NCBI GenBank assembly: GCA_948567375.1
Contig: OX419762.1
Coordinates: forward strand, 34,353,465 to 34,417,464
Length of the DNA stretch: 64,000 nucleotides
Direction of reading: 5' to 3'
Source: Lunularia cruciata
Lineage: Eukaryota > Streptophyta > Marchantiopsida > Lunulariales > Lunulariaceae
Part shown: positions 1 through 64,000 of the stretch, piece by piece
Layout of the letters: each line of letters opens with the position of its first letter
Numbering within the stretch: position 1 is the stretch's first letter
Notes under the pieces: generated by a model
Told to the model about the DNA's origin: nothing
The model's input: only the letters and a program-made list of their open reading frames with translations
Database searches by the model: none
Translations under genes and position numbers: made by a program

Positions 1-666
1 TAAGAGTGGCATTCATAGTAAAATGTTGTTCATTGCTCATAATTTCTAAGAATAGATAAAGCGAAGTGCTGTGAAGCAGTGCTCGTTGCTTGAGCTTGAT
101 TTTGAGTATCAACTTTGTGATTGTGATTGTGAGTGTGTGGAGAAATTCAAAGTGCAAGTCAATGTGTTTGTTGGATGTTGGATTCCATAGCCTTGATCTT
201 CATTCTGTGTGTTTGATCTTGAGTGAAGTGCAATCGGATCAATGCCTTGACAGATCTTAGAGGAATTGTAGTGTTGGTAGTATTTTGTATTTGTGAGTGC
301 AACACAAAGTTGATGTGAAGCAATTTTGATCAAGGAAGTTGTGCCTTTAGTAGAGGGTTAGAACACAATTTTGAGGCAAAGTCATTTTGCAGTGAAGTGC
401 CATTTTTGGGAGAGCATGAAGCATCACAATCAAGATTGTTTAGAAAGATTTGATGGAGTTGTGAATAAAGAATGTTAATTTGTGATGAGACTACAAATCA
501 GTGCTTGTTACTCTCTTTTGGATGTGGTTTCTACCTGAGAGATTAAAGATGCAACCAAGAAGAACTACATTGTGGCATTTGACTTTGTATTTGACCAATT
601 TTGAATTGTATCTTTGCGTGAACAAACTTTACTTACCCAATTACCAATATTTGTTGGGTTGTCACA
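1..666 (+). repeat. 5' LTR of Ty3-A (3' part only)
   Basis: Near-continuous match to 8009-8680, with scattered substitutions and small indels. It ends in TTGTCACA at 666, eight bases before the primer binding site. The upstream part of this LTR lies before the window. A more diverged relative lies at about 54790-55452. Confidence 0.88.
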
Positions 667-673
667 TGATTTT

Positions 674-691
674 TGGAGCCGCTGCCAAGGA
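674..691 (+). promoter_or_regulatory. Primer binding site (tRNA-Asp type) of Ty3-A
   Basis: The sequence TGGAGCCGCTGCCAAGGA lies just inside the left LTR. The plant tRNA-Asp 3' end would demand TGGCGCCGTTGCCGGGGA, so this is a match with a few substitutions. The equivalent site of the related copy at 55460 is closer in its first ten bases. Role: priming of minus-strand cDNA. Confidence 0.75.
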
Positions 692-1339
692 TACAAATCT
701 TGGAAGTGGAAGAATACAAAGCCAATTTTGAAACAAGGTGTCAAAGCAATATGAATGTTGACATTGAGAGAACAATGGGAAGAGAGAGTTCAAAGACAAA
801 TGCCTGAAGATTCAATCTACTTTTGACGAAACCAAACAAGAGGTGTTGGACTTTCAACTTCTTCACGAAGTGCAAGAAGCCCTGCGAGAACTTGACCAAA
901 AGAAACACAAAGGCGGTTGGCAAGGCTACTTTGCATCCCCATCTTCCAAGAAGAAGAAAGACTCGAGGGGCCAGACATATTCATTATGGCCAAGTACACC
1001 AACTTCCCCTATAGTTGTAAAGGAAGTCGCATCTCTAAAGAACTTTGTATGAGAAAAGAAAGCACGGACACTGATGGAAGAAGAGTGTCAACACCTTCTA
1101 CAAATGGTTCCTTAATTGTCTCAAAGGAATTTTGAAGAACATACCGAAGGTGTTGAGCCTGATTCTTCTACTTGGGTTGAAGTCGACACCCTCAGAGAAG
1201 AAATTGTAGAAGAAGACCTTACGTTGAACTTGACAGATTGGAACCCTTGGGCTGTCAACATGGCGGCAATACCAACCAGCTCCTTGGTCCCATCAAGTTC
1301 AAACTTACCTCAGCTAATCCCACCAAGTCAAACGATGAC

Positions 1340-2562
1340 TTTGTTACTTGTCACCACCGACAAGCCTATCAAAAGTATAAGGGGATAGAACAAGACAAAG
1401 ACTCCAATGAATTTAATGAAGAATTCAAAGTCATCTCCTTTGCCAATAAGGAACATGACTTGGCGGATTGACTGCACATTTTCCCAAGTCTGCTCCAAAA
1501 GAAAGCTCGGAGCGGGTACACCCATGTAACTCAGAAGGGGTTCATACCGGCGGACTGGGCGGACTTGAGAAACAATTTCTTGGAATGATTCCGGGAAGTT
1601 GATTACAACACGAGTGTCTTTGTGGCACTCAACAATTTAGACAAAGGCAAGAAGGAGAAGTTGAGAGACTACTTTGAGCGGTTCATGGCGCTCTTGAACC
1701 AAGTCCCAAAGCAATCGGGTGTGGTGGGTTACTCCGATGCCCAAGCCATCACCTGGTTCCTGGGAGGACTTTCACCAAATATTTGGATCTTTGCAAGGGA
1801 GAGGAATGTAACTTCCCTTGACAAGGTACTCAAACATGTCGCCCACTATGAGGCGGCTTACTCTCACTCTGCCAGCAATCAAAGAAACCGGGAGGAGAAA
1901 GGCAAGAAGCCCATAAGGAGAGCTTCTGGTAGTACATCTCCTTCTTTGGAGGAATCCTCCACATCTTCAAGCTCTTCTTCGGAATCCAAAGAAGAATCGA
2001 AGCCAAGACGAGTACAAAGAGGCAGAGGTAAGAAACCAGGGAGTCCCCTAGCAAAGAGTGTACATAAGGCTGATACTAAGCTGGAGGCCCTCATCAAGGA
2101 GTTTTTGGATTTTAAGATCCAGATGATTGGGCGAAAGACCAAAGGAAGCCTCCATCATTTGGCAGATCCAATGTATGGTGCACCGCATGTAGCAAGTCAG
2201 GCCATGCAAACACGGAATGCAATACTCACAATGCATTCCTAGTGCAGTAGATTGATTGGGTTCTGGGATGGAACCAGGAAGAGGAAGAGGAGGAGGTGTA
2301 CCAAACTCAAGAGGTATAGCCTCAGGCAAGAAAATCATATCAAGGTCCAAGGTATGGACCAAGGGAGTATAACCCCAATGCTCCTCCATGAAGACCACCG
2401 ATGAGCAACCAAAACCGACCACAAAATGTGGCACCCAAGGCATGTTATAATTGTGGCTCGATGGGACATTGGTCTCCAAACTGTCCGGAGCCAAGAAGGA
2501 AAATTGGGTACGTTCCCTTGTGCAAAAATTGCAAAGGGTCGGGTCATACAAGCAACTGATGC
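1340..2562 (+). pseudogene. Gag of Ty3-A, with three zinc knuckles
   Basis: The N-terminal half has a retrotransposon Gag domain: acidic start near 1380, then the segment opening VALNNLDKGKKEKL at about 1622 and running to an Arg/Lys/Ser-rich tail. Three CX2CX4HX4C knuckles follow in one frame at 2179-2220, 2443-2484 and 2521-2562. The third has a stop as the residue before its last Cys. The domain is read in at least two frames, with shifts near 1470 and between 2100 and 2179, so it is inactive. Role in the family: capsid and nucleocapsid, RNA packaging. The paralogue at 56100-57320 keeps the same three-knuckle layout. Confidence 0.82.
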
Positions 2563-2599
2563 TCTCACCCACCAAACCAGAAGCGCTTGTAAAGTATGT

Positions 2600-3660
2600 A
2601 CAGATCTCGGCTGAGCATGCAGCGGTTCAAGCAAAGGGTGACACGACTATAAATTGTTTAACACTTGAGGAGGAAAGACCTCAAGAAGGGAGTCCGGAGA
2701 CATGCACAAGTAAGAAGAAGTGTGATCCTGAAGAATTGAGTACGACCTTGTCGTCTTCCAGAAAGGCAAAGAGGCTGTGCCCAAAAGTAATCCTTTTTGC
2801 CAAGGAGGAAAAGATCATTGCTAAAGTCAAAGCTAAAGCCTTGCAGAAAGAACTCAAAGAAGCGATACTCAGGACTCGTGAAATGAGTTTGGAGGAGGAG
2901 ACAAAGACAAAGCCTTCAGTTTTTCCGGTGGACATCCGATCCGAAGTGAAGGATCTGATCCAAGTAGAGGTGGGCCAACCCAAGGAACCTTGGGTCAAGA
3001 CCACTAGCACTCCTGTCACCATTCTGAAGCATCCAAAAGTCAAATTTGAACATGGAAAGACTTTGAACCCAAAGCCAAAGGCAAAGATGGTGAAATTGGG
3101 AGGAGTACCCCAATACAATATTGTAGCGGATTTGGCAGCCACAAATGCAAATGTCACATTTAAGCAATTGTGGGAAGACAACAAGTTGTACAAGAGGCAG
3201 CTGAATTTGGCCTTCAAGAAAGTAAGGTTGATGTCAAAGGAAGACCTACCCGCCATATATTGTATGGAACAAGAATATCAAGGATCTCCTAAGGTTGATG
3301 AGGAGATCGCCGGGTGCATGATCACATCAATACCCATTGATTCAAGTTCCCGTGTGAATGTCATGACCAAGGATACAGCAACTTGACTATGGTATCATAC
3401 GTTTGAACCAACACCCCGAGTATTGAAATTTGCAGACCAAACCAAGAGACGGCCATTGGACATACTGTCAAACATTACGACAATCATTGGAGGGGTGCAC
3501 TTCAAGTTGAACTACATTGTGTTGCGACCAATGACCAAAACTGGTTACCCTCTATTGATTAGAAGACCTTGGTTGTACAATGCCCAAGTTGTGGTGGATT
3601 AGCACCGACAGAAGCTACGGTTCAAGGACATTTTGTCCAAAGACTAGAAGTTGGTGACTA
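2600..3660 (+). pseudogene. Gag-Pol linker and aspartic protease of Ty3-A
   Basis: An open stretch in one frame runs from about 2451 to a stop at 3384-3386 and encodes a Lys/Glu-rich linker with no domain I recognise. It is followed by a retropepsin-like region around 3325-3600. The likely catalytic loop reads IPIDSSS, where D-[ST]-G is expected, so the Gly of the triad is changed. Downstream the pattern LLIRRPWLYNAQVV matches the C-terminal I-G-R-P-W block of retroelement proteases. The linker is repeated at about 58190-58570 in the second A-family copy. Role in the family: polyprotein maturation. Confidence 0.65.
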
Positions 3661-4029
3661 TGAGTTGGATGAAGGTTCTCCATCTTGGGTAAACTAGTTT
3701 GTCAGAAGTCAAGGACGAATCCAAAGACTCATCATCTTCATCCTCAGACGAATCCAAAGACAAAGTCCAAGTCAATTACTTGGAATGCTATGATGTGGAT
3801 GTCAAAGACAAAGATCCATATGACCTCGCCTTGAGTGAACCTGACTTGGAGGAAGGGGATTTGATGGCAGCTTGCCTCAAATTAAGCCAAGTAAGCCATG
3901 TTGAAGGAGTCATCAGCCCCGATGACTATGAAGATGTTGTCTTGACTGAAGGGAAAATTTTGAAGACAGTCACTTTGGAGGAGTTAGCAAGATACACTGC
4001 CCTGTTTATAGAATTCTAGGATGTATTTG

Positions 4030-5263
4030 CCTGGTCTATGGATCAAATGCCGGGTATTCCACAAGAATTTGGAGAACACCGGATTGATTTGGTTGAAGTT
4101 GCAGTTCCGGTTTGGCAGAGACAATATTGTCTGAACCCAAAGTACTCCCTCTTGGTGAAAGATGAAATCAACAAGTACTTAGGGGTCGGAATAATCTTTC
4201 ATGTCTTAAGCAGTGAGTGGGTCTCCCCCATTGTCATTGTCCCAAAGAAGAAAACGGGAAGATCCGAGTGTGCCAAGACTTCCACAAGTTGAATGCATTC
4301 ACAAGGAAGGATCATCATCCCTTGCCTTTTACCAATACAATTCTGGACCAAGTAGCTGGTCACCCTTGTTATAGTTTTCTTGATGGATTTTCAGGATACA
4401 ATCAAGTATCCATCTGAGAAGAAGACAAGGATTAAACCACATTCATGACTGATTGGGGCACTTTTGCTTACAATCAAATACCCTTTGGGTTGTGTAATGC
4501 TCCTGCTACTTTCTAGCAGATGATGAATTCAATCTTCAAAGATTTCCTACATAAATTTGTGGAAGTTTTCATTGATGATTTTTGTGTGTTTGGGCAAAGA
4601 GATGTACATTTGGATTACCTTAGCCAAACTTTTGAAAGGTGTCATTTTTCCGGTTTGTCATTACACCCAGAGAAATGCTTCTTCACAATGAAGGAGGGAA
4701 TTCTTCTAGGGCATTGGGTATCAAGCCAAGGTATTGAAGTCAATGTCAAGAAGGTCAAAGTAATCTCAGCTTTGGAATCCTCGAAGAACATCCGGGAGCT
4801 GAGAGCCTTCTTGGGACACGTCGGATACTACAAACGCTTTGTTTCAAACTATGCGGTGCTTGCTGCACCCCTTACAAAGCTTCTGAAGAAATCCAAAGAC
4901 TACCTATGGGAAGCAGATCAAGAAGAACCTTTCCAAATATTGAAGAAGAAATTGGTTGAAGCACCAATGTTGAGGACCCCAAATTGGGACGTCCCTTTTC
5001 ATGTATATGTAGACACTTCATCCATGGTAATTGGAGTTGTCTTAAGTCAGAAGGAGGAGAAGAAGAAGGACTACCCGGTGTATTATGCCAACCAACAACT
5101 TTTAGTTTCCAAAAAGAACTATTTGATGACTGAAAGAGAAGCACTTGAAATGGTGTATGCTTGCAAGAAATTTCACCACTACTTGCTGGGATACGAGTTT
5201 GTCTTCTATGTTGACCATTACGCATTGCAACGTTTGGTCAAGAAGGCAGATTTGTCCGAGTGA
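4030..5263 (+). pseudogene. Reverse transcriptase and RNase H of Ty3-A
   Basis: RT fingers and palm: VPKKKTG then, after a frameshift near 4250, KIRVCQDFHKLNAF and QIPFGLCNAPATF. The active-site box reads FIDDF where YVDD or FLDD is usual, followed by LRAFLGHVGYYKRFV of the thumb and connection. The RNase H part ends with HYLLGYEFVFYVDHYALQRL near 5180-5235. Stops interrupt the palm at about 4415, 4433 and 4515; at the last of these the expected residue is Gln. Known role: copying element RNA into DNA and removing the template. Inactive here. Confidence 0.9.
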
Positions 5264-5281
5264 ATTGCAAGAAAGATCTTA

Positions 5282-6538
5282 TTGTTTCAAGAATTCACAT
5301 ATACTATACAAGTAAGGAAAGGAGCTTTGCATTTGAATGAGGACTTCCTGTCCAAGTTAGAAACTCAAGACCAAGAATGGGAAATTGACGATTGGTTCCC
5401 TGATGAAGAGTTATATCAATTAACAACAATGCAAAGTACAAGGTATGCAGCCAAATATCATTATCTGCATACTCTCCATTGTCCTAAAGGGCTGGACCTG
5501 GAGCAAAGGGCAGTCTTTCTTAGGAAAATAGGGTCATATCAACTAAAACACAACATTTTATTCAAGATGGGCAAAGACAAAGTACTTTGGTGATGCTTGG
5601 AGTCATACAAAGTTGGAGGCATAATCAAGTCTTTACACTCTGAAGCATCAGGAGGACACTATGTTTTGAAGAATAATGTAAAGAAGATTCTTTCTTTGGG
5701 GCACTGGTGGCCTACGATGTACAAAGACATGCATGCACATATCCAAAGCTATGATGCTGGTCATGGAACGGGGAAGCCGATGGCTAATTCTCAATGGCCT
5801 TTGAGACCAATCTTACCCTTGGCTCCATTTGAGAAATGGGGAATTGATTTTGTGGGTCCCATTCAACTAGTGACCAGAGTCACAAGGAAGAGATACATTT
5901 TGGTTTGCACTGACTATGCTACCAAGATGGTCAAAGCTAAAGCAACTCGCAGAGATGATGCAAAGACTGTGGCGGAATTTTTCTTTCAAAACATCATCTC
6001 CCAATATGGATGTCCTTTGGAATTGGTTAGTGCCAAAGGGACACATTTTTTGAACTCTATAATGGAGGCGTTAAAAAAATACTTCCAGATCAAACATTGG
6101 AAGACGACTCCTTATAACCCAAAAGCAAATGGATTAATTGAAAAGGCAAATGGGTTACTTTGCAAAATTTTGAATAAGATGATTGTCAATTATGCCTATG
6201 ATTGGGATATGAAACTACTAGCCGCATTGTCGGCATATCAAATGACAAAAAGGATCACAACCAAACAAACTCAATACTTCTTGACATATGGCTTGCATCC
6301 CATACTACCAGTTGAATTTGAAGTACCGACATATTGGATTCTTTGCGAAGAACAATTGTCGGAGGAAGAAAGCCAGGATCTTTGGATCCATCAATTGATG
6401 TGGTTAGAAGAGAAAATAGACGATGTAATGAAAACCACAAAAGAAGTACAAGAGCAAAGGAAAGGCAGGCGTGATAAGCATATCAAGCTTGTGATTGTTC
6501 GTGAAGGAGATTTGGTTTTGTTATACGACAATCGCTGA
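5282..6538 (+). pseudogene. Integrase of Ty3-A
   Basis: Two open stretches, 5282-5593 and 5597-6538, are separated by a TGA. The first catalytic Asp is in WGIDFVGP, and the Glu is in the segment NPKANGLIEKANG. The second Asp of the DDE triad is replaced by Ala (VSAKGTHF instead of S-D-x-G-T-H-F). The zinc-binding Cys pair is also damaged in the N-terminal part. The polyprotein stops at 6536-6538 with no chromodomain. Known role: insertion of cDNA. The missing Asp alone would make it inactive. Confidence 0.88.
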
Positions 6539-6743
6539 ATTTTTTTCCAAGTAAGCTGCATTTGAGATGGATGGGGCCTTATTGAGTTCTTCATCTTTAT
6601 GAAAATGGGTCCATTCAACTTGCAGACCTAGAAGGCAATCCTTCCGCCACTCAAGTAAACAGGTGGAGAGTTTGGAGATATTGGACCATAGACTTGGAAG
6701 TCTCTAAGACACTCAAAGTCTATGTTCACGGGGACGCTCACAT

Positions 6744-6758
6744 TTGAGGGAGGGGGTA
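6744..6758 (+). promoter_or_regulatory. Polypurine tract of Ty3-A
   Basis: A purine run, TGAGGGAGGGGGTA, directly precedes the TG that opens the 3' LTR at 6759. Known role: plus-strand priming of cDNA synthesis. Confidence 0.75.
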
Positions 6759-8680
6759 TGTGGTACCCACATTTTTCATTTTGGACGAGTTTAGAATAAG
6801 AAGTGCCTTGCTGAAACCAAATTGAAACCAAATGGAGAAGAAATGAGGGGAAACTTGTATTTTGATCAAGCTTGAGGAAGTCAACTTTGTGTTAGAGGAA
6901 GAAGGACTCGGATTGGATCAGACCCAAAGAAGCTTACTTTGTGTCAGAGGAGGAAAAAACTCGGATTAGATGCCAAAGGAGGGCAAACCCAAAGGAGGAA
7001 GGGAAGTTGCATGTCAGGATTCGTGCAAGGGCCATATCTCAGTGACGACAAATCCAAATTATGCGTGCTATATCTTGTTAGAAGCGTCTTGTTTAGGCTT
7101 TTCATTGCCACCAAAATTGCATAGTTTAGAGGTATGTACAATAAGTTACAAGCATTTGAAGCTTTGGGAGTAGTAGTTTAATGTCTTTGGGTCAATGTGC
7201 CTTTGGACTTTAGACTTTGGACTTGAGACTTCTGACTTTGGACTTTAGGTTTACACAACTTTTGATTAGAAGCTTCTTTGCCTCAAGACAAAGATGACTA
7301 GATCTGAGATAGTCGGACCTTGGAGTGCAATGAAAGTGACTTGGGAATCTTGCCAGAGGCATTAGAGAGAGTTAGGATAGCAAAAAAAACTAGATAGTTA
7401 GGATACCCATGACTTCATTTTCAGTTCTGATTGAAGATAGGATAGAGTTAGAGGAGAAATAGTAGTAGTGAATAAACCCAAAGTGCAGGATCAAACAATA
7501 AATGTCTTTGGGTCAATAACATGAATGATTGGGGGAAAGTGGGTTACAAATTGAAGGTGTAGATAGTGTACCCATGCTTTTAATTACAACTCTTGATGAG
7601 GATATAGTAGAATTAGCAAAGGAATTGATAGTAGCTAAACCCAAAGTAGGTAACATAGGAGTGCAGATGTCTTTGGAGTTACCATCGGAGATATTAGAGA
7701 AGAGTAGGTTGGGAGATAAGGAGTTAGATAGATTACCCACTAGTGGAATTGCATATCAAGAGGAAGAAATGTTAGAATTGGTAGAGGAAGTAGTAGTTGT
7801 GAAACCCGAGGATAGAGTAGTAGTGAGTGAAGTTACTTTGGGATTGGGTTTGGAAGCCGATGAAGAAGTAGACATCGAATTGGATTAGTAGCAGTTTTGA
7901 GATTTGAAGAGATAGATATGAAGGGGTGCATTGTCATTTTGGATCTATAGGTTAGAAGAGTTGTTGTAGAACGGTACAGTTGTTAGAACTATTGTTTGCT
8001 TCACTATTTAAGAGTGACATTCATAGTAAAATGTTGTTCAGTGCTCATAAGTTTTGAGAATAGATAAAGCAAAGTGTTGTGAAGCAGTGCTTGTCCCTTC
8101 AGCTTGATTTCGAGTATCAACTTTGTGATTGTGATTGTGAGTGTGTGGAGAAATTCAAAGTGCAAGTCAGTGTGCTTGCTGGATGTTGGATTCCATAGCC
8201 TTGATCTTCATTCTGTATGTTTGATCTTGAGTGAAGTGCAATCGGAGCAATGCCTTGACAGATTTGAGAGGAATTGTAGTGTTGGTAGTATTTTGCACTT
8301 GTGAGTACAATGCAAAGTTGATGTGAAGCAATTTTGATCAAGGAAGTTGTGCCTTCAGTGGAGGGGTAGAACAAAATTCTGAAGCAAAGTTGTTTTGCAT
8401 TGAAGTGCCATTTTTGGGAGAGCCTGAATCATCACAATCAAGATTGTTTGGAAGATTTGATGGAATTGTGATTAAAGAATGTTGATTTGTGACAAGACTA
8501 CGAATCAATGCTTATTACTCTCTTTTGGGGGTGGTTTCTACCTGAGAGATTAAAGACGCAACCAAGAAGAACTACATCATGACATTTGACTTTGTTTTTG
8601 ACCAATTCTAAATTGTATCTCTACGGGAACAAACTTTACTTGCCCGATTACCGCAAAAGTGATATTGTCAGGTTGTCACA
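6759..8680 (+). repeat. 3' LTR of Ty3-A (~1.92 kb)
   Basis: It begins TGTGGTACCC after the purine tract and ends GGTTGTCACA, giving TGTG/CACA terminal inverted repeats. The last ~670 bases match the left LTR at 1-666. An open stretch at 7529-7888 encodes an acidic, Glu/Val-rich peptide of 119 residues that is also present, in longer form, at 54102-54690. It is partly duplicated in tandem (about 7370-7510 resembles 7510-7800). A coding-like segment inside an LTR is unusual and is reported as a finding. Confidence 0.8.
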
Positions 8681-8838
8681 TGGTATGATCTACAATAGAT
8701 GCGGAACCCAACTTTGTTCACACCCTTCTTGGAATGAAAAAGGTTTTTCCAACACTTGGAGGGTCACCAATGGATGACTACCATGAGTTCAAGAGAGCTC
8801 ACTTGGAGGAGATTGAGCTATAGAGACAATATTGGTCT

Positions 8839-10061
8839 TTGAACTATATCTCCATCACTTTAGGCTTGGTTTCTAAGGGCAGATTGGCACTACCCACAAG
8901 TTCTAGCTCTAGTAGTGTTGGTGGAGCTATTGGAGGTGCACTAGCTGGAGATAGTGCTACTACAAGTGGAGGTACTACTACAAGAGGTGGTGTAGTATCA
9001 TGGTTTAACCCCATGGTGGAGTTCTTCCAATGTTTGAGGTAGAACTACATGGGAGTGCAAACTAACAAGCTGAAGAGCTTGTAGGAGTTCCAAATGAAGG
9101 TTGAAAAGAGCCTATGCAAGGCATACACTCTCATGAGATGACTGATCAGTTTTACTAAGGGAGTTATTGAAGCCCATGCAGTCCAATTTTAGGAGTTGCA
9201 ACATACAATTCATGAAGCTATGTTGTTATGGGCTTCTTTGCCTATTTTGGCTATGGTCTTTGGTATGATTGAGCATATTGAGCTCAACATGGTGGCGGAG
9301 AGAGTGGTGATGTTTAGATTTGATAGGGAGATTTTATCTACAATTTTTACTTCTTCCAAAGTACAGCAAAGTGCACCACGCCATGTTGGTTTCCAAGGAC
9401 AAGGTGGACAACCTAGATCTTATTGAGCAAGTGGAGAGCCTAGTGTAGCTAGACCCTTACCTTCAATTTTGGGTCAATAGTAGCATTGAGTGGTGGTGTT
9501 GCTTGGTGGACTTGTATTGGACCTCACCACAAGAGAGAGTGCACTTAGAGCAGTGGATATAATACCTCTGGTGCATCATAGCCAACATAGAGATAGTGTG
9601 AAAATTGCCATAGATTTGGTCACACTAGTGATTGATGCTTTGACCTACACTCTGAGTTATGGAGTGGTAGGGCTACTATGGCAGGTGATAGAGGAGCTTC
9701 ATGTCATGGAAGAGAAGGTGGTAGAGGATCCACACCTGGTAGGGGTGTAGTACCTACCCTTACTTCTAATACAACCATGGCTACTTGGATTGAGCAATTG
9801 GAGCAGAGAATGGCTAGCATGCCTGTAGTTCAGAGGAGATCAGATTCAGGTGTTGAGGCTTCTACTTCATATGTTGGTGATAGGGACTTCTTGGACTTCA
9901 TGTGCAGAGAAGCACAAGTGGATACATTTGCCACAATGACTAGGAGTGCAATACGTGCTCTAGAGTCAAGAGGAGCATCAGTGGAGTTGAACCCACAAAG
10001 AGGAGAGGTTGTAAACAAGTCAAACTTCCTCAATCCTTTACACTCTCTAAGGCCCTATTGA
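8839..10061 (+). pseudogene. Gag and zinc knuckle of Ty3-D
   Basis: Fragmentary reading frames, with Ser/Gly/Thr-rich tracts at 8890-9000, precede a clear zinc knuckle at 9597-9638: C-E-N-C-H-R-F-G-H-T-S-D-stop-C, CX2CX4HX4C with a TGA before the last Cys. Downstream, 9678-10061 is open for 127 residues and includes MATWIEQLEQRMASMPV, a probable coiled-coil linker. Known role of such knuckles: nucleic-acid chaperone and RNA packaging. I do not recognise the domain before the knuckle. Confidence 0.6.
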
Positions 10062-10419
10062 TGACATCCATGGCTCCTAGACATCCTAGTGCAGGTGAGG
10101 TGGGTGGTGATGGGGTGCATGATAGACTACTTACTAGTCAACCACTTGCTACTATATCAATTGAGTCTAGCTTGACGTAAGGGGTGGCTTAGTTGATTAT
10201 GTGTTGTCCATTATTCTCAACCAATGACATGTATACATTAGGAGTTGACCCAACCCCAATATTTTGGTTGGTTGCCATGCTTTGTGATAGTAGGGATGAT
10301 GTGGTTCTTGCTTCTAAAGTAGAGGTGGTTGATAGTGGAGCTGACTAGGTTGAGGAGCATGGGATCCTCTCACCAACCAATGGTTTATGGCAAACAATAG
10401 CAGCTAGATTGGAGGAGTT

Positions 10420-10917
10420 ACCAACTAGACCAGCCTTTAAGCAAGCGCAGTTTACACTTAGGGTTATCTTATTGGATAACCAAAGGGAGATCTTTTGTTT
10501 GGTGGGACCTATACACCATAGAGGGTCTTATTAGACACTAGTGCATAGCCCTTTATGTTGGAGAAAGTTGTAATTGTCGGTCTAGAGTTATGAAAGACCA
10601 ATATGGAGAGGTATCCATTTCAGATCCAAACATCTCTAAGAGGTGATTCTACCCATTACATCACATGTGGAGAGCTTATTGTTCAGATTCAGCCCAATCA
10701 TCCAATTGATAGCTTTGTGGTGAGAGCTCACGCCATTGTGATTGTAGTTGAGTCATATGATGTGTTAGTTGAGAGAGCAATGTTATATCTCATGGGTTTC
10801 AATAGTAACTATTGGGAGGAGACAACGTCCTATAGACTAGGTTGGCAGTCAGGTGAGGGAAAATTATGTTGCCTACCAGTATGCTTTAGAAGTGGTAGTC
10901 TTGGCTCACTATAGTTT
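10420..10917 (+). pseudogene. Aspartic protease of Ty3-D
   Basis: The catalytic loop is at 10528-10545: L-L-D-T-S-A, in the place of L-L-D-[ST]-G-A, followed by a TAG where Gln is usual. The following stretch at 10603-10914 is open and holds FQIQTSLRGD, then VESYDVLVERAMLYLMGF, which corresponds to the usual Y-D-[IV]-L-[LV]-G block. Known role: polyprotein cleavage. The Gly-to-Ser change in the triad and the stop make it inactive. It is in frame with the methyltransferase start near 11206-11255. Confidence 0.65.
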
Positions 10918-11205
10918 GGGACCATGGCGGCATCAATTTCAACTTTTAGTGGTTCTATTACTTAGCCTGGTGACTTTTTGGAGAGGAACATCCATGCAGA
11001 GGATACTCCAATACTAAAGAAGATCACACAAATTTGGAGTATGAGTAGGATCATTCCATCCACCTTGGATGTTCCTTTCTGGAGTTCAGAGGAGACATTA
11101 CAGTAGCACGTGGATTTGTTGGTGCAAAAAATATGGAGTGGAGCCTTTGTACCACCAAGAGATGAATGTGAAGATGAGCCTCCATAGTTAATTACCTTGA
11201 CACCT

Positions 11206-11255
11206 TTGGATACCACACTCATTGTTGGGTAGTATCCAATAGAGGGAGTATGTTC
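11206..11255 (+). pseudogene. Start of the Ty3-D methyltransferase, cut by chromovirus B
   Basis: The last ~50 bases before chromovirus B are in frame with the methyltransferase motif I that resumes at 16861: after a TAG the codons give YPIEGV, then the LTR of B begins. Taking out the element and one copy of its imperfect target duplication joins the two parts without loss of frame. The exact start of the domain cannot be told because the boundary with the protease is not marked by a motif. Confidence 0.6.
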
Positions 11256-11668
11256 TGTAAAAGACCAAAACCAAGGAGAGAAATAGGAGAATGGAAATTC
11301 ACATTGGGACACTTGGATGAGGGAAAACTCCAAATGCCTAGTATGAGCTTCGGCCTTGGTATTTATAGGTAGCATACAAGACCCTTGAAGTTTCTCAAGA
11401 AGCTTCCTTGAACCGCTTTCTTGGAGTGCAAGCTAAGTTAACTAGGAAGCTTGTCAAGAAGCTTCCTTCTAGAAGCCGCCTACTTGGCATGCAAGCTAAG
11501 CTAGTTAGAAGCTTCCTTCTAGAAGCTACTTGCTTAGGGTGCAAGTTAACTAGTTGGGAAGCTTCCCAAGAAGCTTCTTAGATGCTTCTAGAATATTCTA
11601 GGCTATTTTGTCTTATTCTCTACTTCATAAGCCCGACTAAATTTGTCGCTAAACTCCATATTGTTACA
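11256..11668 (-). repeat. 3' LTR of chromovirus B
   Basis: 413 bp, matching 16434-16856. Terminal sequences TGTAA/TTACA. It abuts Ty3-D sequence at 11255. On the inner side lies a weak purine tract (minus strand GCGCGGGAATA) preceded by the chromodomain coding region. Confidence 0.92.
11586..11598. promoter_or_regulatory. Heat shock element in the 3' LTR of chromovirus B
   Basis: TTCTAGAATATTC, identical to 16774-16786 and at the corresponding place in the LTR. Further GAAGC/TTC units lie at 11400-11580. Confidence 0.78.
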
Positions 11669-11699
11669 TATTCCCGCGCTGCTAGTTGGTGACATCCTC

Positions 11700-11880
11700 G
11701 TCGCCAGTGAAGCTTCAAATTCCTTGATGGCCGTTTGTGCACTTTGGAGGTGGGAAAGAGGTTCCCATGTGGCATCATGAAGGAGATACCCTTTCCAAAG
11801 GACCTTGTACTCCGTATGTTGGCGACGGCCTTGTTGAATATGGCGACGCGCAAGGATACAATCAACTTTGTACTCCTCAT
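11700..11880 (-). pseudogene. Chromodomain of chromovirus B
   Basis: On the minus strand the segment opens EEYKVDCILARRH and continues EYKVLWKGYLLHDATWEPL, the typical chromodomain pattern with the Trp of W-K-G-Y and of A-T-W-E-P. It ends just before the 3' LTR. Known role: in plant chromoviruses it steers integration towards marked chromatin. The same domain is found in degraded form at 45520-45760. Confidence 0.85.
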
Positions 11881-11959
11881 GATCATTGATAGGGACAGGA
11901 AGAGGGGGAGGTTGGACTCAAGAGGAAAAGGAAGAGGGGTTAGGAACAAAAGGTTTCAA

Positions 11960-13178
11960 CTTGGAAACATGAAAGATAAGATGGATACGCATGTGACAAG
12001 GCAAGGCAAGTCAATAAGCAACAGTAGAGACAATGTGGGTGATATCAAAGGGTCCTATCCAATTAGGTGCAAGTTTACAAACTTGGGTATCAAGTGAGAG
12101 AGGGAGGTTACTAGGTGAGATCACGACGATGGTGGTCCGCATATTGTTTTTGGCAATTTTGAGCAACAAGGAGGTGAGACTGGGCTTGTTGGAGAGATTG
12201 AGATATAGTGGTCAAGAATGTGGAAGTATGAGGCACCTGAGAGGGAGGGGGAGCAAGAAGAGAATCTGGAACAAGTAGATCTTGGCCAAAATTGAGAAAG
12301 AAGGGAGAAAATCCGGTGCTTGCCTATTTGGAATTGTTGTAGGCAAATTCTGAAGCTACAAGATATTCATCCCAGTTGGTATGGTGGACATTGACAAAGG
12401 CCCGCAACATATCCTCCAATGTACAATTTGCACGTTTGGTTTGTTCATCAGTTTGAGGATGATAGGCTGTGGACAAAGCAAGCTTGGTGTTGAGTATCTA
12501 GAAGAGTGCTTGCCAAAACTTCCCGGTAAATCGAGGATCACGTTCGGAGATGAGTACACATGGCATCCCATGATGCTTGAAGACATTGTTGAAGTAGATT
12601 TGTGCTAAGGTTGGAGCATCCACGGTATCATAGGTTGGTGCTAAGTGGATTTGCTTACTAAGCTTATCCACAAACACCACAATTGCGGTGTGTCCTTGTT
12701 TTGTCTTTGGCAAGGATGTGATGAGATCCAAGCTCACATGCTCCCAACAAGCGGATGGAATGGCGAGTGGTTGAAGGAGTCCACTCGGCTTTTGGTTACT
12801 AGCCATGTTACGTTGGCAACTCTCACATGATCGGACAAAGTCTCGAACATCTCGTGTCATGTTGGGACACCACCATTGGCGTTGGAGGGTGCCCAAGGTC
12901 TTGTCCACTCCCATGTGACCAGCTATTGGTAAATCATGGGCTTCTTGAAGGTGCACAAGTTGAAGATCATCTTTAGCTGGATCATAGATTTGGTCTGCAT
13001 GGAATAAAAGGCCTTCCTTGAAGGAGAAGGTGTTGTACTCCTTGTCGCATGTTGTCAAACAACTGTGTACCATTTGGAAGAAGGGATCTTGTTGTAGAGC
13101 TGATTGAAACTCATTATGGACCTTAGGGTCAATGGACACCATTGTAATTGCCGCCATGATGAGAGGAAGGGCCTTCAA
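11960..13178 (-). pseudogene. Integrase of chromovirus B
   Basis: 13178-12498 is open for 226 residues and includes the HHCC module (HDLPIAGHMGVDKT, then CESCQRN) and the core start HVSLDLITSLP (first Asp). The second position reads ISERDPRFTGKFW, with R-D-P-R-F-T as in chromoviruses. The final Glu lies in the following, frame-shifted part near 12460. The region to ~11960 carries the GPY-like C-terminus in broken frames. Role: integration. Confidence 0.85.
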
Positions 13179-13289
13179 ATCAGGTCGTCATGATAGAGCA
13201 TCAGGGATGACATGGAACCGACCTGGTTTGTACTCAAGTTTGATGTCAAACAATTGATTCTTCCCATCGATGATGCCGACTCTTCATGT

Positions 13290-14670
13290 GCTCCAAGTGT
13301 AAGGTTTGCAACAATGGCTTGTGATCAGTTCGCATGATCACTTGTTTCCCCAAGAGATAATGCCTCCATACCTTGGTGGCATATACCATTGCAAGTTGTT
13401 CTCGATCTCAAGCAGGGTAATTTCTTTTAGCTGTATTTAGGCAATGAGACACAAAGGCAATAGGATGTAGTCCATCTAGAAATTCTTATTGCAACACAGC
13501 TCCAATTGCAAAGTTAGAAGCATCAAAATCAACCACACAAGGTAGTTGAGGATCATATGGTTGAAGAATGGGTCTTGAAGACACCATATGCTTTAACTTC
13601 TGGAATGCTTCTTCATGCTTGGTGGTCCATTGGAAGCTCAAGTTCTTTCCCAAGAGGTTAGTCAATGGTGCAGCCACATGAGCATAATAGTGGATGAACC
13701 GTCAGTAAAAACTGGCCAATCCATTGAATGCTCGTACTTCTATAGCATCCTTCGGAGTAGGCCAATCAGTAATGGCCTTGATCTTCTCTTCTTCCATCTT
13801 GATCCCCTCTGATGAGATCTTATGACCCAAGAAGGTAACTTCCTTCTGCCAAAAAGCACACTTTGATTCCTTGCAGTAGAAATTCCACCGTCGTAGTCGT
13901 TTTAGGACTTCTTGCACATGATTCACGTGTTCTGCCTCTGTCTTGCTATAGATTAGAATATCATCTAAGAACACCACCACGGACCGATCCAATAGTCCCT
14001 CCAACACCCGATGCATCTGATCCATGAAGATTGTTGGAGCATTAGTGAGTCCGAAAGGTAGAACTCTTCACTTGAAATGTCCATACCTTGTGCGAAAGGT
14101 AGTCTTTTGCACGTCCTCTCCTTCAATAAGAATTTGCCAATAGCCGCTACACAGATCTAGCTTGGAAAAGTAGCATGCTCCACTTAGTTGATCAAGCAGG
14201 TCATCAATCCGAGGCAAGGGATATGCATTCTTCACGGTTTGCTTATTGAGTCCACGGTAATCAATACAAAAATGAAGTCCTCCATCCTTCTTTGGAACAA
14301 ATAGTACCGGTGCTTCCCAAGAAGAGGTCCTATGTTGTATGAAATTGTTCTCCAACAACTCTATAAGTGTTGTTTGCAACTCCTCCAACTCCTTTGGTGA
14401 GAGCCAATAGATTGGTCTACTCACTGGAGTACTCCCTGGTGATAACTCAGTCTTGAAGGGCATACCTTGATCAGAGGGTAATCCCTTTGGTAGATCATCC
14501 AGAAACACATCTGCAAACTCCTGAACTATCCAATCAACCATTGCTTGATGAGGCTCTTGGTCCTCCTCATATTGTTCTTGTGCAATCAGCTTGACCCACA
14601 ACGCAAATACAGACTTATCTTCCTCCAAAGCTTGCTCTATGGCCGATTCATTAACAAACTTCCCTTCCAA
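13290..14670 (-). pseudogene. Reverse transcriptase and RNase H of chromovirus B
   Basis: Minus-strand open stretches at 14670-14068, 14025-13702 and 13677-13486. Motifs: [29 protein letters not shown] and VVVFLDDILIYSKT (intact FLDD box). RNase H: CVVDFDASNFAIGAVLQ, then HYLLGKQVIM and TDHKPL near 13300-13350 in a stop-containing stretch. The single stops between stretches include TAA or TAG where Gln or Tyr are expected. Role: reverse transcription. Confidence 0.9.
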
Positions 14671-14793
14671 GGACTCATCTCTCTTCCAGGCTTGCTCCTT
14701 GGTTGCCTTCTTGGCAAACTTCCCATCTTGGGACTCATCTCCCTTCCAGATTCGCTCTATGGCTACCTTCTCGATAAACTTCCCATCTTGGGA

Positions 14794-15231
14794 CTAACTA
14801 TTCTTAGGCGTCTTACTCAAAGGTGCCAGAAAACCTAATTGGAAATTTCTACCTTGGTGTTGTACTTGAATTTGTCGTCGGGTCCAATCAAATTGAACCT
14901 TATGACGTTCAAGCCAAGGTAGACCCAAAATGATATCATAGTGTAGAGGTGCCACTACAAACCTCATACACTCCAAATACTTCTTCCCAATCTTGAAGGT
15001 AACAGGATGTGAGGTGCAGAATGCAGAACCCTTTCTACCATCCGCCATCATCAAACTACTTCCAAACATTGGCTTGATAGGAATACCCAGTTCCTTTGCT
15101 ACTTGCATAGACATGCAATTCTTTGAACTTCTAGAATCAACCAAAATCCTACAACCCTGATTAGATATCGTACCTTGCAAGTGAAGCAAACTTGCATAGG
15201 TCAAGCCTTCAATCCCATTGGAACTAATCAA
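14794..15231 (-). pseudogene. Aspartic protease of chromovirus B
   Basis: 145 residues in one open frame. The catalytic loop reads ILVDSRSSKN where D-S-G-S-S is expected, so the triad Gly has become Arg, a single G-to-A step from GGA. The later block DIILGLPWLERH is the normal I-[IL]-G-x-P-W-L motif. Role: polyprotein cleavage; inactive by the Gly change. Confidence 0.78.
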
Positions 15232-15247
15232 GCTCTCAATAGGCGGC

Positions 15248-16190
15248 TCAAAATCTCCTATTGGGATTCTTTGTTTCCTTGATCATTTTGTTCCACAAAC
15301 TCCATGTGGGCAACTTGTCGAGGTCGCCCATTCCTAAGTGGACATTCAGCAATGCGATGTCCAACTTGGTGACAATAAAAGCAACCTCCATTTTGTCGTA
15401 ATCTTTCTCTATCTGTTGAGCCAAGTGGTCTTTGTTGGATAGCATCAATCTCCATTGGTACCGGTTATTCCACTCGTGCGTAGTGTACTGGTAGGCTTTG
15501 TGTAGGTTGAGGTCGAGACCAAGTTGTCGCAACCAAGGAATCAAAATACTCAGCCAATTGCATGGCTTCTTCTATGTTTTGTGGCTCCTACATGGTCACC
15601 TCCAATTTGGTTCTTGACTTCAATCCTCACACAAATTGATCTAGAACTTCACCTTCTTGGATATCTAGAATTTGCATGATGATATTCTAACTTGCATGAT
15701 GTAGCTTCTCACTGAGCCAATCTGCCTCAACTCCACCAATTTATCTCGTGTGACTCGAGTGGCATTTATAGTTTGAAATCGACCAAGTATTACATCTTTG
15801 AATTTTTCTTATGTCAAAATTAGTGTAACAATTTGTCGTTCAGCTCTTTCTACTCAAAATCGCCACCAAAGTTTTGCCACGCCATCCAATTGGCTAGAAG
15901 CCAAGAGAATTTTTTTCCGTTTGTCTTGAAGATTGGTGGCTTCAAAGTAACATTTGCAGTCAAACACAAAATTCTCCACTGTGCCTGGAAGATTCTTGCC
16001 TTCAAACACCTTGGGTTTCAGAAATCAAATGCGATCTTCTCCATCTCAAACTGGCGCTTTGTCTATTTGTTCTCGTCGTTGCTGGTCTCGTTCATCCAAC
16101 AATCAAGTAAGATGCTTGATTTGTTGTTGTATTGCAAGGATAACATCCGGTATTGCTGCCATCGCTACTACTCTATTCCACTATACTCAA
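15248..16190 (-). pseudogene. Gag of chromovirus B, with zinc knuckle
   Basis: Minus-strand fragments between 16190 and 15550 read like a retrotransposon Gag domain, including a Gln-Leu-Asp-Gly-Val-Ala-Lys-Leu-Trp-Trp block, but in broken frames. The nucleocapsid part is clear: C-F-Y-C-H-Q-V-G-H-R-I-A-E-C at 15342-15383, a CX2CX4HX4C knuckle. Stops and frameshifts separate the segments. Role: particle formation. Confidence 0.7.
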
Positions 16191-16195
16191 TTTAT

Positions 16196-16411
16196 CTAGT
16201 TGATTAACACATAGATACAACACGTCCACCGTTCTCCATAAGTTACAACTGGAAGTATCAAGGGTTCCTCTGACACGGTGATCATATGTAGAAAATCCTG
16301 CCCAAAGCGCAAGGTGATGAATTGTGTGAAACGATGCTTTGGTAATATCTGGATATGAAAGTCCCAATGGTTTGGTGGAAGTGGATTTGGTGGTCCATAA
16401 ATTCCATCCAT
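16196..16411 (-). CDS. Leader peptide of chromovirus B (upstream of Gag)
   Basis: A 71-residue open stretch directly after the primer site, starting at an ATG and ending LIN. Its C-terminal part, PLILPVVTYGERW then IYVLIN, resembles the leader peptides of chromovirus C (27541-27762), of the C-family copy near 59381 and of the fragment at 51936-52139. Function unknown. It precedes Gag and is not joined to it in an open frame. The conservation across diverged elements is the only evidence that it is coding. Confidence 0.5.
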   Translation of the reverse strand: MDGIYGPPNPLPPNHWDFHIQILPKHRFTQFITLRFGQDFLHMITVSEEPLILPVVTYGERWTCCIYVLIN

Positions 16412-16420
16412 CCCATTCCT

Positions 16421-16432
16421 GCTCTAATACCA
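16421..16432 (-). promoter_or_regulatory. Primer binding site (tRNA-Met type) of chromovirus B
   Basis: TGGTATTAGAGC on the minus strand, one base after the LTR end; TGGTATCAGAGC is the usual plant initiator tRNA-Met site, so one C-to-T difference. Confidence 0.85.
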
Positions 16433-16537
16433 ATGTAAAAGACCAAAACCAAGGAGAGAAATAGGAGAATGGAAATTCACATTGGGACACTTGGATGAGG
16501 GAAAACTCCAAATGCCTAGCATGAGCTTTGGCCTTGG

Positions 16538-16545
16538 TATTTATA
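16538..16545 (-). promoter_or_regulatory. TATA box of the chromovirus B 5' LTR
   Basis: TATAAATA on the minus strand (in CCTATAAATACC), downstream of the heat shock elements in the direction of element transcription. The other LTR keeps it at 11360-11367. It probably marks the end of U3. Confidence 0.75.
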
Positions 16546-16685
16546 GGTAGCATACAAGACCCTTGAAGCTTCTCAAGAAGCTTTCTTGAGCCGCTTTCTT
16601 GGAGTGCAAGCTAAGTTAACTAGGAAGCTTGTCAAGAAGCTTCCTTCTAGAAGCCGCCTACTTAGCGTGCAAGCTAAGCTAGTTA

Positions 16686-16712
16686 GAAGCTTCTAGAAGC
16701 TTCCTTCTAGAA
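16686..16712. promoter_or_regulatory. Heat-shock-element array in the 5' LTR of chromovirus B
   Basis: GAAGCTTCTAGAAGCTTC is four consecutive alternating GAA/TTC units with the 2-base spacing of a plant heat shock element (16686-16703), followed by TTCTAGAA (16705-16712). It is palindromic, so it works in either orientation. It lies about 140 bp upstream, on the minus strand, of the TATA box at 16538-16545. Confidence 0.75.
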
Positions 16713-16773
16713 GCTACTTGCTTAGGGCGCAAGTTAACTAGTTGGGAAGGTTCCCAAGAAGCTTCTTAGGTGC

Positions 16774-16786
16774 TTCTAGAATATTC
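16774..16786. promoter_or_regulatory. Second heat shock element in the 5' LTR of chromovirus B
   Basis: TTCTAGAATATTC, three perfect alternating units, ~70 bp from the LTR edge in the U3 part. The same 13 bases occur at 11586-11598 in the other LTR and at 45397-45409 in the diverged B-family LTR, although the rest of that LTR has drifted. Confidence 0.8.
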
Positions 16787-16856
16787 TAGACTATTTTGTC
16801 TTATTCTCTACTTCATAAGCCGGACTAACTTCATCGCTAAACTCCATATTGTTTCA

Positions 16857-17241
16857 ATGTCTATTGGAGTTGTTTGGTGAGATTAGCACTGAACTAGCTA
16901 TGGTACTACATGCAAGTATACAAGTACAGAGGTACTTGTATATGGAGAGAGATGAGATTGCTAGGTGAGTCTCTCTACATCATGTGGCATGCTTGGCCTA
17001 TTGGTATCCAGGGTTATTATTGATATTGGCAATCAAGTGTTACTAGAAGACCCTAACAATAGACATTTCCTTGTTGGGGGTACAAGATTTGGATAAACAT
17101 GGTCCCATTCATTTAATGATTTTTGGATGGCCATGTTAGAGACATACACATGCTGGCCAAGTTATGGGTCTTCAAGATCCCCATTCTGGTGTATTTTGGG
17201 AGATTTTATGTATACTACGACATCTCCAGGTTCATCAATCC
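16857..17241 (+). pseudogene. C5 cytosine DNA methyltransferase of Ty3-D, N-terminal half (motifs I-IV)
   Basis: Seen: motif I as LELFGEIST (16864-16890) followed by the AdoMet-pocket pattern Y-L-Y-M-E-R-D-E (motif II), then DISLLGVQDLD (motif III region), then FGWPC (17122-17136) followed by a TAG where Gln is usual and by HTHAG (motif IV). The PC dipeptide at 17131-17136 is the catalytic Cys loop of C5 methyltransferases. Known: these enzymes transfer a methyl group from AdoMet to C5 of cytosine in DNA. Order I-IV before VIII-X is the canonical order, unlike the rearranged plant DRM enzymes. Three in-frame stops make it inactive. The right edge is an insertion of repeat S. Confidence 0.85.
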
Positions 17242-17640
17242 TATAACACCCATTTGTGCATGTGTGTGGTATTATGATATTTAGTTTGGTATTACAAGTA
17301 CTTGAGAGATATTATTTATATAAAGATAAGTGATGGTTCTACCTTAGTCATGATTAGCTAAATTTAGTCATAGCTAAGATAGAGTGGATCTTACTTTAGA
17401 GGAAGTAAGAAAAATGAGCATCACTATTTTGGATTCTAGTGTATTGACTTGGTATTATTTCTAGGTATTTGGTTTTGAGGAAAGAGTTAAGAACTCTTGG
17501 ACCAACAAGCCTTTTTGTTTTGGATTCTTCTATAGTCTAAGGATTGCACATGTGAAGGAATATTTGACTAAGTGGTTGGGTCAAGATAAGACCATATGCT
17601 TAGGAGAATATTCTCATGAGTAAGGATATTCCTTGATATA
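17242..17640 (+). repeat. Repeat S copy 1: truncated LTR in opposite orientation
   Basis: Begins TATAACACCC, which is the reverse complement of the right end of the three full copies (for example 58011-58020), and follows them for ~400 bases until the GAATATTC region. The remaining ~290 bases of the repeat are missing. It sits inside the methyltransferase of Ty3-D. The TG expected at the LTR edge is TA here. Confidence 0.7.
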
Positions 17641-17641
17641 A

Positions 17642-17725
17642 GGACCTGATGTGCACTCGCCACCACCCAAGTGCTATTGATGGGTGATTCTTGCACTTGG
17701 GTGGTGGTGAGTGTACATCAGGTCC
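17642..17725. repeat. 33 bp inverted repeat (palindrome) at the broken methyltransferase
   Basis: The left arm 17642-17674 and the right arm 17693-17725 are reverse complements with two mismatches, both of which would be G-T pairs in a folded strand. The loop is 18 bases. The right arm is coding sequence of the methyltransferase, the left arm is not, so the left arm looks like an inverted copy made at the junction with the truncated repeat S. Confidence 0.85.
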
Positions 17726-18245
17726 ATTCTTGGATGGGACCCATCTTGTTGTTAGATGCAACCAGAGTGGGATCATGGGCTCATCATCTTTGTATTTGGT
17801 GGACAAACCTCTTACCCAAAGAGGTTCTCCAACATGCTTATGATAGGATTCAGCGACTTGACTACATTATGTTGATGATATCTTGGATGTTGGGCGTCAG
17901 TCTTAGATGGTAGTAGTGGCTGATAGGTCACCTATAGCAATGGTGAACCTAGTTGGACAACCCCTAGCCACTTTTCCCACACTTCTGAGTTTCCCAAACT
18001 CCCATTGAGAGAGAGGTCCTAGATTTGTTTGGGACTCATAATTATAGCAATTGGTGGAACCCAATGCCAATGAGAGAGAGCGGGCAATGGGTTTTTGCAT
18101 TGGTATTACAGTTTTTCCAGTAGTGTTAGAGGCATCCATGCATTAGTTGTTAGGGCAGGTTGTGGACCTAAATTTGTTGACCTAGATTGTGAGCCTTGGT
18201 TTAGCAAAGCAACATAGGATACCCTTGATAGGCATCACCACTTGG
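17671..18245 (+). pseudogene. C5 cytosine DNA methyltransferase of Ty3-D, C-terminal half (motifs VIII-X)
   Basis: Open at 17671-17913: VHQVHSWMGPILLLDATRV, then AHHLCIWWTNLLP, which fits motif VIII of DNMT3-type enzymes (A-H-R-x-R-x-x-W-x-N-L-P). After a frameshift between 17913 and 17940 it continues with MVNLVGQP and ends with N-A-N-E-R-E-R-A-M-G-F (18063-18095), the motif IX/X region with the M-G-F-P block, and LGLAKQ. The ENV motif (VI), expected just before 17671, is absent: it is replaced by repeat S and an inverted duplication. Inference: originally a de novo-type CG or CN methyltransferase; target context cannot be read. Confidence 0.8.
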
Positions 18246-18540
18246 ACACTTGTGAGCTTTGTGCCTTTTGAGACAATTCAGGCACATGCTAGGGGTGACG
18301 GACCAAGTGGAAAAGGTATTCTTGGGACATATCCAGTGTCTATTAAGGAGAGTGGTCTACTTGGAGTCCATCCAAGTGAGCCTGGTCTACTTGGATTACA
18401 CCCTTGGTCTCCTTGGGATGCATTAGAGGACGTATGGAGCTTGCAACCAGATTGGAGGGAGTTTTCACATGGAGGTTGGGACCTCTAGTGGTTGGGGGTA
18501 TGACACTACTGCTCCTAAGGGCCTAGTGTAGCAGCCAATC
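18246..18540 (+). other. Ty3-D linker between methyltransferase and RT
   Basis: Continuation of the Ty3-D coding region, open at 18189-18488. It contains two Gly-Leu-His-Pro-rich segments (GLLGVHPSEPGLLGLHPW). No domain recognised. It probably links the methyltransferase to RT. Confidence 0.5.
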
Positions 18541-19990
18541 AGTACGTCTTCCACCCTTACATCAATTATAGAGGAACTTGGGAGCCAGATCGGGGATCCA
18601 AGCTCACAAGAGAGGAAAGACAAAGAGTTTGGAGGTTCTTGAGGAGCTACACAAGTTGTTTGGCTTTCAATATGAAGGATTTGGGTGCTCTAAAAGGACT
18701 TGGTATTTCAATTGAGCTAACTAGCAATACACTAGTTTTTTGACATCTTTATCAATATAGTGATATGGAGAGAGCATTGATTTAGAGCCGGGGTAGAGAC
18801 CTTTTTGAGACTGGTTTGGTGGAGATTTCACATAGAGAGTATGCATCAACTATAGTGATGCCAGCCAAGAAAGATATGCATGGAAACTATACAGATAGGC
18901 AGATGTGTGGAGATTACCATCCTATCAACCAATAGACTAGGGCTGATTGGTATGTCATGCCTACACCAAAGGAGATCTTTGATGTGATTGAGCATGCAAA
19001 GGTCTTCAATACTTTGGATCTTTGAGTTGGATATCATCAATTGTTGTATCAAGGAGGAAGATAAGTCCAATACAATATTTTAGGCTATTGATCCTCACGG
19101 CAAGGATGTGTTATATCAATAGAGGTTCTTACCATTTGGGTTAAACAATGATCTTGCTGAGTTCCAAAGGGTCATGGACAAGATCCTAGCTAGATTAGAT
19201 TTTGCCCAATGTTATATTGATGACCTTTTGGTCTATAGCATTACTATGGAGAAGCATGAGAGACATTTGTAAGAGGTGTTTGAGAGGTTCAAATCTCATA
19301 GACTCAAATAACATCTTGGGAAGTGTAGGTTCTTCCACAAGCAAATTGAGTATTTGGTTCACACTATCTACCTTAAAGGACTTGGTGTTCAGCAGACCAA
19401 GGTGGAGGCTATTGCATGTATTCCTTGGCCTATGGATGGGAGCAAAGTGCAAGCATTCCTTGGGTTGCCAAACTTCTATTGTTGCTATGTTAGAGGATTT
19501 AGTGCCATTGCCAAGGCCTTGATGAAGTTAACCAAGCTTACATAGGAGTGGTGCTGGAGAGATGAGCAAGAGAGAGCTTTTGTAGAGCTCAAGGAGAGGT
19601 TGATATCTACCCTTATTTTGAGGAGACCAATTAGGGGACAACCATTTCAGGTTCACATTGATTGGAGTATGTTGGAGCTTGGAGCAGTGCTCACCTAGCA
19701 TAATGATGAGGAGAAGGAGTTTATGGTAGCCTATGCTAGTCACTCCAACAATTTAGTGGAGGCAAAGTATAGTTCATATGAGGGAGAGAGCTTGGCAGCA
19801 ATATAGGCAATAACACATTTCCAATGTTACTCTTGGTAACCCCTTTACTCTCAGCACTTACCATCAGCCATTGAACTGGTTGATGGAGTCCAACAAGCTT
19901 TCACAATGGGCTTTGATTTTACAAGAGTATGATTTCATGGTTATTCACAAACCTGGAGTGGTGAACGGTGATGCAAATGGGTTGAGTAGA
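18541..19990 (+). pseudogene. Reverse transcriptase and RNase H of Ty3-D
   Basis: The RT part runs from SDMERALI and GLVEISHREYAS near 18770-18850 through MCGDYHPINQ (18905) to LDL-stop-VGYHQLL (19015-19040). The active-site box is CYIDDLLVYS with YIDD at 19213-19224. Thumb and connection: GLGVQQTKVEAI and AFLGLPNFY. RNase H part: HIDWSMLELGAVLT, SSYEGESLAA, HQPLNWLMES and DANGLSRNPCPS at its end near 19980. The box Tyr-Ile-Asp-Asp is intact but several TAG/TAA stops occur elsewhere. The frame is shared by long segments. Role: reverse transcription and template removal. Confidence 0.88.
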
Positions 19991-20329
19991 AACCCATGTC
20001 CTAGCCATCAAGATCAGGCCAAAGCACATTGGCATGGAGACAAATGAGGAGACGATGCCAGGTTGGAATGCATCTACCTTTCTTTGCATAGTTACTAAAG
20101 CTTTGGTGGTATATCTCTCAATGCATACAAGAGGAGTTATTGAGGTCACAAATCCAAAGAAGGGATATTGTGGTAGAGTTCAATGAGATATTCATGATGA
20201 TGTCTTAGTGATGGACTATCTTTGCATTGGTATTATGGGTGGCATAATTGGGGCCAAGGAGAGAGATCTTGTTCTTCAACAAGCTAGATTGTTTAGATTG
20301 GAGTGCAGACACCTTTTGTGTGTATGGGA

Positions 20330-21480
20330 AGATGAGAAAGTATGAGTAGTACCACTTCTATCTCAGAGACCACATTTGGTCCATCATGCTCATGAGAAGC
20401 TAGGACATTTTGGAGTAAAGCATACATATAGTTTACTCTAGAGTCATTATTGGTGGCACGGTATGCAAACCAATGTATAGCAGTTTGTTGCTAGATGTGT
20501 GGTTTGTGATCAAGTTAGAGCATCATGCAATGCTCCTATGCCATGGTAACACCCATTACCTATCAATGGTTAGGTTACCATTGGAGTTTGGACTTTGGTG
20601 GACCTTTACCATTGACTATGAGACATCATTGGTATGTTTTGGTTATGGTGGAGCACTTCTCCAAGTGGATTGAGTTGGTGGCACTTCTTGACAAGTCCAA
20701 TGAAGGGACGGCTTACTTGTTCTTGGATTGGGTTCTCAAACATTTTGGTGTACTAGTTGAAGTTTTGTTTGATCTAGACATAGAGTTCTTGGAGGAGTTT
20801 CAGGTCTTGTGTGACAAGGCTTTGATTGATCATCATACTACTTCTTGACATCACCCTAAGGCAGATGGCTTAGTAGAGAGAGTGGTTTACACAATGAAGA
20901 GAAGATTATATTAGTATGATTTGCAGAGAGGCCACTTGAGAGATTGGGATCTCCTTGGCTAGCCATGGGCTATTGTTTTAGCTGGCAAGCCTCCTTAGCA
21001 TCCTTCTCTCCTTAGTTTCTACTCTATAGATGAGATCTAGATTTACTTGCAGCCATTCATTAAGATGCTACTATAGTTTTGGACTTGGATGATCCAGATG
21101 TATGAATGAGCACATGTTCTTAATGGGCAGAGATCTTTCAAAGTGATGGTGGTGCCGATGGCCTTTGAGAACTTGGTAACTGCTTAGCATAGGGATACCT
21201 TACGCTATGCTACCATTTGAGGAGGAGGTTATAGACCCTTGATCCATCAATTTCATCCAAGTGACTATGTATATCTACAATAGGCAACATCAATGATGCT
21301 TGATGTTTCTACAAGCCGCACTATCTTGAGAGTGCATGAGGTTTTGCCATCTGGAGTCCTTTTGTTGGACAAATGTGATGGTGTTGTTTGGAAGGATCAT
21401 GTACGCAATTTTGTGCCATGCCACCTCCCAAACATTGCTGGTACTATGGACCCAAGCTTGGCACTTGTACATGTAGGCTT
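20330..21480 (+). pseudogene. Integrase of Ty3-D
   Basis: The HHCC zinc module is visible as HHAHEKLGHFG (near 20380) and ARCVVCDQ (near 20490-20515). The catalytic core has SLDFGGPLPL (first Asp), a second Asp in VLFDLDIEFL, and the Glu in ADGLVERVV near 20865-20885. After the core a GPY-like module ends with HVRNFVPCHLPNI (21400-21435). Numerous stops are present. The coding region continues past a TAG at 21482-21484 straight into the PHD finger. Role: insertion of element DNA. Confidence 0.82.
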
Positions 21481-21484
21481 GTAG

Positions 21485-21625
21485 TGTATGTTATGCAGCT
21501 CTTTTGGTGGAGCTGCTACTATGTTAGTGTGTGATAGTTGTTTGAGAGGATGACATATGGCATGTTTGATTCCTCCCCTTACGGTGGTTCCTCAAGAACA
21601 ATGATTATGTCCTAGATGTCCTTGA
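21485..21625 (+). pseudogene. C-terminal PHD finger of the Ty3-D polyprotein
   Basis: Directly after the integrase the same frame gives CMLCSSFGG, then MLVCDSC, LRG-stop-H-M-A-C, L-I-P-P-L, and finally L-C-P-R-C-P and a stop at 21623-21625. The spacing C-x2-C-x11-C-x2-C-x4-H-x2-C-x14-C-x2-C is the C4HC3 pattern of a PHD finger. Both in-frame TGA codons fall exactly where PHD fingers carry Trp (before the His, and two residues before the last Cys pair), so both fit TGG to TGA changes. Known: PHD fingers bind histone H3 tails, often according to H3K4 methylation. Inference: a targeting reader, as chromodomains are in chromoviruses. Confidence 0.82.
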
Positions 21626-21780
21626 CCTATAGTTAGTTCATCTTTTATATGGTATATATTGCAGAAAGGTGACCAATGATGAGGCTAAATAGCACCCGGC
21701 CTCTTGATCTTTTGCCCACCATAGGGTATACCATATACTTGGACTAGATGGCTATTTGGAGTTAGAGGGACCTAACTACA

Positions 21781-21794
21781 ACCTAGGGGGCAAT
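21781..21794 (+). promoter_or_regulatory. Polypurine tract of Ty3-D
   Basis: ACCTAGGGGGCAAT lies just before TGTGGCACTTT at 21795, where the 3' LTR is inferred to begin. Only part of it is purine. The same LTR opening recurs at 28931. Confidence 0.5.
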
Positions 21795-22031
21795 TGTGGC
21801 ACTTTAGAGTCCATGTATGACTTATGTGTGAGTTGTTCTCCTATAGTTTGTGATGTTTACAACAATGTATGTTGTATAATGATGTATATATGCATGACAA
21901 CTATCATGCCATTTGTAGCATCACACCTAGATTGCTTGGACTCTGGAGTATTAGTGTTGGAAGTTAGGAGTACTTTGGCAATTACTCATAAACTACTTTT
22001 TCATGGTCAAATTTTGTGTTTGGGGTATTGA
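21795..22031 (+). repeat. 3' LTR of Ty3-D, part 1 (before chromovirus C)
   Basis: Begins TGTGGCACTTTAGAGTCC. It continues after chromovirus C at 28649; the joined sequence matches 47897-48330 without a break, which shows that C split one repeat. The downstream end of the LTR cannot be fixed because no left LTR is in the window. Confidence 0.65.
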
Positions 22032-22774
22032 TGTAATACTCCAAGGACAAGAGAAGAGAGAAAACACCGATTGCACACTCAAACATTTGATGCCCCAAGG
22101 GAGCACCTTCTCTTTATTATATAGACAAAGAGGATCTCCTCCAAGGAAGCTCCACCACAGGATTAGGGACACATATAGGTGACATGTCAGCAATCTCCAA
22201 CCTTGGATTACTTACTTGGATGGGTGACCTGTCTGGTCTAGGTCCTATCTGGTTGGTCAAACGAGCTTTGACCGGAGAGAATCTTTTAGGGAATCTTCCT
22301 ATAGGAATCTCAGAATCACATGAGTAAGGTACCATTGGAAAGCTCTCAATGAGACAAAGCAGGGGGAGGGAAGGTCAGCCTTTCCTCCATTTGGGGGGGG
22401 GGGGAATCCGCACATTTTCAAGGCCTAATTCATCCGTTTAGGCCTCCGAAATTGCCTTCAAAGATTTCAGGCATATTTCGGTTCCTACTCTATTAGTAGA
22501 AGTCCCCTTTTGGTGATAATATTTTCTGATCTGTTTAGTCCATCATGTGTAACATCCTTCCAGATGTTACGAAACCAATTCTCACCTTTAAATCATATGT
22601 CTAGCTATTGGTTCTAAGGTTCTCAAGTCTATTTCGGTTTCTGCCCTATTAGTAGAAGTACTCTTTTGGTGATACTTCTATCTGATCTATTTTGACCATC
22701 ATGTATAACATCATTCTAGATGTTACCAAACCAAATTTCACATCTAGATCATATGGCTAACCCTTGGTATTACA
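22032..22774 (-). repeat. 3' LTR of chromovirus C
   Basis: 743 bp, matching the other LTR, with a TATATAA box at 22117-22123 (minus). It contains a G-run of 12 or more bases near 22387 that is shorter in the partner. Confidence 0.95.
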
Positions 22775-22789
22775 GACCTCCCTCCTTTT
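22775..22789 (-). promoter_or_regulatory. Polypurine tract of chromovirus C
   Basis: AAAAGGAGGGAGGTC on the minus strand, adjoining the 3' LTR; it overlaps the end of the polyprotein. Confidence 0.85.
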
Positions 22790-24974
22790 AAGACGCAACG
22801 TCCTCGTTGTGCAATTGTTGCTCAAATGCTTGCACCAACACTGGTGCATGTGCCAAATTGGCAGCGGGTTCCCAGGTTGCTTCATAGAGAGGGTAACCTT
22901 TACATTGTACTAGATATTCCACCCGCGGATGGCGAGTACCACGCATGCGCTTTTGGAGAATCCGCTCCACTTCATATTCCTCTGTGCCATCAATGACTGT
23001 CGGACAAGGTCGAATGTCTTGTGTGGAAGTACCTTGGCCTGATTGGGGAGTATATCTGCGTAATAGGGAGACATGGAACACTGGATGGAGCTTCATGTGT
23101 GGTGGTAGCTCAAGGTGATAGGCCATAGCGCCGATGCGACGAAGAATCGAGAAAGGCCCAATAAAACAAGGTCTAAGCTTACAAGATCCAACTAATGTGA
23201 GGTTGGTTGTCGATAGCCACACTTGATCCCCAAAATTGAACTCCATGTGCCTACGGTGTGCATCAGCATACTGCTTTTGTCGATTTTGCGCAATCTGTAA
23301 CCTGTGCTTGGCGCTCTCCACACCTTGTTGGATTCTAGAAACAAATGTGTTGACTGCATCAACCTTGGTAGTCACTGGACGGATCTTCATCAAGCTAGAA
23401 GGTGTGAAGGGATGCTCACCATACATGAGGAAGAACGGAGTGACCTGGGTGGAGGCATTCACTGAATTTTTGTAAGCGAATTCCACCAACGGTAGTAGGG
23501 TGTCCCACCTCTCTTGCTCTTCTAAGGTGAAGCCGCGTAATATGTCTTCAATCGTGCGATTAGCCCGCTCTGTTTGGCCATCTGTTTGTGGGTGGTAAGC
23601 TGTAGACATGGCCAACTTGGTTTTGAAGAAACCAAAGAGTGTTCGCCAAAACAAACTGGTGAATTGGGTGCCTCTATCGGTGATGAGTACTCTAGACAAG
23701 CCATGGTGAGCAAAGACTGCATCTAAGTATAGTTGAGCTAGTTGTGGAGCGGTCACCTCCTTGGTGGTAGGGCGTACAAGAATCATTTTGCTGAGCCGGT
23801 CCACAAAGACCACAATGGAGTCAAACCTTGAGGTGGTCTTGGGTAATTCACAGACGAGATCCATACTCACTTGTTCCCAACGTTGAGTAGGAGTGGGAAG
23901 AGGTTGAAGGAGCCCTGCAGGAGCTTGATTAGAAGCTTTGTTCTGTTGACAAAGTAGGCAGCTACGCACATAGTCCATCACGTTGTTGCTCATCTTGGGC
24001 CAATAGTAATGGCGCTTGACTGCCTCCAAGGTCTTGTCCACTCCGACATGAGCTGCAATGGCCGAATCATGACATTCCGCTAGAATGATGGTGCATAATT
24101 CTGGGACATTTGGGATCCACAATCGGCCCTCCCAAAAGGTGAGTCCTTGGGTGCTGGTGACACCTTTGGACGATTGTGCTTCTACAATCTGTGGATCAGT
24201 TTTTGTAGCAGCTAGAATCTCTTGCCAGAATTCAGGGTTAATCTTAACCTCTGCCGCCAAGTTGTTGGCCATTGGCATGTGGGTGAATGCATCTGCAAGT
24301 TGCTTCTTACCTTCCACGTAGGTGATTGTCATGTTGAAGCGTTGTCGCCACTCTGCCCACCAAATTTGGTGACGAGATAGATCCTTCTGCGTCTCGAGGT
24401 AGACTAGAGGTTTGTGGTCTGTCTCTACTACAAATGCCTTCTTGCCCAGGTAGTGCTTCCAATGCTTGGTTGCTAGAACGATGGCCAGCTCTTCTCGTTC
24501 TGTGGTGTGGTAGTTGCGCTCTGCCGGTAACAACTTTTGAGAGAAATATGCAATTGGATGCCATCCGTCATGCCACTCTTGTTGTAGGACTGCTCCTATT
24601 GCTACGCCTGATCCATCCGTAGCCAACTTGATTGGACGTTTTGGGTCATACCACTTCAAGATTGGTGCATGTAGCAAGTCGGCCTTCAATTCTTGAAAGG
24701 CCAACTCTTGTGCAGTTCCCCATGTCCACTTCTTCCCCTTGCCAAGTAGTGTCGTTAAAGGCTGTGCAACCTTGGAGAAGTCCTTGACAAATCTACGATA
24801 GAATCCCGTCAACCCCAAGAAGCTCTTAAGTTGAGTCTGATCTTCTGGGGCACTCCATTTTTGAATGACCTCTATTTTATCTGTCAATACTTGAATGCAC
24901 TCTGCACTTACTCTATGCCCTAAGTAGTCTACTTCAGACTTGCCAAACTCACACTTTGAGATTTTGGCGTACAA
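22788..24974 (-). CDS. RT thumb, RNase H, integrase and chromodomain of chromovirus C
   Basis: 728 residues in one open frame, the longest in the window. RT end: YLGHRVSAE and SFLGLTGFYRRFV. RNase H: KLATDGSGVAIGAVLQ, TTEREELAIV and TDHKPLVYLE. Integrase: HHCC module (AHVGVDKTLEAV, then CLLCQQNK) and an intact DDE triad in VSMDLVCELP, ITDRGTQFTSLFW and YHPQTDGQTERANRTI. A chromodomain closes the protein (EYEVERILQKR, CKGYPLYEATWEP). All visible catalytic residues are kept. Without upstream stops it would be part of a full Gag-Pol polyprotein. Confidence 0.95.
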   Translation of the reverse strand: MYAKISKCEFGKSEVDYLGHRVSAECIQVLTDKIEVIQKWSAPEDQTQLKSFLGLTGFYRRFVKDFSKVAQPLTTLLGKGKKWTWGTAQELAFQELKADLLHAPILKWYDPKRPIKLATDGSGVAIGAVLQQEWHDGWHPIAYFSQKLLPAERNYHTTEREELAIVLATKHWKHYLGKKAFVVETDHKPLVYLETQKDLSRHQIWWAEWRQRFNMTITYVEGKKQLADAFTHMPMANNLAAEVKINPEFWQEILAATKTDPQIVEAQSSKGVTSTQGLTFWEGRLWIPNVPELCTIILAECHDSAIAAHVGVDKTLEAVKRHYYWPKMSNNVMDYVRSCLLCQQNKASNQAPAGLLQPLPTPTQRWEQVSMDLVCELPKTTSRFDSIVVFVDRLSKMILVRPTTKEVTAPQLAQLYLDAVFAHHGLSRVLITDRGTQFTSLFWRTLFGFFKTKLAMSTAYHPQTDGQTERANRTIEDILRGFTLEEQERWDTLLPLVEFAYKNSVNASTQVTPFFLMYGEHPFTPSSLMKIRPVTTKVDAVNTFVSRIQQGVESAKHRLQIAQNRQKQYADAHRRHMEFNFGDQVWLSTTNLTLVGSCKLRPCFIGPFSILRRIGAMAYHLELPPHMKLHPVFHVSLLRRYTPQSGQGTSTQDIRPCPTVIDGTEEYEVERILQKRMRGTRHPRVEYLVQCKGYPLYEATWEPAANLAHAPVLVQAFEQQLHNEDVAS

Positions 24975-26330
24975 TTGATTCTATCTTAGAATCTGAAGGA
25001 CCTCTCATAGATGTTGTTTGTGTTCTGTCATCGTGCTACTATATACTAAGATATCATCCAAGAAGACGATAACAGACTTATCCAAGTATGGACGAAATAT
25101 GTCATTCATTAGGCTCATGAAAGTGGCAGGTGCATTGGTGAGGCCAAAAGGCATGACAAGATACTCAAAGTGGCCATACCTGGTTTGAAAGGTAGTTTTG
25201 TACACATCCTCCTCTGCAATTTGGATTTGATTGTAACCGCTCCGCAAGTCCAATTTGGTGAAGTATCTCGCTCCATGGAGTTGATCAAACAGGTCATCCA
25301 TGCGAGGTAAGGGGTATTTTTTCTTCACTATTTACTGATTGAGACCCCGATAGTCAATGCACATGCGCATTGTACCATCCTTCTTCTTCACAAACAAGAC
25401 AGGGGCCCCATATGGTGATACGCTAGGTTGGATGAACCCTTTTTGTATCATCTCCTCAATTTGAGTCTTACACTCCTCCAACTCATGAGGCGATAGGCGA
25501 TATGGGGCCTTACAAGGAGGTGTCTTCCCCGGGAGTGTCTCTATTTTGTGATCTACTCGCCTTTTAGGTGGTAATCCTGAGGGTAGATCATCGGGAAAGA
25601 CATCTTGAAACTCATCCACCACATCCTTCAATTTCTCAGGAATTTTTCCAGAGAGTTGTGCACTCTGGACTTCTCTTATTAGACCCAGAAAACATCTATT
25701 AGTTTTACAGACAGTTGTCGTCCCTACGACATATAGAGGCAGTTTCTGCCTGTGTGATTTTTCTTTAACCCCAATGATTGACCATTGGTGGGTTCTCACT
25801 ACTTTCTTCCTCCAATCCACCATTGGGTTGTACTGCTCCATCCATGGTATGCCTAAAATTGCATCATAACGGGCTAACTATATCACTCGCCACTCAATTG
25901 CTTCCTGATATTCTCCTACAAAGAGGGTTACCCGTCTAGGTAATGATTCAATCCTCTCTGTTTGCCCATTTGGTAACTCTACTTCTTCACTTCCATCTCT
26001 CTCTAGATCCATTCTCAAGCTTATTGCAACAGAGCGAGACAAGAAATTCTCTGTTGCTCCCGGATCTATTAATACTCCACTTGATTACCTTCTAGGATTC
26101 CATTCACGACAATCAATTGTGAGGTTGCCTTTCGGGATCTTTGCGCATTCTTCTTCTTCCTTCCCTCGCTTCTCTGCTTCCTTATTGAGCCAGTAAGGCC
26201 GCGAGGTACATTTACTGGTGATCTTCATTTTCCGAGGTGGTTCCCACCTCCTCCTCTTCAATGTGCCTCTCCATGTTGTTCAAAGATCGCCTGTACGAAG
26301 GCCGAGGGCTTCTAGGGAAACGAGTGCGAC
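24975..26330 (-). pseudogene. Protease and N-terminal RT of chromovirus C
   Basis: 25841-25332 and 25328-25005 are open in the frame of the downstream Pol region. The first begins after a stop within a protease tail (the [13 protein letters not shown] block) and ends at IDYRGLN; the second holds [23 protein letters not shown] and [13 protein letters not shown] with an intact FLDD. Stops at 25332, 25005 and 24981 and one before 25841 each fit a single C-to-T change in a Gln or Arg codon. The protease catalytic loop is not intact in one frame between 26060 and 25900. Confidence 0.88.
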
Positions 26331-26370
26331 AATTGGTAGAAATGTGCCCAATACGGCCACAATTGTAACA
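26329..26370 (-). pseudogene. Zinc knuckle of chromovirus C Gag
   Basis: C-Y-N-C-G-R-I-G-H-I-S-T-N-C on the minus strand, intact CX2CX4HX4C. It is in a different frame from the Gag domain, so a frameshift lies between about 26370 and 26586. Confidence 0.85.
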
Positions 26371-26585
26371 ACGGCGTTGTTCTCCTCGAGTCCCTTCTCC
26401 TCGTGGGACTCCATCTTTTTGTTCTTCTACCTGTCCCCGCTCTCCTTGAAGCGGCCGTGCTCCTTGATCCCGGAATCAAAGGTTGCCAATTCCATCGGTA
26501 CTGGTCCACCCATGTGTGGCATTTTTGCCCGATAATGTTGAGGTGGAACTACTCCTTCACCTCCACCTAATGCTCCGGCTATTCT

Positions 26586-27230
26586 CTACGCACAAGCAAT
26601 AGCTTCAAATACCGTGCGAGGGTTTTGCACCATGACTTCTTGGCGAATCTGCTCTTTCAACCCTCGTTTGAAATTGTCGAGAGCCTCTGCTAGACTCATG
26701 TTGGTAATTGCGACTTGTAGATCTAGAAATGCCTCCACATACTCTTGTATGCTATTCTTCTGTCTCAATCCCCATAGTCGGGTTCGAGCCATCTGCACAG
26801 AATCCACCAATTGGAAATTCTTAAGCAGTCCTTCTTGCATTGTTGTCCATGTGACCTCCCTTCTCTCTGCCAGCATGGATCGTTCCCAAGCATCATACCA
26901 TGTGAGGGCTTTATCGGTCAAGTACCCACATGCAAACACGCCTGCAGCATGCTCTGTGATCTCTGTTGAAAACAATCAAAAATATCGATTCATTCTCAAG
27001 ATCCAATTCTCTACTACTCCCATCGTACGTTGCCCCTTGTAAGGCTCAATGTTGCAGGTCTTCTTCATCCGGAGTAGCAATGTGGCTTCATTGTTGATAG
27101 GGTTCGTAGGCACGGGTGCCTCTCCAAGTACTTCAGTCGTAGGTACTGGGTTTTGAGACGGCTCTTCTTCTTGCATGGCTTGATCATTCTTGAGGATATG
27201 CACTTGACTTTGCAATGTCTCCATGGTCAT
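26586..27230 (-). pseudogene. Gag of chromovirus C
   Basis: Two open stretches in the same frame (27230-26976 and 26975-26586), separated by one TGA. It starts with a coiled-coil-like segment (TMETLQSQVHILKND), then the Gag domain with ENWILRMNRYF, TWYDAWERS and LKNFQLVDS, and LDNFKRGLKEQIRQ before the nucleocapsid. Role: capsid protein. Comparison with 59800-60430 shows the same layout. Confidence 0.88.
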
Positions 27231-27540
27231 CTTAATCTCTCAAAATTCATTCAACATCCCTTGCATTCCTTGCACCAACTCTTGCAACTGCAGATCCATG
27301 GTTCTTGCAACACCCAATTGCTAACGTCTACTTCAATACAGAGTCAAAATAATCACTCTGGAAGGCGCACAAACTATCGGAAATACCATTGGGACCTCAG
27401 AAGCTATCACTCATTGATAATACTCCTCACCAAAATTCCTAACCACAAAATCTCTAAACATCAATTTCGGCCTCACTACATAACGGATTTCTACTTGAGT
27501 GTTGAAAGGGAGAGGATTTGGGACATTCATATCCATATTA

Positions 27541-27762
27541 TCATAATAGAATGTAGATCGTCAAATCCCACTCTCTGTCATATATCACCACAGGTAGAAT
27601 CACCGGGTTTGGTGAGTTCATCACTCTGTCCATGAATTCCGCACCAAAGTGATAAACTAGTGATACTCTCATCAACTCACGCTGGATGTACATAACCTTG
27701 ATTTGGAATGGGTTTGAGAATAGAAAGCAAGGTGCGGGAAATTGTCCCCCTGGCGCATCCAT
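27541..27762 (-). CDS. Leader peptide of chromovirus C
   Basis: A 73-residue open frame starting MDAPGGQFPAP, ending YDREWDLTIYILL and a stop. It lies between the primer site and Gag, ~310 bases upstream of the Gag start at 27230. The segment FGAEFMDRVM, then VILPVVIYD, recurs in the C-family copy near 59381 and, more distantly, in chromovirus B and at 51936-52139. Function unknown; no domain recognised. Confidence 0.55.
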   Translation of the reverse strand: MDAPGGQFPAPCFLFSNPFQIKVMYIQRELMRVSLVYHFGAEFMDRVMNSPNPVILPVVIYDREWDLTIYILL

Positions 27763-27889
27763 CCCATCCGCTCTCTAAAGTCCTTCCTAAGTCTAGCAAT
27801 TACTCTATGTTCTCCACCTCAAATTACTCAGTTTCAGTAGTTCGTGCTATTCCAAGAGGGGTGATCCACTCTCTTGGACTAGAACACTT

Positions 27890-27901
27890 GCTCTGATACC
27901 A
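27890..27901 (-). promoter_or_regulatory. Primer binding site (tRNA-Met) of chromovirus C
   Basis: TGGTATCAGAGC on the minus strand, a perfect match to the usual plant initiator tRNA-Met site, one base from the LTR. Confidence 0.95.
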
Positions 27902-27902
27902 T

Positions 27903-28643
27903 TGTAATACTCCGAGGACAAGAGAAGAAAGAAAACACAGATTGCACACTCAAACATTCGATGCCCCAAGGGAGCACCTTCTCTTTATTATATAGACAGA
28001 GAGGATCTCCTCCAAGGAAGCTCCACCACAGGATTAGGGACACAGATAGGTGACATGTCAGCAAGCTCCACCCTTGGATTACTTACTTGGATGGGTGACC
28101 TGTCTGGTCTAGGTCCTATCTGGTTGGTCAAACGAGCTTTGACCGGAGGGAATCTTTTAGGGAATCTTCCTGTATGAATCTCAGAATCACATGAGTAAGG
28201 TACCGTTGGAAAGCTCTCGACGAGACAAAGCAAGGGGAGGGAAGGCCAGCCTTTCCTCCGTTGGGGGGGGGATCTGCCGCACATTTTCAAGGCCTAATTC
28301 ATCCGTTTAGGCCTCCGAAATTGCCTTCAAAGATTTCAGGTATATTTCGGTTCCTACTCTATTAATAGAAGTCCCCTTTGGGTGATAACTTTTTCTGATC
28401 TGTTTAGTCCATCATGTGTAACATCCTTCCAGATGTTACGAAACCAATTCTCACCTTTAAATCATATGTCTAGCTATTGGTTCTAAGGTTCTCAAGTCTA
28501 TTTCGGTTTCTTCCTTATTAGTAGAAGTACTCTTTTGGTGATACTTCTATCTGATCTATTTTGACCATCATGTATAACATCATTCTAGATGTTACCAAAC
28601 CGAATTTCACATCTAGATCATATGGCTAACCCTTGGTATTACA
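27903..28643 (-). repeat. 5' LTR of chromovirus C
   Basis: 741 bp, terminal inverted repeat TGTAATA/TATTACA. It matches 22032-22774 throughout. On the minus strand a TATATAA box lies at 27988-27994, ~85 bp before the LTR end. Confidence 0.95.
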
Positions 28644-28648
28644 ATTGA

Positions 28649-29035
28649 CTACATGGGGGGCACATCGTTGCTTGCACCATTTTCACCATCAGATGTGCTA
28701 TCAGCGGGACCGTTAGGGTTGGAAGTCCAGATCAAAATCAGAGGTATACCTTGGAAGTGCAGCTCCAAAGAGCTCACTTCTCTAATGTTTAGCCTTCGAG
28801 TTCCTGGCTAGAGTGGATAGAAAGCCGGCAAGTGTCACCTAGAGTCTCTTAGCTAGAGTGGGTGTGGCTTGACTGTAATCAATATCCAGTTGTTAGCAGA
28901 TTGTTGAGTGACAAATCAAGTACTAATTATTGTGGCATTTTAGAGTCCATTGCAACTTATGTGAGTTGTACTTCTATAGTGTGTGATGTTCACAATGATG
29001 TATGTTGTGTAGCGATGTATGTATACATGTCATAT
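28649..29035 (+). repeat. 3' LTR of Ty3-D, part 2, followed by a second LTR start
   Basis: 28649-28925 continues the repeat interrupted by chromovirus C and matches 48035-48330. At 28931 the LTR opening TGTGGCATTTTAGAGTCC appears again and matches 21795-21910 for ~100 bases, then diverges. This gives either two LTRs in tandem or an internal duplication, with a period of about 520 bases once C is removed. Confidence 0.6.
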
Positions 29036-29704
29036 GCCTTAATGGTGTCTTCCCATCTTTCATGTTTTCTACGCCATGCCCGCTCTTTCCTCCTCACTAT
29101 ACATACAATGATCCTAAAGTTGGTTTGGGAGTGAAAGTTTGAGCACTTGCTTCCAATTGGTGGAGCTAGACTCCGAAGTACAAAGCACGAAGCGAGGTTA
29201 ATGAACTGTTCCTCAGGCCCCAGAGTTCTCTACACCACATATGCATCATGGGCAGAACGATTGAGGTATAGGGTTCTGCATGTTAGCTTTTCATGTAGAA
29301 GTGCTGGTTACTTCTTTTTAAATAAAGTTGCATGGATATATGCTGAGTATAACTATGACGGATATAACATCTTTATTATTGATTGTAACATTTGTTAAGA
29401 TCTCACACTAGTTACCCACTTCAGTTTACGATGTGGTCAGAGAGTTTAGAAATTGCAGAATTGCAAATTTGACATATCTTGAAATGAAAGTCAATTTGTA
29501 ACTTGTAGCCAACGTTCTAGACTTCGTATATAACTGGTACCCCTCAATCTACTTATAGTTTTCATGAGGTATATATTATTTTCTCACATGGATACTATAC
29601 TCCATATGATGAGGTACTATACTCCATTTTACCTCTTTTGTCCCTCCCTTGTACGGGCTTGATGGGTCTTCCCATCCTTCGTGTTTGCTACGCGATTGCC
29701 TTCT

Positions 29705-29707
<3 letters not shown>
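29036..29707 (+). other. Unclassified sequence with two copies of a short dispersed motif
   Basis: No gene seen. Two copies of the ~45-60 base motif shared with 42003-42105 and 46690-46786 lie at about 29040-29090 and 29640-29700 (GTCTTCCCATC-TTC and CTACGC cores). The rest shows no similarity that I can see to the neighbours. Confidence 0.4.

Positions 29708-29788
<81 letters not shown>
29708..29788. repeat. (TA)n microsatellite, about 40 units
   Basis: Uninterrupted alternating TA for ~80 bases. Confidence 0.98.
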
Positions 29789-29790
<2 letters not shown>

Positions 29791-31882
29791 AATTCTAGAT
29801 ATCGAATAATGAGACTATACGATTTAAGGAATCCACAAAGGATTTTCATAAGCTACGGTTTTTCATCCGTTTGGGGCTTCTCATCACTCTAGCGACTCCT
29901 TCACATTAATAAAAAGCACTTGACATTCGGTCTAGAGAGAAGACATAGATTATCCAGGTCGGTTGGAATAGAAATATTATTTAATCCACAAGAAACGCAT
30001 GGAACGGATAGATCTGCAGATTAGAATAGGTCAACGTAATGTTAAATAAGACAAAGAGAAGAAGTTTGTCGCTCAGAAGATCAAACCTCACCATAGCCCA
30101 CTTACACTTTTGTTTATTTTGACCGAATAAAAGCGTGTTCTTCATCTACATACTCGTCCACGTTTAGTTACATTCATCCAGACTAAACTATGTGAACTAT
30201 GTTGGTCGGCTCCCGTGTAAACCTCGTAGTACAAGCACATGCGTGCATGATGTCACGATGTACAGAACGAATTGGTCGAGAGAATTTCTCTTATTCGATC
30301 GGACATCGGGTCCTCCCCAGGATAACAGTTCATATCATAGCTTTTTGCCGATGTGAATAGAATACGAATTTTTGGCTGTGGATACAAGGGCTAGGTTTTT
30401 CGAATGCAGTCACGTCCTCCCAATATCAAGTTTTTGTTAGCTTTCCTCGCGCAGCATAATGCAATTTTGACAAATATGTTGTTGACGGTGACCACCTGAC
30501 CTTCTTTATGGAACATTCTGTTATGTTACATCACACAATGCAATCTACACATACAAGGGAATTAGTCCGATTATTCAAATTGGTTATCAAGATATCAATC
30601 AACATAACCCAGGAAAATTTTTCTTCAACACAGTTTGATTACTAAAATGAACAACTACACAAATTTGGTATCAGAATAAGTAATACGCCGTATATGCCCA
30701 ATTCATGCGTAGCCGAAGAGGGCATGAAAGCTATACTGCCTTCTCCAAACCTTATGAAGTGTATTCCGGACTCCGTCATTTCCTCACCTGCCTGCTAAAT
30801 CCATGCGTTGTTGAAAACTAATATCCCTGAAAATATAGTGTCTGCCGTCAAGAATTGTCTTATTTACATTAGACTACCAAATTTATTTAACCGATTTGTC
30901 TTGTTTATTTCGTTTTCCTCTTTTTGTTTTGTCAACATTTCAACACGCCCGTTGGTGCCTGAAATCATACCACGTTGGATGATAACTATTTAACTGTGTT
31001 TATCCAACGTCGTATAGAACTTAGCACCACCATCAACAAGTCGAAACTGGATCACAATTCAAAATCTGCTAAATATACAACTGAACCTCGCCTCATGGAC
31101 AAAACATCCTAAAATCGTTTCCACTAATGGCGGGTCAAGGTCGATGGCGCTATCACCACCAACCCGGTATTAGACCTGTGTGACCAGTATTAGGTTCATC
31201 CGTATCCACGTTCAATTACGAAACAAACATCTATAACTCAACCAATGACATGAGCAGTAGACAACACCAATCAAAGACCGCAGAAATCTGGAAATCACAT
31301 CTGGAAATCACCCATCACAATCTGGAAACAGTTTTTCGTGATTGCTCAACCCCAACTCAATCCTCTGGTTCAAGACGTGGTCTATTTAATTTCTGGTAGA
31401 TCGTATACCAGGGTCTGGCTCCCATTGAAGCAAAAGCTGCAGTCTTTTGATACATGTACATGATTTGGACAAAACATACTAGTGCGTCTAACTTAAGAAG
31501 ATGCTACTATTCTTTCCCACAAAAACTTCCCGGAATAACCTCAACACTTTCCAAAAACAGCTAACTGGAATTGGACTATCTCATATTAGAATGAGCCTCC
31601 CTCGCCTGTGCCGACTTCCGTTCAATGACAGTAGAGCACCGAGCAATTTGAGTGTTACAGAAAAATTCCTTTCCTCTTAACCAAACGGGTGCTGGAAAAT
31701 CTGTCACTCAACACCACCTCTAGTATGGTGGAGTTACAGTTCAATGTGGTTCTTTGGACTAAGAATTAGACTATGGTCGAAAAAATTTACTCCAGAAAAG
31801 AACAAAGGTGATTGAGTGTGTTCGAAGTTTGCACTCACATCTCTAAACTTGTCTACCAACCACAACTTCATCGTTATACAAT
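29789..31882. other. Intergenic region downstream of transketolase
   Basis: About 2.1 kb without a recognisable gene, retroelement domain or structured RNA. The part next to 31882 will hold the 3' UTR of transketolase; no clear AATAAA was identified on the minus strand. Confidence 0.5.
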
Positions 31883-34800
31883 CTACAGCACCTCCTTGGA
31901 CTTGGCGACCACGTTCTCGACGCTTAAACCTAATTCCTTGTACAGGATGTTGATGGGAGCAGAGGCTCCAAATCGGTCAAGACCGACCTGCCTTCCTGCG
32001 GACCCGGTGTACCTCTCCCAACCGAAGGTGGATCCAGCCTCAACACTGACTCTAGCAGTGACACCCTTGGGCAACACGCTCTCCTTGTACTCAGCGCTCT
32101 GCTCTTCGAACAGCTCCCAGCAGACGAAAGACAACACTCTCACGGTCTTACCCTCACCCCTGATCACGTCGGCTGCCTTGATGGCGATCTCGACTTCTGA
32201 ACCAGAAGCCAAAAGTATCAAGTCCGGCTTGTTGTCAGTAGAGTTGTCGCTGACTGGGTATGCTCCCTTAGCGGTGTTGTCGATGGACGAACCGGCGAGG
32301 TGGGGAAGTTTTTGCCTGGACAGAGCCAACACTGATGGGGTCTTGCGTCTCTCAACGGCAATCTTGTAAGCTCCTGCGGTTTCGTTCCCGTCAGCAGGTC
32401 GGAACATAAGAATGTTGGGCATAGCCCTGAAAGAGGCCAAATGTTCAATTGGCTGATGGGTAGGACCATCCTCTCCCAACCCGATGGAGTCGTGGGTCAT
32501 CACGTAGATTGCTCCGGCCTCACTTAGAGCAGAGATACGCATGGCAGGGCGAAGGTAGTCCGTGAAGATAAAGAAGGTAGCGCAGTACGGGATAAGACCG
32601 CTTCCGTGAAGGCAGATACCGTTAACGATAGCTCCCATAGCATGCTCACGCACACCAAATCGGAGATTTCTCTCACCGGGGGTTGCCTTTTGGTAGTCGC
32701 CGAACATCTTCATCAAGGTCATGTTGGATGATGCCAAATCAGCCGATCCTCCGATCAAACCAGGCAAAACACGGGCCATGGCGTTCAACACAGTCTGAGA
32801 CAAGTTGCGGGTAGCGTCTGATGGGCTCTCAGGGGTGAAGGTCTGGAAGAAAGGAAAGAAGGCCATCAGTAAGTTTCAGCAAAGTCAGATTGTTTTGACC
32901 AACTACATATTCAGTCTCCTCAACCATGTGCGTAGAATATTGCAGGAAAAGAAGTGACCAAATTCACAGTTTCTAAATAGGATACCCAGGCAAGGTAAGT
33001 CAAAAAGACTGCACCATACACTCCAATAACTACTTACAGGGAGGGCCTTCTCCCAACCGGCGGGAAGCTCTTGTGAGATAAGCTGCTTGAATTCAGCCCC
33101 CTCCTCTGGGTAACTCTTGACGTAGGCAGCAAGACTATCCTCCCATGCGGCCTCAAGAGCAGGTCCGTCAGTAAGGTGCTTGCTCCAGTGACTGGACATA
33201 TAACAGCACGTTAGATTTAGAGGCAGAATTTCCTCCCTCGTACAATCAAAAACGACCAAATTCAATTCAGAAACGTTCCAGCAAAAATCAACGGTGCTCA
33301 TGAAGAGAACTACTTACGCTTCAACTTCCTCCGGCACGTGGAAGGGTGGGTGCTCCCAACCAAGGTTCTGGCGGGTGGCATCAACCTCTTTGCTACCAAG
33401 AGCACTACCGTGTACAGCATAGGAGTTGGCCTTGTTTGGTGAACCGAATCCGATGGTGGTGGTCACCTGCATATGGAAAGAACGGCAAGTTCAGGAAGAT
33501 GCCTTACAGCACAGAACCCATCCAGACTGCCGAGTTGAGAGATCAATAAGACCCGACTGGGAAATGGTCAGACAATAGATAGACAGAATAGGTACGACAA
33601 AGAAATCAAATCCAGCTGCAACATTGCGACACTTTTGAGACTCTTAGTGCAGAGTAACGGATAGTTCGAACATGCTGGGCAACAGAAGGTAATCGACAAC
33701 AGTAACTGAAAATAATAAGGCACCCTTGACGGACACGACAATGAATCTGTAAGAGGCAATTGACCTCTCAAAAATAAGAACTGATTGCTAGTTAAAGTCG
33801 TAATAACCTTGATCATGGTTGGTCTGTCGGTCACAGACTTGGCTTCCTCGATAGCGGCACGGATTTCGTCGTAACCGGTGTTTCCGTTCTTCACCCAGAT
33901 GCAGTGCCATCCAAGAGCCTCAAATCGGGCATCGACTGACTCGGTGAAAGCAATCTCGGTGTCTCCATCGATAGAAATATGGTTATCATCGTACAAGCAA
34001 ATTAGCTTGCCCAGACCCCAATGTCCGGCGAGAGAAGCGGCCTCGTTTGAGATACCCTCCATATTGCATCCATCTCCTAGAATACAGTAACTAGGAAACA
34101 AGATAACACAGGTCAGGATTCAATCGTTACAGAACGGTAAAATCACAGTGGCCGTCAAACAGAGGTACCAGTTTGAAAACACAGGAGAAGTTCCAGCGTA
34201 TAAGATTTGCAAAAGTGGGTAGCGTGATTACGTGTAGTGGTCGACAATTTTAGCGTCTGGCTTGTTGAATCTGGCAGCCAAGTGGGACTCAGCGAGGGCC
34301 AAACCAACGGCGTTGGCAATTCCCTGTCCTAGAGGACCCGTGGTAACCTCAACTCCGGGAGTTTCGAAGTTCTCGGGGTGACCAGGTGTCTTGCTTCCCC
34401 ATTGCCTGAATTGCTTCAAGTCCTCCATCTGAAAAAACAACGAGACGAGAGATTTGAACTTTGGACTTCCTCAAGTTTTGTTTCACATCTCGCCAAATTC
34501 AAGGACGTAGTCACATTTCAAACCCGATTGAAGACAGAGGGAGACGACAGCACACCGACTGAGACCGACACAGAAAGGTGCCTAAATTTTGTGGAGTTAT
34601 CAACAGGACTTCGCATGTAGTCCTTTCCTACGGGGAGGGAGTTAATCAAGAGAACTATCACGGAGAGTAAAAGGGCGGGCATAAGGGAGCTGTTCCGACG
34701 ATGGACATTCCACATTGGTATCCCACGCAGGTAGTCACGGATGTTGAAACTGACTAGATGCAACAGAAAACACGAATATCACAGAACTCTATTCAAGGCA

Positions 34801-35451
34801 CACTTATGCAGCATCGACGAACCTAATGCATAATTCATGAGAGTAATTTGCAGACGCAAGAGATATGAAAAACGGACACAAATGAACGGAGATCTTTCAG
34901 AGAATATAGTCGACACATAGACACAGATGAAACACGGAAATTCATCATCCAGCCTCGGTACATACCCGGACGGCATCGTAACCAGCCAAGTGCAGAAGCG
35001 CGTACTGGAGCATACATCCATGTCCAGCTGAGAGAACAAATCTGTCACGGTTGAACCAGTAGGGATTCTTCGGGTTGTACCTCATGACCTCATCATACAA
35101 AATATGTCCCATTGGTGCACAACCCATGGGCAAACCGGGGTGACCGGAATTAGCCTTCTCGACGGCATCGATGGCCAAAAATCGGATAGTGTTGACGGAT
35201 TTCTCGACCAAAGCGGTGTCAGTCTTCTCCAGAGTCTCCACGGCAACGGCCTTGGTGACGACGCTTTTCTGTGCAACTCTCGCGACCGGTGCAGGCGCAG
35301 CGCGCACATTGCCCACTCTCTTGAGTCCCAAGAACTTGCCGAGAGCAGCGCTGGGGGTGGCTACTCCCACGGACCTCTCTGACCCTGCTGCCGCTCGCGC
35401 CACTCCCGCACCTGGAGCAACCACTGCCACATTACACCTGAGGGCGGCCAT
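31883..35451 (-). CDS. Transketolase, plastid-targeted (six exons)
   Basis: Exons (minus strand): 35451-34966, 34428-34232, 34090-33808, 33466-33318, 33191-33038, 32842-31883; 742 residues. All five introns have GT-AG ends (537, 141, 341, 126 and 195 bp). Residues 1 to ~70 are rich in Ala, Val, Arg and Ser, as in a chloroplast transit peptide. Mature part: [17 protein letters not shown] (90-106, signature 1), the thiamine-diphosphate motif GDG at 233-235 to DDN near 264, catalytic Glu in FGVREH (489), GEDGPTHQ (546-553, signature 2). Reaction: transfer of C2 ketol units between sugar phosphates with TPP and Mg, in the Calvin cycle and pentose-phosphate pathway, in the stroma. Length and every key residue fit plant transketolases. 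The start is the first ATG before the transit peptide. No damage seen. Confidence 0.97.
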
Positions 35452-36414
35452 AGCTCCAATCTCCTGTGTGTTTGGTCGATGGATCCCGTCCTCCTCAGGA
35501 GTAGAGTCAGTGGCCTGATGAGTGAGTGAGGAAGTGAACTATTGCTGCTCTCCTCTTCTCCTCTCTCTCCCTTCCCTATCTGTTTCCACTAGAGCTCACC
35601 GAGCGAGCAGAGAGATGGATTGTGCCTCCACCTCCTTTGCCACTTCTATCCACAACCCAAGAACGGAAAAAAGCCAGCCACGGACCACCACAGAAACTGC
35701 GGTCACCACACACTGCATTGGGATAAAATCACAGCCATCCCCAGCCCAATCTCCAAACAATTGCGAGCGTTCGACCCGATGGTCCTTTGCTTCCGATGTT
35801 ACTCCCCGGTTATCACCCATCTGTCCGCTAAACTTGCGGTTGTTTTCGGGCACGATGCCCGGAGGGAGCAATTTCGCAATTTTTCGGCTCAGGCTTGTCA
35901 GGCTGGGGAGATCCCGGCATTTACGTAGTGTGTGAATTACGAAATGTTCCAGCATCTTTCGAGAAAAGATGCCAGATATAAACCGGAGTTCCACAATACC
36001 CAGTCCTCTGTAGAGTTTTATCCGGCGTTTAACCAGGTTCGCAAAATATAGTACCCCAACGCAGGAAGCTCCAAGCACGAAATACCGACACAGGACCGAA
36101 AATTGGAGGAGCTTACGGGCAATTTTCAGCCCATAATGGTGACAAGGACGACAGACTGAACTGGTATGCAAAATTCTCTCTCGATCCATTTGTGCCTTCT
36201 TTGCTCACTAGTCATACACATCCCAGATTGACGACCGGGTAACTCTTGGGCAAAACCACCGGTTCTTCTAGTCACCCGGGATACAGCGCAGGTTTGGGCA
36301 GACTTCGGCTAAGATCTCCATATCAAGGCTGGAGAAAAGAGGTAGACAGGTCAATCCATGTATCAAGGCAAGCCAGTTGACCAACACCAGCCAACTGTAC
36401 CTGACGACTGATTA
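35452..36414 (-). promoter_or_regulatory. Upstream region of transketolase (5' UTR and presumed promoter)
   Basis: A GA-rich stretch on the coding strand, at 35540-35600, probably belongs to the 5' UTR or core promoter, as is common in plant genes. No TATA box at a convincing distance was found. The composition is more GC-rich than the surrounding repeats. A 197-codon open frame on the minus strand (35596-36189) has no recognised similarity and is probably chance. Ends at the DNA transposon T1. Confidence 0.45.
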
Positions 36415-36548
36415 GGGGGTTTCAGAAATAGTTATTCGAAGTTTCATAACTTTTCATATAGATAGTTACGAAGCGTTACTAAGGGGGTTTCAGAAATAGT
36501 TATTTGAAGTTTCATAACTTTTCATATAGATAGTTACGATGCGTTACT
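36415..36548. repeat. Tandem duplication of the T1 terminal 68 bp
   Basis: 36415-36482 is repeated at 36483-36548 with two or three changes, so T1 has two copies of its left end, each with the GGGGGTTTCAG terminus. Confidence 0.9.
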
Positions 36549-36744
36549 AAATGGTCCGATGTGTTACTAAATGGTAGAAAAGCTATCGTTACGGAGTTCA
36601 GCCAAGTTCCTTATTATTAGCACACTCCATATGAGGTGGTTCGTAGAAAATAAGGAATAAGGAATTTCCGTTATCACTCAGTAGTGCATCGATTATGTAT
36701 TAGGGTTAATAAAGTTTATCGTTTAGGGTTAGAGTGAAAGTGGC

Positions 36745-36905
36745 GGCCACCAAAGGGAGCATCCATGATGTTCGAGAACACCCATGGTAATCAAAAGTTA
36801 ACACATTTATGCACTAGACGACCGAGGCCACCAAAGAGAGTATCCATGATGTTCGAGAATACCCATGGTAATCAAAAGTTGACCAATTTATGCACTAGAC
36901 AAGCG
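36745..36905. repeat. 81 bp tandem pair inside T1
   Basis: GGCCACCAAAG begins each unit (36745 and 36826). The two units differ at about ten positions. T2 lacks the pair. Confidence 0.85.
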
Positions 36906-36959
36906 GGAACTCGATTTATATGGGATTTAATGTGTTAATTTAGGATTAAATGAGATTTT

Positions 36960-37125
36960 TCTTGTCGTTGCTCGTTGCTGCTCGTCGTTGCTCGTTGCTG
37001 CTCGTCGTTGCTCGTTGCTGCTCGTCGTTGCTCGTTGCTGCTCGTTGTTGCTCGTCACTGCTCGTTGTTGCTCGTCGCTGCCCGTCGCCGCCCGTAGCCA
37101 CTCGATGGCACTTGAAGCTCAAATC
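36960..37125. repeat. GC-rich minisatellite inside T1 (GCTCGTTGCTGCTCGTC-like)
   Basis: About 160 bases built from 9 and 18 base units of the type TGCTCGTTGCTGCTCGTCGT, drifting towards the right. T2 has a decayed equivalent at 43370-43600 in reverse complement, so the array belongs to the element and was not made locally. Confidence 0.88.
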
Positions 37126-37842
37126 TCATTGGCGCCCGTACACGTTGGTTGCCGCTGGTTGACGCTGGTTGATGCTGGTTGACGTTCATTGCCACGGGGA
37201 GTTGCTTGATAGTGCAAGTTGATTTTGCATCCAAATGTGAGCCTACATTGTAATCAGGTTTTTGCTAAAAAATTTGCCCTTTTGGAGTAAAATTCCTTGA
37301 TATCCAATTAATTTCTTGGTTGCCGTAAGATGATGCAAATCATTTTCCATAACTCGCGCTATCTCCCTCACCACACTAATATATATGGATATGAACCAAC
37401 ACACCAATGCAAAACTACAAAACCCACCGGTTTAGTTTACTGACAAGAGCATTTGCACAACATTTGCATTTGCAGATGGTGAATTTGAATTTGAATAGTT
37501 GAGAGCGGCATTTTGGATCCGCCAAAAAATTTCATAAATCACACTCTAAGAATCATCTACCAAAAAAACGTGGCAACTCTCTCAAGAAGCCACATCATCT
37601 CTTTTGACAATCATTTATTTCACTATGGAACTCCTAAACATTCGTAGTATAGCGTCTGATTTTTATAAATGAATGCAAATTGCATGTGATATACTATATA
37701 ATAATTTATGAAGCGTTCATTTATTAGCACCTCATCTCCCTACATTAGCGCCTCATCCCCCTACAGAGTTCACTAAAAATAGTTACGAAGTTTGTTATTT
37801 ATCACATAGACATCCGTCAAACCTATTTCTGAAACCCCCCTA

Positions 37843-38394
37843 TTGATATCAACGGGGTTGGGAAGATCCGGTTCCATTCAAAGTGATTTTGTACAAAGAA
37901 AGGTGTAAGGAATTAGAAATTGCACTATGGTTTTGCAAGATTTGACTGATTAATCTGCCTGCAACATTGGCCATAAATGGTTAGAGCAGGTAAAGCCAGA
38001 GGACGACCATGAAGGACATTCTTTAGTTCCTTTGTGATTATCAAAACCTAACGAGTAGTTATAGAGGACGGAGTATTGCTTTGCCCATACTCTATTTTAC
38101 TCTTTGTGTTTCTCTGCGAGTGTGGTACCGGGGCTAGTGTTTGAGCATCATCGATATTGCCTTTCCCCTAACTTTACAGGTTAGTGTTACTTTCGGTCAT
38201 GTGCTCCCTAGAGTAGCTTATTTGTTTGGAGCTGTAGGTCTCCTTGCTCTTGGAAAGGAGACCTCAAGGTGCATTCCGTTGCTATTGGGGATGTATTTTT
38301 GTATCTAGTTTCTCACACTATTTGCTTATAGTTGCGGTAATCTATTTCTTCCTTTTTGTCTCCCCATCAGTTCGTTGTGGCTCCTCGAGTGGAT
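37843..38394. other. Unclassified sequence
   Basis: No gene, domain or repeat recognised. The short open frames are no longer than chance would give. Confidence 0.4.
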
Positions 38395-38886
38395 GTAAGA
38401 CAGTTATGAACATTCAAACATCTTGGACATTCATCTAGATTGAATGGTGATCCAAGTTGACATCTCCAACGCTTTCAATACCAACTCTTGTCCAGCATTA
38501 TTTTGTGCTCTTTGCTCAGCTAGAGTTTAGATCCACTCCTTGATCCTACTGTATGTACTTTCTATGGTGTTGAGATACCTATATTGTATAGCCATTAGAG
38601 TTTAGATCCACTCCTTGATCCTATTGTATGTACTTTCTATGTAAGACAGTTATGAACATTCAAACATCTTGGACATTCGTCTAGATTGAATGGTGATCCA
38701 AGTTGACATCTCCAACGCTTTCAATACCAACTCTTGTCCAGCATTATTTTGTGCTCTTTGCTCAGCTAGAGTTTAGATCCACTCCTTGATCCTACTGTAT
38801 GTACTTTCTATGGTGTTGAGATACCTATATTGTATAGCCATTAGAGTTTAGATCCACTCCTTAATCCTATTGTATGTACTTTCTAT
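38395..38886. repeat. 246 bp tandem duplication
   Basis: Units 38395-38640 and 38641-38886 have equal length and only two substitutions were seen. Each unit also contains a partly repeated ~75 bp segment (GAGTTTAGATCCACTCCTT), which continues once more after the second unit. The near identity indicates a recent event, in contrast to the surrounding decay. Confidence 0.95.
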
Positions 38887-38929
38887 GGTGTTGAGATACC
38901 TCTATTGTATAGCCACTATATCGCTACAA

Positions 38930-39660
38930 GAGAGTTTTTACAACTGACATTAGCCAAGGGCACACAGTTGGGAGATCTCTTGGGGGTCCTCTCTTTGCCA
39001 TAGCGCATTATATTGCTTTAGGACAACTAGTAGCAACTTTTCCATCTTCTCTTTCCCATCCATCTCGAATGACACTCAAATTGTGTTCCCTTTGGAGGAT
39101 GTAGTTAGAGCAATTTTTGCTTTCACACTCAACTTAAGAGTCCATACTCTTTAAATACAAGGTCTAAAGCCCGGGCACAATTCTCATTCCCTTTGACTTC
39201 CCACCAAGATCTCGATTCCTTGTAGGTAGTTTGAGAGTTTTGGGTTTCTCCTTTGGGACAAGAGAATTTTGTAGTTTGTTCATATCAAACACCTTATCAT
39301 ATGCCACAGCCCATGTTCACTTCCTCTTTGGTTGGGAAATACTCATGTGGCCTATTGTATTCTTGCTAGATGTTACCTCCCTAAAGCCTCATATTTGGCA
39401 CCGACTTTCCCACCTACAAAAGCACTATTGCCATATTTACACATATTTGATCATATTATTTGCCTTCCTTTCTCCACTTTGTTAAGGCCATGCATGCTCA
39501 AATACCTATCAGATGAGTGGTGTAGGCAGAAATAGCTCTCCATAGTCATGGGCATATGCAGCCTCATAGTGCAAGAGGCCATAACACCAACAACATATAT
39601 TGGAGCATGGGCTCTAGTGCTATGGATATCACAATAGTGGATTCAAACACTTAAGCCTTC
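38930..39660 (+). pseudogene. Reverse transcriptase remnant of a LINE-like element
   Basis: In broken plus-strand frames: GTQLGDLLGGPLFAIAHYIA (38960-39020), which fits the Q-G-D-P-L-G-G-x-L-F-A block of non-LTR RTs, then PSISNDTQIVFPLEDVV (39058-39110), where A-D-D-T-H is expected, so the second catalytic box has lost its first Asp. Further on: RVLGFSFGT (39232), HVAYCILARCYLPKASYLA (39340-39395) and WALV (about 39608). At least three frameshifts. The match is by pattern from memory, so the exact family is open. Confidence 0.55.
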
Positions 39661-41425
39661 CATGCATTTATTTAGTTGGCTCACGACTTATTGCTAAGCA
39701 CTACAAGTACGTCACTTCTTGAGTTTATTAAATTTGTATTCCTAGACTCTAGGAAGCTCCAAGGGGATCCCAATGAGCATATGCACACTCACACACTTAC
39801 TAGCATCTTCATCATTGATGTGCCTCTACTTGATAGAACTAAGATTCTCTCCTATAGTATGAAAGGTTGTAGAGCAAAGCTCTAAGCTTCTCCCTTGATT
39901 GATGACTTTGGTTTATTTTTGAAGAGTATACTACATCATTGCACTTGAGGTTGGGTATCTCACATCCAATTGTCATAGGGTTTTCAGATCAATGGGCATG
40001 TTGTTCCCCATAAGAGATACAAGGGATACACTTTTTATGGTGTGCAGTAGCTCAAACCTTAGAAGCTAAATGTGCCAAAGTTTAGATTAAGTGATGGTTG
40101 GACCTACCCAGACCATTTATTCATGCAAGCAAATATTGTTATTTTCAAGGACAATCATTACACCTTGCATGATGTGGTGGTGGCAGCAGACCCCCTATGA
40201 GAAAAATCATTGGTAATTGGCAGCCGCACAAGCAAAAACAATACTGACCATTGCTCCTAGGGGCAAGGAGTACCACTACGCACTCCAACTATCCTCAAAC
40301 ACCTTTGTCTGCTTGGTGATTGGGATTTTACTACACCTTCACCACCACTTTGATGGATTCATCAAGGAGGAAACATGAGATTCCTTGCAGAGGAGAGGAG
40401 CTCTAGTTATCTCCCTAGCCATGCTCACTTCATACTATTGATAACACATATCAATCACTTTACAACATGCTTAGGCTTTAGGTCTTTACCAATGAGCAAT
40501 TGTACTAAGAACACCCAACCTGTCCAAGGTACTCCCCCACTTACCAGACATACTATTGCCCCACATAGTGCGGGAGCAGACTCAAGTTTTCTTCCCTCTT
40601 CTTTGCTTCCTTTGTGATTGTTATTAGTGCATTTTTCCCCTTGTGTGCTTTCATGCCTTGTTTTTGTTTCTTTTGTGGTTTATTTGGATTGGTAGGCCTT
40701 GTGCACTTAGTTGTGTCTTGTATTCCTTTCCTTTTTCTTTTGGGGTATTTTATATATAAAGAGCAAGAAACATGCATAAAGAATTCATTGCAAATCAAAT
40801 AGATATGGTACCTCACTATAGAGTAAAATTCTAGATCAACTAATTCAATATTAAAACGTTATAATTTTAGAGCAATGTAACATATGTGGAATATATTTGT
40901 GTAAACATGTGATTTACCTTAACAACACTCAATCGAGCTAAAAGACCTTGTTTAGATTGGAAAGATGTTCAACAATTCTATTGCAATATAAAATTATTCT
41001 TCTTTCTTTGCTACAACTTTATAAGTTGTGTGTTTGACTTAGATTGGTATTTATTTTTAATGATTATTTATGCAATAAAATAGCATATATTCATAGACTT
41101 CTTGCATGAGCTTATTTAACCGTTTATGTCCTCCAAGATTATACAATAAGATGGAGTTCACGTTAATGCACCAAGAAGAAAACTAATATAAATTGCTCTA
41201 CATTATTTCTTTCTATATTGTTGGCGGTACTTGGTATCTCCGTACTCTGACCCACTCTTTTCTTTCAAATATTGTGAGAAAACAGAAAATAAGGTAAGAA
41301 CTAATCTTTATGTAAAGTTCCCAAGCACATCTCTTGTCACGCAGACCGGGCATTATTTTAAATATATGCTCACATGGTTTAATTTTCGTCAAAACGAGAC
41401 TAAGTGGCATCTGTTCCTATAGGAG
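39661..41425. other. Unclassified, AT-rich sequence
   Basis: No domain seen. It may include the rest of the LINE-like element (the first ~900 bases keep a similar codon-like composition), but no motif supports this. Confidence 0.35.
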
Positions 41426-42120
41426 ATGTCACCACAAGGGACGCATTCGCATTTTGTACTCGTGCCAGATCGGACAAGGTCACTAAGTATAGGGTGAAAG
41501 CGCCATTGGACAAAGGGGTGGCAAGACAACGTCCGTAACTGTCCAATTCTTCTTAATATGATCTCCGTCGACAGAATATCCCCTTATAGTGAGGAAGATT
41601 CTGAGGAACATTCTCTTTGATCCTGCCTACTGGGTGTTACCTTCTGCCTACTTTGACAGTAACCGGTGCCTCTCCCGTACCCACCGTTTCTATGACCGAC
41701 ATGTTCGTATCAAGTCCAAAAGCAAGGCCTGAGTGATCAGATATCTTTATAGGGTACCTCAAAAAGAGTGATAAAGTATCTATTCTTATGCTCCAACCTT
41801 CATCGGTTGCTCGTCTTTCGCATCTCTCGATGACGGTCTCCGAACTTCTGGTAACGTCTATGGCTCAGGTTACCGATACCATAGAATCCACTTTATCCCC
41901 TGTGGGCGCGGTTTCCCCGCAACCAACACCTGGCGTCTTGGGCCTCCCCTTTCTTCCATTAGCACTGAATCGCTAAACTTACTTGAAGGCTAAGCTTTAG
42001 TATTGGGGCTTAGCCCCATGTTACCTTTTTGTCTCCCCCTTGTACGGCTTGATGGAGTCTTCTCATCCTTCGTTTTTCCAACGCGGTCGCCTTTCTCTCT
42101 TGAAGGTAAAGCTGAACATG
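41426..42120. other. GC-richer block of unknown, possibly organellar, origin
   Basis: The composition changes to roughly even GC and the text looks unlike its neighbours. It holds an inverted repeat GGCTAAG/CTTAGCC (41988-41994 and 42009-42015) next to GGGGCTTAGCCCC, and two open stretches (one ends KSKSKA-stop near 41732, one at 41788-41976), neither recognised. The last ~100 bases recur at 46690-46786 and partly at 29640-29700. Insertion of plastid or mitochondrial DNA would explain the composition but is a guess. Confidence 0.35.
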
Positions 42121-42741
42121 CCCTTATGAGAGTCAAGGATGGTCTCATCTGTCCTATATGCACAGACCAAACAAAATCTGGAAGACATGGACGAAAGGAC
42201 CTGGAATGGTTCCGAGAAAAAACTTCTGTGATCTGTTATCGGATGGAGTCTTGATCTTCGGTTTGGAAGATATACACAGAATGCAACGTGTGGAACGCGG
42301 GAGATCTGAAATCTGAAAAGAATCTGGAGATCTGGAGAGAGCAACTTCTGATGCTGATATGAGCAAATAGGTACCCAAAGGGCTTGGCTATGGCGTGAGC
42401 TTGATGGGAGGGCTGGGGTATTAGATTTGAGCTCTGACTTGAACCCATGTGACAGAGTGCTCGCATGGCCTAGTCATTTAGTGATAGTGTAAATTTGTAA
42501 AAACTTGACTGTAGACTTTGAGAGTTGCTGCAATTTGAACCGAAGCGAGAGATCAAGGATTATAAAGACAATAGGGGGAGTGAGTTGGGGAGCAACCTCG
42601 AAGTACATCTAGCAGGGAATTAGCTTGGTGATATAGGGGTATATTAGCGAATTCCCAAACATGTGCTACTCTCCAGTACATAGTTTAGAAATTCTCGACC
42701 CTTGAAGTGTCCATAGTTTTGCTACTCTCAAGTACACATTA
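42121..42741. other. Unclassified sequence left of T2
   Basis: No gene or repeat recognised. It ends at the TA that flanks T2. Confidence 0.4.
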
Positions 42742-43920
42742 GGGGGTTTCAGAAATAGTTTTGACGGATGTCTATGGGATAAATAACAAACTTTGTAACT
42801 ATTTCTAGTGAATTCTGTAAGGAGATGAGTCGCTAATAAATGAACGTTTTGTAATTGTTCTACGGTATATGACATGTAATTTGCATTCATTTATAAAAAT
42901 CAGGCACTATATTACGGATGCTTTGGATTTCCGGAGTGAAATAAATGATTGTCAAAAGAGATGATGTGGCTTCTTGAGAGAGTTGCCACGTTTTTTGGTG
43001 GGTGATTCTTAGAGTGGGATTTATGAAACTTTCTGGCGGATCCAAAATGCCGCTCTTAACTATTCAAATTCAATTTCACCATCTGCAAATGCAAATGTTA
43101 TGTGCAAATGCTCCTCTCAGTAAACTAAACCGGTGGGTTCTGTAGTTTTGCATTGGTGTGTTGGTTCATTTCCATAGATTAGTGCGGCGAGGGAGATAAT
43201 GCAAGTTATGGAAAATGATTTGCATCGTCTTGCAGCAACCAAGAAATTAATTGGAGGTCAAGGAATTTTACTCCAAAAGGGCAACAAAAATTTAGCAAAA
43301 ATCAGATTGCAATGCAGGCTCACATTTGGATGCAAAATCAATGGGTAATATCAAGCGACTACCAGCGTCAACGAGCGGCTTTGAGCGCCAACAAGCGGCT
43401 ATGGGTATCAACAAGCTTCAAGCTTTGGGCACCATCGAGCAGCGACAAGCAACAACGAGCAGCAACAAGCAAAATCCCATTTAATCCTAAATTAACACAT
43501 TACTAACACATTATTGAGCAGTTACCAAAGGCAATGAGCAACTACCAGCAGCAATAAGCAGCTACATGCACCATCGAGTGGCTACAGCAAAGACAAGCAG
43601 CGATGAGAAATCTCATTTAATCCTAAATTAACACATTACATCGAGCGGCAACCGGCGTAGACCATATTCACCCCAAACCAGGCACTTTATTGACCCTTAT
43701 ATGTAATTAATGCATTAAGGGGTGACAATACAAAACTCAACATCCCTTATTTGCTCCGAACCACCTCATATGGAGTTTGCTAATAATAAGGAACTTGGCC
43801 ACAACTCCATAGTGTGACTCTTTCTTCCTCCCGCCCACACCCCATACCAATTTAGTCAACGCTTCATAATAATCTAAATGAAAATATACAGAACTTCATA
43901 AAACTATTTCTAAAACTCCC
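42742..43920. mobile_element. DNA transposon T2: second copy of T1, opposite orientation
   Basis: It starts GGGGGTTTCAGAAATAG and ends AACTATTTCTAAAACTCCC, with TA on both sides (42740-42741 and 43921-43922). 42742-43350 matches the reverse complement of about 37230-37840. The minisatellite region is decayed and the GGTGGTTCG segment near 43750 matches 36630-36650. No transposase frame. Confidence 0.8.
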
Positions 43921-44993
43921 TATTACAATGTATATGCTCCTTTTGCATGCTTATTTCTTGAACTCCCGGCCTCATGGCAAGGAGTTGTGAGGGGGTGCGA
44001 CGCAATGCGCGATTGTGAGGGGGTACAAGAACCTACAAGACTCCGTGACTTTCAAATGGTTCCCTATAATTTTAGGGTTTGGAGCAGAGAGGGATGTGAG
44101 TACCGGCAGTTATTTTTCCATGTTATTCTTGTACCACAAGATGGTTCTTATGATGGTTCTTGTACAAAGAGGGTTCTTGTATCGGGGAGTTCTTATATCT
44201 ACTATTTCATGCACATGACAGGGCTTGCAGGATGTGGACTCTCCATTAGTGGCAGATAGGTTCTCTTCACATTTTTTCTTCACTTTTACACCATCAATTT
44301 TGGTTCTATATGTGTTTTTTCTTAGGTATGTTCTTTTTTTGGCATTGGTTTGTTGCTCCGAGGTCTGGCTTATTAATTTTATAATTATATCTTATTAATT
44401 TTCTAATTATATCTTGGGTTTTATTTCTTTGAAGGTGGGGGATAATCCAATAGATTCTTTTATAATACCTCTACTTTGTTCTTTGGCATAGCTAGAGGCA
44501 CCACATATGTGAGTCCTCATCTATCCTCCCATACCCCTTATGTGCATCTAATGTGTTAGTCTAGACATTGGATATTCTAGCCCACTCCTCTACGTGCTCA
44601 TGTCTTCCTTGATAGAGCCACCCTTGCACCTTTACCACACTTGTTGCATTTCCATGATGAGAACTCTTCTTTGGGTGATTCTTCTATGTTAGAGCCACCA
44701 CTCCCTATCTCCTCGGACCCTCCTCAGCCATCCATAATCTCTCCTCCTTGCTCCCTAGATCCACCACAACCACCTTCTCCAATGAGTACCCATTGCATCC
44801 CCTTACACCTTGCCTCACTAGTGTCCTATGCAATCTTGTCTTGATTGTCTATGGGTTGTTGGGAGTTGGTTTGGCATATCACCAAGGGTGAGCTAGATGC
44901 TTACGGATGAGAGTAGAGGCCACTTCTTTGCCTACCACTCTAGACCATCTTCATATTCCAACCCTCTCACTACATGCTCCACCACACGCCTAT
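43921..44993 (+). other. Unclassified sequence with a Pro-rich open stretch
   Basis: 44641-44844 is open for 67 codons and encodes a Ser/Pro-rich peptide (HDENSSLGDSS, then many Pro). That style is seen in the integrase-RT linker of Ty1/copia elements, but no catalytic motif is near, so no family is claimed. Nothing else is recognised. Confidence 0.3.
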
Positions 44994-45488
44994 TGTAAAA
45001 GACCGAGGAGAGAAATAGAAGAATGGAAGATCAAATTGAGATTTTTGAATGAGGGAAACTTTGAATGCCTAGCATGAGCTAAGGCTTGGGTAGTTTTAAG
45101 GAAACATACAAGGTTCTTAAGGAACTTCTCAAGAAGCTTCCTAAAAGCTACCAACTTAGAGTGCAAGCTAAGCTAATCATGAAGTTTCTCAAGAATCTTC
45201 CTTCTAAAAACTGCCTACTTGGCATGCAAGCTAATCTAGTTGGGAAGCGTCCCAAGAAGCTTCTTTCTATAGGCCATCTACTTGGCATGCAAGCTAAGCT
45301 AGTTAGGAAGCTTCCCAAGAAGCTTCTTCCTAGAAGTCACCACTTGGCATATACATTACCCAATGCTTGGAAGGTATCAAGTAGCTTCCTAGATACTTCT
45401 AGAATATTCTTATAATTCTTGGGTAATTTGATCTATTTTCTACTTCATTAGTATTAACTAACTTGTCTATAAAGTCCATATTGTTACA
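44994..45488 (-). repeat. 3' LTR of chromovirus B2
   Basis: TGTAAAAGACC to TTGTTACA, as in chromovirus B, but ~495 bp because it has about four tandem ~60 bp units (CAAGAAGCTTC, then TGCAAGCTAAG) at 45120-45350. It keeps TTCTAGAATATTC at 45397-45409. The TATA box seen in B is changed. Confidence 0.85.
45397..45409. promoter_or_regulatory. Heat shock element kept in the LTR of B2
   Basis: TTCTAGAATATTC, identical to the elements at 11586 and 16774 although the flanks differ. Confidence 0.7.
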
Positions 45489-46328
45489 TATTCCCCCACT
45501 ACTAGTTGGTGATGTCCTCATCACCATGGAAGCTTCAAACTCCTAGATGGTTGTTTGTGCATTATGGAGATGAGAGAGGTTCCCAAGTAGCATCATGAAG
45601 AGGATATTCTTTCCAAAGAACTTTGTACTTAGTATGTTGTTGGCGGCTATGTTGAATGTGGCAACAAGGATACAATCAAGGATACAATGCAAGGATACAA
45701 TCAACTTCATACTCCTCATGATTGTTGAAAGAAACGGGAAGAAGGAGTTGGACACAAGAGTAAAAAGGAAGATGGATTAGAAACAAAAGGTTTCAACTTG
45801 GAAACATGAAAGACAAGTTGGAGTCACATATGACAAGGCAAGGCAAGTTGATAAGCAATATGAGAATGATTTGGGTGACATCAAATGGACCTATCTAATT
45901 AGGAGTAAGTTGACAAACTAAGTTATGAAGTGGGAGGAGTAGATTTCTAGAAAAAAGTCATGACCTTATCATCAAGTTGAACGGTGAGATCACAATGATG
46001 TTGTTCTTGACAATTTTGAGCAACAAGGAGATGAGATTAGATTGTTGTAGGGACTAGGATATTATGGTCAAGAACATAAAAGTTTGAGAGACATAAGATG
46101 GAAGAGTAGCAAGAAGGGAATCTAAAACAAGTGGGTCTTAGCCAAAATCAAGGAAAAATAGAGATAATCTAATCCTTTCTTTCTTGCTTGGAGTTATTAT
46201 AAGCAAACTTAGCCGTTGCAAGACATTCATCCCAATTGCTATGATGAATGTTGACTTAGGCACGGAGCATATCCTCCAAGGTGCAATTCGCATGTTTGGT
46301 TTGTCTATCAATTTGAGGATGATATGTC

Positions 46329-47180
46329 TATGAGCCAGCCTGTCAACCGGCTTGTCTCTCACTCAAGATGAACCTTTGATGGCTATTATGGTAGTACATC
46401 ATGGACTAAGAAGGTAAGGGACCCCAACTCTATCATACTACAAGGCTAACACTCAAAGACTCAAGACATTGCTCAATCAAGAACTCAATGAGAGAAAAAT
46501 AATAACAAATGAAAGGATGAATAGTACCTCCTCACCCTTAGTTTATATACTTGTGAAATAATTACACACCAAAGTTACTAATTATCGGAGTAACTCAAGT
46601 TACTAGCCTAAAAGGCAAATAAAATCAAAAGTTTAAAAGAATATTGGATATCTTAGGTGCGGTAGGGCAGATTTCTAATATAGACTCTATTGGGGCTTAG
46701 CCCCATGTTACCTTTTTTGTTTCTCCCTTGTACGGCTTGATGGTGTCTTCCCATCCTTCATTTTTCCTACGCGGTTGCCTTTTTTCACAAAGAATATCTA
46801 CACTCATGGGAGCATTTTCCTAAGCGTGTGGTCTTATCTTGACCCAACCACTAAGTCAAGGATTCCTTCACATGGGCTATCCTTGGACTATAAAGAATCC
46901 AAAACAAAAAGGCTTGTGGGTCTAAGAGTTCTCAACTCTTTTCTCAAAGCCAAACACTTAAGAATAATACCAAGTCAATACACTAGAATCCAAAATAGTG
47001 GTACTCATCTTTTCCACTTCCTCTAAAGTAAACTCCCCTTTATTCCAACTATGACTAACTCTAGCTAACCATCACTAATGTAGAACCATCCTTTATTTTG
47101 ATATAAATAATATCTCTCAAGTACTTATAATACCAAACTAAATATCACAATAACACATACATGCAAAAATAGGTGTTACA
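46329..47180 (-). repeat. Repeat S copy 2 (solo LTR-like), with an insertion
   Basis: Matches 57331-58020 and 62695-63384. Read on the minus strand it starts TGTAACACC, the one copy that keeps the expected TG. A foreign piece of about 130-150 bases at roughly 46645-46790, including the dispersed motif with GGGGCTTAGCCCC, interrupts it. Confidence 0.78.
46690..46786. repeat. Dispersed motif copy (with GGGGCTTAGCCCC)
   Basis: Near-identical to 42003-42105 over ~100 bases and related to 29640-29700. No function recognised. Confidence 0.75.
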
Positions 47181-47896
47181 AGCCTTGGACAAAGCAAGCT
47201 TAGTGCCAAGTTGCTAGAAGAATGCTTGCTCAAATTTTTTGGTGAATCAAGGATTTTGGTCAAAGATGAGTACTCAAGGCATCCCATGATGCTTGAAGAT
47301 ATTATCAAGGTAGATTTGGACCAATGTTGGAGCATCCATTGTATCAAAAATTGGTGCCAAATGGATTTGCTTACTAAGCTTATCAACCACCACCACAATT
47401 CTTGTCTAACCTTGATTTGTCTTGGCCAAGGATGTGATTACATCTAAGCTCATGAGTTCTTATTGAGCAGATAGGATGGGAAGTGGTTGAAGGTGCCAAC
47501 TCGGTTTTTGGTTACTGGCTTTGTTGCATTGGCAGCTCTCACAAGATTGGACAAACTATTGAACCTCTCATGATATGTTGGACCACCACCATTGGCATTG
47601 TAGGGTACCCAAGGTCTTATCCACATCCATGTGACCAGTGATTGGTAAGTCACGGGCTTCTTGAAGACGTACAAGTCGTAGATCATCCCTGGTTGGAAAA
47701 TAGATCCAATTCTCATAAAATAGAAGGACTTCCTTCAAGGAGAAGGTGTTGTTTTGCTTGTCGTGTGCTACAAGGTGACCTTGTACCATCTGAAAGAAGA
47801 GGTCTTGTTCTAAAGCAGTCCTCAACTTGATTTGGACTTTTGAGTCAATTGACACTATTGTAATTGCCACCATGATGCAAGGAAGAGTCTTCAAAT

Positions 47897-48330
47897 CAAG
47901 AAGTCATGTCATGCCATTTGTACTATTGCACCTAGATTGCTTGGACGTTGGAGTAGTAGTGTTGGTAGTCAAAGGTATGTTGGCAATTATGCATAGACTA
48001 CTTGTTGATGGTCAGATTTCATGTTTGAGGTATTGACTACATGGTAGGGCACACTACCACTTGCACCATTTGCACCATCAAGTGCACCATCAAGTGTACC
48101 ATCAGCAAAAACGTTAGGGTTGGAGGTGTAGGTCAAAATCAAAGGTATACCTTGGAAGTGTAGCCCCAAAGAGCTCACATATTTGATGTTGAGCCTTTCA
48201 ATTCTTGGCTATGGTGGCCAAAAGTCAGCAAGCATCATCTGGAGGCTCTTAGATAGAATGGATGTGGCTTGATTATAATCATTGCCAATTCTTGGTAGAT
48301 TATTGAGTGAATGATCAAGTACTAATCTGA
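47897..48330 (+). repeat. Ty3-D-type LTR fragment
   Basis: Matches 21905-22031 followed directly by 28644-28925, i.e. the LTR of Ty3-D without chromovirus C. The left ~110 bases of the LTR are missing. The junction to B2 at 47896 is abrupt. Confidence 0.78.
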
Positions 48331-49541
48331 TTTGAGTTGTTATGAGTTGATGAAGAATTGATTCCATTAGAGAAGTAAGAGAGTTAGGGGGAAATTGGAT
48401 GTAGGAACTAAGGGTGTTGGTAATATCTCCAAGTCTAGTTGATCATTGGTACCTTGATTGCAGTTCAGATTTCCTTGAGAGTGATCCTTTTGTAGACGCA
48501 CTGGCTAAATTCCCTAGGAAGAGACTCAATTTCAAGCAATGGTATTTGTTTTGAGCTCAAGAGGTGAAAGTAGGGCCAATTTGGTACGAGTTGAGCTTGA
48601 AATGAAAATTTGAACGTGGAGTTGGGAACCCATTCTTGCAATTAGAAATTTGGAGATCCACATCCTTCCAATTGGCTCAAGTGGACATTTAGTGGAGGAT
48701 TTGGCGGTTAGCTATTTACATCAGATTTTACATTAGATTTGATGTCAAATTTATGTCAAGTTTGGTAGAGGATTTATGTCAAATTTTGGCTAGAAGAAGT
48801 TTGACCCCATTCTTGGTGATCTTCATAGCTTAGGAAGTAGATAGATATTCCAATTATATTAAATGCCAAATGATAGAAGAGTTAGTTTGGTGTTGATTTA
48901 TGAGATGGAGTGTTTTGTTTAGCCTTCTGGTGATTGGACACCATCCATTCTCTACTTATTGTTTGTGCACCATGTTTGTGTGAGATACCTTGATTTTAGA
49001 GCGTTGGTGCTCTGGTGTGCTCTCAATAGTGAGGCTAGAGTGATGACCAATCAGGCTATTTATGTTTCTCTCTGGTGAGGTAAGAAGTGATGACTTGTAG
49101 ACTATGAGAGTATGTGTTGTGATGGTAGGTAACACATTGCTCTTTTCTCATAGTGTAGTTGTTATAGTTAGAGCCATACACATAGTGGGCGGTGTTGGCA
49201 ATTTGTGGTGACACTTGGTGGGGATTCTTGGTGGGGTACTTGCGGTTACAATTACGGTTACGATTTGCAGTCTATGGTTACTTTGTCATGACAAAGTTCT
49301 TTGGGGATTCCAAAGGAGATAGCACTACAATACATAGTGAGTTTACCTAGAGTTGCACTTGATATCAATTTGTATCTTAGGTCTCAATGATGGAGGATAT
49401 TTACTCTAAGTTAGAGTTTGACATAAGAGTTGATTTAGATGAGAGTGCACTTGGTGTGTTTGCACCACTATTGTGGAGCATAGATGAGATGTATGGGGCC
49501 TCCAAAGGCTCCAAGTGTTACTCTAGTATAGTGGGTACCAT
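48331..49541 (+). other. Unclassified retroelement-like sequence
   Basis: No motif seen. A 63-codon open stretch at 49387-49578 (YSKLEFDIRVDLDES) is acidic and unrecognised. A segment near 48960-49140 resembles 53560-53650. It may be the internal part of a Ty3-D-like element, since it follows an LTR of that type. Confidence 0.3.
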
Positions 49542-50376
49542 TGTTGTACCCATATTTTTTGTTTTTGATGAGTTTTAAAGAAGAAGTGCATCATTAAAGC
49601 CAAAGGAAGGCTAAATGAGGAAGAAAAGGGAAGAATTGTGTGTTTGGCATAGACCAAAGTTGACCTTGGTTTATAGTTAGAAGGACTAAGGTCACATTTA
49701 AGGAAGTATGGACCAAGAAAGTAAGGAGACTTTGCATTGAGGTGTGAAACCCCATCCAAAGAACTTGTAACAACTTTGCCTTGAGTCTAGCCAATCAAGT
49801 AAGTATGGTTAAAGAAAGCAACTAGCTCAAGATCAAGATGACATTGAGAGTGACAAAAAAAACATGGAAAATGTGTGTGTCAATTGAAGATTGATTGAAG
49901 AATGATCAATCAGCAAAACACTATAAGATTGAGACTTTGTCCAAGAAGTTCTGAAATGATAATGATATCCCATGCTTCTCAATAGTTGTCCCAAAGGAGT
50001 TAGGATCTTGATTTTTAGAGAGGGTTTGACCTTCCAAAGACCAAGAGTAAGGAAGCACATGATGCCACCAAAAGGACGTAAGCATAATACAATGAGGGGT
50101 CTTGCAATTCATTGATTAGATGTAGTGACAAGGATCAAAGTCTTGAGCAAACTTTGCATCACTTTTCTAGCATGGAACTTGAATTTCAGCTTTCTAGGGT
50201 TCATGGCAGAAATTGTTGCCAACAATTGCAAAGACAGTCCCAAGACAAAGGAAAAGAGAGGAAATCCAACTTGATAGATTGACTTGGATTGGAGATTAGT
50301 CTTGGAAAAAGAAGCATGGGAAGTAAGAGGAGTCACCTTCTATCAAAAGTATGATTCTTCATAAGAAACCGCCAAT

Positions 50377-51140
50377 GTGAGAAATTCTTTTAGTGCACCT
50401 TGCACCAAGAATGGGTACAAGGTACATATCTATAAAGACCCAATACAAAGGAGGATAGTCAGCAAAATGATGGCCAGGTTTAAGCCAGACCAAACCACCT
50501 ATGTAACAATGCAACAAGTGGTGTTCTTTCACCAGATGTTTGCATGCAAGGGAGTGAATTGGATGAAGTGTTTACACTAGCAAGTAGGTCAAATGACTAA
50601 TAGTTGGAGAATGGACTTGCCACCCCATTTCTTTGTACCCTTTATAGCTCATTTCTACTTTGGATTAAACCTACTTAGCTTGCAAGAGAGAAGAAGGATG
50701 GTGTCTCACTTTCCACCTAATTTATGAAGAGTCATAGATGGGGACAAGCAATACTACATTAAGCAAGTCCGTGAAGGCGATGACCACAACCTCAACAGCG
50801 GGAAGGAGAAGATAATATTGGTAGACACTCCCAGGCCAAGAAAGAAAAGTAGACCCAAAGGAAGAATATCACCAATATAGCCATAGAAGACAAGAAGGTT
50901 GAATCCAAAGCCAGAGATGGTGATAGTGAAAGACCCATGTTTGGAGGAAGAACTAGAAGGAGAGGTTGAGTCAAAGTGTGAGAACTCAAGAGAAGAAGAA
51001 GAGTTCACTTTGTAGAGTGCAAAGTCCAGTAGAAAAAGTGAAGGAGAACCCAAAGTCCAGTAGTCACGGGATGAAGAGGCTAGAGAAGAGGAACAAGAGT
51101 TCCACAAGGTGATTGATTGCATGACAAGCCTTGTCTAGAG
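50377..51140 (+). pseudogene. Unrecognised coding remnant inside the A2 LTR-like region
   Basis: One frame is readable from 50377 for about 250 codons with a handful of stops, most of them TAG or TGA where a C-to-T change is plausible. It begins with a Lys/Arg-rich part, then FKPDQTTYVTMQQVVFFHQM and MTNSWRMDLPPHFFVPFIAH, and turns into an acidic, Glu-rich tail. I do not recognise the family. The first part has the hydrophobic pattern of a folded domain. It resembles captured host or Gag-like coding sequence more than non-coding LTR. Confidence 0.4.
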
Positions 51141-51935
51141 TTACCTACAGTAGAGTTAGTAGACGAGCAAGCAAGAGATACTGCTTGGCATTCCCAAGGG
51201 CTGCAAGATCAAAGGGAAGTATGCAAGTCATAGTTACAGTGCAGAGCAAAGCCAAAGAGGAGGGAGAAAGCTTAGACAAAGTAACTTTGAAGGTACAAAG
51301 ATCACGTCTTTGGAGTAAACCACCAACCAAAGAAGCGTCGACCAAAGATGAACATGGAAAAGACAATCAAGGAAGATAAGTTGGAGTCAAATATCTATCA
51401 AATATTTTTTGTCCTTTTTTAGTGCAGCTGCAAAAGAAGAAAGAGAAGTTTAATAAAGAGCATCTTGAAGTGAAGGATGAGCTACAAGTAGTGAAGTACT
51501 TGAGTGAAGAGACCTTGGAGATGAGAAGTAAGTTAACCTGAGGAGAGAAGGAAGCCAAAGAACTTTGGGTTCAGGCAGTTCTTCAGAAGAGTTTTGATAA
51601 TTTGCATGAGGATTTCTTGAAGTGTTGTTGTATTGTGGTTTGCATAGCTCGTAAAAAAGTAAATTATCATGGTTATCTCCACATTAATGGAGTAGGTTGT
51701 ATGATAGATCCCACAAATGAGACATTGCCATGTGAGCAATCTATGTACATGTATGCAATTTGCCATGTGGATTACAATCTTATCTTGTTCAAGGGCTTTG
51801 ATGTATATAGGTGAGGGAGAGTGGAGAAACATGTGTGTTTTAGTTGAGGAGTCTTGAGAGGGAGGAGGACGTTAGGAGTGAGAGTTGTAGCAGAGTGCAA
51901 GTAGTAGGGCATCAAAAGCAACATTTGAGCATGAT

Positions 51936-52139
51936 ATGTCCCATGCTTCCGATCTGCCACTCCCAAATCCTTTCCTCATCAAGCTTCATATTTTACACTA
52001 TGATGGCTTACGTGACTGGATGGTGATGCATTTGGGGGTGGTATTCGTGGAATTGGTGATGGTAAACCCGGATCCTATCATCCTTCAGGTGCTTACTTAT
52101 GATCAAGTCTGGGGTTTGATAATCTATGTGCTCCTATAG
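51936..52139 (+). pseudogene. Chromovirus leader-peptide fragment
   Basis: 67 codons ending DPIILQVLTYDQVW and IYVLL, like the leaders of chromoviruses B and C. A degenerate tRNA-Met primer site (TTGTAGCAGAGT) lies just upstream near 51884. No Gag follows. It suggests a further chromovirus fragment inside the A2 region. Confidence 0.45.
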
Positions 52140-54101
52140 TTGGGGAATGCCTTAATTTTTGCTCATAAGCTTCAAGGTGGAGTTGTGGGGTCCATTTTTC
52201 AAAAAGTGAAAAGACTAAATGACAAATTGCAAAAGATTGGGTCTCATGAGAGGAAGTCTAGAGTTTTTTAGGCATCAAGGAAGTTTGGAGAGGACACTTG
52301 AGGATTGAAGAGAATGGTTGGAGAGAAGAGCTAACAAGCTACAATCAAGAGACAAAAGTCAAACAATTTAATTAGATTCTAAGAGAGATATTATCAATTG
52401 AATCAAGAGGGGTAGAATTCATACCCAAGAGGACAAAGTAGGCCATTTGGAGAGCTTCATGAAACCTTTTCCTGATCTGTTAGTGGGGTTGGAGAGTAGA
52501 CAAAGTTCTTGTAGCATTGAGCACAAGAAATTCTAGTTTTAAATCAATCTCAGATCAGATCTGATTGATTGAAGATGAAGCTTTTGAGATGTAAGGTGTT
52601 GGAGAAGAGCTTATGATCAGGTTTGGAGTTTTGGTTACTTCCCAAGTTGTGGTTCTGGTCACCTTATGAAAAGTTATAGTGTTATTAATGATTTGTTTTC
52701 TTATCTTTGTGCAAAGATTTTATATAAATTCCAGAAAAGAAAAATTCAAGGTCTTGGATCAAGTATACCTAGGTCTGTAGAGCTCCCAAGTTATCCCAAC
52801 TCAAGAATTGATCCATATCTAGAGATTGGGATTGGATTGGGCCATCAAACTTTACAAAGATTTAGACAATGGCAAGCAGCTATTGTGTGAAATTTGGTTG
52901 GCTTTGGATTCATAGAGAGTGATATTTGATGCAACAAGTTCTACTAAGAAAAACTATCATAGGCTTAATAGAGCATATTTGTCTTCAATTCTGATTGAGT
53001 GTCAATTCTCCCATCTTTATGGCTATGATTGGAGATTTTGGTTGATAGAGTGATTGCAAGGATTATGTGTACCTTTGACCTAGAAATCTGGAAAAATTTG
53101 CCAAGAATCAGGAGCAAACCCTTAAATTAGGGATTTCAAAATTAGGGTGAAAGCTACAAATTTTTTTTTCCAAGTTTGAGCGCTTGTTAGAGGAACTATA
53201 GTGATCAGATTGAGGCTCATTTCATGTCAATGGAACGTCAATCTCATAGGCTTTCCATTGAATCCTAGAACACTCAAATCCAAGTCATACAGAAAAAATT
53301 ATGTCCATATGACCTATGTAGACTTTTTCCAGTCAAAAAGAAATAGAAGTTCTCCCCTTGGATTAGAGGTTGGTTGAAATTTGAAGAGCAGATTAGAGGA
53401 GCCTTGGAGTACAAGTTGAAATTAGCTTGATGATAGAGCAAGAAGGCTCTAAAGCTCTTTTTTGACAAAAAGTACAAAGAGTTACTGTCAAATTCTTGTG
53501 ATTAGCCCAGTTGGCTTGGATTGGTATGCGTGCGTTGGGCTTAGGTTCCTTCCTTCCAAGTGTGGTGTGATTTTCTCCTTAGTAATGTTGTAAGTGATGA
53601 TCAACAGACCAAGAATGCATGTTTTAATGATAGGTTAGGTTACCTATAATTTCCCTAATTGATAGAAGGAATCTTAGAAACAAGAGTGGAGGGTTCTACT
53701 AGTTGGGTACAACATCTGCTTAGATTAGTAGTGGCAAGTAGACACACAACATCTGATCCATAAGCTCCATAGCTAGGCACCTTGTGTGTTCCCAAAGAGA
53801 GAAAAACAAAGTATGACAACATAGTTGAAGGAGCAAAAGATGTCATTTAAGAAGATGAAGGGCAAATTTGCTGATGCAAGGTTAGAAATTATACACTCAA
53901 AGGCAATCACTATAGTGATGGAGCAAGAGCTAGAGAGTTTGAGAAATGGTGCAGCGGATAAGATCCAAGCTTGGCAACAAGACATTGCTTGTTAGTTATT
54001 AGGAGGAAGAAAGATTGTGAGGTCTGATCAAAAGTGTGGAATCTCAACTAGTACAATATGTGGAAGAGAAGGAAGCACTATAGGCAGAATTTGAGGACGA
54101 G

Positions 54102-54690
54102 TTGAAGATGTACAAGAATGAGTTAGAAATGGAGAGAAGTAAGGAGAAGATAGTTCCAAGGAATGAGCTGGAGTCAATTGAAGCTATTGTTGTGGAGTTG
54201 AAGGCAATGGTGAGTACTTACGCCAAAGTTAAGTTAGAGGAGGTGAGACTACACAAATTGAAGTTGTTGGTGCAAGAGACTAGGAAGAGGAAGGCAAAGG
54301 ATGTCAACTTGAACAATCTTTTGATTTGCTTAAGAGATTGTGTAGATAGGAAGATGTTGGAGATAGGGGACAACATGAGTCTTAGACTAGATTTAGTTAG
54401 ATCAGACTTAAATAAACTTTGTAGTGAGGTGAAAATAAATGCTAAGTGCAAAGTCGTTGAAGTAGGAGTGTAGGTATCTTTGGGTGAGTTACTTCAGACA
54501 TTAGAAGAGAGTGGGTAAGAGAATGAGAATATAGATAGATTACCCATGATTCCAGTTTCAGTTCAGATTGAAGAAGTGATGGAAATAGTGTAGGAAGTAG
54601 TAGTAGTAGTATTAGAAGGAGAAGTGATTGTAGGAACCTCAGGTTTAGAAGCCAAAGTTGAAGTTGACATTGGATCAGATTATTAACAAT
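54102..54690 (+). pseudogene. Coiled-coil-like coding remnant of the A-family LTR region
   Basis: 54102-54473 is open for 123 codons, rich in Lys, Glu and Leu in a heptad-like pattern (VELKAMVSTYAKVKLEEVRL), consistent with a coiled coil. After a TAG it goes on with SLGELLQTLEES and ends with VEVDIGSD, which corresponds to the peptide at 7529-7888 (VDIELD end) in the 3' LTR of Ty3-A. Function unknown. Confidence 0.5.
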
Positions 54691-55459
54691 TTTAAGATTT
54701 GAAGAGGAAGATATGCAGAGGTGGTTTGTCATTTTGGATCTGTAGGTTGGTAAAGTTGTTGTTAGATAACTCTTAATGCTCTGCCTATTCAAAGGTGACA
54801 TTCACAATGTAGTTCAATACTAAAATTTTGAGTTGAGTAAAGCAAAGTGTTGTAACTTAGTGCTTTTCATTTTAGCTTAATTTTGAGTATCAATCCTATG
54901 TGTGTGTTTGTGAGTGTGTGTGGAAATTTGAAGTGCATATTGGTGAGCTTGTTGGATATTGGATCATGTGTGTTGATTTTGTTTTGTGTGTTTGATCTTG
55001 AGTGGATAGCAATCAAAGCAATGCCTTGATAGATCTATGAGGAATTGCAGTGTTGGTCGTATTTTACAATTGTGAGTACAAATTTTGTTTGATGTGAAGC
55101 AACTCTGTTTGAGGAAGTTGAGCCTTTAATGGAGGAGTGGAACACAATTCCAAGGTGAATTAGTTTTGTCATGAAGTACCCTTCTTTGAGAGAATTGAAT
55201 CATCACAATCAAAGTTGAATCAGAAAGAGATTGAAGAATTGTGATTATGGGTGACATGTTATTGTGACAAGATTGCAATTCAATGCTTGTAACTCTCTTC
55301 TATGTGTGGCTTCTACTTGAGAGATTAAAGACACAAACAAGAACTCTTTGTGATGTTTTACTTTGTATTTGACCATTTTTGAATTGTATCTTTGTGGGAA
55401 CAAATTATTACTTGCTGATTATTGCAAAAACAATACTTGTTGGGTTGTCACATGATTTT

Positions 55460-55476
55460 TGGCACCGTTGCCAAGA
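55460..55476 (+). promoter_or_regulatory. Primer binding site (tRNA-Asp type) of Ty3-A2
   Basis: TGGCACCGTTGCCAAGA, eight bases after the LTR end, as in Ty3-A. Confidence 0.8.
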
Positions 55477-56099
55477 TACAAATCTCAGGAGTGGAAGAAT
55501 ACAAAGATGAATCTTAAACTGAGTGTCCAACAAATATGAATATCTACATTGAGAGAACAATGAGAAGAGAGGGCTTGTAAACATACTTTGCATCATGAAG
55601 AAGAAGAACGCTAGAAGAGCCAATTCACCATTGATGAATCTGAGAAGTAAGTGTTGGATCTTAAACTTCTTCTGAAATACAAGAAGCATTTAGAGACCTC
55701 AGATAAAAGAAATGTGAGATCAGATAGTGAGACTACTTTGCATCCCTAAATCCCAAGAAGAAAAAAGACACAAGCGGACAAACATATTCATGTGAGAAGA
55801 TAACAAGGATTTTGATGGATGAAGAGTGTCAATATATCCTACACATGATTCCTCAACTAGTTGAACGGATCCCAAAGAGCAAACTGAAGATATTGAGCCT
55901 CTTTCTCTAACTTAGGTTGAAGTCAATACACCTATAGAAGAACAACCTATCGACAAAGACCCAACTTTGAACTTGGTAAATTGGAAGCCTTAGGCTGAAC
56001 CAGATGCACAATCACTAACTAGCACCTTGGGTCCATTGAGTTCTACACTACCACAACATACTCCTCTAAGTTACAAAATATCTTTATTACCCATCATCC

Positions 56100-57330
56100 A
56101 ACACCCCTACCAAAAATTTTAAGGGGATAGAACAAGATGAAGATCCTAATGGATTCATCAAGAAATTTGAAGTCATCTCCTTTGCCTAGAAGCAGCATGC
56201 TAATGCTCAGTTGCGGATTTTCCCAAGTCTACTTTGAAAGAAAGCCAGGAGTTGGTACACTCATGTAACCCAAAAGAGGTTTAAACCAGCCTATTGGACA
56301 CACTCGAGAGACAACTTCTTGGAAAAATTCCATGAAGTTAATTATGATACAAGTGTTCATGATTTGGACTGGAGAAAGAAGGAGAAGTTGAAAGACTATT
56401 GTGAGTGGTTCATGGCTCTATTGAACCAAGTGCCGAAGCAATCCGATGTGGTGTGTTAATTTGATGCCCAAGCTATCACTTGGTTCCTTAGTGGAGTGTC
56501 ACCAGAGATTCAGATTCTTGCCAAGGAGAGGAATGTCACTTCCTTAGACAAAGTACTCAAACATGTCACACAATATGAGGCGGCCTACTATCATTTGTCC
56601 AAAAATAGAAGAAATTGGGAGAAGAAAGCCAAGAAGCCAAGAAGAAGAGCTTCTTGTAGTACCTCCTCTTCTTCAAAAGAATCTTCCACGTCTTCCATTT
56701 CTTCTTTGGAATCTAAAGAAGACTCAGAGCCAAGAAGAATTAGAAGGTGAGGAGGAAAGAAAGTATCAACGCCCCTAGCTAAAAATATAAATAAGACAAA
56801 CACTAAGCAAGAGACTTTTATTAAAGAGTTTGTGAATTTTAAGATTCAAATGATTGGGATGAAGGACCAAAGAAAACCACCTTTATTTGGCAGACCAAAT
56901 GTATAGTGCATTGCGTGTGGGAAGTTAGCCCATGGCAACACAAAATGTTTGACCCATATTTCATATCCAATGCAACAAATTGATTGGGTTTTAGGATAGG
57001 ACCAAAACAAGGAAGATGAGGCAATGTACCAAACCCAAGAAGTACAACCGTAGGTGAGTACATCATACCAAGGTTTGAGGTATGGACCTTAGAAGTATAA
57101 CAAAAGTGCTCCTCCACAAAGACCATCAATGAGTAGCCAAAATAGGCTTCAAAATTTTGCACTAGAGGCATGTTACAATTGTGGCTCTATAGGCCATTGC
57201 TCTCTAAATTGTCCCGAGCCAAGACATCAAATTGAGTATGTTCCACTATGTGAAAATTGTAAAGGGTAAGGCTACGTTGGAAGTTAGTGCCCTCAACCAC
57301 CTATCCCAAAGCCATTGGTAAATTATGTAC
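56100..57330 (+). pseudogene. Gag of Ty3-A2, with zinc knuckles
   Basis: Follows 1360-2580 of Ty3-A. Clear parts: open 56496-56750 (KERNVTSLDKVLKHVTQYEA), a Ser/Arg-rich tail, and three knuckles: C-I-A-C-G-K-L-A-H-G-N-T-K-C near 56905, C-Y-N-C-G-S-I-G-H-C-S-L-N-C near 57175, and a broken third near 57260. Several stops. Confidence 0.8.
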
Positions 57331-58020
57331 TGTGAGCTTGCCCATCTCTCACTCAGGGTGAACCTCTAATGGCTATTATAGTAGCACACCATGGACTAAA
57401 AAGGCAAAGAACTCCAACTCCATCATACTCTTCTAAGGCTAATAGTCCAAGACTCAAACCATTGCTCACTAGAGAACTCAATGAGAGAGACACAGTTGCA
57501 AATGAAAAGATAATGAGTACCTCCTCACCCCTAGTTTATATACTTGTGAAATAGTTACACACCAAAGTTACTAATTACCAGAGTAATTCAAGTTACTAGG
57601 CTCAAAGTCAAACAAAGTTAAAAAACTAAAGAAATATCCATACTCATGGGAATATTCTCCTAACCATGTGGTCTTATCTTGACCCAACCATTAAGTCAAG
57701 GATTCCTTCACATGGGCTATCCTTGGACTATAGAAGAACCCAAAACAAAAAGGCTTGTGGGTCCAAGAGTTCTCAACTCTTTTTCTCAAAGCCTAACACC
57801 TAGGAATAATACCAAGTCAACACACTAGAATCTAAAATAGTGGTGCTCATCTTTTCCACTTCCTCTAAAATAAGGTCCCCTCTATCTTAGTTATCACTAA
57901 CTTTAGCTAATCATGAATAACATAGAACCATTATTTATCTTTATAAATAATATCTCTCAAATACTTACAACACCAAACTAAATATCACAATAGCACATAC
58001 ATGAACAAATGGGTGTTATA
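57331..58020 (-). repeat. Repeat S copy 3 (solo LTR-like, 690 bp)
   Basis: TGTGAGC at the left and GGGTGTTATA at the right; on the minus strand it reads TATAACACCC to GCTCACA, with TG changed to TA. The flanks (ATGTAC and ATACATAC) allow a degraded target duplication. It sits in Gag of A2. No internal region or primer site follows it. Confidence 0.8.
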
Positions 58021-58570
58021 ATACATACTTTTGCTAGGCAAGCAGCACTTTTAGTCAAAAGAAGATGCCACTATAAATTGTATAACTCTTGAGGAAGAGA
58101 GACCTTAAGATGCAAGTCCAGCTTCAAAAGGGGATGGCCAGATCTTGAAGTATTACAAATTGAAACACGCTTAGTGGAAGAAGAAGCGTGACCCCAAAGA
58201 AGTGAGTACTACATCTTCATCTTCAAGAAAGGCAAAGCGCTTACATCCAAAAGCAATCTTATATATCAAGGAGGAGAAAATTTTGGCAAACGTTAAAGCT
58301 ACAGCCTTACACAAGGAAATTCAAGAAGCAATACAAAGAACTCAGGACATGAGTTTGGAGGAGGACACAAAGATGAAGCCTCCAATTTTTCCAGTTGATA
58401 TCCAATCTAAAGTCAAAGATTTGGTCCAAGCCAAGGTAGATAACCAAATAACCTCAAGTCAAGACCACCAGTACTCTCATTACCATTCTAAAGCAACTTA
58501 AAGTTAGGTTGGAACGTGAAGAGACTTCTAACCCAAAGTCAAAGGTGAAGAAGGTGAAACTAGGGAGAAT
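58021..58570 (+). pseudogene. Gag-Pol linker of Ty3-A2
   Basis: Matches about 2610-3100 of Ty3-A. The open part 58202-58501 holds SSRKAKRLHPKAIL and QSKVKDLVQAKV. It ends where chromovirus C2 starts. Confidence 0.75.
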
Positions 58571-59150
58571 TGTAATACTAATAGTTAGAAAAATTATCTA
58601 AAGGTGAAAATTGGATTGGTAACATCTAAGAAGATGTTTTTTATGATAGGCTAATTAGATTAGATAGAGGTGTCATTAAAAGAGTAGTTCTACCATAGGG
58701 GAAGAAGTCAAAAATAGCCTAAAAACTTTAGAGCCAATTTCAAAGACCTAAACAAATGAATCAGGCCTCCAAAATGGAAAAATTTCACCTTCTTTATGAA
58801 GAAAAGCTTGCCTTCTTTGCCTATGATTCATCTCATCAAGAGCTTTCCAACGGTACCTCATCCATGTGATTTTGAGCTTTCTACAAGAAGATTCCCTAAA
58901 GATTGGTCAAACCTATGTGACCAACTAGATAGGACAAGGACTGACATGTCATCCATCCAAGAAACAAATCTAAGGGTGGAGCTTGCAAACATGTCACCAA
59001 TCCATGTATCTGATCCAAGGGTGAAGCTTCTTTGGAGGGGGTCTCTTTGCTATATAATAAAGAGCAGGTGCTCCTTTAGGGGCATCAAATACTGAATATG
59101 AAACTTGTGTTTTGTTTCTTGTAGAGTTCTTGTGTCCTTGGAGTATTACA
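58571..59150 (+). repeat. 5' LTR of chromovirus C2
   Basis: TGTAATACTAA to GAGTATTACA, 580 bp. It is related to the 741-743 bp LTR of C, with internal deletions. Confidence 0.8.
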
Positions 59151-59151
59151 A

Positions 59152-59163
59152 TGGTAGCAGAGT
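59152..59163 (+). promoter_or_regulatory. Primer binding site (tRNA-Met type) of chromovirus C2
   Basis: TGGTAGCAGAGT, against the expected TGGTATCAGAGC; two changes. Confidence 0.75.
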
Positions 59164-59380
59164 AGGTGTTTTAATCTAAGAGAGTGGATCACCCCTCTTG
59201 GAAGAACACAAGCTACTGAAATTGAGTAATTGAAGGGAGAAAACAAAATGCAATTGCTCGACTTGGGAGGTGTTTTAAAGAGTAGATGCAATGGAGGCGC
59301 ATTGAGGAAAATTTCATACACCTAGCTTCCTATTCTTGAATCTATTCTACATCAAGATTAGATGCATCTTGTGTGAGAAA

Positions 59381-59486
59381 ATGAGAGTATCTCTTGTTTA
59401 TAACTTTGGAGTACAATTCATGGATAGAGTGATGAATTCACCAAACCTGGTGATTCTACTTGTGGTGGTATACAACAAAGAGTAGG
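59381..59486 (+). pseudogene. Leader peptide remnant of chromovirus C2
   Basis: MRVSLVYNFGVQFMDRVMNS continues to YNKE and a TAG. It corresponds to the second half of the leader peptide of C. Confidence 0.55.
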
Positions 59487-59770
59487 TTTGAAAATTTACG
59501 TTCTATTATGATGTTATGGATTTGAATGTACCAAATCCTCACCTTTTCAACAATAAATAGAAATCCATTATAGGTTAGACCAAAAGTGATGTTTAGGGAT
59601 TTTGTAGTTTGCAATTTTGGTGAGGGATATTATCAATGAGTGATAGCCTCTGAGGTCACAATAGTAGTCCCAATAGTTTGTGCTCCTTCTTGAGTGATCA
59701 TTCTAACCCTCTATTGAAGTAGAAAGTAGCAATTGAACATTGGTCATGTGTATGAATCATGGATCTATAG

Positions 59771-60720
59771 TTGCAAGGAATGTGGATGTTAAACAAGTTT
59801 TGGGAAATCAAGATGACCATGAAGGAATTGCAAAATCAAATACATATTGTCAAGAATGATCAAGTAAGGCAAGAAGGGGAGTTTTTTCAACAACCAACAC
59901 CAACAATCAAAGTACTTAGAGATTTACTCATGCCGATAACATCAATTCCAATCAACAACCAAGCCACATTGTTACTATGAATGAACAAGATGTGAAATGT
60001 TGAGCCTTATAAGGGACAATGTTCCATGCAAGCAATGGAAAATTGGATTTCAAGAATGAATCAATACCTTTGATTGTTCATAATGGAGATCACTGATCAT
60101 TCTACTGGTGTGTTTACATGTGGGTACTTGACCAATAAAGTCCTCACATGGTATGGTGTTTAGGAACAATCATGTAAGTAGAAGGAAGAGAGGTCTCTTA
60201 GACAACCATGCAAGAAGTGTTGCTCAAAAATTTCCAATTAGTGGATTTTGTGAAAATGGCCTAAACTAGACTTTGGAGATTGAAGTAGAACAATAGCATA
60301 CAAGAGTAAATGGATGCATTTCTTGCTACAGGTTGTGATAACCAATATGAGTCCAGTCAAATCTCTTGACAATTTCAAAAGAGGATTAAAAGAGTAGATT
60401 CACCAAGAGGTAATGGTGCAAAATCCTTGTATTGTTTTTGAAGCCATTGCTTGTGTTCAAAAAATTAGTAGGGGCACTTGGAGTGGGTCAAGCAATAACA
60501 TTGATGAAAAACTATCAAGCTAAGACACACTATTTTGGTGAACCAATTCCTATTGAATTGTGCAACACTAGATTCCAAGGCCAGGGAGCAAGACCCCTCC
60601 AAGGAGAAAAAAGATGGATCAAAGAAAGGAGAGAAGGAGTCACATGAGGAGAAGGAGCTCAAGTAGACCAATGATAATGTTACAATTATGGCCGAATGGG
60701 GCACATAGCCGTCAATTGTT
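59771..60720 (+). pseudogene. Gag and zinc knuckle of chromovirus C2
   Basis: Starts with the coiled-coil-like KMTMKELQNQIHIVKNDQ, like Gag of C, and ends with C-Y-N-Y-G-R-M-G-H-I-A-V-N-C (60679-60720). The second Cys of the knuckle has become Tyr (TGT to TAT). Several stops. Confidence 0.82.
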
Positions 60721-60948
60721 GTGCTCATCATCTTGGAAGCCCTTAGCCTCCATACAAGTGACCTTTGAACCACATGGAGAGATGAATTGAAGAAGAGGAT
60801 ACAGAAACCAGATCAGAAAGCAAAGATTGCTAGTAAATGTAACTCATGGCTTTATTAGCTCAATAAAGAAAAGTAGAATTAGGGGAGGATGAGGATGAGT
60901 GTGCAAATATGGAGGAAGATAAACACATGATAAATTGCTATTAATGGA

Positions 60949-62692
60949 GTGCTAGAAGGCAATCCGGTGATAGTGTTGATAGACCCTAGAGCAACAAAGA
61001 ATTTGTTGCTTTGTTCTTGCTTTGTTGCAATAAGTTTGGAGATAGAACTAGAGAAGGATGAGAATGACAAAGAAGAGTTACCTAATGGTCAAACAAAGAG
61101 GATTGAGTCATTACCTAGAAAAGAAATACTCTCTATAGGAGAATATCAAGAAGCAATTGAGTGGTGAGTGATATAATTAGCTTGTTATGATGCAATCTTA
61201 GGTATGCCATGGATGAAGCACTACAACCCCATGATGGATTGGAAAAAGAAAGTAGTGAAAACTAGTCAATGGAAGATCTTTGAGGTTAAAGGAAGATCAC
61301 AAACGCAAGAGTGGCCTTTGTATGTCATAGAGACCACATTTATTGGTAAGACATATAGATGTTTCATGGGCTTAATAAGAGAAGTCCATAGCCAACATAG
61401 TGGACAAATTCTTGAGAAATGAAAAGATGTGTTCAATGAGTTCCAAGATGTCTTTCTGGATGAATCACCCATAGGTTTACTACCAAAAAGGAGAGTAGAT
61501 CATAAAATTGAGACACTTCCTAGGAGGACACCTCCTTGTAAGGACCCATATCAACTATCACTTCATGAGTTGTATGAGTGTAAGGCTCAAATCAAGGATA
61601 TGTTGCAAAAGAGGTTTATCCAACCCAATGTATCACCATATGGAGCTCTTGTATTGTTTGTGAAGAAGAAGGACAAAACAATGCGCATGTGCATTGACTA
61701 TCAAAGACTGAATCAACAAACGGTGAAGAAAAAATATCCACAACCTTGCATAAATGACTTGTTTGATCAACTCAATGGGGCAAGGCGTTTCACCAAACTT
61801 GATCTACGGAGCAGTTATACCAAATTAGGATTGTGAAAGAAGACATGCATAAAACAGCCTTTTAGACAAAGTATGGTCACTTTGAGTACTTGGTGATGCC
61901 ATTTAGCCTCACCAACACTCCAACCACTTTCATGAGTTCGATGAATGATATATTTTGTCTGTACTTGGATAAATCTATTATCATCTTCCTTGATGATATT
62001 TTAGTCTACAATAGAATGATGACAAAGCACAAGCAACATTTAGAAGAAGGCCTCCAGATTCTACAATAGTATCAACTGTATGCTAAAGTCTCAAAGTGCA
62101 AGTTTAGCAAATCTGAAGTAGACTATGTAGGGCATATATTAAGTATAGAAGGCATCCAAGTGCTAACAGAAAAAATAGAGGTCACTCAAAAATAGCGTGC
62201 TCTAGAAGATTAGACTTAACTCAAGAATTTCTTAGGATTGATGGGGTTTTCTTGTCAATTTGTCAAGGACTTCTCCAAGATTGCACAAACTCTAACATCA
62301 CTATTGAGCAAGAGGAAGAAGTGGTATAAAGAACCGCATAAGAATTGGCCTTTTGGGAGTTGAAATATGCATTACTACATGCACCAATGTTGAAATGGTA
62401 TGACCCAAAATGTTCAATCAAGATGGCTACGGATGCATTAGGTGTAGCAATATGAGTAGTCCTACAACAAGAGTGGCCGAATGGATGGTATCCAATTGCA
62501 TGTTTTTCTCATAAGTTGTTATCGGAAGGATGCAACTATCACACCACCAAACAAGAAGAGCTAGCCATTGTCCTTACAACCAAGCATTGGACACACTATT
62601 TGGATGAGAAGGCATTTGTGGTAGAGATAGACCACAAACCTCTAGTCTACCTTGAGATGTAGAAAGGTCTTTCTTGTCAACAAATTTGGCGG
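60949..62692 (+). pseudogene. Protease, RT and RNase H of chromovirus C2
   Basis: A protease region with LIDPRATKNLL near 60970 (D-P-R in place of D-S/P-G) and YDAILGMPWMKHYN (61188-61229). [22 protein letters not shown] (61684-61740) and [12 protein letters not shown] (61978-62010, FLDD kept). RNase H: TDHKPLVYLEM-like near 62630. Stops at many former Gln and Trp codons. Cut by repeat S copy 4. Confidence 0.85.
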
Positions 62693-62694
62693 GC

Positions 62695-63384
62695 TGTGAG
62701 CCGGCCTATCTCTCACTCAGGATGAACCTTTGATGGCTATTATGGTAGCGCACTATGGACTAAGAAGGCAAGGAACCCCAACTCCATCATACTCCTCCAA
62801 GGCTAACACTCCAAGACTCAAGACATTGCTCACTAGAGAACTCAATGAGAGAGAGATAGTTGCAAATGAAAGGATGATGAGTACCTCTTCACCCCTTGTT
62901 TATATACTTGTGAAATAGCTATGTACCAAAGTTACTAATTACCGTAGTAACACAATTTACTAGACAAAAAGTCAATTAAAGTCAAAAAGTAGAAAGGAAT
63001 ATCCATTCACATGGGCATATTCCCCTAAGCATGTGGTCTTATCTTGACCCAACCACTAAGTCAAGGATTCCTTCACATGGGCTATCCTTGGACTAAAGAA
63101 GAATCCAAAACAAAAAGGCTTGCGGACCCAAGAGTCTCAACTCTTTCCTCAAGGCCAAACACCTAGGAATAATACCAAGTCAACACACTAAAATCCAAAA
63201 TAGAGGTGCTCATCTTTTCTACTTCCTCTAAAGTGAGGTCCCCTCTATCTTAGCTATGACTAACTTTAGCTAACCATGCCTAATATAGAACCATCCTTTA
63301 TCTCTATATAAATAATATCTCTTAAGTACTTGTAATACCAAGCTAAATATCACAATACCACACACATGCACAAATGGGTGTTAA
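62695..63384 (-). repeat. Repeat S copy 4 (solo LTR-like)
   Basis: TGTGAGCCGGCC at the left and GGGTGTTAAA at the right. It interrupts RNase H of C2: QIWR before and the coding for the GGKKQ-like block after. No clean target duplication. Confidence 0.82.
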
Positions 63385-64000
63385 AGTGGAGACAACAATT
63401 TAACATAACAATCAGATATATGGAGGCAAGAAGCAACTTGCAGATGCATTCACTCGGATGCAATTTATAAACAATTTGGTTGTAGAGACAAGATGAACCT
63501 TGACTTTTGGCCAAGGATTGATTGCTATTGCAAAAATTGATTCACAGATTGTAGGTGCTCAATCATCCAAAAGCATCACTAGCACCCAAGGACTCACCTT
63601 CCATGATGGCAAGTTATGGATCTCAAATGCCATGGATCTAAGAAACACCATCCTAGCAAAATGTCATGATTTTGCCATTGGAGGTCACGTTGGAGTGGAC
63701 AAGACCTTGGATGCAATCAAACACCACTATTATTGGCCCAAGATGAGCAACAATATGATAGAATATGTTTGGAGCTGCCTAATTTTTCAACAAAATAAGG
63801 CTTCTAATCATTAGACTGGTTGGAGGAGTCTAACCATAGGACTCCTCCAACCTCTTCTCACTCATACACAATGTTGGGAACAAGTAAGCATAGATCTAGT
63901 TTGTGAATTGACCAATACCACCTTTGGGTTTTACTTCTTCATAGTCTTTGTTGACCAACTCGGAAAAATGATTCATATGTGTCCTACTACCAAGGATGTG
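63385..64000 (+). pseudogene. Integrase of chromovirus C2 (partial)
   Basis: 63500-63814 is open for 104 codons: KIDSQIVGAQSSKSITSTQG, the HHCC His pair in CHDFAIGGHVGVDKTLD, then CLIFQQNKA, where the second Cys of CLLC is Phe. The region after 63815 enters the catalytic core with the first Asp, after one or more stops, and runs to the window end. Confidence 0.85.

Follow-up and report, generated by a model that had tools for sequence, protein, structure and literature searches.

The window, that is, the whole 64,000-nucleotide stretch of Lunularia cruciata DNA analysed here, contains what is probably a decayed member of a large and recently active Gypsy-type retrotransposon family with DIRS-like split repeats and a DNMT3-like methyltransferase, an enzyme that would be made upstream of a readthrough stop and would methylate the element's own DNA. 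What the sequences themselves show is the domain architecture, conservation of the catalytic residues, terminal repeats, 4-bp target duplications, many word matches in the genome, and a young age for the copies that score best.

The window copy and its family

The original prediction placed at 8681..21795 a Ty3-type element whose C5 methyltransferase lies between protease (PR) and reverse transcriptase (RT), and blastn with young copies confirms it: positions 2103-4721 of a young copy correspond to 8681-11253 of the window (80.8%, E 0), 4718-5101 to 16857-17240 (82.6%, E 1e-109), and 5135-9324 to 17676-21836 (86.1%, E 0), alignments on which a chance match of motifs is rejected. The motifs lie where they had been reported, namely LELFGEIST (16864-16890), FGWPC (17122-17136), the motif VIII-like AHHLCIWWTNLLP and NANERERAMGF (18063-18095). 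The limits stand in part: the sequence is that of the element, but the copy extends both ways, from C12:34350457, upstream of the window, where its 5′ part lies, to about 29032, the reach of its 3′ repeat block, and 11256-16856 and 17241-17675 are foreign insertions (Table 1). Other genomic copies continue across the junction of the former, and the latter has replaced about 34 bp holding motif VI. With four insertions interrupting it, motif VI gone and many stops, the window copy is dead; no target duplication is readable at it, and the sequence ATTGA, recognized by eye, flanks the retroelement at 22032-28643 on each side.

Table 1. Features of the window copy, of the sequences inserted in it and of a second family copy, in window coordinates
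Feature	Position	Strand	Basis or remark
LTR element inserted in the outer copy's gag	1..8680	+	LTRs of 1.9 kb with 88.8% identity; 1234 bp of the element precede the window
Outer element: remaining gag, zinc knuckles, protease (~10528-10917), linker to motif I	8681..11255	+	blastn 80.8%, frames read
Nested LTR retroelement inside methyltransferase motif I	11256..16856	-	LTRs 11256-11668 and 16434-16856; pair 93.9%
First methyltransferase piece (motifs I-IV, Pro-Cys loop), with three in-frame stops	16857..17240	+	PF00145 E 0.00096; 82.6% to element copy
Second insertion, LTR-like repeat	17241..17675	unassigned (.)	inverted matches 46788-47178, 57629-58020, 62993-63386
Methyltransferase motifs VIII-X, frameshifted	17676..18212	+	motifs read, blastn to element copy
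In-frame TAG stop with readthrough context (TAG CAG CCA), separating gag-PR-DNMT from RT	18529..18537	+	same site in fetched copies
Reverse transcriptase and RNase H, broken	18594..19957	+	tblastn 63-77% to another copy's ORF2
Integrase, broken	20316..21480	+	tblastn
PHD finger, decayed but readable	~21487..21619	+	tblastn; end from alignment, start estimated
Terminal repeat B1	21793..21899	+	86.9%
Terminal repeat A2, first part	21901..22031	+	71.8%
LTR retroelement inserted in A2	22032..28643	-	LTRs ~743 bp, 95.7%; minus-strand pol frames
Terminal repeat A2, remainder	28646..28927	+	80%
Terminal repeat B2, closing the copy at its 3′ end	28929..29032	+	aligned to 29023; last bases by eye
Second, older family copy, 5′ fragment (repeat A and gag start)	47907..49543	+	68-77%

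The original prediction considered the element fossil in this genome, which is true of the window copy and untrue of the family, given that a methyltransferase 26-mer matches at 3415 places and an RT 26-mer at 4919 (controls 0), that the best-scoring 119 RT matches are 98-100% identical, and that identity between paired repeats in three copies is 98.0-99.3%; the copies that score best are young and bear signs of recent movement. In 20 of 20 fetched copies protease, methyltransferase and RT each span 90% or more of their full length, with the methyltransferase uninterrupted. Family copies lacking the methyltransferase between protease and RT, which would have refuted the original prediction, were looked for, and at 12 RT places picked as without the exact methyltransferase word the domain was whole in nine, partial in two and in one the copy was broken inside RT, the protease being joined straight to RT in none.

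Young copies have the arrangement gag-PR-DNMT, UAG, RT-RH-IN-PHD, and in 31 fetched copies the stop between DNMT and RT is TAG in 30 and lies in TAG CAR YYA in 28. The domain order PR-RT-RH-IN, with a zinc-binding and an rve integrase, is that of Ty3/Gypsy elements (the protease giving a Pfam match in homologues only), but in place of two whole identical LTRs there is A alone at the 5′ end and B-A-B at the 3′ end. This A-coding-B-A-B arrangement was recognized in the five copies examined, complete in L009, L012 and L014 (A1 of L014 being incomplete in the fetched sequence) and, for the B-A-B side, in L010 and L013. Both ends are readable in two young copies, which show, by eye, the 4-bp target duplications ACTC/ACTC and TTTA/TTTA. 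A Pfam search with one ORF1 and one ORF2 gave an rve integrase and no tyrosine recombinase, the enzyme expected of DIRS elements. ORF2 ends in a PHD finger (PF00628, 2.2e-10 in another copy's ORF2) whose best PDB matches are CHD4, KMT2D, an MLL3 homologue, PHF12, KDM5B and DPF3. Chromoviruses, which are Ty3 elements with a chromodomain after the integrase, likewise have a chromatin reader at the integrase C-terminus, in contrast to the PHD finger, and the additional DNMT, of the Lunularia family.

The methyltransferase domain

The Pfam check suggested with the original prediction gave a divided answer, as the window piece with motifs I-IV matches PF00145 (E 0.00096) at 19.1 bits, below the cut-off of 22 bits, whereas an open-frame copy elsewhere in the genome reaches 30.4 bits, above it; the window piece with motifs IX-X gave no Pfam match, and a PDB search with the window pieces alone gave nothing significant. 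The supposed likeness to DNMT3 agrees with a profile search, where the best match is DNMT3A (3.3e-26), and with a fold search using the predicted structure (pLDDT 93.2), headed by DNMT3A/3B entries (6f57, a DNMT3A-DNMT3L complex, E 3e-19, TM 0.73, 21% identity), DNMT2, a tRNA methylase, being far behind in both. The domain is thus closest to DNMT3 by profile and fold, and CG methylation of DNA is its predicted activity. An origin from DRM is rejected, because motifs IX-X do not precede motif I and the order is canonical, as had been claimed. A DRM-like frame of the host, L002, is rearranged.

The catalytic Cys and Glu are kept in all 30 copies read, 10 of which had not been selected for an open frame, and these two residues together with one motif VIII Arg are unchanged in all 14 diverse homologues compared. 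The methyltransferases of those 10 copies have from 1 to 11 stops each, and two motif VIII Arg are each kept in just four of them, so that searches listing the best matches overstate the number of intact methyltransferases. In 20 copies selected for an open frame (19 for the gag end), pN/pS is 0.38 for the methyltransferase, 0.27 for RT, 0.31 for PHD and 0.32 for PR, and 0.54 for IN, 0.54 for the post-DNMT region, 0.59 for the linker and 0.89 for the gag end.

Relatives, origin and possible role

Homologues, in two domain orders, were found in Marchantia, Calypogeia, Sphagnum, Closterium and metagenomes, those of Marchantia polymorpha being annotated as hypothetical proteins, and literature titles and abstract openings yielded no report of DNMT retroelements in bryophytes. 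A scan of viral contigs gave 51 loci with best-segment identities of 25-50%, one scan of genome contigs with P0020 found no relative, and no row named Klebsormidium was present among the matches listed (including the best 120 of 407 and the best 120 of 230), most rows being without an organism name. In the quick DNMT tree two clades, A and B, have support of 92 and 93; in the careful tree, from which the long rows were removed, clade B has 98/89 and clade A falls to 59/45, so that clade A may be paraphyletic. In the RT tree clade B has 100 and A is basal, and the IN tree leaves A and B unseparated. Both DNMT trees omit P0036, P0104, P0065 and P0074 (partial), and the careful one also DRM, P0075, human DNMT3A, P0058 and P0060; rows called "bacterial" are metagenomic or bacterial matches, a label assigned in this analysis.

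If the methyltransferase had joined the element at the window locus alone, by nested insertion, it would be understandable that 16857-17240 starts exactly where the nested LTR ends; the probability of this is negligible, however, and it is refuted by the 20 fetched copies, with the domain in one piece, as well as by Marchantia proteins P0010 and P0019, in which DNMT and RT occur together. A recent capture from the host's own DNMT3 within the liverworts, for which the DNMT3-like host genes L001 and L004 would speak, is very improbable, as the 39 retro-DNMTs (liverwort and metagenomic) of the careful tree form one clade (100/100) outside that of plant DNMT3 (13 rows, 100/99), which includes the host gene.

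From its place ahead of a stop with readthrough context, the DNMT is predicted to be provided at a Gag-like dose through UAG readthrough. At that dose it would be packed with the element RNA and would methylate the element's own new double-stranded DNA, possibly circular, with the B-A junction representing the joined ends; this methylation could help the element DNA to pass for host chromatin or to settle in silent chromatin, and the integrase-borne PHD finger would read histone H3 and so contribute to the choice of site. That the element methylates its own DNA, as had been supposed, is plausible; the self-silencing or camouflage strategy attached to that supposition is conjectural.

Alternatively, the methyltransferase could have been kept for another substrate, for instance the element RNA or the priming tRNA, or could bind nucleic acid as a component of the particle, without DNA methylation being its role; its location before the stop, together with Gag, is compatible with this, and RNA methylation was raised for LINE-borne enzymes by de Mendoza and co-workers (PMC5890265), but the conserved catalytic residues and a nearest kinship with DNMT3, well ahead of DNMT2, make it rather doubtful. 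Self-restraint, in which the enzyme would methylate and silence the element's own insertions with less harm to the host, appears unlikely. It would be in keeping with the strong C-to-T decay of the window copy at CG (174/407) and CHG (273/742) versus CHH (233/2479), and with a CHG share above that of three inserted elements, where the comparisons and ages differ; against it, the LTRs of the 1-8680 element, which lacks the DNMT, have a similar bias (CG 21/74, CHG 17/106, CHH 78/1235), and the thousands of word matches speak against strong restraint. CG scars also occur in the three inserted elements, none of which carries a DNMT, and the scars fit host CG/CHG methylation.

Known systems and significance

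The precedent invoked by the original prediction is confirmed: DNMT-bearing retroelements were earlier described from a charophyte alga and from dinoflagellates (de Mendoza 2018, PMC5890265). The element of Klebsormidium nitens, KnitGypsy-Dnmt3, as described there, shares with the Lunularia family a Gypsy-type pol, a DNMT3-related domain without the DRM rearrangement and the DIRS-like A-coding-B-A-B repeats, a kinship that rests on described structure because a Klebsormidium sequence was not found for comparison. Purifying selection was reported for it and is indicated for the Lunularia family, and a yeast test of its enzyme had an inconclusive outcome (PMC5890265). The Lunularia family differs in its land-plant-like genome, its 3400-4900 word matches, the UAG between DNMT and RT, and the PHD finger after the integrase, which is absent from the main text on KnitGypsy-Dnmt3 (PMC5890265). 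SymbioDIRS-Dnmt3 of Symbiodinium is alike in its DNMT3 within pol, A-B-A-B repeats and two domain orders, but has a tyrosine recombinase, in contrast to the rve integrase and 4-bp target duplications seen here. The DNMT3 of land plants (MpDNMT3a/b and kin) has the same catalytic order and motifs, although it bears PF11926, forms a clade separate from the retro-DNMTs and, in the host gene here, is split into exons.

Judged from its sequence, the family extends a known kind, the retrotransposon-borne DNMT3, to land plants, with a PHD finger, readthrough, relocation and high copy number as added parts. We tentatively raise the possibility that a DNMT3 was captured once, anciently, and inherited together with its retroelement since before the streptophyte lineages split, with one move within pol (PR-DNMT-RT to RH-DNMT-IN), and that, with the PHD reader and the Gag-dose readthrough, it would constitute a portable writer-reader pair that sets chromatin state at thousands of insertions, thereby helping to shape the host methylome. 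The Gag-like dose of DNMT is a specific and checkable prediction, and given the thousands of word matches and the homologues in the model Marchantia polymorpha, it becomes a testable question why a silencing enzyme should be part of a transposon.

Identity and decay of the window copy

The window element is very probably a Gypsy-type element that carries a DNMT3 and is of the same kind as KnitGypsy, a likeness drawn from described structure: A-coding-B-A-B repeats and Gypsy domains are common to the liverwort family and to KnitGypsy-Dnmt3 of Klebsormidium nitens, whose matching repeat pattern and domains are described in the legend of Fig. 4 of de Mendoza 2018 (PMC5890265), the pattern being written out in that of Fig. 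1. That work established DNMT-bearing retrotransposons as a kind, and a 2025 paper (PMC12344493), in the passage concerned, restates it for streptophytes and dinoflagellates, citing Copia and DIRS, not Gypsy. In excerpts of the open-licence literature, we found no paper on bryophyte copies, the PHD finger or the readthrough stop of DNMT retroelements.

The methyltransferase motifs of the original prediction (I at 16864-16890, the PC loop at 17122-17136, VIII within 17671-17913 and IX/X at 18063-18095) were confirmed by reading the window sequence. A DNA_methylase profile match had also been expected: the first window piece does match PF00145, but below the 22-bit cut-off (19.1 bits, E 0.00096), and the other three pieces gave no match in that search; the proof was taken from other copies in the genome, in which the window is part of contig C12. 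Aligned to L009, a young copy of the family, the window gives consecutive pieces at 8681-11253 (80.8%), 16857-17240 (82.6%) and 17676-21836 (86.1%).

The window copy is dead, and four insertions interrupt it; a clean target duplication was sought for this old copy and none was readable.

Insertions and outer parts of the window copy (window coordinates unless a contig is named)
Feature	Position	Strand	Remarks
LTR element, insertion	upstream of window to 8680		LTRs 88.8%
LTR element, insertion inside motif I	11256-16856	minus	LTRs 93.9%; target duplication imperfect
LTR-like piece, insertion	17241-17675		about 34 bp holding motif VI lost
LTR element, insertion inside repeat A2	22032-28643		LTRs 95.7%; ATTGA at both flanks
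5' part (repeat A and gag start)	C12:34350457-34352230		outside the window
3' end	near 29032		B2 alignment and reading by eye

An inverted repeat of about 30 bp (17649-17720, by eye) adjoins the insertion where motif VI was lost. An LTR-like repeat family lies in both orientations at 17241-17635, 46788-47178, 57629-58020 and 62993-63386, one member being inside the methyltransferase. The window also holds, at 47907-49543, a 5' fragment (repeat A and gag start) of a second, older DNMT-element copy, 68-77% identical to a young copy, and, at 38393-38884, a 246-bp tandem duplication of 99% identity.

Young copies and their coding order

A PF00145 search of the genome (566 Mb, 74 contigs) scored 123 of 2161 candidates, mostly at profile positions near 48-120, and from these places 20 copies were fetched, selected for long open frames; all 20 hold the methyltransferase, with 95.8-100% identity over 990 bp to the reference copy L014. 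Further copies, which the original prediction had proposed to seek genome-wide, were found: 26-base words (at most 2 mismatches) match at 3415 places for the methyltransferase, 4919 for RT and 4721 for PHD, these being word matches and not whole-copy counts, and the reversed control words at 0 places for each. In the RT protein search, the best 119 of 46549 candidates were scored, and these are all 98-100% identical. Within three copies, A1 and A2 are 98.0, 98.7 and 99.3% identical, which, assuming some 7e-9 substitutions per site per year, gives a rough age of about 0.5-1.4 million years.

Family copies lacking the methyltransferase between protease and RT were looked for, and protease is joined to RT in none of 12 RT places on contig C1. 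These were picked by eye from the first 13 there for which no exact match to the methyltransferase word lay where expected (one of the 13, omitted, has the word 288 bp off). The methyltransferase is full in 9 and partial in 2 (one just 178 bp), and one place is broken inside RT. Other copies have decayed: the methyltransferase is free of stops and gaps in 0/10 copies taken by RT word, against 11/20 chosen for open frame.

In young copies, ORF1 encodes gag with two zinc knuckles (by eye), then an aspartic protease (recognized by eye from DSGA; matched in Pfam for homologues only) and then the methyltransferase, whose motifs (I, IV, VI, VIII, IX and X) follow the canonical order. In ORF2, RT and RNase H are followed by integrase and a PHD finger (PF00628, 2.2e-10). 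The two frames of L014 are in phase, with one TAG between. This stop is TAG in 30/31 copies (31 of the 32 given were aligned) and TAG CAR YYA, the readthrough context of tobacco mosaic virus, in 28/31; the window copy retains TAG CAG CCA at 18529. Lying between methyltransferase and RT, the TAG puts the methyltransferase on the Gag side. The stop is not universal, since the homologues P0034, P0043 and P0065 have DNMT and RT in one shared frame.

Of five copies examined, three have a complete A-coding-B-A-B pattern, with A of about 450 bp and B of about 110 bp, and the other two have its B-A-B side; the terminal sequences are TGTCACGCC and CGCACGACA. Two copies are readable at both ends and have 4-bp target duplications (ACTC, TTTA). 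In both, the B-A junction contains two additional bases (GC, GT) between CA and TG, as would be expected if integrase trims the ends before joining.

Kinship of the methyltransferase

A profile from 14 diverse domains found DNMT3A as the top PDB match (3.3e-26) and DNMT3B next (1e-22), followed by 4onj (2.5e-14; titled 'DNA methyltransferase', which we take to be tobacco DRM), DRM2 (2e-12), HhaI (1.3e-10) and then DNMT2; nothing named DNMT1 is among the matches listed. The predicted structure (pLDDT 93.2) likewise has its best fold matches in DNMT3A and DNMT3B entries, at 18-22% identity. Protein searches gave 75 homologues at E <=1e-3 and 407 at E <=1e-8; those named (among the 75 and the best 120 of the 407) are from Calypogeia fissa, Marchantia polymorpha, M. 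paleacea, Sphagnum fallax, S. troendelagicum and Closterium. P0082, filed as a Candidatus Obscuribacterales DNA cytosine methyltransferase and 49% identical to the retro-DNMT, is probably eukaryotic contamination of a MAG or a stray contig.

Two domain orders occur: PR-DNMT-RT, in liverworts and kin, and RT-RH-DNMT-IN-PHD (P0037, P0041, P0050 and P0055 by Pfam, others by coordinates). The careful DNMT tree unites 39 retro-DNMTs in one clade (100/100); in it the second-order DNMTs and three short rows group together (98/89), the first order being weak (59/45); 13 plant DNMT3s, the host's own included, are set apart (100/99). The RT tree, whose outgroups are just the window's three other RTs, agrees (second order 100, first order basal), and the integrase tree does not separate the two. 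The trees are consistent with a single capture and a single relocation. The host has two DNMT3-like places, in exons: L001 1501-1818 (C7:31989837), nearest to MpDNMT3b (66%), which would suit a liverwort-like genome, and L004 1501-1665 (C1:51668693), the more fragmentary of the two and perhaps a paralogue or relic.

Methylation scars and a possible role

The catalytic Cys and Glu are retained in 30/30 copies, and the two motif VIII Arg in 19/20 and 20/20 open-frame copies, against 4/10 each in the others; pN/pS of the methyltransferase is 0.38, of purifying type, a value to be read with the choice of copies and recent neutral changes in mind.

In the window copy, C-to-T changes, scored relative to a single young copy instead of an ancestor, affect 43% of CG, 37% of CHG and 9% of CHH sites, a scar left by methylation at CG and CHG. 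Elements without a DNMT are scarred as well: the LTR pair at 1-8680 (CG 28%, CHG 16%, CHH 6%), those at 11256-16856 (3/22, 0/8, 9/313) and 22032-28643 (7/48, 3/81, 8/497), and another repeat (5/20, 7/23, 16/219). CG decay is thus general, with CHG decay seen in the older ones, and the scar points to host silencing rather than to the element's own enzyme, though of the elements compared the DNMT copy has the largest CHG share. In the yeast assay of de Mendoza 2018 (PMC5890265), dinoflagellate DIRS enzymes methylated CG, while the outcome for the enzyme of Klebsormidium was not clear. For the role of the methyltransferase in this family, we tentatively favor, at somewhat less than even chances, that it would methylate new cDNA, inside the particle or just out of it.
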